This document shows, piece after piece, positions 1-37,032 of a DNA stretch of 37,032 nt. The stretch is taken from assembly GCA_020860645.1 (NCBI GenBank), contig JAJBTX010000048.1:1-37032 (forward strand), read 5' to 3'. Below the pieces are notes generated by a model. The model searched no databases and was not told the origin of the DNA. It saw nothing but the letters and a program-made list of their open reading frames with translations. Both the position numbers and the translations under genes were made by a program. Each line of letters begins with the position of its first letter. Position 1 is the stretch's first letter. The stretch is from Lachnospiraceae bacterium (lineage in GTDB: Bacteria; Bacillota; Clostridia; Lachnospirales; Lachnospiraceae).

Positions 1-918
1 CGTCGGCTCCTCCTTTTCGATACGCACCGGCTCATTCTTTTTCCATCCGCATTTGTTCGCTTTGATATAAAAGTCTTTTTCCACACTGCTACTAATAATA
101 CCGCAGAGGGCGGCGCGCTTTACCAGCAGATACATGGAAATGCCGTACTCCTTGCAGATCAGTGTCATATCCTTCGTGACCGCGCGCCTGCGGATTCCCA
201 GCTCACGCTTCGCGTCTTTTTCCGGGAATAAAAACGCACCGCTGATTGCCGTAGCCATCGCCTCGATATCCTTCGCAGCCAGATCCTCCGGCCAGACAAA
301 AATAAAATGAGCCATCTCATGCGCGATCGTAGAGCGTATCCGCTCCGGCGTCATATTCTGGTTGATGATCATATACGGCCTGTCATTCACCAGCCCGTTC
401 ATCCCGGAAAAAGCGTCATTGTCAATGTCGCAGAAATACACCAGAATCCCTTTATTCTCCAGCAGCTCCACCAGATTCCCCACTGGACCGAATTCCGCGA
501 TTCCAAGATACCTCCGCATGGCAACGGCGTCCTGCTCCGGATCTTCATGCAGCTCCACCCTGTGGCTCTCCGGCGCGTCTGGCAGCACCTCTCCTCCAAG
601 GATATCCACCGTCTGATAAAAACGATTCAAATATTCCTCCACGGAGGCCTTAATGTATTCCTGCTGCTTCTCCGGCAGCTTACTGTTCTTTCGGAACTCT
701 CCATGCGTAAATACCAGGTTCTCATCCCAGTTCACGAGAAAATCTGAAACCCGCACATCAAGGGCTTTCGCCAGCGATTGGATAATGTCCATCCCAGGCT
801 TCCTCTCGCCCTCCTCATAATAGGTAATTGACATCGGACTGACACCCACCAAAGAGGCCAGCTCCTTCTTCGTCATGTTCTTTTTCAGACGATAATATTT
901 CAAATTCTTATGAAACAT
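1..918 (-). CDS. XRE-family HTH / ImmA-IrrE-type metallopeptidase, 3' end cut by window
   Basis: The frame reads from an ATG at 918 to the left edge without a stop (306 codons), so the C-terminus is missing. Residues about 5-62 form an XRE-type helix-turn-helix (KKELASLVGVSPMSITYYE). Residues about 125-260 match the ImmA/IrrE (DUF955) metallopeptidase fold, with a zinc HExxH site at H200-E201-x-x-H204 (HEMAH). In known members the peptidase part cleaves a repressor or antirepressor, and XRE-fused versions are often stand-alone regulators or antitoxin-like proteins. AGGAGGGG precedes the start by about a dozen bases. It lies 95 bp downstream of hsdM on the same strand and has a possible promoter of its own in that gap. 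The family call is solid. The substrate is unknown. Confidence 0.85.
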   Translation of the reverse strand, partial: MFHKNLKYYRLKKNMTKKELASLVGVSPMSITYYEEGERKPGMDIIQSLAKALDVRVSDFLVNWDENLVFTHGEFRKNSKLPEKQQEYIKASVEEYLNRFYQTVDILGGEVLPDAPESHRVELHEDPEQDAVAMRRYLGIAEFGPVGNLVELLENKGILVYFCDIDNDAFSGMNGLVNDRPYMIINQNMTPERIRSTIAHEMAHFIFVWPEDLAAKDIEAMATAISGAFLFPEKDAKRELGIRRRAVTKDMTLICKEYGISMYLLVKRAALCGIISSSVEKDFYIKANKCGWKKNEPVRIEKEEPT

Positions 919-941
919 CTCACCACTCCCCTCCTGTTTAT

Positions 942-969
942 ATTTTATCATTTTTTCAAGGAAAGTAAA
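942..969 (-). promoter_or_regulatory. Possible sigma-A promoter of the XRE/ImmA gene
   Basis: On the minus strand TTTACT (964-969) is followed after 16 bases by TAAAAT (942-947), just upstream of the AGGAGGGG ribosome binding site. The -35 match is only moderate. If real, the regulator gene can be transcribed independently of hsdM and could be autoregulated through its HTH. Confidence 0.35.
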
Positions 970-1013
970 CAGCTTTGGGAAATTTTGCGACAACCACTTG
1001 AGCTGCTGCCCGC

Positions 1014-3116
1014 CTACTCAAACAGCCTTGCTACACGCTCGGACACCGACTTCTCCAGTTCCAGGAACCGGCGTTCCAGTTCTTCGCTGGGCGTCGGCTG
1101 CTGATATTTATAGAAATACCGCGTGAACGGAATCTCTGCGCCGGTGCGGATGACCGGCGTCTTTTTGGACAAATCCTCCTCAAAAAATGCCTTTGCATCG
1201 GGAATATGGGGAAGGACTTCCCGCGCCATATAGTCGTCGATGCTCTCTTCAAATTTTACGATTTCCGTATCCTTTGTTTCCTTATCATAGAGAATATTGC
1301 CCTTTTTATCCCGCTGGATTTCCGCCGTCTTGTCCATCACGGAAAGCCCGTCTGCAATCCTGACAAGCAGCTTTTTATCTGTGGTCACATCTTTCAGAAT
1401 CGCAGCCAGCACAGGCTCAAATGCACCGGGAGCTCGATACACAGTATCGGAAACCGCTGCTGTCAGTGTTTCCACGATGGAATCGTATAGCAGTTTATTC
1501 TTCTCATAATTTTCCAGCTTTTTCTGTTCCTTGCCGGTCAGTTCCTCAGCATTTTCCAGCTCTGCCACCTTCGCCTCATCATAAAGTCCGGACAGCGCGC
1601 CCTTTGATAGCATGGCAGCGATTCGCTCTTCCGTGATGGCATAGCTGCGCTGAAGCGGCTGCATCACCACATACTCCCGATAGAGAAACTCCGTATTGTC
1701 GTAAATCTTACAGTATTCATTCTCAGTGAAACCTGAATACAGCTCTGTAATAGTCGTTCGATCCTCGGGAGAAATCTCATTTTTCTTGTTACCCAGCGCC
1801 TTGCGAAGCTTATGATAAATGTTCGACGCGTCGATCAGCTGAACCTTCCCCTTACGTTTCTGCTCCTTATTTTTAGACAGAACCCAGATATAGGTGGCAA
1901 TGCCTGTATTGTAAAACAGATCAGTGGGCAGAGCGATGATCGCTTCAATCAGGTCGCTTTCCAGCAGCCAGCGCCGAATCTGACTCTCACCGGAAGCTGT
2001 CCCACCGGAAAACAGCGGAGAACCATTTTCAATAATTGCGCAGCGACCATAATTGTCATCCATCTTGTCGACAGCCGACTGCAAAAACAGCATCTGCATA
2101 TCACCGGAGCCTGGCAGACCGGCACCCCAACGTCCATCCAGACCCTTAGCATATTCCGCCTTTACGGCATCCTCGACTCCTTCAGCCGCGTCCTTGCCTC
2201 CCCATGCAGTCCCGAACGGTGGATTCTCCAGGACAAAGCGCATCTTTATATTTTTGAAGCAGTCTGCTTTCATAGTATCCTGATAACAGATATGATCAGC
2301 ATTCTGGCCTTTGATCAGCATTTCTGCGAGGCACATGGCGTAAGACTCCGGATTGATTTCCTGACCAAACAAATGCACATCTGCCGTCGCGTTTTGACGC
2401 TTCACGAAAGTGTATCCCGTGGAGAGCATCCCGCCTGTGCCACAGGCCTGATCCAAAATTGTGATGACCTTGCCCGGATCATAGATATCGTCACAACCTT
2501 CTGCCAGCAAAATATTGACCATCAGCTTGATGATATCCCTGCCGGTATAGTGGTCGCCAGCCTCGGCATTTTCAGAAAATTTCCGAATCAGCTCTTCAAA
2601 TATGTAGCCCATCTTCACATTGTCGATAGTACGAGGATCTAAGTCCAGTTCTGAGAACGCTTTTACCACAGACAGCAGCCGATTGTTCTTATCCATCTTG
2701 TCTATCTGCTTGAAGAAGTCCAGGCCCTTCTCCGCGGAGATCAGAATTTCTCTCACATTTGGGGAAAAACCAGAAATATAATTTTTGAAATTTTCCGCAA
2801 GGAGTTCGGATTCGTTGCACAATTCCGCCAGATCATATTTGCTGATATTGTAAAACTGAAAACCGGAGATACGATACATCGCTTTGGGCGGAAAATGGGG
2901 ATTTTCACTATATTTATCCACAACGGCCTGTTTTGTCGGTGCAAGAGCGCACTCGAAGCGCCGGATGATGACCATCGGTATAATGACGTCCTTATACTTG
3001 TCGCTCTGATATGTCCCTCGCAGCTTATTTGCGATAGACCAGATAAAATTTACCTCTGTGGATACATCAACGGGTGCATCATCCCACATTGCGTCAATTC
3101 CTATATCTCCAACCAT
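1014..3116 (-). CDS. hsdM: Type I restriction-modification DNA methyltransferase subunit M
   Basis: This 700-residue protein is the modification subunit of a type I R-M system. It transfers a methyl group from S-adenosylmethionine to adenine N6 in the site chosen by the HsdS subunit. The helical N-terminal domain (about 1-180) contains the family signature RKFSENAEAGDHYTGRDII just before the catalytic domain. The SAM-binding motif I is DQACGTGGM at about 222-230, and the catalytic NPPF motif is at about 298-301. Motif I has Gln where Pro is usual (DPACGTGGM). The C-terminus (EIPFTRYFYKYQQPTPSEEL) is typical and complete. The ATG at 3116 follows GAGAGG at good spacing, and a sigma-A promoter lies upstream. 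No hsdS or hsdR is in the window, so they may lie beyond the left edge after the XRE/ImmA gene. The family is clear, but whether the system is complete is unknown. Confidence 0.95.
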   Translation of the reverse strand: MVGDIGIDAMWDDAPVDVSTEVNFIWSIANKLRGTYQSDKYKDVIIPMVIIRRFECALAPTKQAVVDKYSENPHFPPKAMYRISGFQFYNISKYDLAELCNESELLAENFKNYISGFSPNVREILISAEKGLDFFKQIDKMDKNNRLLSVVKAFSELDLDPRTIDNVKMGYIFEELIRKFSENAEAGDHYTGRDIIKLMVNILLAEGCDDIYDPGKVITILDQACGTGGMLSTGYTFVKRQNATADVHLFGQEINPESYAMCLAEMLIKGQNADHICYQDTMKADCFKNIKMRFVLENPPFGTAWGGKDAAEGVEDAVKAEYAKGLDGRWGAGLPGSGDMQMLFLQSAVDKMDDNYGRCAIIENGSPLFSGGTASGESQIRRWLLESDLIEAIIALPTDLFYNTGIATYIWVLSKNKEQKRKGKVQLIDASNIYHKLRKALGNKKNEISPEDRTTITELYSGFTENEYCKIYDNTEFLYREYVVMQPLQRSYAITEERIAAMLSKGALSGLYDEAKVAELENAEELTGKEQKKLENYEKNKLLYDSIVETLTAAVSDTVYRAPGAFEPVLAAILKDVTTDKKLLVRIADGLSVMDKTAEIQRDKKGNILYDKETKDTEIVKFEESIDDYMAREVLPHIPDAKAFFEEDLSKKTPVIRTGAEIPFTRYFYKYQQPTPSEELERRFLELEKSVSERVARLFE

Positions 3117-3142
3117 TTTTATACCTCTCTTATTCTTTCCCC

Positions 3143-3171
3143 ATCATACCATACCAAAATAGGATTTACAA
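3143..3171 (-). promoter_or_regulatory. Sigma-A promoter of hsdM
   Basis: Minus-strand TTGTAA (3166-3171), a 17-base spacer, then TATGAT (3143-3148), 27 bases before the hsdM ATG. The -10 matches 5 of 6 consensus bases and the -35 matches 4 of 6. Confidence 0.6.
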
Positions 3172-3228
3172 TTGAGCTATTTCATGTATCTGTTTTATTG
3201 GGGAGCAATTTATTCCTTTTGTCCAAAA

Positions 3229-3265
3229 AATGTTCCCCAAAAAGCATTGACTGCCGGGGAACATT
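3229..3265 (-). terminator. 10-bp inverted repeat with T-run, terminator-like on the minus strand
   Basis: AATGTTCCCC (3229-3238) and GGGGAACATT (3256-3265) are perfect inverted copies around a 17-base spacer. Read on the minus strand the right arm continues into a run of six T, as in an intrinsic terminator. It lies upstream of the hsdM promoter and no minus-strand gene precedes it, so it would only stop transcription antisense to the neighbouring plus-strand gene. Alternatively it is an operator or a remnant of a lost gene. Confidence 0.45.
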
Positions 3266-3373
3266 ATGGAAAAATAATATTGGTATTTGATGCAGTCCTG
3301 ATGTCCACCGAAATTCTGGCCAGCTTGTACTTGCAGATTCACACAATACTTACAAGAGAGGAACCATCCCACA

Positions 3374-3928
3374 ATGAACATCGCTGTCTACTTAGGAGCA
3401 AATGAAGGAAATCTCCCCGTTTACAGGGCGCGCGCCGCCGAGCTGGGGCGCTGGATCGGCGAAAACGGGCACCGTCTGATCTACGGCGGGAGTAAATGCG
3501 GCCTGATGGGCGTGCTGGCGCGGCAGGCGCTGGATCACGGCGCGGAGGTCATCGGCGTCGAGCCAGTGTTTTTTGTCGAACAGGAAATCCAGCTGGAGGG
3601 CCTGACTCAGCTCATCGTAACCAGCGATATGAAGGAGCGGAAAGCCCGGATGATGGAGCTTGCCGAGGTCTTCATCGCGTTCCCCGGCGGCACCGGCACC
3701 GCCGAGGAGATCGCCGAGGTGATCAGCGCCGGTTCACTCGGCCGCTTGCAGGGCATCTACGGTTATTACAATGTGAATGGCTATTATGAATTTGCGCGAA
3801 ACGGCTATGACCAGATGGTCTCACAGGGCTTTCTGTCCCCGGAAAAGAGAAAGAAAATCAAATTCTGGAATACTCTGGATGAAATTGCAACTGATTGTAC
3901 CGGCGGCTATGTGGATTGCATACTCTGA
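3374..3928 (+). CDS. LOG-family (TIGR00730) Rossmann-fold nucleotide 5'-monophosphate phosphoribohydrolase
   Basis: This 184-residue cytoplasmic protein has the full LOG/'lysine decarboxylase-like' fold. It starts with a Rossmann strand (MNIAVYLGANEG), then YGGSKCGLMGVLA, and then the signature PGGTGTAEEI at about residues 105-114, preceded by the conserved MKERKARMMELA helix. Family members hydrolyse the N-glycosidic bond of nucleoside monophosphates such as AMP or cytokinin ribotides. The bacterial physiological role is often unclear. GAGAGGAA lies about a dozen bases before the ATG, a slightly long spacing. The gene stands alone between two divergent or convergent neighbours. It is often annotated as lysine decarboxylase, which is a legacy misnaming. 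Confidence 0.9.
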   Translation: MNIAVYLGANEGNLPVYRARAAELGRWIGENGHRLIYGGSKCGLMGVLARQALDHGAEVIGVEPVFFVEQEIQLEGLTQLIVTSDMKERKARMMELAEVFIAFPGGTGTAEEIAEVISAGSLGRLQGIYGYYNVNGYYEFARNGYDQMVSQGFLSPEKRKKIKFWNTLDEIATDCTGGYVDCIL

Positions 3929-4037
3929 AGAGCACGACACGCAGTTAGTACTCTAAAGAGCATAAATCCTTTAGGATAAATCGTTTAGGACAAGTGCCTG
4001 CATGCAAGGACACATAGACCTCGGACGAGCCAGCTCT

Positions 4038-4703
4038 TTAATACAAGCAGCTCAGCTTCCGCTCCTCCAGATACCGCAGCATCCAGTAGGGGTTCACCGC
4101 CGTCTCCTGGTCCGCGCCGAGCGGGATGTAGACGCCGACATGCAGATGTACCGGAAACTGCCCCGTCGTGCCCTCCTCGCCGTAGCCGGAGTCTCCCATA
4201 TAGCCGAGGATTTCGCCCGCCAGGACGCGCTCCCCGGTCTGCCAGTCCTTCACATAGGAATGCAGATGCGCGTAGTAATAATAATTTCCATTTTCGGAGC
4301 GGATGCCAATGCGCCAGCCTCCCTTTTCGAGCCATCCCACCTTCTCCACAATGCCGTCCGTCATACTGAGCACGGGATAGTAACCGCTCTTATCGAGATC
4401 TGCCATGATATCAATGCCTTCGTGGCTGCGCGTCCCGCCGTAAGTCCGCTCCGCGTGCCAGGTATTTTCGAAGGAGACGGTCGCAGCCGCATTCGTCTCT
4501 GACTCCGGCACCGGAAAACAGACCAGCTCCTCCCAGACGCCATCCAGCAGTGTCTCGTATTCTTCGAATTCGCTGCCTGTATTCGAATCGGCAGGCATTT
4601 GATCCGCCAGAATCCCATCCAGCCATAGAAGCTCCCCCGCGATCAGGCAGGCCAGCAGGAGCACGGCAAGAAGCATACACGCGATTCGCCGGATCGAATT
4701 CAT
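4038..4703 (-). CDS. M23-family zinc peptidase, membrane-anchored
   Basis: This 221-residue protein has an N-terminal hydrophobic segment (about 8-30), so it is exported and probably anchored with the catalytic domain outside. The M23 (LytM/lysostaphin) metal site is complete: H94-xxx-D98 (HEGID), H146-L-H148, and the final H186-L-H188. Such enzymes cut peptide cross-links of peptidoglycan, or act as scaffolds when the site is degenerate; here it is intact. The ATG at 4703 follows GGGCGGTG. It is divergent from the sporulation gene ylbJ with only 55 bp between the starts. A sporulation or cell-envelope role is therefore plausible but inferred. About 110 bp of non-coding sequence with only weak stems separates its 3' end from the LOG gene. 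Confidence 0.88.
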   Translation of the reverse strand: MNSIRRIACMLLAVLLLACLIAGELLWLDGILADQMPADSNTGSEFEEYETLLDGVWEELVCFPVPESETNAAATVSFENTWHAERTYGGTRSHEGIDIMADLDKSGYYPVLSMTDGIVEKVGWLEKGGWRIGIRSENGNYYYYAHLHSYVKDWQTGERVLAGEILGYMGDSGYGEEGTTGQFPVHLHVGVYIPLGADQETAVNPYWMLRYLEERKLSCLY

Positions 4704-4727
4704 AATTCACCGCCCGCCCCATAAACT
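4700..4727 (+). promoter_or_regulatory. Candidate sigma-E (sporulation) promoter of ylbJ
   Basis: TCATAAT (4700-4706), a 13-base spacer, then CATAAACT (4720-4727). This compares with the known sigma-E elements KMATATT and CATACAHT at 6 of 7 and 7 of 8 positions. In B. subtilis ylbJ is a sigma-E gene. The element has the same spacing as the candidate upstream of yqfC in this window. The -10 also overlaps an inverted repeat, TAAACTG-N8-CAGTTTA (4722-4743). Confidence 0.5.
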
Positions 4728-4758
4728 GTACAAAGTCAGTTTACTATATGGTGTCCGC

Positions 4759-5709
4759 TTGAAAAAAATACTCTATATCTTCTGCTGTGTCGCCCTTCTC
4801 GCGCTTTTCTTCACACACCCGGCGACGGTTGCGCTCGGCTGTTCCGCGGGGCTGACGCTTTGGTATACGGCTGTTCTGCCCTCCCTGCTGCCCTTCCTCA
4901 TCGTATCGGGACTACTCGTCGGCACCGGACTTTTCCGCTATCTGAATCGTTTTTACGCGCCGCCGCTCTCCCGCCTGCTCGGTATCTCACAGGAGGGCTG
5001 CTATGCGGTGCTCATGGGCTTTCTCTGCGGCTTCCCGATGGGCGCGAAGGTCACGGCGGATCTCGTGCGCGAAGACCACATTTCCGCGGAGGAGGGAAAT
5101 TATCTCTTAAGCTTCTGTAACAATGTGAGCCCGGCTTTCCTGCTGAATTACATCTGCCTGGCGAAGTTCGGCTATCCGACAGTACCCTGGCCGCTGGTCG
5201 GCGTCTTCTACGCGGTTCCGCTGCTGTACGGATTCCTCACAAGGCCGCTGTGGCATTTTCAGAGAGAAAACAGGCGGACAGCAAAACAGGCGTCCCTGCG
5301 CCGGATTGATTTCCCGATGCTGGACGCCTGTATCATGGACAGCTTCTCGACTGTCACCCGCCTGGGCGGTTATATTATCCTGTTTTCCATCCTGACGAGG
5401 CTGAGCGCGCTGCTGCCGCTCGGGGCTTCCGCCAGTGTGCTGTTCAGCGCGCTGCTCGAAATCAGCGGCGGCATCGACGGAATCGTCTCAGCTGCAACCG
5501 ATCTTCCGTCCACACTGCAAACCTCGCTCGTCTGCGCCTGCGCGGCCTTCGGAGGCCTCAGCATCTGCGCACAGACTCAGAGCGTGATCGCCGATACGCC
5601 GCTTCGCCTGCGCAGCTATCTCGCCGGGCGGCTCGCCGTCACTCTGCTGACGCTTCTGTTCCTTCTGCTTCTGCCGTCTGCGGCGCCAGCTCTGCGCGGT
5701 TGCTGGTGA
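4759..5709 (+). CDS. ylbJ: Sporulation integral membrane protein YlbJ (nucleoside-recognition/GATE family)
   Basis: This 316-residue polytopic membrane protein has about eight hydrophobic segments. The family signature GFLCGFPMGAKVTADL lies at about 92-107, followed by LLSFCNNVSPAFLLNY at about 115-130. B. subtilis YlbJ is a mother-cell (sigma-E) protein needed for heat-resistant spores and is usually near 400 residues, so this copy is short. The start is a TTG at 4759, because in-frame ATG and GTG upstream are absent, and its ribosome binding site is poor, so the exact start is uncertain. The neighbourhood with coaD and rsmD matches the Bacillus ylbH-coaD-ylbJ order. Its last 71 bases overlap, on the opposite strand, the end of the coiled-coil gene. 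Confidence 0.85.
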   Translation: MKKILYIFCCVALLALFFTHPATVALGCSAGLTLWYTAVLPSLLPFLIVSGLLVGTGLFRYLNRFYAPPLSRLLGISQEGCYAVLMGFLCGFPMGAKVTADLVREDHISAEEGNYLLSFCNNVSPAFLLNYICLAKFGYPTVPWPLVGVFYAVPLLYGFLTRPLWHFQRENRRTAKQASLRRIDFPMLDACIMDSFSTVTRLGGYIILFSILTRLSALLPLGASASVLFSALLEISGGIDGIVSAATDLPSTLQTSLVCACAAFGGLSICAQTQSVIADTPLRLRSYLAGRLAVTLLTLLFLLLLPSAAPALRGCW

Positions 5710-6220
5710 TCACATTGTAGAAGTCCTGGAAATTGTTCATCATCGCGGTGTAACGCGTGTTCGAGGTCTCGACCACATTGCTGACCATCGTCTGCAGATT
5801 CGCCAGCATGTCGTCCGTGTACTGGATCGCGCCAAGCCGGATCTCGTTTGCGTCGCGCGTCGCATTGTCCAGAATCTCCTGCGCCTGCGCGGTCGCCATC
5901 TCAATCACCTGGTTTGCCTGCGCGTAAGCCTGCTGCATGATCTCGTGCTCATTGACGAGCTCCTGATTCTGGATGTTCGCCTGGGCGACGATCGCCTCCG
6001 CCTTCTGCTGCGCGTCCGCCAGAATCGCGTCCTTATTTGCCAGAATCTTCTGGTAACGCTTGATTTCCTCCGGCGTCTTCATGCGAAGCTCGCGGAGCAG
6101 CTCCTCCATGCGCTCGCGGTTCACGACGATCTTGTCCCCGGAGCCGAGCAGCGGCCCCTTACAGGTATCGATGTAATCCTCAATTTCTTCTATAATCTGT
6201 TCTATCCGACTGTTGGCCAT
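5639..6220 (-). CDS. Coiled-coil 'ATPase-like' protein of Lachnospiraceae type
   Basis: This protein of about 193 residues is mostly charged helix. It begins MANSRIEQIIEEIEDYID, carries a short VVNRERMEELLRELR segment, then a long Ala/Gln/Glu-rich coiled coil (about 70-140). Proteins like this are commonly labelled 'ATPase' or V-type ATPase subunit H-like, but no Walker motif is visible, so no enzymatic role is claimed. The layout resembles DivIVA-like or stalk-type scaffolds. I chose the ATG at 6220 rather than the in-frame codon ten residues upstream (6250) because AAGGGGAATGAG sits just before it. The tail is encoded antisense to the end of ylbJ. Function unknown. Confidence 0.75.
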   Translation of the reverse strand: MANSRIEQIIEEIEDYIDTCKGPLLGSGDKIVVNRERMEELLRELRMKTPEEIKRYQKILANKDAILADAQQKAEAIVAQANIQNQELVNEHEIMQQAYAQANQVIEMATAQAQEILDNATRDANEIRLGAIQYTDDMLANLQTMVSNVVETSNTRYTAMMNNFQDFYNVITSNRAELAPQTAEAEGTEASAE

Positions 6221-6280
6221 GGTCTCATTCCCCTTATAAATTGAATTCACGCAGCCAGCTGCTGTGTCATTATTATGCTA

Positions 6281-6309
6281 AGTATACCCCACGAAAATCA
6301 ATTCCGCAA
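6281..6309 (-). promoter_or_regulatory. Possible sigma-A promoter of the coiled-coil gene
   Basis: Minus-strand TTGCGG (6304-6309), 17-base spacer, TATACT (6281-6286), giving a leader of about 55 bases before the ATG at 6220. The -10 is good and the -35 is weak. Confidence 0.45.
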
Positions 6310-6332
6310 GGGGCGAATCATAATATTTCGCC

Positions 6333-6361
6333 TTGAATTCCTACTATTCACATAGTATAAT
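6333..6361 (+). promoter_or_regulatory. Sigma-A promoter of the Rrf2 gene with embedded palindrome
   Basis: TTGAAT (6333-6338), 17-base spacer, then a perfect TATAAT (6356-6361). An inverted repeat TACTAT-TCAC-ATAGTA (6342-6357) fills the spacer and reaches into the -10, which is where an autorepressor would bind. Binding by the Rrf2 product is inference. Confidence 0.65.
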
Positions 6362-6397
6362 GGGAACATCTTTAGAAGCGGGGGATTTCGTACTATT

Positions 6398-6829
6398 ATG
6401 ATGATTTCAACAAGAGGTCGCTACGCGCTGCGCCTTCTGGTCGACATGGCGGAGCACCAGGGCGACGACTATATGCCGCTGCGCGAGATCGCCGGACGCC
6501 AGGACATCTCCGAAAAATATCTGGAGAGTATCGTCAATCTTCTTGTCAAGGGGAAAGTCCTGACCGCTCTTCGCGGAAAGAAGGGCGGCTACCGCCTGCG
6601 CAAATCGCCGGACCAGTACACGGTGCGCGAAATTCTGGAGCTGACCGAAGGCACACTCGCCCCCGTCGCATGCCTGGAGGATGGGCAGCAGGCATGCAGC
6701 CGTATGGCGGACTGCCGCACGCTGCCGCTCTGGCAGGGACTTAACCGCGTGATCACCGAGTATCTTGACAGCTACACGATCGAGGACCTGATGAAGCAGG
6801 ACAGCGCCGGAGACAATTATATCATCTGA
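6398..6829 (+). CDS. Rrf2-family transcriptional regulator
   Basis: This 143-residue protein has the winged-helix Rrf2 domain from its start (MISTRGRYALRLLVDMAEH), with recognition-helix region ISEKYLESIVNLLVKGKV and wing RGKKGGYRL at about 61-69. Three cysteines (VACLEDGQQACSRMADC, about 92-108) sit where IscR-type members bind an iron-sulfur cluster, although the spacing differs from IscR (C-x7-C-x5-C). Family members regulate Fe-S assembly, cysteine metabolism or redox responses. No iscS/iscU lies next to it here, so its targets are unknown. Two tandem ATGs (6398, 6401) follow GCGGGGGA at long spacing. It has its own sigma-A promoter with an embedded palindrome. Confidence 0.9.
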   Translation: MMISTRGRYALRLLVDMAEHQGDDYMPLREIAGRQDISEKYLESIVNLLVKGKVLTALRGKKGGYRLRKSPDQYTVREILELTEGTLAPVACLEDGQQACSRMADCRTLPLWQGLNRVITEYLDSYTIEDLMKQDSAGDNYII

Positions 6830-6843
6830 CAACGGCTTCCTTA

Positions 6844-6948
6844 TCAGAAATGGATACCGTTAAAATGCAGCGCCGCCACGCCCAGAATCAGGAGCAGCGT
6901 CAGCAGACTTCCTATCGAAAGCAAATATCTCGTTCTCACATCCAACAT
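6844..6948 (-). CDS. Small membrane protein (34 residues)
   Basis: This short ORF reads MLDVRTRYLLSIG, then a Leu-rich hydrophobic stretch (about residues 9-28, LLSIGSLLTLLLILGVAALH), ending FNGIHF. It is a single predicted membrane helix with a basic N-terminal flank. The evidence that it is real is its excellent ribosome binding site, AAAGGAGGTG, 6-7 bases before the ATG. A TATAAT also lies at 6974-6979, though without a good -35. It lies 74 bp downstream of coaD on the same strand and 14 bp from the convergent Rrf2 stop, so it could also be read from the coaD operon. I recognise no family. Confidence 0.6.
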   Translation of the reverse strand: MLDVRTRYLLSIGSLLTLLLILGVAALHFNGIHF

Positions 6949-7022
6949 ATTCTGCACCTCCTTTATGTATCTCATTATAAACGGGACTTATAAAGGAAAT
7001 CGCAGGAAATTATTAAGATTTT

Positions 7023-7511
7023 TTAATTTTTCATCTCTTTCATCTTTTTATGTACCGCTTCCGCTACCTTCGGCGGGATACACTGACTGATATCCCCGTC
7101 GAAGTACGCAACCTCACGCCCGGTCGTGGCACTCAGATACGCGTATTCCAGACTCGTGGTCAGGAACATCGTGTCAAGCGCTGGATACATCTTGCGGTTC
7201 GTCTGCGCCATCTGCAGCTCGTACTCGAAATCCGAGATCGCGCGCAGGCCGCGGACGACGACGGTCGAATCCGTCTGTCTCGCGAAGTCGACAAGCAGTC
7301 CGGAGAAGGACTGCACGCTCACATTCGGCAGATCCACAGTCACCTCCTTCAGCATCGCCACGCGCTCCTCGATCGTGAAAAGCGGCGTCTTCCCGCCATT
7401 GTTCAGCACACCGACGATCAGCTCGTCGACCATGCGCGAAGCCCGCTTCATAATGTCCAGGTGTCCGAATGTCACCGGGTCAAAGCTGCCCGGATAGATT
7501 GCTCTGATCAT
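7023..7511 (-). CDS. coaD: Phosphopantetheine adenylyltransferase
   Basis: This 162-residue cytoplasmic enzyme joins 4'-phosphopantetheine and ATP to give dephospho-CoA, the penultimate step of coenzyme A synthesis. The nucleotidyltransferase motif TFGH is at 14-17 (H17 catalytic), and [18 protein letters not shown] lies at about 85-102. Unusually, the ATP-phosphate-binding segment that reads ISSSxVKE in most homologues is LSATTGRE here (about 126-133). The flanking [12 protein letters not shown] is normal. The start ATG overlaps the rsmD stop (ATGA), so the two are translationally coupled, as in many Bacillota. Confidence 0.95.
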
Positions 7512-8065
7512 TTTTTCTCCCTCACAAGAAAGACGTGCTGGCTCGTCTTATATTTCTTATATTTATAAGCCCGATAGCCCAGCGCCTCAAGATATGCAAA
7601 ATCAGTGCGCAGCGAGGCCTCCGTCACAATCACCGTATCCTCGTCCGCGAGCGTGCTGTGCGCCAGATATTCCAGCACCTGCCGCTCCAGCCCCTGGTCG
7701 TAGGGCGGATCCATAAAAATAATATCAAAGGGCTTCTGCCCCTCCAGCCTTTGCAGCGCCATCTGCACGCTGCATTTCTGAAGCTCCGCGCGATCAATGA
7801 CCTTCGTAAAACGAAGATTCTCGCGGATGCAGGCACAGGCCTGCGCATTCTGCTCCACCAGCACGGCATGGGCCGCGCCGCGGCTCAGCGCCTCAATCGC
7901 GATCGCGCCGCTCCCACTGAACAGATCGAGGAAACGGCAGCCCGGTATGTCCGGCTGCAGAATATTAAATAAGGTCTCTTTTGTCTTGTCGGTGGTTGGC
8001 CTGGTATCCAGCCCCTTCACCGTCCGCAGCGGCATACTGCGGGCTGTTCCCGCGATAACCCTCAT
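7508..8065 (-). CDS. rsmD: 16S rRNA (guanine(966)-N2)-methyltransferase
   Basis: This cytoplasmic SAM-dependent enzyme of about 185 residues methylates G966 (E. coli numbering) of 16S rRNA on 30S particles. It has [15 protein letters not shown] near the N-terminus, the SAM-binding loop [13 protein letters not shown] at about 47-59, and the catalytic MDPPY at about 118-122. I prefer the ATG at 8065 because family members begin MRVIAG. A GTG three codons upstream (8074) is the alternative. It follows the cyclo-ligase by 31 bp and overlaps coaD by 4 bases, in the conserved rsmD-coaD pair (ylbH-coaD in B. subtilis). Confidence 0.93.
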
Positions 8066-8096
8066 CGCGGCCACCCGGCTTCCCGGATTCTCTTTT

Positions 8097-8663
8097 TCAT
8101 GCGCATCCTCCGCATTTTCGTATTCTCTCTTCCGTCACAAGCATCTGCGGCAGAATGTCGTGTTCCTCGAAGGGCACCTCCGGAAATACCTGGAATTCAA
8201 ATGCAATCGCGATATGGCCGAGCCCCGGATGACGCTCCAGATAGCGATCGTAATAGCCGCCGCCGTAACCGACACGGTGACAGCGCTCGTCGAAGGCAAC
8301 GCCCGGCATCAGCATCAGTCCCGTCTCCGCCTCGCACAGTGGACAGCTCTTCTTCGGCTCCATGATACCGAAACTACCGGACTCGAGGTCATCAAAATCT
8401 TCTATGTAATAATAATGCATGACGCCATCGCCGTCCACACGCGGCGCTGCGACCTTCTTTCCGTCCTGCCAGGCTCTTTGCATCAGCAGTCTTGTCTCCA
8501 CCTCGCGCTTTGCGTCCACATAAGCCAGCAGAAGGCCTGCTTCTCTGTATTCCGCAAGAGCGACAAAGCGTTCCAGAATGCGTGCGCTGTCCGCGTGCAG
8601 GGTCTCCAGATCTGCCTCGGCTCTGCGCCGTTTCACCTCCGCACGGATCTCTTTTTTGGTCAT
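8097..8663 (-). CDS. 5-formyltetrahydrofolate cyclo-ligase
   Basis: This enzyme of about 188 residues uses ATP to turn 5-formyl-THF into 5,10-methenyl-THF, returning the folate to the one-carbon pool. It begins MTKKEIRAEVKRRR, and the family signature GYGGGYYDRYL lies at about 138-148 with the preceding LMLMPGVAFD. The frame is open 25 codons further upstream, but the ATG at 8663 has GGAG five bases before it and matches the usual N-terminus. It lies between proB and rsmD on the same strand, so it is probably co-transcribed with them. Confidence 0.92.
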   Translation of the reverse strand: MTKKEIRAEVKRRRAEADLETLHADSARILERFVALAEYREAGLLLAYVDAKREVETRLLMQRAWQDGKKVAAPRVDGDGVMHYYYIEDFDDLESGSFGIMEPKKSCPLCEAETGLMLMPGVAFDERCHRVGYGGGYYDRYLERHPGLGHIAIAFEFQVFPEVPFEEHDILPQMLVTEERIRKCGGCA

Positions 8664-8724
8664 GTAATCTCCATTCTGCCGCTCATCCGTCGGCAACATA
8701 GATTGTAATGGCAAGGGCAATTTC

Positions 8725-9579
8725 TTATGACGGCGCATCCAGATAGTCGATCAGATAGAAATCCTCGGTCCGGTTCGCCTTGAACAGCGTCCCGATCCTC
8801 TCACCGTCCACGATGCGATGGATCACTCCCATATCCGCGCCGTTCGCAATGACCATGTCTGCGCCTGCGCTGGTCGCAAGCTTCGCGGCCTTCAGCTTGG
8901 TGGACATACCGCCGGTGCCTACATCGCTGGCCGTCCCGCGCCCCATTTCCTCAAAATGCTGATCGACGTGATCGACATACTCGACAAACTTCGCCTCCGG
9001 ATTTCGGTTCGGATCATCCGTAAAAAGGCCGTCGATATCAGACAGCAGGATCAGCAGATCAGCCTGCACGAGCGCGGCCACGACAGCCGAGAGCGTGTCG
9101 TTGTCGCCGAATTCGATCTCATAAGTAGAAATCGTATCATTTTCATTAACGACCGGTATGGAGCCCATCTCCAGCAGGGTGTCAAAGGTATTCCGCGCGT
9201 TAATGCGGTTCTCGCCGTTCACCAGCGTGTTCTTCGTCATCAGAATCTGCGAGGCTACCTGATTGTATTCCATGAAGAGCTTCTGGTACATCATCATCAG
9301 CCGTGCCTGTCCGATCGACGCGCAGGCCTGCTTCACGGAGAGCTTCTGCGGCCGCTCCTTCATACCGATCGTCTTGCGTCCGACCGCGATCGCGCCGGAG
9401 CTCACGAGAATAATCTCCTTTCCCCGATTGTGCAGGTCCGTCAGCTCCCGCACCAGCTTTTCCAGCTTGATCAGGTCAAGAAGCCCGGTTTCCGGGTGCG
9501 TCAGCGATGAAGTGCCGACCTTGACGACGATGCGTTTCTTATCCTTCAGTTTTTCTCTCAAGTCCGTATGTTCGCTCAT
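8725..9579 (-). CDS. proB: Glutamate 5-kinase, short form without PUA domain
   Basis: This cytoplasmic amino-acid kinase makes gamma-glutamyl phosphate from glutamate and ATP, the first step of proline synthesis. The phosphate loop is VVKVGTSSLT near residue 20, with IILVSSGAIAVG, NENDTISTYEIEFGDND and GTGGMSTKL in the expected order. At about 284 residues it lacks the C-terminal PUA domain of the roughly 367-residue E. coli enzyme. Short forms are common in Bacillota. The usual partner proA is not adjacent. I prefer the ATG at 9579, which has GAGGG at proper spacing, over the ATG at 9585. The 128 bp upstream hold no clear promoter. Confidence 0.93.
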   Translation of the reverse strand: MSEHTDLREKLKDKKRIVVKVGTSSLTHPETGLLDLIKLEKLVRELTDLHNRGKEIILVSSGAIAVGRKTIGMKERPQKLSVKQACASIGQARLMMMYQKLFMEYNQVASQILMTKNTLVNGENRINARNTFDTLLEMGSIPVVNENDTISTYEIEFGDNDTLSAVVAALVQADLLILLSDIDGLFTDDPNRNPEAKFVEYVDHVDQHFEEMGRGTASDVGTGGMSTKLKAAKLATSAGADMVIANGADMGVIHRIVDGERIGTLFKANRTEDFYLIDYLDAPS

Positions 9580-9707
9580 TGTCATCCCTCATATTCTTTT
9601 CCTGGCAGTCGCCTGCAGCAATGTCCGGGAATCCTTTCGCTTCTGTAACATGCATGGCAGCGCCCCGTCCATGACAACTTTACATCATATTTTCGCCGGT
9701 GGCAATC

Positions 9708-10124
9708 CTAACTTGTGTAATTTTCGAGAAAATTGTAGAGCTCTTCTTCATTTTTTAAATATTTGCCCTGCCGGATCTCCTCGCGCAGAGACTCCGGCAG
9801 GGCGTCAAAATCCACGTCCGTATATTCAAAAAGCTTCTGCTGGGGAAGCTCATAGACGATGACAGCATCGTCATTCTCGAGGAGCAGGAAACGGAAGGTG
9901 GATTCCTGCTCTGCCTCCGCGCCCGCGTTTGCTTCGGTCACTTCCGTCTCCTCTGTCTGCGCGGTCTCAGGCTGCTCCGGTGTGGGAAGCAGTTCCACCA
10001 GCTCCGTCCCGCTCTGCTGCTCCGGCGGCGTAGTAGCATTCCGCCTGAGCAGCATCACAACGAGAGCCGCCGTGATCACAACCGCTATGCTGCACAGCGC
10101 AATTCCCAGTATTTTCCTTGTCAT
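9708..10124 (-). CDS. Membrane-anchored protein with BofC-like C-terminal domain
   Basis: This 138-residue protein has an N-terminal membrane anchor (about 5-27), a Thr/Glu/Pro-rich linker (about 30-73), and a small beta-alpha domain (about 76-138). That domain (FLLLENDDAVIVYE ending EELYNFLENYTS) resembles the C-terminal part of BofC, a forespore signalling inhibitor. The resemblance is by pattern only. It would act at the outer face of the membrane. GGAGG lies about a dozen bases before the ATG. It is divergent from cstA and 128 bp upstream of proB. Function unknown; a link to sporulation or the envelope is inferred. Confidence 0.7.
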   Translation of the reverse strand: MTRKILGIALCSIAVVITAALVVMLLRRNATTPPEQQSGTELVELLPTPEQPETAQTEETEVTEANAGAEAEQESTFRFLLLENDDAVIVYELPQQKLFEYTDVDFDALPESLREEIRQGKYLKNEEELYNFLENYTS

Positions 10125-10229
10125 AGCTCTTCTGTCCTCCTTTTTCTTTAGTATGAACCAGAAGGGCGATCTTTATACTCTCTGCATTTTTCATACTTTT
10201 TTTGTATGTTCTCTCCACTTTTTCGGTAT

Positions 10230-10258
10230 TTTAAACAGACTGTTAACAGTAGTATAAT
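10230..10258 (+). promoter_or_regulatory. Probable cstA promoter with 12-bp palindrome
   Basis: TATAAT lies at 10253-10258, with a weak -35 (TTTAAA, 10230-10235) at 17 bases. Immediately before the -10 is a perfect palindrome ACTGTTAACAGT (10239-10250), well placed for an operator. The leader then carries a small GGAGC/GCTCC stem (about 10277-10292) before AAAGGAGGG. Confidence 0.55.
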
Positions 10259-10317
10259 ATTGAAGTAAAAAATATTGGAGCCAGAGAGCTCCGCAGTTTA
10301 CAAAGGAGGGTAAATGA

Positions 10318-11781
10318 ATGATTAGCTTTTTCCTGTGTCTGATCCTGCTGATCGGCGGATATTTCGTCTATGGCAAAATAGTCGAAAACACTTTCGCGCC
10401 TGATGACAGGGAGACCCCTGCCGTGCGTATCAACGACGGCGTGGACTATGTGGTGATGCCGCAGTGGAAGCTGTTTCTGGTACAACTGCTGAACATCGCC
10501 GGACTTGGCCCGATCTTCGGCGCGCTGGGCGGCGCGCAGTGGGGCCCCATCGTCTTCCTCTGGATCACTTTCGGCACGATCTTCGCCGGCGGCGTCCACG
10601 ACTATTTCTCCGGTATGATGTCCGCACGGCACGATGGCGCGTCGATCGCCGAGGTCTGCGGTATCTATCTTGGACCGGTCATGCAGAATGTCATGCGTGT
10701 GTTCAGCGTCGTGCTGCTGGTCATGGTCGGAACCGTGTTTGCAGTCGGTCCGGCCGGCCTTATGAAGGTGCTCGTGTCGAATTCCGGCGGTACCGGCATT
10801 CTGGCGCAGTCCATGTTCTGGCTGATTCTGTTCCTGATTTATTACTTTATCGCAACCTTTATCTCAATTGACAAGATCATCGGCCGCTTCTATCCGGTCT
10901 TCGGTATCTGCCTGATCATCATGGCGGTCGGCGTCATCATCGGTATCCTGACAAACCCGGCCTACACGATCCCCGAGATCTGGGATAATTTCCACAACAT
11001 GCACTCCAGCGGCACGCCGATCTGGTCGGTCATGTTCATCACCGTGGCCTGCGGCGCGATCTCCGGTTTCCACTCGACGCAGAGCCCGCTGATGGCCCGC
11101 TGCCTCAAGAGTGAGAAGCAGGGACATTTCGTATTCTACGGCGCAATGGTGACCGAGGGCGTCATCGCTCTGGTATGGGCGGCTGCAGGCTGCTCGCTCT
11201 ATGAGATCAGCGGCGGCCTCACGACCGGCCTTGCGGAAATCTACGCACAGGGCCAATCGGTCGTGATCTACGACGTCTGCCAGAAGACCATGGGCGGCGT
11301 CGGTATCGCACTCGCCATGCTCGGCGTCGTCGTCTGCCCGGTGACCTCCGCGGATACCGCGTTCCGAAGCGCCCGTCTGACCGTCGCGGACTGGTTCCAT
11401 ATTGACCAGACCAAGTGGCAGAACCGCCTGAAGCTCTGCATCCCGATTCTCGGCGCAGGCGCGATCCTCGGCATCGGCAACACGCTCGGCTACATCAACT
11501 ACACGGTGATCTGGCGTTACTTCAGCTGGACGAACCAGACGCTCGCAATGATCGTTCTGTGGACCGCCAGCATGTACCTGTTCCGTGAGAAGAAGAATTA
11601 CTGGCTCACCGCCGTACCGGCGACCTTCATGAGCGCGGTCTCCATGACCTACTTCTTCTACGCGGGCGAGTGCCTGAACCTCGGCACGACAATCGCTTAC
11701 CCGGCCGGCATCATCCTCGCGGTGATCTTCCTCGCAATCTTTATCCGCGCGACGAAGAAACCGGCGCCAACGGCAGCGTAA
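10318..11781 (+). CDS. cstA: CstA-family carbon starvation / peptide or pyruvate transporter
   Basis: This 487-residue inner-membrane protein has a dozen or more hydrophobic segments. It opens with the family N-terminus (MISFFLCLILLIGGYFVYG) and has the CstA core features VVMPQWKLFLVQLLNIAGLGPIFG-like region (about 45-68) and AGGVHDYFSGMMSARHDGAS (about 90-110). E. coli CstA and BtsT import peptides and pyruvate under carbon limitation. Clostridial copies are shorter than the roughly 700-residue E. coli protein, as here. The ATG at 10318 follows AAAGGAGGG at ideal spacing. The promoter and palindrome upstream suggest single-gene regulation. No LytTR-type sensor-regulator pair is adjacent. Confidence 0.92.
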   Translation: MISFFLCLILLIGGYFVYGKIVENTFAPDDRETPAVRINDGVDYVVMPQWKLFLVQLLNIAGLGPIFGALGGAQWGPIVFLWITFGTIFAGGVHDYFSGMMSARHDGASIAEVCGIYLGPVMQNVMRVFSVVLLVMVGTVFAVGPAGLMKVLVSNSGGTGILAQSMFWLILFLIYYFIATFISIDKIIGRFYPVFGICLIIMAVGVIIGILTNPAYTIPEIWDNFHNMHSSGTPIWSVMFITVACGAISGFHSTQSPLMARCLKSEKQGHFVFYGAMVTEGVIALVWAAAGCSLYEISGGLTTGLAEIYAQGQSVVIYDVCQKTMGGVGIALAMLGVVVCPVTSADTAFRSARLTVADWFHIDQTKWQNRLKLCIPILGAGAILGIGNTLGYINYTVIWRYFSWTNQTLAMIVLWTASMYLFREKKNYWLTAVPATFMSAVSMTYFFYAGECLNLGTTIAYPAGIILAVIFLAIFIRATKKPAPTAA

Positions 11782-11907
11782 TATATCAAAAGGCATCATC
11801 CAACATCTATTTGCTGTGACAAGTACGCATGTAAAAACATATAGACAACGGATCGATTAATCTGTATGATAATAAGGCAGAAAACTTTTGATTTTTGCAA
11901 TCAGGCT

Positions 11908-11924
11908 TATATGTAACACATATA
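11908..11924. promoter_or_regulatory. Inverted repeat downstream of cstA, candidate operator
   Basis: TATATGT-AAC-ACATATA is a perfect 7-bp inverted repeat. A related sequence, ATGTAAAAACATATAG, lies at 11829-11844. Both are in the 232-bp gap between cstA and the next gene, which otherwise holds only the GC-rich hairpin. They may be regulator sites for the downstream gene. There is no direct evidence. Confidence 0.35.
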
Positions 11925-11964
11925 GTGCGAACAATCGACTTTTATATTTTGCTACAAACGTCTG

Positions 11965-11991
11965 CCGCCGCGGATTCATCCTCCGCGGCGG
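11965..11991 (+). terminator. GC-rich hairpin between cstA and the next gene
   Basis: CCGCCGCGGA (11965-11974) pairs perfectly with TCCGCGGCGG (11982-11991) around a 7-base loop and is followed by TGCTTTCT. The T-run is weak, and the AAGGGGG ribosome binding site of the next gene begins only 7 bases later. It may terminate cstA transcripts or act in the 5' leader of the downstream gene. Confidence 0.5.
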
Positions 11992-12013
11992 TGCTTTCTA
12001 AGGGGGATTTCCT

Positions 12014-13021
12014 ATGTTTCCGACAAAAGCACTGAGCACAAAAACGCTGGCGAAAGAAGAGCTTCGCAAGGACAAAGGCGAATGCCTGCGCTTCGGCCCC
12101 TGCGGCGTAGGCCGCAAGGCGCTGTATCTGAACAGCTTCTACATCGACCGGCGCTACTACATTCCCTACAGCGCCGTCTCGCGCGTGTTCAAGCGCGTCG
12201 CAATGAGCAAGGGCGGCTTCTCGGGGAAAGGCATGTTCGCCACGCTCGCCTACCTGGTCGTGCTCTACGATAATGGGCAGGAAAAGCAGTGCCTGTTCAA
12301 GGCGGAGGAAACCGTGGATGAGATGCTCGACGCGATCCGCGCGGAGCACCCCGAGATCAAAACACTCAGCGCTGCCGCGGAGCAGAAGCTCGAAAAAAAG
12401 CGCGCCGAGGAGGCCGCAAGACCGCGCCCAAAGCTCAGCCCCGAGGCGGAGGAGACAGCGAAGAAACTGGACCGCGCCATCGATTATCTCGAGAAACGGT
12501 CGGCACTCTCCCGCTCTCTGAGCTATTCCGCGAAGGCCAAGCGCGTCAACGAGCGCTCGAATCCCGCCTACCGCTGGGTGGCACTCTTCATCGTCCTCAT
12601 CGGTGCGGCGATGGCCATCTACGGCGTCTGGGCGATCCTCACCAGCGCGGGCTTCGGCATCTATTTCACACTCTTCGGCCTCGCGGCGGTCTTCCTCTTC
12701 GCCGGAGCGAACGTGCTGCCAACTCGCAATAACAACAAAAAATATATCGACGCGCAGCTTGCAGACGCCTGCGCCGATATGGAGCGCTATCTAAAATCCT
12801 ATGAGGGGAACTTCCCCGTGCCCGCCTGCTACGCCCACCCCATCACGCTGAGGCGGATGAAACGGCTCGTGCTGGAGGGAAAGGCGGAGAAGATGGACGA
12901 GGCCTTTGAGAAAATGAAAGAGGAACTGAAGGCGCTGAACTCTGACGTAAAGGTCGAGCAGGAGGAGTACGACGAGGTCGTCACGATCAAGCCGATGTTC
13001 CTGGTAAAAAATTATGAGTGA
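12014..13021 (+). CDS. Two-TM membrane protein of unknown function
   Basis: This 335-residue protein has no catalytic motif that I recognise. Residues about 20-110 alternate short strands (ALYLNSFYIDRRYYIPYSAV, then LVVLYDNGQEKQCLF) before a helix, resembling a PH-like fold. This is inference. A charged helical stretch (about 120-180) follows, then two membrane segments (about 187-210 and 213-235) and a C-terminal helical tail rich in Lys/Glu. The ATG at 12014 follows AAGGGGG. It is a single-gene unit ended by a strong terminator that overlaps its stop codon. Similar proteins are seen in Clostridia as hypothetical proteins. Confidence 0.75.
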   Translation: MFPTKALSTKTLAKEELRKDKGECLRFGPCGVGRKALYLNSFYIDRRYYIPYSAVSRVFKRVAMSKGGFSGKGMFATLAYLVVLYDNGQEKQCLFKAEETVDEMLDAIRAEHPEIKTLSAAAEQKLEKKRAEEAARPRPKLSPEAEETAKKLDRAIDYLEKRSALSRSLSYSAKAKRVNERSNPAYRWVALFIVLIGAAMAIYGVWAILTSAGFGIYFTLFGLAAVFLFAGANVLPTRNNNKKYIDAQLADACADMERYLKSYEGNFPVPACYAHPITLRRMKRLVLEGKAEKMDEAFEKMKEELKALNSDVKVEQEEYDEVVTIKPMFLVKNYE

Positions 13022-13039
13022 CAGGAAAAATCCTGTCAC
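13018..13039. terminator. Bidirectional intrinsic terminator
   Basis: GTGACAGGA (13018-13026) and TCCTGTCAC (13031-13039) form a perfect 9-bp stem with an AAAA loop, overlapping the TGA of the upstream gene. The plus strand continues TCTTTTG, and the minus strand reads into a run of six T a few bases after the stem. It can therefore end both the plus-strand gene and the minus-strand yqfC-flippase operon. Confidence 0.8.
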
Positions 13040-13040
13040 T

Positions 13041-13100
13041 CTTTTGTAACATCTTTTGTGACATCCTTTGTGACATCTATTGCGACATTCTTTGTGACAT
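13041..13100. repeat. Five tandem 12-bp repeats (array 1)
   Basis: Five back-to-back 12-mers: CTTTTGTAACAT, CTTTTGTGACAT, CCTTTGTGACAT, CTATTGCGACAT, TCTTTGTGACAT. They follow the terminator directly and repeat its GTGACA core. Confidence 0.85.
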
Positions 13101-13116
13101 CCTGTTCATTATAAGA

Positions 13117-13176
13117 ATATCTGTCACCTTTTCTGTAACCATATCTGTAACCTTTTCTGTAACCTTTCGTGTAAAT
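13117..13176. repeat. Tandem 12-bp repeats (array 2)
   Basis: Units: ATATCTGTCACC, TTTTCTGTAACC, ATATCTGTAACC, TTTTCTGTAACC and a decayed fifth (TTTCGTGTAAAT). They alternate ATAT- and TTTT-starting copies, so a 24-bp higher-order unit is visible. The array ends a few bases before the flippase stop codon. Confidence 0.85.
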
Positions 13177-13182
13177 CAATTC

Positions 13183-14841
13183 TCACATCAGGTGCAGCTT
13201 CTTCACCACCCGCAGCAGCGTCCGCCCCTTCGGGAAGGCCAGAACTTCCTCTTCTTTCAATCCTTTCAACAGCAGCAGCGCGACCGCGTAGACCGGCACC
13301 GCCACGACAATGGCTACGAGCGTCGCGAGCGTGTTGCTGCCAAGCGCGGCGTAGAGGCCGTGGTAGACGCCCCAGGCCGCCAGGCCCATGACTGCGGAGG
13401 CAGCGATCGGCACGAGGAAGGTGCGCAGCATCTCCTGCCGGTAGCGCATATATTTCGCGATCGAGCGAGAATTCAGCACGCACATCAGGAAGGCGAAGAA
13501 AATATTCGCCCAGACGACCGCATGAATGCCAAGGTCGGTCAGCATGATCAGCCCCACGAGCAGGCCTACGTGCAGCGCCAGAGAGATGGCCGCGTGGATG
13601 ACAGGCAGGCGCATCTTGTCCATGCCCTGCAGGATGCCGTTCGTCAGCGTCGACATGCCGTAGAGCACGACGGAAATACTTCCGGTCTGCAAAAGCAGCG
13701 CCGAGGTCGCCCTATACTCCTCCTGCCCGAAGAGCAGCGTGAGGATCGGCGCCGCGAGCACAGAGAGCCCGACTGCACAGGGGATACAGATCACCATGAC
13801 AAAGCGGATCGCGTTTCCGGTCTTGCGGCGCATTTCCCTGCGGTCGCGCGCCACGCGCGCCGTCGTGAGCGCCGGGATCGTCGAGGAGGCCATCGCCGAG
13901 GCTACCGCGATCGGCACATTCGTCAGCAGCTTGTACTCACCGCTGTAAATGCCCCAGAGCTCATCGATCTTCATGCCGTCGACGCCCTTATATTCCATCA
14001 GATGCTTGAAAATGCCCTGATCAATGATACCGCTCAGGTTATAGACCGCCGTGCTGAGGATCACCGGTACGATCGTGACGAGCAGAAGCCAGTAGATCTG
14101 CGCTGTCGATTCCTCACGCTCTTTCCTGCCAGTCTTTGTCCTGCTGCGCATTGTATGCCGATAGACAAAAATCAGGAAAATGAGAAGAATCAGCCCTGCC
14201 AGCGCGCCCATGCCGGTGCCGAGCGTACTGCCCGCCGCCCCGTAGGCGTAGGCCGCCGTCTCGGTGCCGAGCAGATGATCCAGCTTTGTCCCGTAACTGA
14301 ACAGCAGATAAGCAGCGCCGATGCTGACCGCCGCGTTGACGATCTGCTCGACGATCTGTGAAACCGCGGTCGGCACCATCGTGCCCATACCCTGGAAAAA
14401 GCCGCGCAGGCAGCCCATGATCGCCACAATCAGAATCGTCGGCGCGAGCACCTGCAGCGCAAGCTTACTCTGCGGCGTGTTCACAAGTGTCTCACTGAAA
14501 AATCCGGCGCCGAAGAAGATCAGCAGCGCCGCGATCCCGCCTGAGACGAGCGCGAAGACCAGCGTGCAGCGGAAAATCTTGTAGGCACTCTTCACCTGTC
14601 CCTTCGCCATGCGCGCGGAGACCAGCTTCGACACCGCGAGCGGCAGACTGAAGGACGAGATCAGCAGCATCATCGAGTAGACCTCGTAGGCCGCGGAGTA
14701 ATAGCTGTTGCCGACCGCACCGATGATGCGGGTGACAGGGACGCGATAAAGCATCCCGATGACGCGCACGATGACCGATGCCGCCGCCAGGATGCCTCCC
14801 TGCACGATATAGTTGGAATTATCTTTTTTCTTATTGCCCAT
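13183..14841 (-). CDS. SpoVB/MurJ (YtgP)-type MOP-superfamily flippase
   Basis: This 552-residue polytopic membrane protein belongs to the polysaccharide-transport/MurJ-like branch of the MOP superfamily. It begins with NYIVQGGILAAASVIVRVIG, typical of SpoVB and YtgP, and has about 14 hydrophobic segments with the conserved GCLRGFFQGMGTMVPTAVSQ at about 140-160. YtgP moves lipid II across the membrane. SpoVB is its sporulation-associated relative, needed for spore cortex synthesis. Which role this one has cannot be told from sequence alone; the sigma-E-type operon favours a sporulation role. Its ATG overlaps the ybeY stop by 11 bases. It is the last gene of the operon. Confidence 0.85.
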   Translation of the reverse strand: MGNKKKDNSNYIVQGGILAAASVIVRVIGMLYRVPVTRIIGAVGNSYYSAAYEVYSMMLLISSFSLPLAVSKLVSARMAKGQVKSAYKIFRCTLVFALVSGGIAALLIFFGAGFFSETLVNTPQSKLALQVLAPTILIVAIMGCLRGFFQGMGTMVPTAVSQIVEQIVNAAVSIGAAYLLFSYGTKLDHLLGTETAAYAYGAAGSTLGTGMGALAGLILLIFLIFVYRHTMRSRTKTGRKEREESTAQIYWLLLVTIVPVILSTAVYNLSGIIDQGIFKHLMEYKGVDGMKIDELWGIYSGEYKLLTNVPIAVASAMASSTIPALTTARVARDRREMRRKTGNAIRFVMVICIPCAVGLSVLAAPILTLLFGQEEYRATSALLLQTGSISVVLYGMSTLTNGILQGMDKMRLPVIHAAISLALHVGLLVGLIMLTDLGIHAVVWANIFFAFLMCVLNSRSIAKYMRYRQEMLRTFLVPIAASAVMGLAAWGVYHGLYAALGSNTLATLVAIVVAVPVYAVALLLLKGLKEEEVLAFPKGRTLLRVVKKLHLM

Positions 14842-15352
14842 TCGACGACTGGTCCTCTCGTGTAATGTGAAGCTGCTCCAGCACCGCGGACTGCCTGCGT
14901 TCCATATCCGCGGCCTCCGCCTCCGTCATGTGATCATAGCCCAGCAGATGGAGCATGCTGTGGGCGATCAGAAAGGCAAATTCCCGGCGGATGGAGTGTC
15001 CGTAGAACTTTGCCTGTTCCTCCGTGCGGTCGAGAGAAATCACGATATCGCCGAGCAGCAGTTCGCCGGAGTCCGGGTCGAAGCAGTCCGCCTCATGCGC
15101 CTCCGCCCAGGAGAAATCCGCCGGACGCTCATACTCCGCCTGCGGAAAGGACAGCACATCCGTGGACCTGTCCACGTTTCGAAATTCGAGGTTCATGCGA
15201 TGGATTTCCTCGTCCGAGGTCAGAAGGAGGTTCACCTGCGCCTCGTAGGGGCAGCCCTCCGTCTCCAGCACGCGCTCCGCCACCAGGCGGGCCGTCTCCT
15301 CACAGTCAATCCCCAGGTCAAGGCCGTACTCGTCTTCCAGATTTACCGTCAT
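14831..15352 (-). CDS. ybeY: rRNA maturation endoribonuclease YbeY
   Basis: This zinc-dependent single-strand RNase of about 173 residues acts in 16S rRNA 3'-end maturation and ribosome quality control. The metal site HSMLHLLGYDH (HxxxHxxxxxH) lies at about 129-139, preceded by the conserved STDVLSFP and LGDIVIS segments. The frame is open 12 codons further upstream, but the ATG at 15352 has GGAGGG at good spacing and matches the usual N-terminus. It overlaps the phoH end by 35 bases and the flippase start by 11, so the genes are translationally linked. Confidence 0.93.
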   Translation of the reverse strand: MTVNLEDEYGLDLGIDCEETARLVAERVLETEGCPYEAQVNLLLTSDEEIHRMNLEFRNVDRSTDVLSFPQAEYERPADFSWAEAHEADCFDPDSGELLLGDIVISLDRTEEQAKFYGHSIRREFAFLIAHSMLHLLGYDHMTEAEAADMERRQSAVLEQLHITREDQSSNGQ

Positions 15353-16331
15353 ACCGGCCCTCCTTCCCGCGCGCCATCTTTTTCTCATATTCCTCGTAAG
15401 CGGTCACAATCTTCTGCACCAGCGGATGGCGCACCACATCCTGACTCGTCAGTCGGCAGAAGGAAATACCCTCCACCTTGCCGAGCACCTTCTCCGCCAC
15501 CTCAAGGCCGGATTTCACATTCGGGGCGAGATCCTTCTGCGTCTCGTCGCCCGTGACGACGACCTTCGAGCCAAAGCCCACGCGCGTCAGGAACATCTTC
15601 ATCTGCGCCTGCGTCGTATTCTGCGCCTCATCGAGGATAATGAAGGCATTGTCGAGCGTGCGACCACGCATATAGGCGAGCGGCGCGACCTCGATCAGGC
15701 CCTTCTCCATATTTTTCTGAAAGCTGTCCGCGCCCATGATCTGGTAGAGCGCGTCGTAGAGCGGCCGCAGGTAAGGGTCAACCTTGCTCTGCAGATCTCC
15801 CGGCAGAAAGCCGAGCTTCTCCCCTGCCTCGATGGCCGGGCGCGTCAGGATGATGCGCTCCACCTCGTCCGCCTTGAAGGCCGTGATCGCCATCGCCATC
15901 GCGAGATAGGTCTTGCCCGTGCCCGCCGGGCCGATGCCGAAGGTAATCATGTCCCTGCGGATCGCGTCCACATACTGCTTCTGCCCGAGCGTCTTCGGCT
16001 TGATCAGCTTGCCGCCGATCGTATGACAGATGAGATCGCTGTCGGCCTCGAGCAGCGCGCCGCTCTTCTGCTCCATCGCCATCGCAAGCGCGTAGTTTAC
16101 ATTCTGTTCCGTAATCTGATTTCCCCTCGCGGAGAGTTCCAGAAGCTCCGAGAGCACCGCACGCGCCCTTTCCACCTGCGCCGCGCCGCCGATGATCTTC
16201 ACTCCCCCGTCACGGGCGACCGTCGTCACGCCGCATGTCTTTTCAATCTTCTTTAAATACACATCAAACTGTCCGAATACATTCTGTGCGTGTTCGGACG
16301 GAATATCCAGCAATTGATCCTGCAATGCCAC
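15318..16331 (-). CDS. phoH: PhoH-like P-loop ATPase
   Basis: This 337-residue cytoplasmic protein has a KH-like N-terminal region (about 15-75) and the PhoH ATPase core: Walker A GPAGTGKT at 134-141 and Walker B IILDEAQN at 231-238. PhoH/YbeZ proteins partner with YbeY in RNA metabolism, in keeping with the adjacent ybeY. The start is a GTG that directly abuts the yqfD stop codon (TAG then GTG), with GAGGAAGG upstream at long spacing. The phoH-ybeY pairing is widely conserved. Confidence 0.93.
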   Translation of the reverse strand: MALQDQLLDIPSEHAQNVFGQFDVYLKKIEKTCGVTTVARDGGVKIIGGAAQVERARAVLSELLELSARGNQITEQNVNYALAMAMEQKSGALLEADSDLICHTIGGKLIKPKTLGQKQYVDAIRRDMITFGIGPAGTGKTYLAMAMAITAFKADEVERIILTRPAIEAGEKLGFLPGDLQSKVDPYLRPLYDALYQIMGADSFQKNMEKGLIEVAPLAYMRGRTLDNAFIILDEAQNTTQAQMKMFLTRVGFGSKVVVTGDETQKDLAPNVKSGLEVAEKVLGKVEGISFCRLTSQDVVRHPLVQKIVTAYEEYEKKMARGKEGRYDGKSGRRVRP

Positions 16332-17582
16332 CTATGTCCCGTTTCCTTCCTCTTCCGAATCGTTCTGATCTGGCAGGCTCATGTCCGGGGTTTCCTCCCG
16401 CACGGCCGCCTCGTCGACCACATAGCTCCCCGAGGCGGTGCAGAGCTTCCCATTCGTATCTATTTTAACATTATTTTCAATAATTTGAAGTCCCTTTATA
16501 CTTAATTTTTCAAAAAAGAGGGTAAGCTCCTCTCCCGCGCGCGCCACGGCCTCCTCTTCCGTATAGACAGCGTTCACGATCTCGTACTCCTGCACCGTAT
16601 TTTTCCCGAAGGTAAGCGGCAGATAAAAGTTCTCGGTGAGTTTCAGCGGCGCCTCTGTCGTGATGACGTCGGACTGCCCGAAGGCAGCACCGGGGAGCGC
16701 GAAGGTAAAACGGCAATTGCCAAGGAGCACATAGAAGGAAAACAGCCTGCGACCGGTGTAGACCTTCTTTTCATACTGCATGGAAAAGCTCGACTCGTAG
16801 CGCTCCTCATGGCGAATCGTGATGTCCGCGTCGGCATGGACAAAGCTCACACTTGCGACCTCCCCGTCGTCGTTACAGACCTCCACGCGGCTCGCAACGA
16901 GCACGTCCCCGGCCTCGACAGAATCGCCCTCCTGCACGGCAGGCGTGCCGCTGCGAACGATCATGGAGACGACCGTGCCTGCCTGCGTGGCAACGAGATC
17001 CGCGGGCGACTCCTCCGCGATTTCCACATTCTTTGACATCCCGCCGTCCTCGCTCTCCTTGACATGCACGATGAGGCGTGTGCCCTTCACCTCGACCGAA
17101 GTCCAGGTGATTTCCGGAAAATATTCCCGCAGGGCGGCCTCGATCTCGGAGCCCTGCACCTCGCTCTTGCGCATGCCGTGCACAATGTTGATTTCCGTGA
17201 GATAACGGAGAACCTCATCGTCGCTTAAGAGATCATTTCCCTCGATATGGATATTCCAGATAAAAAGCGACATGAGCCAGAGCAGCACGGCGGCGCCGAG
17301 CGCTCCCGCCGCGAAGAGCTTCCGTCTGCGATAGCGCTGCAGTAAAAAAGGAAGGCCGTGCCTTTCCAGGATCACGACCTTTGTCCTCGTCTTGCGCACC
17401 AGCGGGCGCAGGCTCCTGAGACCGCCAACACTGACGCACATCTCATATTCCGTTCCGATATAGCGGACGTCCCACAGGACTATTCCGTGGTGTCCGCAGA
17501 GATTGAAGAAGCGCTCCGGCGCGTAGCCGCTGAGGCGGATGCGCACATAGCCCTTCAGGAATTTCAGAATTCTCGTCAGCAA
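16332..17582 (-). CDS. yqfD: Sporulation protein YqfD
   Basis: This 416-residue protein has one clear membrane segment (about 88-110, LFAAGALGAAVLLWLMSLFI). A cytoplasmic N-terminal part contains the family motifs PERFFNLC and GIVLWDV, and a long extracytoplasmic beta-rich region follows (HIEGNDLLSDDEVL onward). In B. subtilis yqfD is a sigma-E gene needed for efficient sporulation, with an unknown biochemical role. The start is a TTG overlapping the end of yqfC, with GGAGAG about nine bases before it. The N-terminus aligns with the family pattern from this codon. It is the second gene of the yqfC operon. Confidence 0.9.
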   Translation of the reverse strand: MLTRILKFLKGYVRIRLSGYAPERFFNLCGHHGIVLWDVRYIGTEYEMCVSVGGLRSLRPLVRKTRTKVVILERHGLPFLLQRYRRRKLFAAGALGAAVLLWLMSLFIWNIHIEGNDLLSDDEVLRYLTEINIVHGMRKSEVQGSEIEAALREYFPEITWTSVEVKGTRLIVHVKESEDGGMSKNVEIAEESPADLVATQAGTVVSMIVRSGTPAVQEGDSVEAGDVLVASRVEVCNDDGEVASVSFVHADADITIRHEERYESSFSMQYEKKVYTGRRLFSFYVLLGNCRFTFALPGAAFGQSDVITTEAPLKLTENFYLPLTFGKNTVQEYEIVNAVYTEEEAVARAGEELTLFFEKLSIKGLQIIENNVKIDTNGKLCTASGSYVVDEAAVREETPDMSLPDQNDSEEEGNGT

Positions 17583-17836
17583 TAACGAATCTCTCCTATC
17601 CGCCCCGATATCTTCATCTCATCTTCCGTATAGTAATCGATATGCAGCTGTTCGCCACAGAGCGTCATCTGGCAGGTCTTCGTCTGCAGGCGGATGCGTT
17701 CCTCCGTGTATTCGATGATGCCGCGGTAATTCTCGACATAGGCCTCGCTCCTGCCCGTCACCGTCAGGACGGCCGCTCCCATGACCAGGTCCTTTGGCAG
17801 CCGGAAGCGCTCCGCCATCCGCTCGCGAAATCCCAT
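17576..17836 (-). CDS. yqfC: Sporulation protein YqfC (YabP/YqfC family)
   Basis: This 86-residue protein has the family core: LPKDLVMGAAVLTVTGRSEAYVENYRG in pieces, then EYTEERIRLQTK and the closing ISGRIGEIRY. YabP/YqfC proteins are small sporulation-specific coat- or envelope-associated proteins. B. subtilis yqfC is sigma-E dependent. The ATG at 17836 follows GGGGCGGG at 6-7 bases. It is the first gene of the operon and overlaps yqfD by 7 bases. A sigma-E-like promoter lies 29 to 56 bases upstream. Confidence 0.88.
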   Translation of the reverse strand: MGFRERMAERFRLPKDLVMGAAVLTVTGRSEAYVENYRGIIEYTEERIRLQTKTCQMTLCGEQLHIDYYTEDEMKISGRIGEIRYC

Positions 17837-17844
17837 AGAAAATC

Positions 17845-17883
17845 CCGCCCCGCGCGTTTATCACAGTCTATGCGCGGGGGCGG
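17845..17883 (-). terminator. GC-rich hairpin between the giant gene and yqfC
   Basis: Arms CCGCCCCGCGC (17845-17855) and GCGCGGGGGCGG (17872-17883) are complementary with one bulged G around a 16-base loop. On the minus strand the stem is followed by GATTTTCT. It lies 51 bases after the giant gene's stop and can end its transcript. Its downstream arm also contains the yqfC ribosome binding site. Confidence 0.6.
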
Positions 17884-17892
17884 AAAATATGA
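17865..17892 (-). promoter_or_regulatory. Candidate sigma-E promoter of the yqfC operon
   Basis: Minus-strand TCATATT (17886-17892), 13-base spacer, CATAGACT (17865-17872). These match the sigma-E elements KMATATT at 7 of 7 and CATACAHT at 7 of 8 positions. The start point would fall near 17858, inside the loop of the GC-rich hairpin. B. subtilis yqfC-yqfD is known to be sigma-E dependent. Confidence 0.6.
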
Positions 17893-17933
17893 CGGGAATT
17901 TAATCGGTGCAGTGCCAATCAGAGCTGCTCCTC

Positions 17934-20900
17934 CTACTTCAAATCCCTGAATGTATAGTATGACTTCTTCTTGTAGTTCCCGCTGGAATTCATAAGCCCC
18001 AAATAGAGGCCGCTCGCCGCCTCGCTAGTGTCGTCTAAATATGCTCGGTTCATGTATGCGTCCACCCGCGTGTTATTCATCGCTATTGTGTGCAATTGGC
18101 TGATTGCGGACGCCTGTAGGGATTCTTGCGAGCTGTTTCCAGGAACAGCCGTATATCCCTGCTCACCCAGAATCACGCGGATATACTCCGTTTCACCTTC
18201 CCCGATACTGTCCACACAGTTTTCCTGTATATTGTACGTTTTTTCCAGCGTCTCCAGATAGTCTGTCAACACACTCAGATTATACATAGAGATATACGCT
18301 GTGTTCGCGTTATTGACCGTATCGCTCGTCGGAGACCAGAAATCCACCTTCGTCAGCGGCTGCGAGTAGGGGTGATAGTTCACATTCCAGCGCATCTGCG
18401 GAGCGTTTTCAGCCATGTATTTCGCAAAGGTAGTAAGATAGGATTTCCCGCTATGCCCTTCCGTGGCCACCGTCCAGCTGTGGTCGAGCGAGATGAAAAA
18501 TCTGGCATGAGCGTCGTATTTTCGCACGGCCTGATACAGCAGCTGGAAGGCTTCCGCGTAGTTCGCCACACAGGCGCTGGTCGAGAGATTCCCCGAGTAG
18601 TTCCAGGCCTTGCAGCAGTTGACCTCATTGCCCAGCGTCCAGTTCAACACGCGGTATTTGCTCGGACTTTTTCCTTGATACTCGCTCCCACCCAGCTTGT
18701 AGCCCATATAACTGAACAAAGCCTCAAAGGTCTCCCGCGCCTTCTCCTCCTGCATGTTCAATGCATAATAGCTATAACCTTTCACACGCGCGGATGGATG
18801 AATCAGATAGGTCAGCTCTGAATCCCAGGCCAGCAACAGATCCACGGTCACATTAGTTCTGCTCGTAATGCCATATGCGGCTCCCGAATCCCAGCCATTG
18901 AGTCCAAGGATTGTTTTTCGAATGGAAACCATGTTCAGGAAGTAGTAGGTCGTCCCCTTATACACATAGGGTTCGTATGCATCTTTCCCATATTTCTTTA
19001 CGTTTGTCGTCGTCTTGATTAGCTCATTGAGCTTAATATTAATAAGCTCAGCCTCCACACCCAGAGCATTGGCATCAATGGGTTCTCCCTGCATACCCTT
19101 TTTGCTCTCAGTATTACCGCTATAATAAGAATGATACTTTAACTTTGTCGCCGCCCGAACCTCTGGATTCTGGATCAGCATCGGGTTCTCGCTGATGATC
19201 TGATACCCATCGTCCAGTACCGCGACGAGGGCAAAGCGATCCATCATGGTGCTGTTGAAATAGTCTTCTCCATCCGTCTCCGGATCCCATGTCACTGTTG
19301 CCGACCATGTTGAAATCGACTCTCCATCTTCATCAGTCACCTCATCTGCCTCCGCTTTTCCAACGAAATTCAGAATCTCGCTTCCCTGATTATCCATTTC
19401 CACGATGTATAATCGATCTTCCAAATCTGTATACTCGGCATCACTAATGGTATCACTGAACATAAGATGTACTTTCATTTTAGTATCAATACTTTCAATT
19501 GAATTAGTAACATCGCCATCTTCATCTACTTCCCAGGTAATCAACGCGTGATCGTTTGTATCATTGTCTTCATCCGAAGCCAGGCAGTCCGTCAGCGTGA
19601 CGCTGTCGGTCACCCCGCTCAGCTCCGCGAAGTTTTTGACGACCTTTCCTCTGTAGCAGCCGTCCGAATACTCGCTCAGCACCGCGCTGACACTTCCGTC
19701 GCTCTCGATGCGATAGGTCAGCGTGTAGTCTTTCCCTGCTGTCAGTGTGTAACCCGTGCTGTCCGCACCCGATTCCGTGCCGTCCTCCCCGGAAGCCGCG
19801 GAGACTGCGGAACCGTCAGACATCCGGCCATAGTCCGTGACCTCGATCTCCGGGATCCAGACCTCTGTATCGTCCACCGTTCCCTCCTCGAGGTATCCGG
19901 TGAATACGATCTCAAGATCGCTCGACGCCAGGCTCTTTTTGCGGATCGTGAAGGTGATGCTGCCCTCGCCCTCGCATGTGATATCGTCACTGCCAGTATT
20001 GTCTGCGGAGCTGCCGTCGCCATCCGTGGATTCGGAAGCTGATGCGGGTGTAACCGTGATGGTTGCCGTACCGGGTTCGGTATTATCCTCGTAAGTGACC
20101 GTATAATAGGCTGCATCCAGCGTGTTCTTTCCATCATTCCACTGCAGCGTCAGTCCCGGCGTAATCGCGCTTCCGGTATAGTCAGCTTTTGTACTGGTCA
20201 GCGCGTAGGTGACCTCATACTGCGTCCCGTCGGCGTCAACCACATAGAAGCCTTCCAGCGTCATATCCGCCACCAGATCACCCGCCATCAGGTAATTGCC
20301 GCTCTGATAGGTATTGTAAGTGAAGCCCGGCTCGTCTTTCACCGTGTAATGATCCAGATCCAGGTATTTGCAGCTCAGCACCTGCGTGCCGGCCGTGATT
20401 GCTTCGGTCTGCAGCGCCACGGTCAGCGTGATATCGTCATCCTCGCCCGTTATGATAACGGAGGCGTTTTCCTTCTCTCCGTCCCCATCGACGTCAAGAC
20501 TCGCGCCGTTCAGCGTGAAGGTACTGCTCTCCGGCTTCTCAATCACGGGCATGACATTCCCGTCCAGATAAATCAGCGTCACGGTCAGCGTACCGTCCAC
20601 ACCCAGCACCGGCTCGGTACAGTCCGTCCCGCCGCTCAGTACCGTAAGGGAAGAATCATCCCCGGCGTCCTCCTCCGCAAAGCGAATCTGGTAGACGCTT
20701 ACTTTTCCGGAGACCGAAAGCCCGGTATCACCCTGAAGCTGCAGCTCCGAGTTCGTCGAACCTGTCACGGAGCTCACCAGCGTATTGCCATCCGCATCCG
20801 TCGTACTCACGTCGTTCAGCGTCAGCGTATAAGCACCCAGCGACCAGGCCGCGGCCGTGGCCACGCCCACCTTGTTGACCGCCTTCATCGGGGAGAGCGC

Positions 20901-23900
20901 GACATTGTCAAACTCCGTATTGCAGCGCAGCGTCAGAGTTCCGGCGTAGTAAATCGTATACTGTTCGTCGTCACTGTAGATTCTCACGCTGCCCGCCTTT
21001 GTCGGGAGCGTCAGGGTGCTGTAGGAGCCGTTATTTGCCGTATTTCCTATCTCCACATTGTTCAGAAGCTCGATCTCATAGTTATCATAGACCTTTGTAC
21101 CGGTCTGATAGCGGCTCAGACTGTTGATCTCCGTCACCGCCTCCTCGAAGGTGGCAAAGAGCGTACTTCCAATCTCAGAGCTTACGTCATCCGCCGTCTC
21201 CAGATAATGCAGCCGCACCTCCATCCCTGAGGTGTCTGTATATTTGATCAGGCTGCCGGATTTGATGAGCCCGTAACCCGATGTCGAGGCACCCATACCG
21301 GCATTCTCTACAGTCGTTGTGCTCGTCTCTTCTCCGTCCTCACTTGATGTCGTAGTATAACTGGTCGTATAGTAAGGTTCGAACCAGGACGCATAGGCCT
21401 TCGACGCGGTCAGAAGCGTCATGCCGTCGTAGAGCTGCGCGAACTGCGTGGCGCTGTTATTGTAATACAGGCCTACCTGTATCGCTGCGTCGGCTGAACT
21501 GTCCGTGTCGGTCGAGCTGTCCGTCTCTTCTGTATCGGTCGAATCAGCCGTCTCTTCTTCACCGTAAGACACCTGGCCGGTGATTGTGAGCTGGCTCACG
21601 CCGCTGCTGTTCTGCTTCGCGAAGATCTGATTGTCATAGTCAAGGCAGACGATGGTTCCCAGCTTGACAATCCCATCGCCCGTAGCGTCGGTCCCAGCTG
21701 AGATCGTGGCGCTCTCCAGCGTCACCGTGCCGGTGCAGGTAATATTCTTCGCGCTGAGCGTACTTCCGGAAAGCTCCGTGTCATCGACCATCTGCATCGT
21801 CAGGTTTGTCGCCGTCAGCGCGCCGTCCGGCACGGTGAGCTCCACACTGTCATACAGGTTCAGGTTCGTGACGCCAGTAAGACTCCCGGAAATCACGAGA
21901 GCGTCAAGGCTGCCCAGTTCATTATAAAAGCTCACTGTCCCGTAGTTCGTCAGCTTTGTCGCGACGGTGGTCAGGGGAGCATCTCCATCCCCCTGATAGA
22001 AGGTAAAACTGCCTTTCGAAGCGCCGTTAACCGTTCCTATCAGGCTTTCCCAGGTCGTGCCATCCTCCGAAGAGACGCTGCCGGGGAGCGCGTTCAGCAC
22101 CAGATCCCAGCTGCTGCCCGTGATGTTGAAGGTCGTGGAGCTGTAGCTCGTCACACCGGATGAGGTCGTCTTTTTCAGCGCAATCAGACCCACGCTCTCA
22201 AAGGTCGTATCGCAGCGAAGCGTCAGCGTCGTACCGGTGAAGAAGAAATAATAATTCACAGATGACTCCGCCGTGACAGTGTCACAGCAGTCGTCATCTT
22301 CGCTTTCGGCTTCCGTCCCGGAGTCCGCAGTCTGCGCTTCCTCTGTCAGGGTCTCTTCTTCCTCAGTCGTCTGTTCCTCACTTTCAGAGGCAGTCTCCTC
22401 ATACGGCGCGATACACACAGCCGCCGCCTTCGTCGGCATGGAGAGTGTAGCCTTTGGCGAGGAGGCGCTTCCCACATTTGTCATGAGCAGCATCTCGTAA
22501 TATGCGTCCGTGTCCGCGATGCGGTCGATCTCCTTCACCGCCTGATCCCAGTCCAGGAAGTCGGCCTGATAGACCGCCTCCGACATCTCGCTGTCCTCAT
22601 AGCCGAGCAGCCGGACAGCCATCTCCTGGTCGGTCAGATACAGCCCGCCATCATACTTATACAAGGAATAAGCAGTCATCCCGCCATCATTGTCTTCATA
22701 AGCTGCCTTCGTGAACGTAAGGCTGTTACTGTCCGCGGCTGACGAATCAACCATCAGCACGCTGATATTTTCCGTCGAGGCCTTCGTCAGCACCGCGATC
22801 TTGTCATAAGAAGTCGGCGTCTCACCCTCGGCAATGTTCAGCGCGGCAGCCTCGTCCTCGGTCATGGCATGGTAAGACTTATCCGTCGAGTCGTACAGAT
22901 ATGGCGCAATCTCCACCGTCACTCCGCTGACAGTTCCTGATATCGTGAGCTGGGTCGTCGATTTCGCGCTCGCCGTAAAGCCCGTATACAGGCGGACAAC
23001 CGGCGTTGCGTTCTCCGTTTCCTCCCCGCTGTTTTCTTCGTTTTCTGCCTCTTCCACTGCGCTCAGCGTCGTCAGCTTCATCGCCTTGTACGTGGTAATG
23101 GAAGAATCCGTGCCCTGCACGCTCAGATTCGTTATCGTAATATAAGAGTCCGCACTCAGGGAGGCGTCGTTCAGCTGCAGGTTCGTGGCCGTCACATAGC
23201 TGGCCGCATACAGCGAAGAAGCATTCCCCGAAGAATTCTCCTCCAGATCAAGCGTTCCAACCGACACCTGCTTCTTTACATAGACATCCAGGCCCTCCAC
23301 GCTCAGCGTCCCCTTCGAGCCGCTTACATAGCTGAACACCAGGTCAGCAGCCTGAATTTCCTCGTCTGTTTCAGACTCATCGGTGAGCGTTGCCGTTCCC
23401 TCCGCAAATGTCAGCGTATACGTGTAGCTTCCGAGCGTCGGGGTCAGGGAATAAGACGGCGTAAATCCCGTCTTACTGTTGTAGCTTCCCTCGGTCAAAA
23501 GGATATTTTCAAAGCACACATCGCACCTGGGCGTCAGTGTGCCCGTATAGCAGAGCACCGTGTAAGAATCGCTATCCGAAGCTGTGGTTGAATTTTCATC
23601 AGTCCCGTCAGTGGATGACGTATCTTCGGAAGCGCCGACAATCGTCACCGAGGCCGCCTTTGTGGGAAGCGTCAGCGCACCGTAAGCGCCGTCCTTCGCC
23701 GTGCCCACTTCCCCCGTACTCAGGAACTCGATCGTGTAATCCGCCGCCGTATCCGCCGCGTTGTTGATGATCGTCACGGCCTCATAGAAACTGGCGGCAT
23801 AAGACACAGAGGAGGTTGACCCTTCCAGGGTCTTCGTGATGCTGACGGCCATGTCCTCTTTGTCTCCATTATATACATAACCGCTGGTATTCTTGTAAGC

Positions 23901-26900
23901 GATCCAGTTGGCTGCGGGAATCTCGTCGTTTCCGACAACCACAACACTGTATGTGACGCTCTCTGTCCCCTCGTCAGTCGTGCCCTCCGACGCGTCTGCT
24001 TCCGTATCGCTTTCCGCGTCATCTGCCGACCAATTCCCATAGGGATCGGCGACAAACATATCCGCGTCCGCCTTGAGCGCGGTGACAAGTATCACATTTT
24101 TATAAGAGTCCAGATACTCGACATAATTTGTCGTGCAGTCCGCCGTGGCCAGACGGAAAAGCAGCGAATCCGACACGGTCCCGGTGATCGTCATCTGAGA
24201 CAGCCCGGCGGAGGTCTGTTTGCTCGCCAGGTAGCCGCCGCTCATCCCGGAATTGTACACATTCGCGATGGAGGTCTTGCCAAGGGCGTCCCAGGAGGAC
24301 TCCCCGGTCAGCGTCAGGTCATAGACCGTCGCCGCGCCGCAGGTCGTGAGTGCCGTGTCTTCAAGCGCCAGATTCCCTATGCTGCTGATACCGGTCTTCA
24401 GACGCAGCGTGCAGTCGGTCAGCGTGACGTCCGTCGTCTTGTTCGTGCCGGTGATCTGGCTGATGAAGCCCGTAGTCTCCTCATATCCATTTTCCCACGT
24501 GTCATCCGCATAGGTAGACACATTATCGAGCGTCAGGGAAGCGCCCGCGTTCGATTTCGTCACCGTGATCTTAAAATCAGCCGCCGTCGTGTTATCCGAG
24601 TAGCTGCGCGTAGAATAGAGCTGCACGGATTCCAGCGTCAGATTGCCGTAGGCGGTAATATTTCCGTAAAACTGCAGCACTGTTCTGCCATCGCCTGCAT
24701 CTGTTTCATCCGTCTCCGTGCCGGTCGTGTCCTCGTTAGACGTGTCCTCAGCCACCGGACAGACAGTCACGGAGGCCGCCTTGTTGCTGCCGGGCATCGT
24801 GAGCGCGCTGTACGCATTGCTATCAGTGATATTCGTATCCAGCACATCGCCATCCAGTTCCACGGTGTAATCCATCGAGGAATCTGCGAGTACCGTGATC
24901 TCATTCACCGCCTGATTCCAGTCCAGACAGACGGTGCTGACTTCGACAGAATCCGCTTCATCCGAATTCTCTGTATAGACCAGCGTGACCGTATCCGGCA
25001 TCTCCTCATCGATCAGATAGAAGGCCTTGCTCGCCTTTACCAGCTGATAGCTTTTTGTGGAGCTGCTCTCTTCCTGTTCAGTATTATAGGCCTCTGCCAG
25101 TTCCTCCAGTGTCGACCCATCCAGAAGGAAGGTAAATGCGGAAGTCGGCGCTTTCGTGATATTTGCCAGCTTCTTCGCATCGGTCAGGCTGGTCTTAACG
25201 CCGCTCATACTCAGAATCAGATCCTCCGCCGTCAGGTCGCAGCTCATGTTCAGCTCCAGCGGATATGCACTGCTCCCGCTGACTGTACCGCTGATCGTCA
25301 GATACGTGACATTTTTCGCCGTTCTGCCGTAGGTGATCCGGTTCGCCCCCGCATCACTGTTTTCGCTCTCATCATTATTCTCAATATTCGTGATCGTCAC
25401 GGTGCTGTCAGCCGACAGCTCCGCGTCCCCCTGCAGGGTAAGTGTGGTGGTCGTGACCGTGCCGCCCGCAGTCAGCGTGACGCCATTTTCCAGCTCCAGC
25501 GTGGTAGCCTTCAGCACGCCCTGAATCGTTGTATTCTCGCAGACTACAAGTTTCTTCGAGTTCTGCACATTACCCGTCAGCGTCAGGCCCTCGCTGTCCA
25601 GCGTCGTGGTCTGCTTCGCGTTACCGGTGATCGCGCCGAGACCGGAATCATCGGCCACGGAGACATCCCTCAGCGTCAGATCATAGACGCCGGTAGAAAA
25701 GCCAAGCGTCGTTGCGACCTTTTTTGAGGTCATGGGCGCAAAAATCAAATCGTCGAACACAGTCGCGCATTTCAGCGTCAGTGTATTCGTATAATAGATC
25801 GCCTTCGCACTGCCCGTGGAGCTGCCCTCACTGGTGATGATGACCTCCGCCGCATAGGTGGGCAGCGTGACAGAGAGCGGGGAAGTGCTGCTCCCCACAT
25901 CCTGCAGCAGCATCAGCGTATAGGTCGCTCCAGAATCCTTCCGCGTATTGATTGCCGTCACAGCGTCAGAAAGGCTGGAATAATAATCGAGCACGTTTCC
26001 GGCTGCTTCCACATCCGCAAGACTGTATCCGGACCAGTCATATTCACAGAGAGCAATGACAATCTCGTCACCCTGGTAGACGTAGATGGCTGTTCCCGAT
26101 TTTTGCAGCATATAGCCGCTCGTATCCTCAGAGCTGTATTCCTCGCTGCAGCCCACATTCTCATCCCACGGAAGGAATTGATTCGCGTCGGCATTTTTCG
26201 CTGTCAGGAGCTGCCCGGTCGCGGACGGCGCGTCTTCGAGCGTCACAGCGACATCGTTAATCGTCTCCGTCAGAGCCGGATAGACGCCTACATGAATCCG
26301 ATCCGCACTCTCATCCTGCAGCACCACCGTACCGGACACATTGAGATATGGTGCTTTATTCGCAGCCTGCCGCCGGGTGTAGAGATACGCCTCGTCGGTG
26401 GTGCAGGTCAGCGTGCCCGTGACATTGAAGGTCTTGTCCGCCATGATCTCCGTCTCTCCGGACAGCGTAAGGTTCTTGATGGCGATACTGCCCTCCACGT
26501 CCAGCGTGCCATTCTGGAACACCGCGTTCGTGACCGAAACGGAAGCCGCGTAGCTGCCCGCCTCATTACTGTACAGCACAATCGTGCCCTGGTTGTTCAG
26601 CGTCGTGGCATTTAAGGCCGGAGCCGTCCAGGTCTTCTGATTTGTCGTGTATTCTTCAATAATAAGCGTCTGAGAGCTCGGTACCGTGACCTCCGCAAAG
26701 CTTTTCACGGAACCACAGATCAGACTCGTGTCCTCCTCCAGTTCAAACTCATTCGTTTCCGTAAACAGGCGCGCGCCCGTGCCGAATATCAGCGTACCCT
26801 TATTGCTGCCCGTCAGCGAGAGCGGCGTATGGAAAATCACATCGCCCTCGATATCCAGCGTGTAAGCGCCGACTGAAAGCGCCATAACCGGCGGGTAATC

Positions 26901-29900
26901 GGTGTATTTATCAGCCGTCGTGACATAGGTCGAACCGGACTTCACCATCTGGACAAGATCGACATTTTGCAGCGTTGTATTGGCAGTCAGCGAGATGCTG
27001 CCCGTGAAATATACGGTATTGGTCGTCCCGTCGATCAGCAGGCTGCTCACGTATGCCGCCGTGGGCATCGTCAGCGCGGCAGGCGAGGAGTATGTCGAAG
27101 TCGTAATCGCCGTCTGCAGCTCCATCGTATAATCCCGCTTCGTCTTCAGGTTGTTGATCTCCGTCGAGGCCTGGGCGATCGTCAGGCAGTACGTCTCCAT
27201 ATCTGCATCCCAGCTGTCCGCATGATCCTCGTCCGTGTAGGTCAGCAGAACGCCGGGCTCCGTCGTCGTGCAGGTCAGATAACCGGAGGACTTGATCAGA
27301 TAGAAGCCTGTTTTCTCCGCATTCTGCACGGAAATCTGCTTTGTGGAGACATTCAGCGCTTTGGCAATCTTGACTCCGGAGGCCAGCAGGCTCGCATCAA
27401 CCGCACCGCTATCGTCAAAATCCAGTTCCGCATACGTCCCATCACTCTGCTTCTCCTGAAGCCCGAGCGTCAGGCCGTCATCTTCCGCCGCAAACACGTC
27501 CCCGTTGATCGTCATGCTCGTTGAAACCGCGGTGATTACATTATTTTTGCGCGTGACGGTCGCGCAGCCGATCAGCGCGGGCGCCGTCCCATCTGCCGTC
27601 TCCGCATAGAGATTTCCGATGTTGACCGTGCTCTGCACGCTCAGCGTCGTCCCATACAGATATACATTTCCCACGCCCGACACGGTGCCTGCCACCGTCA
27701 GGTCACTGCCGGAAAGAGTCAGAGAGGAAGCCCCGCTCACACCGGAACCGGAAATCGAAGTGATCTTCTTATCTTCCGCTATATCACAGCTTTTCAGCAC
27801 AAGCGACCAGGCGCTTAAAGCAATCGTGCCGGAGCTCTTCGGGGACAACGTGATGTTTTCCAGGGTCACGTTGCTCTTCAGCGTAATCGAGGAGCTGAAA
27901 TAAATCGTCTTCTTTGTATTGTCAGAACTGGTTTCCGAGACGTCGGTCTCATCACTAGTGGCGGCGGCACTGTCCGTCTCCGTCACGCCGGTGATGACCA
28001 GCCCCGCCGTCTTCGTCGGGAAGGTCAGGTTCGTGCTCGTCTTTGTCACTACATCGACGGTATCGTCCTGTATCGTGATTTTATACTCGGCGCCCGTGTC
28101 CGCCAGACGGTCGATCTCCGAGAAGGCCTCCTGCAGCGTGGCAAAACCTCCATTCGTCACATAAGTGTCTCCATCTGTCAGCAAAGTGGACAGCACAACC
28201 GCGGCCTCCGAAGTGCCGCTTCCGCAGCGGATCACGGTACCATCCTTGTACGCAGCGTACGATACGCTGTACGTCGTATCGCCTTCGTCATCCGTTGACT
28301 CTGTCATTTCTCCGACATAAAACCAGCTGGCGGAAACCTTCGTGGCGTTCAGAAGGGCGTCGTCCTCAGCATATCCTGCACCGCCCTTGTCCTCCAGCGC
28401 ATGCACGATCACGCGCAGCGCGGCTCCGCTCACAGAAGTCTCCGGCAGGTCGCTGTCCGCATCCTCTGCAAATCCGGTGACCTGCACCGTCACATCGCCA
28501 TAGAGATCATCTGCGTCAGTACTCACCGTTCCGGTAATGGTCAGAATATTTGAGCTGCTGTTCCCGCCGTAGCCCAGCACATTGCCCGCGCTGCCCGACA
28601 CCACGTTCACAAGACTCATCTTGCCGTTCGTGTCCAGCATGGAATATCCGAGCGCTTCGGAATCCTCTGTATCTTCGGAACCTTCCAGCGTCAGCGTATT
28701 GGTAACTGCCACAGAGCCCTGCGCTGAAATAACAGAACCCTTCAGCGTCATATAAGTCACCGCCGCGATCGCGGAGCCGGTCGAACTGAGGCCTGTGCCG
28801 ATCGTAAGCTCAGAATCAGACACATTTATGGTACCGATTGTATTCAGGTAGCGGGCAGTGTATAGTTCACTATCCTCCACTATGAGCGTGGAGGCCGTCG
28901 TTCCCCTGATATAATCAATATAACCATCCTCCGCCAGCACATTCGTCAGCGTCAGATCTTTCCCGTTCAGCGTGATCACGCTGGCATAGGGTTCATACTC
29001 GCCCGAAGAGCTGCTGTATTTTGTCGGCTGCAGCTCGATATTTTCAAAGCTCGTGTCCACGGTCAGCGACAGATTTCCCACGAAGGAGAATACGACTCTG
29101 TCTTCATCGCTGTCGCCGACTCCCCGGAAAATGAGCTCGCCCACCTTCGTCGGAAGAGTCAGGCTTTCCTCTATGATCACATCGTCCGTCAGTTCAACGA
29201 TATAGGTCATGGAAGTGTTGGCAAGCGTGTTCAGATAAGACTGGGCGTCCGTCCAGCGGGTAAAAGCGGCGAGCAGCGTCTCCGTTCCATTCGTCCCCTG
29301 TGCGTAAACGGCGATCCACTCACCGCCCACGCAGATCTTCTGTCCATTCTGATAGACGACCGTATAAGAGGAATAATCCTCAGAAGTCGTCACGGTCTCC
29401 GGCTGCTCCACCTTGCAGTACGCGACCGGGAAGCTGGAAATCTTCGTGGTGAAAAGCGTCGTGCGCGGAGACGCGCCCGCCACCGTGTATGCGCCGTCAT
29501 CATCCAGAACCGGATCTCCGTCTTCGTCGACGGCGACGATCCCGCAGCTTAAATAGACTTCCGTGTTCGTCTGCGATACCTTCGTCAGAAATGACACGGA
29601 CGCCCCCTCATACTGATAGAAATGCGCGTCGCCCTCCGTCTCGCCGTCCTGGCCGCCGAGCACGGTATTGTAGATTGTGGCAGACTCCTTCACCACGAAG
29701 ACGGAATCCGCCTCCAGATACGTCGTCCCGCTGCTCGCCTGCACAAAGGTGCTGCAGACGAACACTGCGCCGCTCTTATTGTCCAGCGTGGAAATCGTCT
29801 TTGCCGTCTCCACGCGCAGCGTACCATAATTCTCGATCGAGCCGGACACCGTGTCCACCGACCAGTCGCCGGAATTTACATAGAGCTGTTTGACCGTGAT

Positions 29901-32900
29901 AACAGAATTTAACGTATAAGAACGCGTATCTTCCTGCGTTTCGCCACTGTCCGCTGTCTCGTCTGTTGCAGCAGTACTCTCTGTCTCTTCCAGCAGCACG
30001 GAGCCGCTGCCCGCCGTGATGTTCACACCATCAATAAGGAGTGTGCTGTCCTCCTCGTCATTTTCCGACGCAGTTGTATCCGTGCTTTCCGTCCCTGCAT
30101 CATCCGATGCCGTCGTGTTCAGCGATTCTCCATCCGCGAAGGTAACAATCCGGAAAGAATAGCTCCCGGAAGACGGCGTCGCCGTCAGACTCAGCGTGCC
30201 ATTCGTCGACGCCGAACTCACCAGACGAAGTCCCTCGTGCAGCGTCACAGTCGCCTTTGAGGAGGAAAGCGTATAACCATTCAAATCAAACTCCGCGTAG
30301 GAATAGAGAACATTCCCATCCTCATCCTCCTCCGAATCCGCCGTCAGGATCAGCTCCGTCACATAAGTCGGCAGGGTGATGTTCTTCGTCATCGCCGAAT
30401 CATGCACAAAGACAAAGGTGTAGCTTCCCTCCTCGCTGCCAAAGGCCGCGGCCAGGCCGCTGACCGCCAGATCAAAGCTGCCAAAATTTGCGAAAGCATC
30501 CCCGTATTCCACGCGCACCACCGCGTCATAGACTGTGATCGTGGACGTATTCCGGTACAGGCACTGCTCATCATTTTCCGTCAGGCAGAAATATGCTACG
30601 GGAATGTTCGCGTCCGACTGGCTCACACGGAGAGCCGTCTCCCCGTCTTCGTAGAGAACGTATGTCGGCCCGGCGTCTTCATAATATTCCCATGTGCAGG
30701 CATCCACGGTCAATTCCCGCTTTCCCAGGCTGACCGCGTAGCTCAGCGCCGACGCCTTCGTGAGCGTACCGGTAATGCTCAGTTCCCCCTGTAAACAGGG
30801 ATTCTCTGTGTCTGTGCTCAGATAAACCGTATCCAGATTGATATAGAAGGGTTCATAGGTTCCATCTTCATCCGTACTTCCCGCAACGACGGAAAGATCC
30901 GGAATCTCGGCCTCCTCGCGGATCGAGAGCACGCTTCCGCCCGCAGCCGTCAGGGTTCCGCTGAGTGTCATTGTGTCCACACTCAGGCTGATATTGCTGT
31001 CGCTGATCGTCAGGCCGCCTGATGTGGAAGAAGTATCAAAACTCAGACCTGGAATATCATATACCGTTGTATTCTCCTCATCTTCCGCTTTCAGAGTCAG
31101 AGAGAGGTCCTTCTCCACCACAACACTGCCGCTGCGATCGGCGGAGCTGTCGTAAACATTCATCTGAATCGTCGTGTCAAGGAAAACCGTCATCTGAAAG
31201 CCGTTCAGGTCCAGTTCGCAGGACTCTGCCCCCTCCGGCAGTTCCAGGATGCCGTCATATACATATACATTGTCGTACAGTTCCAGGCGAAAATCTATAT
31301 AAGTGTCCGTACACTCTTCGGCGTAGTCCGTGGCTTCGCGAAGACTGTCAAAATAACCCAGCACAGTCGCCGTCGTCGTTCCCCCGTTCTCATCGGAAAC
31401 GAGGCCAGAGAGCCGCACCGGAGCTGTCTCATCGTCCTGTTCCGTTACGGTGTATGCTTCCTCTTCCAGTGTCGGGTAGATAAAAGAAAAGCTTCCCATA
31501 CCGCTGAAGGTCATTTCCGGCAGATGATCCATGGAGACCGTGAAGGTATTGATATAACTCGCCGATCCGCTGCCTGCAAGGAAATAAGTATAAGCAATCT
31601 CAGAATCCTCGGAATCCGGATCGTCCCAGGTCACATCCACGAGATACCATTTACCGTCCATCTGCACGTAGTTCCACGCGTGGGAGCCCATATCGTAATC
31701 GGCCGAGGTCACCCCGTAACCGGTGACCAGCACACAGTCGATCCCCATCTCGTCGCAGAGCACCTTGAAGGCCTTGGAGTAACCATCGCAGACCACAGAT
31801 TTCTCATCATCATCACCATAGCCCAGGAAAGCCACGGAAGATGTGTGTGCGTAATCATAGGATGTGTCGTCCATATGATTCGCGGCGGTAGTATTATAAG
31901 TAATCGTATCACAGAGATAATCGTGAATAAGCTTCACGGCAGTATAGTCGCTGCAGCCGGTGCTGGTATAACTGGTCTCGCCCGTCTCATCGACAGTCTC
32001 CTCTTTCAGCCCCAGTTCTACCAAAATACTATTGACTGCCGCCCAGTATTCCTCGACCTGCGACATCGCACCATCATAGTATTCGCTGGCCGTCAGCGTA
32101 ATCTCAGCAATCTTCCCGGTATAACCGGTTGACGAATCGGAATCAGTGCTGGCGCTGATCTTATAACCGATTTTCATGCTGCTGAACCAGAAGACCTCCG
32201 GATAGTCCAGCCAGAACGCGTTGAAAGCCCGGCTGTACGCCTCGCTCATATCGTCGCAGGCAGCATTATAATTATCATCCGTTGTGATACTCTTCGTAAC
32301 AGTGCCATCCTCAGCCTCACTCTCAGTGATCGAGGCTTCAAAAGTGAGAGGATTCGACAGCGTAAAGGAGTACTCTCCTGTAGTATAATTTGTGGTATCG
32401 GTATAACCATTCACCATAGCCTCATAGAGCTGCAGAGCCACCGCGCCAACGGTCGTCCCGTCATCAAGCTGCGCGCCGAAAGAGCCGGTCCACTCCGTCG
32501 TCTCCTCTTCCTCCGAGATCGCGCTCACCGCATTTGTCTCAAGCGTCTCATCACTGACCCAGCTGTTGCCGCTCTCTATCTCCTCATAGGCAGTATATAC
32601 CTCATCCGCGCTGTCAGACTCTGTGTCCTCGTCCGCAGTGGACTCTGCTGCGGACGCACTGTCCTCTTCATCAGCGGCACTGCTGCCGATGGTCGTCCCA
32701 TCCTCGGAAGACGATGCGTCCGTCTCCGTGCTGCCGCCATCCGCGGAGCTGTCCTCTTCTGTCCCGGCGTCTTCGCTGTCCGCAGCGTCAGCTTCTACAT
32801 CCGTCCCACCAGTCGCATCATCGTCCGACGCCTCTTCGGAAGAGCCGTCAGACTCCTCGTATGCATCCGTTCCTTCCACCGCATAAGAGATGGCAGAATC

Positions 32901-32960
32901 ACCCGCCGTCATCGCCAGAATCAATACTATCGCAAGTAAGCGTTTCCAGTTTTTTTTCAT
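17934..32960 (-). CDS. Giant secreted multidomain protein (5008 aa): transglutaminase-like, ten beta-rich modules, DUF5722 hydrolase-like
   Basis: One uninterrupted frame of 15,027 bases. The ATG at 32960 follows GGAGGAGG, and a sigma-A promoter lies about 105 bases upstream. Residues 1-27 are a signal peptide (basic start, LLAIVLILAM core, cleavage after SYA). Residues about 29-145 are an acidic Ser/Asp/Glu/Thr linker. Residues about 330-460 form a transglutaminase-like domain with triad C391, H427, D442. Residues about 530-4225 hold ten divergent modules anchored on a repeated LTLPTKAxxVTI motif. An Ig-like stretch follows (about 4240-4350), then a DUF5722 domain (about 4490-5005) with candidate catalytic E4779 (LGNEVN) and E4933 (ILGEQGY). 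No LPXTG, SLH or choline-binding anchor is visible at the C-terminus, which ends YTFRDLK. It should be exported and act outside the cell, probably on or near glycans, but the substrate is unknown. The full architecture is not one I can name from known proteins. Confidence 0.93.
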   Translation of the reverse strand: MKKNWKRLLAIVLILAMTAGDSAISYAVEGTDAYEESDGSSEEASDDDATGGTDVEADAADSEDAGTEEDSSADGGSTETDASSSEDGTTIGSSAADEEDSASAAESTADEDTESDSADEVYTAYEEIESGNSWVSDETLETNAVSAISEEEETTEWTGSFGAQLDDGTTVGAVALQLYEAMVNGYTDTTNYTTGEYSFTLSNPLTFEASITESEAEDGTVTKSITTDDNYNAACDDMSEAYSRAFNAFWLDYPEVFWFSSMKIGYKISASTDSDSSTGYTGKIAEITLTASEYYDGAMSQVEEYWAAVNSILVELGLKEETVDETGETSYTSTGCSDYTAVKLIHDYLCDTITYNTTAANHMDDTSYDYAHTSSVAFLGYGDDDEKSVVCDGYSKAFKVLCDEMGIDCVLVTGYGVTSADYDMGSHAWNYVQMDGKWYLVDVTWDDPDSEDSEIAYTYFLAGSGSASYINTFTVSMDHLPEMTFSGMGSFSFIYPTLEEEAYTVTEQDDETAPVRLSGLVSDENGGTTTATVLGYFDSLREATDYAEECTDTYIDFRLELYDNVYVYDGILELPEGAESCELDLNGFQMTVFLDTTIQMNVYDSSADRSGSVVVEKDLSLTLKAEDEENTTVYDIPGLSFDTSSTSGGLTISDSNISLSVDTMTLSGTLTAAGGSVLSIREEAEIPDLSVVAGSTDEDGTYEPFYINLDTVYLSTDTENPCLQGELSITGTLTKASALSYAVSLGKRELTVDACTWEYYEDAGPTYVLYEDGETALRVSQSDANIPVAYFCLTENDEQCLYRNTSTITVYDAVVRVEYGDAFANFGSFDLAVSGLAAAFGSEEGSYTFVFVHDSAMTKNITLPTYVTELILTADSEEDEDGNVLYSYAEFDLNGYTLSSSKATVTLHEGLRLVSSASTNGTLSLTATPSSGSYSFRIVTFADGESLNTTASDDAGTESTDTTASENDEEDSTLLIDGVNITAGSGSVLLEETESTAATDETADSGETQEDTRSYTLNSVITVKQLYVNSGDWSVDTVSGSIENYGTLRVETAKTISTLDNKSGAVFVCSTFVQASSGTTYLEADSVFVVKESATIYNTVLGGQDGETEGDAHFYQYEGASVSFLTKVSQTNTEVYLSCGIVAVDEDGDPVLDDDGAYTVAGASPRTTLFTTKISSFPVAYCKVEQPETVTTSEDYSSYTVVYQNGQKICVGGEWIAVYAQGTNGTETLLAAFTRWTDAQSYLNTLANTSMTYIVELTDDVIIEESLTLPTKVGELIFRGVGDSDEDRVVFSFVGNLSLTVDTSFENIELQPTKYSSSSGEYEPYASVITLNGKDLTLTNVLAEDGYIDYIRGTTASTLIVEDSELYTARYLNTIGTINVSDSELTIGTGLSSTGSAIAAVTYMTLKGSVISAQGSVAVTNTLTLEGSEDTEDSEALGYSMLDTNGKMSLVNVVSGSAGNVLGYGGNSSSNILTITGTVSTDADDLYGDVTVQVTGFAEDADSDLPETSVSGAALRVIVHALEDKGGAGYAEDDALLNATKVSASWFYVGEMTESTDDEGDTTYSVSYAAYKDGTVIRCGSGTSEAAVVLSTLLTDGDTYVTNGGFATLQEAFSEIDRLADTGAEYKITIQDDTVDVVTKTSTNLTFPTKTAGLVITGVTETDSAAATSDETDVSETSSDNTKKTIYFSSSITLKSNVTLENITLSPKSSGTIALSAWSLVLKSCDIAEDKKITSISGSGVSGASSLTLSGSDLTVAGTVSGVGNVYLYGTTLSVQSTVNIGNLYAETADGTAPALIGCATVTRKNNVITAVSTSMTINGDVFAAEDDGLTLGLQEKQSDGTYAELDFDDSGAVDASLLASGVKIAKALNVSTKQISVQNAEKTGFYLIKSSGYLTCTTTEPGVLLTYTDEDHADSWDADMETYCLTIAQASTEINNLKTKRDYTMELQTAITTSTYSSPAALTMPTAAYVSSLLIDGTTNTVYFTGSISLTANTTLQNVDLVQMVKSGSTYVTTADKYTDYPPVMALSVGAYTLDIEGDVIFHTPLSLTGSNKGTLIFGTGARLFTETNEFELEEDTSLICGSVKSFAEVTVPSSQTLIIEEYTTNQKTWTAPALNATTLNNQGTIVLYSNEAGSYAASVSVTNAVFQNGTLDVEGSIAIKNLTLSGETEIMADKTFNVTGTLTCTTDEAYLYTRRQAANKAPYLNVSGTVVLQDESADRIHVGVYPALTETINDVAVTLEDAPSATGQLLTAKNADANQFLPWDENVGCSEEYSSEDTSGYMLQKSGTAIYVYQGDEIVIALCEYDWSGYSLADVEAAGNVLDYYSSLSDAVTAINTRKDSGATYTLMLLQDVGSSTSPLSVTLPTYAAEVIITSEGSSTGSAKAIYYTNTLTLKCATVFDDLIFAPMTSKKVATTLGFSTGVYDLTLRDVSVADDSGLGAITGNAKQTTTLDSEGLTLTGNVQNSKKLVVCENTTIQGVLKATTLELENGVTLTAGGTVTTTTLTLQGDAELSADSTVTITNIENNDESENSDAGANRITYGRTAKNVTYLTISGTVSGSSAYPLELNMSCDLTAEDLILSMSGVKTSLTDAKKLANITKAPTSAFTFLLDGSTLEELAEAYNTEQEESSSTKSYQLVKASKAFYLIDEEMPDTVTLVYTENSDEADSVEVSTVCLDWNQAVNEITVLADSSMDYTVELDGDVLDTNITDSNAYSALTMPGSNKAASVTVCPVAEDTSNEDTTGTETDETDAGDGRTVLQFYGNITAYGNLTLESVQLYSTRSYSDNTTAADFKITVTKSNAGASLTLDNVSTYADDTWENGYEETTGFISQITGTNKTTDVTLTDCTLRLKTGISSIGNLALEDTALTTCGAATVYDLTLTGESSWDALGKTSIANVYNSGMSGGYLASKQTSAGLSQMTITGTVSDSLLFRLATADCTTNYVEYLDSYKNVILVTALKADADMFVADPYGNWSADDAESDTEADASEGTTDEGTESVTYSVVVVGNDEIPAANWIAYKNTSGYVYNGDKEDMAVSITKTLEGSTSSVSYAASFYEAVTIINNAADTAADYTIEFLSTGEVGTAKDGAYGALTLPTKAASVTIVGASEDTSSTDGTDENSTTASDSDSYTVLCYTGTLTPRCDVCFENILLTEGSYNSKTGFTPSYSLTPTLGSYTYTLTFAEGTATLTDESETDEEIQAADLVFSYVSGSKGTLSVEGLDVYVKKQVSVGTLDLEENSSGNASSLYAASYVTATNLQLNDASLSADSYITITNLSVQGTDSSITTYKAMKLTTLSAVEEAENEENSGEETENATPVVRLYTGFTASAKSTTQLTISGTVSGVTVEIAPYLYDSTDKSYHAMTEDEAAALNIAEGETPTSYDKIAVLTKASTENISVLMVDSSAADSNSLTFTKAAYEDNDGGMTAYSLYKYDGGLYLTDQEMAVRLLGYEDSEMSEAVYQADFLDWDQAVKEIDRIADTDAYYEMLLMTNVGSASSPKATLSMPTKAAAVCIAPYEETASESEEQTTEEEETLTEEAQTADSGTEAESEDDDCCDTVTAESSVNYYFFFTGTTLTLRCDTTFESVGLIALKKTTSSGVTSYSSTTFNITGSSWDLVLNALPGSVSSEDGTTWESLIGTVNGASKGSFTFYQGDGDAPLTTVATKLTNYGTVSFYNELGSLDALVISGSLTGVTNLNLYDSVELTVPDGALTATNLTMQMVDDTELSGSTLSAKNITCTGTVTLESATISAGTDATGDGIVKLGTIVCLDYDNQIFAKQNSSGVSQLTITGQVSYGEEETADSTDTEETDSSTDTDSSADAAIQVGLYYNNSATQFAQLYDGMTLLTASKAYASWFEPYYTTSYTTTSSEDGEETSTTTVENAGMGASTSGYGLIKSGSLIKYTDTSGMEVRLHYLETADDVSSEIGSTLFATFEEAVTEINSLSRYQTGTKVYDNYEIELLNNVEIGNTANNGSYSTLTLPTKAGSVRIYSDDEQYTIYYAGTLTLRCNTEFDNVALSPMKAVNKVGVATAAAWSLGAYTLTLNDVSTTDADGNTLVSSVTGSTNSELQLQGDTGLSVSGKVSVYQIRFAEEDAGDDSSLTVLSGGTDCTEPVLGVDGTLTVTLIYLDGNVMPVIEKPESSTFTLNGASLDVDGDGEKENASVIITGEDDDITLTVALQTEAITAGTQVLSCKYLDLDHYTVKDEPGFTYNTYQSGNYLMAGDLVADMTLEGFYVVDADGTQYEVTYALTSTKADYTGSAITPGLTLQWNDGKNTLDAAYYTVTYEDNTEPGTATITVTPASASESTDGDGSSADNTGSDDITCEGEGSITFTIRKKSLASSDLEIVFTGYLEEGTVDDTEVWIPEIEVTDYGRMSDGSAVSAASGEDGTESGADSTGYTLTAGKDYTLTYRIESDGSVSAVLSEYSDGCYRGKVVKNFAELSGVTDSVTLTDCLASDEDNDTNDHALITWEVDEDGDVTNSIESIDTKMKVHLMFSDTISDAEYTDLEDRLYIVEMDNQGSEILNFVGKAEADEVTDEDGESISTWSATVTWDPETDGEDYFNSTMMDRFALVAVLDDGYQIISENPMLIQNPEVRAATKLKYHSYYSGNTESKKGMQGEPIDANALGVEAELINIKLNELIKTTTNVKKYGKDAYEPYVYKGTTYYFLNMVSIRKTILGLNGWDSGAAYGITSRTNVTVDLLLAWDSELTYLIHPSARVKGYSYYALNMQEEKARETFEALFSYMGYKLGGSEYQGKSPSKYRVLNWTLGNEVNCCKAWNYSGNLSTSACVANYAEAFQLLYQAVRKYDAHARFFISLDHSWTVATEGHSGKSYLTTFAKYMAENAPQMRWNVNYHPYSQPLTKVDFWSPTSDTVNNANTAYISMYNLSVLTDYLETLEKTYNIQENCVDSIGEGETEYIRVILGEQGYTAVPGNSSQESLQASAISQLHTIAMNNTRVDAYMNRAYLDDTSEAASGLYLGLMNSSGNYKKKSYYTFRDLK
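17937..19493 (-). other. DUF5722 domain (TIM-barrel glycoside-hydrolase-like) of the giant protein
   Basis: Features I associate with DUF5722 are DDGYQIISENPMLIQNP, GVEAELINIKLNELI, YKGTTYYF, LNWTLGNEVN, ARFFISLDHSW, NVNYHPYSQPL, SMYNLSVLTDYLE and RVILGEQGY. The Asn-Glu pair N4778-E4779 resembles the acid/base of clan GH-A enzymes, and E4933 sits where the nucleophile would be. The activity is inferred. Confidence 0.75.
19911..20249 (-). other. Ig-like segment of the giant protein
   Basis: Residues about 4240-4350 contain DYTGSAITPGLTLQW, YYTVTYEDNTEPGTATITV and ITFTIRKKSL. This is the pattern of small Ig-like (MBG/YDG-type) domains common in clostridial surface proteins. It separates the module array from the C-terminal enzyme-like domain. 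Confidence 0.6.
20286..31373 (-). repeat. Ten divergent protein-level modules in the giant protein
   Basis: A pattern recurs about every 290-480 residues. It has a helix of the form AVxEINxLAD, a strand YxIELxxDV, an anchor LTLPTKAxxVTI, then YxGTLTLRCDTxFENVxL, runs of short beta strands (LTLxxV, LxLxGDxxL), LTITGTVSG, and a closing YxLxKSGxxI. Anchors fall near residues 573, 865, 1270, 1648, 1967, 2366, 2722, 3100, 3510 and 3986. The first two copies are the most degenerate. The short-strand pattern suggests right-handed beta-helix or similar solenoid folds. The copies differ strongly, so the expansion is old. Confidence 0.8.
31581..31973 (-). other. Transglutaminase-like domain of the giant protein
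   Basis: The core reads SVVCDGYSKAFKVLCDEMG, then GSHAWNYVQMDGKWYLVDV, then TWDDP. This places the Cys-His-Asp triad at C391, H427 and D442 with the usual spacing. Bacterial members of this superfamily are mostly cysteine proteases or amidases rather than true cross-linkers. The triad is intact, so activity is possible. Confidence 0.85.
32526..32960 (-). other. Signal peptide and acidic low-complexity linker of the giant protein
   Basis: Residues 1-27 are the secretion signal. Residues about 29-145 are almost entirely Ser, Asp, Glu, Thr, Ala and Gly. Such a stretch should be disordered and highly negative, and may act as a stalk or spacer near the cell surface. Confidence 0.8.
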
Positions 32961-33064
32961 ATCGTATTAGCCTCCTCCGCAAATGCCAGGCTGCTCTTAA
33001 GCACCCCTTCACCTGTTGCAGGACTTTGCTGTCGTTTGCATGTCTTATGTAAATTACTTTTCTA

Positions 33065-33093
33065 ATTATACTGGATTTTGAAGAAAGATTCAA
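33065..33093 (-). promoter_or_regulatory. Sigma-A promoter of the giant gene
   Basis: Minus-strand TTGAAT (33088-33093), 17-base spacer, TATAAT (33065-33070). It predicts a leader of nearly 100 bases before the ATG at 32960. Confidence 0.7.
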
Positions 33094-33108
33094 TTTTTTG
33101 AGGGAAAG

Positions 33109-33135
33109 TTCACAATTTTCACAGTTTCTTCACAG
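33109..33135 (-). promoter_or_regulatory. Direct repeats upstream of the giant-gene promoter (OmpR/PhoB-like box)
   Basis: On the minus strand CTGTGAA-GAAA-CTGTGAA is followed by a third TTGTGAA two bases later. The 7-bp half-sites with a 4-bp gap, ending 16 bases before the -35, have the geometry of OmpR/PhoB-family response-regulator sites. The regulator is unknown. Confidence 0.5.
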
Positions 33136-33174
33136 GATCTCTGCCGAGGAAAAGACATGAAAGCGCCAGCCGTC

Positions 33175-33756
33175 TTAGCAATATAAAATCAGACTGAACC
33201 AGGTCGCGACGTTCTGCCCGTTCAGAAAAGAAATGCCGTATTTTTCCGCGATATCGGATACAATGATGCCGTAGCTCTCGACGCAGGGGAACATCCGCTC
33301 CGGGTGGCGGCAGGCCGCGTCCGGCCAGGCGCATTTTCTGCAGATCGCGCAGGACTCCGTGGAGAGTACGAGCAACTCCTGCGGATTTTCCCTCTGAAAC
33401 AGGTCTCGCACCTGCCGCGTGATCTCCTCGTGCTCCATGCGCGTCGCGAGCGTCTCCTCTAGATTCTCAATATCCGCGACCTCGCTCACCGTTGTGAAGA
33501 TAAAGCCGCCCGTGAAGCGTGCGCAGCGCGCGCGGCACTCCTCCACCGAGCCCACCGCCGGCGGGCAGGCCCAGGAGGTATTGTAGCGCTCGCATTCGTG
33601 CTCGCAGACCCAGCGAACACGGTCCGAAAAACTTAAGTTCGCAGGATCGATAAAGGCATACTCGCAGATCGGAAATTCCGTCAGGCCGGCTTCGATCTTC
33701 TCGCGGTTTATGGAAAACTTATTTTCGTTTTTTTTCTCTGTTTTTTCTATACTCAT
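33175..33756 (-). CDS. DUF2284 predicted metal-binding protein
   Basis: This 193-residue cysteine-rich protein has about a dozen Cys in family positions: CEYAF, CEHECERYNTSWACPP, EECRARC, CAICRKC, then AACRHPERMFPC. DUF2284 proteins are predicted to bind a metal or Fe-S cluster. No biochemical role is established. The C-terminus VATWFSLIL is typical. The ribosome binding site before the ATG at 33756 is poor, so the start is uncertain. It lies 86 bp downstream of mutL on the same strand and could be part of its transcript. Confidence 0.88.
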   Translation of the reverse strand: MSIEKTEKKNENKFSINREKIEAGLTEFPICEYAFIDPANLSFSDRVRWVCEHECERYNTSWACPPAVGSVEECRARCARFTGGFIFTTVSEVADIENLEETLATRMEHEEITRQVRDLFQRENPQELLVLSTESCAICRKCAWPDAACRHPERMFPCVESYGIIVSDIAEKYGISFLNGQNVATWFSLILYC

Positions 33757-33842
33757 ATTTTTGTACCACTATTCGTCTCGTTCCATTGGTTTCATCCAAA
33801 CCTCTCGCCTTCACTCACCGCACCATTCATCCATCAGAAGAA

Positions 33843-35846
33843 CTACACGATTCTCTTGAATTTCTTCTCCAATTCATACCGGCTCATCGAGATGATAGTC
33901 GGCCTGCCGTGCGGGCAATTATAGGGATTCTCCAGTGTCAGGAGCTCGTCGATCAGCGCCTTCGCCTCCTCGGTCGACATGCGATGCTTTCCCTTGACCG
34001 CCGCCTTGCAGGCCATGGAGGCCATCTTGTCGAGCAGGGATTCGCTCGTCCCGCTGCCGGTGACCTCCGAGAGGCTGTCGAGCAGTTCCATCAGAATATC
34101 CTGCCGGTCGATGCCCGGCAGATTTGAAGGCACGGCGCGCACTGCGTACGCATGATCGCCGAATTCGTCGATCTCAAAGCCCATATCCGCGAAGCTCTTC
34201 TGAAATTTCAGATAGAGCTGTTCCTCCTGCATGTTGAGATTCAGGATGATGGGCGGCGAGAGAAGCTGAGAATCGACCTTCCGCTCCGAGAGCTCCTTCA
34301 TAAAACGCTCATAGAGCACCTTCTCATGGGCCGCGTGCTGATCAATGATATAAAGCTTGTCCGCGTACTGCACGAGCCAGTAGGTGTCGAAAAGCTGACC
34401 GATGATCGTGTGCGATACTGCGGCATTCTTTGACAGAAGCTTTCCGTCGAAGAGGTCAAGCTGCTGCGGCTCGCCAGTCTGAGGAGCGGCTCCGTAGCCG
34501 TTGTCCTCGCGAAGGAGATCTGCCGGCTGCCGATGCCGCTCCTCCACCCGTTTCCGCATCTGCTCCATGAAATAGTCGAGATTTTTATCCCGGGGTTCCA
34601 CGGGCTGGCCTGGGGAGGATGGCGTTTTCCATCGTTTTTCCATGGGAATATCGCCAGGCAGGGATCCCCTGCCGATTGCCGGTACGCCATTCTGTGCGCT
34701 CTGTCTGCCTGAATGATCACTGGCAACGCCGTTTGGTGGCATACTCTGACCGGAACGAGCGTCAGAAAGAGTACCTGTCCTTCCCGGATCCTCTCCTGCC
34801 ATCGCTCCGCCACACCGTGTCTGCTCCGGGCCGTCCAGCCTCACCTCCGGGATCAGCTCGCGTCCGGACAGCGCGTCCTTCACGGTTCGCAGCAGGAAAT
34901 CATAGACCAGATTCTGGTTGCTGAAGCGCAGCTCCATCTTGCTCGGATGCACATTGACGTCGAGAAGCTTTCCGTCAAGCCGGATATCGAGGCACACAAA
35001 AGGATAGCGGTGCTGCATCATGAAGGTCCGGTAGCCGTCCTCGATGCCCTTCGCGATGATATTGCTCTTCACATAGCGCCCGTTGACGAAATAATTTTCA
35101 TAATTGCGGTTTCCGCGGGAAATCTCCGGCTTCCCGATATAGCCGCTCACTCTCAGCGGACCCTCCTCGCGCTCTACCTCGATCAGCCGCAGGGCCGTCT
35201 CCCGGCCATAGATGTGGTAGATCACATCCTTCCGGCTGCCGTTTCCGGCGGTGTGGATGCGCTCCTGTCCCTCGATCATGACCCGGAACGAGACCTCCGG
35301 GTGGGAAAGGCTCAGATGCGTCATCAGCTCGTGAATCGCCGAGGCCTCGCTCATCGGACTTTTGAGAAATTTCTTCCGCGCGGGCGTATTGTAAAAAAGA
35401 TTGCGGATGACGAAGGTCGTCCCGTTCGGCGCACCCGCGTCCTCGAAGCTCTTCTGCATGCCGCCCTCGATGCAGCAGCGGCTGCCTGTCACGCTGCCCC
35501 GCGTCTTTGTGATGAGCTCCACCATCGCCACCGCCGCGATACTTGAGAGCGCCTCACCGCGGAAGCCGAGCGAGGAGACGCCCAGGAGGTCTTCCGCGCT
35601 CCGGATCTTGCTCGTCGAATGGCGCAGGAAAGCGAGCGGAATGTCATCCTTCTCGATTCCGCTTCCATTGTCCGTAATCCGAAGATACCCTACGCCGCCG
35701 TCGCGCACTTCCACGGTCACCTGCGTAGCGCCCGCGTCGATAGCGTTCTCCACTAGCTCCTTCACGACGGAAGCTGGACGCTCTACGACCTCGCCCGCCG
35801 CGATCTTGTCGATGGTCTGCTGATCCAGCACCGCGATCCTGCCCAT
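33843..35846 (-). CDS. mutL: DNA mismatch repair protein MutL
   Basis: This 667-residue protein has an N-terminal GHKL ATPase domain (IAAGEVVERPASVVKELVEN, DNGSGI, GFRGEALSSI), a variable Pro/Gly-rich linker (about 340-445), and a C-terminal dimerisation/endonuclease domain. The nicking-endonuclease motif DQHAAHEKVLYE is present, together with CKAAVKGKH and CPHGRPT. This is therefore the MutH-independent type of MutL that nicks the new strand after MutS recognition. It begins 4 bases after the mutS stop, with AGGTGGTGA as ribosome binding site, so mutS-mutL form an operon. Confidence 0.96.
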   Translation of the reverse strand: MGRIAVLDQQTIDKIAAGEVVERPASVVKELVENAIDAGATQVTVEVRDGGVGYLRITDNGSGIEKDDIPLAFLRHSTSKIRSAEDLLGVSSLGFRGEALSSIAAVAMVELITKTRGSVTGSRCCIEGGMQKSFEDAGAPNGTTFVIRNLFYNTPARKKFLKSPMSEASAIHELMTHLSLSHPEVSFRVMIEGQERIHTAGNGSRKDVIYHIYGRETALRLIEVEREEGPLRVSGYIGKPEISRGNRNYENYFVNGRYVKSNIIAKGIEDGYRTFMMQHRYPFVCLDIRLDGKLLDVNVHPSKMELRFSNQNLVYDFLLRTVKDALSGRELIPEVRLDGPEQTRCGGAMAGEDPGRTGTLSDARSGQSMPPNGVASDHSGRQSAQNGVPAIGRGSLPGDIPMEKRWKTPSSPGQPVEPRDKNLDYFMEQMRKRVEERHRQPADLLREDNGYGAAPQTGEPQQLDLFDGKLLSKNAAVSHTIIGQLFDTYWLVQYADKLYIIDQHAAHEKVLYERFMKELSERKVDSQLLSPPIILNLNMQEEQLYLKFQKSFADMGFEIDEFGDHAYAVRAVPSNLPGIDRQDILMELLDSLSEVTGSGTSESLLDKMASMACKAAVKGKHRMSTEEAKALIDELLTLENPYNCPHGRPTIISMSRYELEKKFKRIV

Positions 35847-35850
35847 TGCT

Positions 35851-37032
35851 TCACCACCTGTTCTTCAGCTTGTTCTGCAGCCGGTAAAGGGTATTCATGG
35901 CGTCCATCGGCGTCATGTTCGTGATATCGAGCTCTGTCAGCTCACGCACCACATCGTCGTCCTTCACCGTGTCAAAGAGGGAAATCTGTTCGAGATCCAC
36001 CTCGTCGTATTTTTTAGTTTTACTCTTTGCTTTCGCCTTCGTCCGGCGCTCCTCGGCGATCTCCTTTGCCCGCACGGAAATGTCCGCCTGGCTCAGCTCC
36101 TCCACGAGCTCCTTCGCCCGCGCGATGACGCCCTCGGGCACACCGGCCAGCTTCGCAACCTGGATGCCATAGGATTTGTCGGCGCCGCCCTTGACAATTT
36201 TCCGGAGAAATACGATATCGTCGCCCTTCTCCTTGACTGCGATGCAGTAATTGTTGACGCCGTCCATCGTGCCCTCGAGCTCTGTCAGCTCATGGTAGTG
36301 CGTTGCGAAGAGCGTCTTCGCGCCGAGCAGGCGCTTGTCCGCGATGTGCTCGATGACCGCCCAGGCGATCGCGAGACCGTCGAAGGTGCTCGTCCCGCGC
36401 CCGATCTCATCGAGGATCAGCAGACTGTCCGGCGTGGCGTTCCGCAGAATATTCGACACCTCGTTCATCTCCACCATGAAGGTGCTCTGCCCGCTCGCGA
36501 GGTCATCGGAGGCACCTACGCGCGTGAAAATGCGGTCAACAATGCCGATGTCCGCGCTGTCCGCCGGGACAAAACTGCCGAGCTGGGCCATGAGTACGAT
36601 CAGCGCCGTCTGCCGCATGTAGGTAGATTTGCCCGCCATATTCGGACCGGTGATGATTGAGACACGATTCGCATTATTATCAAGATAGGTGTCATTTGCA
36701 ATAAACAGATTTCCGGGCAGCATGCACTCCACGACCGGATGCCGGCCGCCGCGGATATCGATGACGCCGCGCTTGTTGATCTTCGGGCGGACATAGTGGT
36801 TTTTCTCCGCCACCCAGGCGAGGGAGGTGAAGACATCCAGCCGCGCCACAGCCTTCGCGGTCCGCTGGATGCGCAGCACCTGAGAACCAATGTGGTCGCG
36901 CACTTCTGAGAAGAGCTGATACTCGAGCGCCGTCAGCTTCTCCTCCGCCCCCAGGATCGTGTCCTCCAGCTCCTTCAGCTGCGGCGTAATGTAGCGCTCG
37001 GCATTCGTCAGCGTCTGCTTGCGGATTTAGTC
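35851..37032 (-). CDS. mutS: DNA mismatch repair protein MutS, C-terminal part; in-frame stop near the window edge
   Basis: About 390 residues of the C-terminal half are present: the end of the core/clamp domain (RKQTLTNAERYITPQLKE) and the ABC-type ATPase with Walker A GPNMAGKSTYMRQTALIV, Walker B LILDEIGRGTSTFDGLAIAW and ATHYHEL. MutS recognises mismatches and recruits MutL. The N-terminal half lies beyond the edge. Oddly, codon 37029-37027 is TAA where homologues have Tyr before IRKQTL, a one-base difference from TAT or TAC. Since it lies six bases inside the edge (37027-37029 of 37032), a sequence-end error is the simplest reading. A real nonsense mutation cannot be excluded. Confidence 0.9.

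Follow-up and report, generated by a model that had tools for sequence, protein, structure and literature searches.

A giant Lachnospiraceae protein joining a transglutaminase-like region, ten beta modules and a predicted clan GH-A glycosidase, with an apparently replaced C-terminal end

The nearest described long beta-helical surface proteins that we have seen appear to be the adhesin-like proteins of gut methanogens. In the available part of their description (PMC11532034), those of M. smithii are long surface proteins of 128 to 4,691 aa; among methanogens some have right-handed beta-helical domains, and another group, shorter and without a beta-helix domain, has transglutaminase (TG) domains. 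They differ from the protein described here in being archaeal and mostly membrane-anchored, and the same part of that source does not mention DUF5722 in connection with them. For the catalytic end of our protein the comparison is with GH39 and other clan GH-A glycosidases such as PslG, which disrupts exopolysaccharide matrix and whose catalytic residues, in the part of the source available, are Glu165 and Glu276 (PMC7237758). The literature searched did not name DUF5722, and showed nothing on this giant protein.

The window, a stretch of 37,032 nucleotides from a Lachnospiraceae bacterium (contig JAJBTX010000048.1 of assembly GCA_020860645.1), contains a 15-kb gene whose features are collected in Table 1. 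The initial annotation had reported an intact frame of 5,008 residues, and its coordinates proved exact; the frame lies on the minus strand, which had not been stated. Of the start signals claimed for it, the ribosome-binding-site-like sequence and the signal peptide (called by eye) stand, and the promoter-like match is weak evidence because one was found against 0.6 expected in shuffled sequences. The gene is flanked on one side by a DUF2284-like gene behind mutS/mutL and on the other by a yqfD-phoH-ybeY run; we take these neighbours to be mutS, mutL, yqfD, phoH and ybeY from the look of their sequences.

Table 1. Features of the giant gene, with positions counted from the first nucleotide of the window. 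All module boundaries are approximate.
Feature	Position	Strand	Basis
Promoter-like TTGAAT-17-TATAAT	33065..33093	minus	1 found vs 0.6 expected in shuffles
Ribosome-binding-site-like GGAGGAGG	32971..32978	minus	10 nt upstream of ATG; read from sequence
Whole gene, 5,008 aa, no internal stop	17934..32960	minus	ATG start, stop at 17934-17936
Signal peptide, aa 1-27, MKKNWKRLLAIVLILAMTAGDSAISYA	32880..32960	minus	called by eye
Low-complexity linker, acidic and Ser/Thr-rich, aa 28-180	32421..32879	minus	sequence
TG-like N-terminal region, aa 181-520 (Pfam core aa 332-442)	31401..32420	minus	Pfam, PDB match, residue alignment
Beta module 1, aa 521-806	30543..31400	minus	profile, alignments
Beta module 2, aa 807-1216	29313..30542	minus	profile, alignments
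Beta module 3, aa 1217-1589	28194..29312	minus	profile, alignments
Beta module 4, aa 1590-1908	27237..28193	minus	profile, alignments
Beta module 5, aa 1909-2310	26031..27236	minus	profile, alignments
Beta module 6, aa 2311-2661 (structure-modelled module)	24978..26030	minus	profile, model
Beta module 7, aa 2662-3038	23847..24977	minus	profile, alignments
Beta module 8, aa 3039-3452	22605..23846	minus	profile, alignments
Beta module 9, aa 3453-3918	21207..22604	minus	profile, alignments
Beta module 10, aa 3919-4181	20418..21206	minus	profile, alignments
Spacer, aa 4182-4459, Ig-like by eye	19584..20417	minus	sequence; no Pfam match
C-terminal cassette, aa 4460-5008: small beta domain and DUF5722	17937..19583	minus	identity break vs G310
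DUF5722 (PF18989), aa 4616-5006, predicted clan GH-A glycosidase	17943..19115	minus	Pfam, model, residue alignment
Candidate acid/base Glu4779	18624-18626	minus	model and alignment
Candidate nucleophile Glu4933	18162-18164	minus	model and alignment

The two ends had been proposed as TG-like and DUF5722 domains, a claim that would fail if profile searches showed neither homology; both profiles match above their Pfam cut-offs. The DUF5722 match (E 9.3e-74, 249.1 bits against a cut-off of 30.5) covers positions 4-368 of the 393 in the profile. The modelled domain (pLDDT 90, pTM 0.92) is a clan GH-A barrel, nearest to GH39, of (beta/alpha)8 form with glutamates at the ends of strands 4 and 7, as expected of that clan. 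Both glutamates are kept in 17/17 aligned proteins, and His4863 is a further candidate residue. No sequence relative of DUF5722 was found in the PDB to E 1, and identity to GH39 and other clan GH-A glycosidases (5jvk, PslG) is 12-14% in alignments. When 49 members were scanned against Pfam, 20 families were matched, including one weak GH53 match; no GH39 model was found to E 0.1, and GH39 membership by sequence was rejected. We file DUF5722 as GH39-like and not as GH39 because the likeness is only at the level of the fold, and PslG is taken as a mechanistic analogue only. On the model, DUF5722 is a probable clan GH-A glycosidase, which gives a testable assignment for a Pfam family of previously unassigned function.

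At the N-terminus, Transglut_core (PF01841) matches aa 332-442 (E 8.9e-9, 36 bits against a cut-off of 23), and the candidate triad Cys391, His427 and Asp442 is intact, so that the region has both the profile match and the Cys-His-Asp triad by which we place it in the TG superfamily; a solved relative is PDB 9crn (E 5.6e-13). Residues could be compared in 14 of 17 proteins, G308, G013 and the edge-cut G312 giving no usable alignment; in G308 the TG match sits in a separate frame of 840 aa upstream. The triad is intact in six of the 14 (the window protein, G310, G306, G314, G301 and G227), its Cys is replaced by Gly in G313 and G311, which are giants of the same kind, and it is degraded in six shorter relatives (G320, G307, G305, G317, G315 and G316, the last two aligned over this region in part only). 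The Pfam TG model matched one of six other proteins of the genus scanned (G314). Because its residues are lost in G313 and G311 and degraded in the six shorter relatives, a TG step cannot be essential in all these proteins, and judged by these residues many relatives either do without the TG end or have it in a non-catalytic form, which is not the case for the GH-A end. The proposal of an enzyme at each end is supported for DUF5722, as far as the model and its two glutamates go, and less well for the TG end, whose triad is broken in 8/14. TG-like domains in general are common (10/14 control genomes). At E 1e-15 the TG region of the window protein was matched in 57 of the 299 family genomes, the matching frame being longer than 1,700 aa only in the window genome and G227.

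Between the two ends lie the ten beta modules of the initial annotation, found again by an iterated profile trained on the protein itself. They start near residues 529, 815, 1225, 1598, 1917, 2319, 2670, 3047, 3461 and 3927 and end near 4190; the profile gave 14 hits, with some modules represented by two hits and some starts extrapolated. A self-BLAST for repeats returned no rows, which we read as hits within the full self-match not being reported, and a two-module alignment of 1,840 columns was too gappy for folding. Module 6 was modelled at pLDDT 77, and Foldseek gave nothing for the stalk model at E 0.001 or better; a separate comparison took in 128 chains. The modules are mostly beta and probably beta-helical. 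The other modules share no more than 20-30% identity with module 6, and module order is kept against G031 and contig C100, which rules out recent tandem amplification. Contig C100 of the same genome (L177:55-11400) encodes a second giant of 3,782 aa, with a signal peptide and CAP and YDG domains before the stalk. Its stalk is collinear with that of the window protein at ~31% identity and its signal and linker start is similar, but CAP and YDG stand in front and neither TG nor DUF5722 is matched by Pfam. A second stalk-bearing frame is also present in G306 (3,916 aa) and G310 (3,707 aa).

Taken together, we think it reasonably probable that the window protein is a secreted, glycan-acting fibre, with a DUF5722 glycosidase at its C-terminus as the constant enzyme, an optional TG-like N-terminus and exchangeable ends. 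Once exported, the stalk would hold the glycosidase off the cell or bring it to its substrate. The DUF5722 end would cut a beta-linked polysaccharide from the host, the diet or a biofilm, using two glutamates in the retaining mechanism that clan GH-A enzymes share, and the TG-like domain, with its Cys-His-Asp intact here, may tether the fibre covalently to an amine or act on a peptide bond.

Selection was estimated, as were the exchanges discussed below, from G310, G306, G313 and G311, the G312 fragment being used in the C-terminal tree and for checking residues, but nowhere else. Relative to G310, the nearest relative, dN/dS is 0.24 for signal and linker, 0.10 for the TG region, 0.18 for the modules, 0.23 for residues 4190-4500, and 0.15 and 0.14 for the two C-terminal domains. 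These ratios indicate purifying selection on every segment, in agreement with the earlier view that the frame is maintained by selection. They also bear on the alternative of a giant adhesin, in which the beta modules would attach to a partner or a surface and the two ends would be mainly binding or docking domains and not enzymes. Such an adhesin seems unlikely: the GH-A glutamates are kept in all aligned proteins, and four comparisons of DUF5722 give dN/dS of 0.11-0.14, although dS is saturated in three.

DUF5722 occurs in 83 of 299 family genomes, sampled at one per genus (over a quarter), in three of 398 genomes across the phylum, two of those in Lachnospiraceae, and in none of the 14 control genomes. 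The 80 frames kept from 103 relatives have a median length of 788 aa, some being cut at locus ends; four are at least 3,000 aa long. A TG match was found in one of the 80 (L059, 1,574 aa, with a degraded TG), four giants being cut at the locus edge before the N-terminus. Other Lachnospiraceae DUF5722 proteins share with the window protein the C-terminal domain and its catalytic-type residues, and often have it on variable modules, among them LRR, Listeria-Bacteroides repeats, GBS_Bsp-like domains and choline-binding repeats (nine proteins scanned from 16 mid-length loci). The pairing of both ends had been presented as unfamiliar. It is not unique: proteins above 3,000 aa sharing both ends occur within the genus and outside it, the latter being G227 (5,648 aa) and G301 (5,289 aa). 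These two have DUF5722 and a TG-like region with intact Cys-His-Asp, but on an unrelated stalk of dozens of choline-binding repeats, with LRRs too in G227 (Pfam scan of aa 1-2000 and 2801-5648); in G301 (L171:3009-18875) the TG region lies at aa 959-1247, behind ~950 extra N-terminal residues. A protein of 4,869 aa in G013 (L037:3810-18416) combines ~40 choline-binding-repeat stretches and DUF5722 with a different N-terminus, in which a zinc-site-like motif, HEFLHSLGYPD, has no Pfam match and presumably resembles M6 peptidases.

The repeats of G227, G301 and G013, dozens of choline-binding or cell-wall-binding units joined to the same C-terminal end, would suit a cell-wall enzyme, whose TG-like and GH-A domains would both work on the envelope of the producing cell itself, on peptide bridges and on a wall or capsule glycan, with the stalk as a spacer that spans this envelope. 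PslG, whose substrate is its producer's own exopolysaccharide, provides a precedent, and a group of methanogen adhesins has a TG domain beside pseudomurein-binding repeats, in the available part of that account (PMC11532034). We nonetheless regard a cell-wall role as rather improbable for the window protein, which has no wall-binding repeat and whose gene stands between DNA-repair and housekeeping genes (presumably mutS, mutL, yqfD and phoH) and not in an envelope operon. No LPXTG or NPXTG motif was found in the final 150 residues, and no choline-binding, SLH or wall-binding Pfam model matched either half of the protein to E 1; neither an LPXTG-type signal nor wall-binding repeats, by which a Gram-positive wall anchor would be recognized, is thus present. 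The surface fibre for glycan breakdown put forward in the initial annotation is accordingly kept in part, glycan breakdown being probable from the GH-A model and the surface location putative.

Within the genus, a counterpart of the C-terminus is present in 14 of 17 genomes, that of the window included, and the association of a TG-like region, often degraded, with DUF5722 recurs. Giants occur in five of the 17 (the window genome, G310, G313, G306 and G311) and range from 4,594 to 5,051 aa. In G314 a stalk frame of 4,153 aa and a TG-DUF5722 gene of 1,970 aa are same-strand neighbours on contig C23 (L178/L186, L165), which looks like the window gene divided into two parts. In G312 (contig C5) the stalk counterpart may be decaying or misassembled, because it consists of several shorter frames with in-frame stops. 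These two arrangements might suggest that the window frame is an assembly or gene-calling artefact fusing separate genes, which is extremely improbable and, as an assembly fusion, ruled out, given purifying selection in all segments, unbroken collinear frames in four other species among the 16 further genomes of the genus (4,594, 4,684, 4,760 and 5,051 aa, the G306 contig ending before the 5' end of its gene), and the same yqfD adjoining three of the four giants, the fourth filling its contig.

The reading as a glycan-acting fibre with exchangeable ends draws on comparison with the closest relatives. In blocks of 20 codons, nucleotide identity to G310 is 87-92% for codons 4300-4379, 78-80% for 4380-4419 and 95-100% for 4420-4459, and then 47-80% through codon 4640, the end of the stretch reported; the 3' flank, counted from 36 nt after the first base of the stop codon, is again 95% identical. 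dS stays at 0.27-0.38 as far as residue 4500 and is 1.7-1.8 after it. The window protein and that of G310 share 90.2% amino-acid identity over modules 2-10 and 66.0% over the C-terminal cassette, against 68.8% and 84.8%, respectively, for G306 and G313. The stalk tree joins the window protein to G310 (100/100); the cassette tree places it with G306 (85/98) and G310 with G312 (99/97). A clade of window protein and G310 forced in the cassette tree is not rejected (AU p 0.076), so we base the swap on the break in identity and on the 3' flank that matches again. A G306-G313 pair is rejected in the stalk tree (AU p 1e-7), which says little because the pair did not include G311, to which G313 is a close sister; the tested pairs were picked after the identities were seen. 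Between the window genome and G310 the catalytic C-terminal end appears to have been replaced in one piece, a chimeric contig in G310 being the remaining caveat with draft multi-contig assemblies. At the N-terminus, the window protein shares 42% identity with G313 in the TG region, 40% in module 1 and 69% over modules 2-10, which suggests a second kind of swap; faster change there would look alike.

It is quite possible, and we put it forward tentatively, that the ten-module stalk is ancient, has been passed on and duplicated as a single block, and acts as a tool-holder whose end cassettes are exchanged whole by recombination, a Lachnospiraceae lineage thereby re-arming the secreted fibre with different DUF5722 versions; the C-terminal cassette edge would then be at codon 4460, and the TG end may be exchanged likewise. 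With the stalk conserved, a new end would bring a new substrate at an unchanged reach. The locus is a clear example of close relatives that share a conserved giant stalk and differ in the catalytic end as one cassette, and by exchanging ends gut commensals could alter which glycan or partner they act on.

The gene neighbourhood is shared in part among the giants. The yqfD found beside the window gene adjoins those of G310, G313 and G306 and the G312 fragment; the upstream DUF2284/mutL genes are shared by G313 only and are absent from the 1.6 kb upstream of the G310 giant, and the G311 contig contains little beyond the giant gene itself. Around the shorter relatives, the window neighbours were not seen within the stretches examined. 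Elsewhere in the window, a frame of 700 aa with an NPPF motif (1014-3116, minus strand), which we take to resemble a type I restriction-modification methylase, adjoins an open frame at 1-993.
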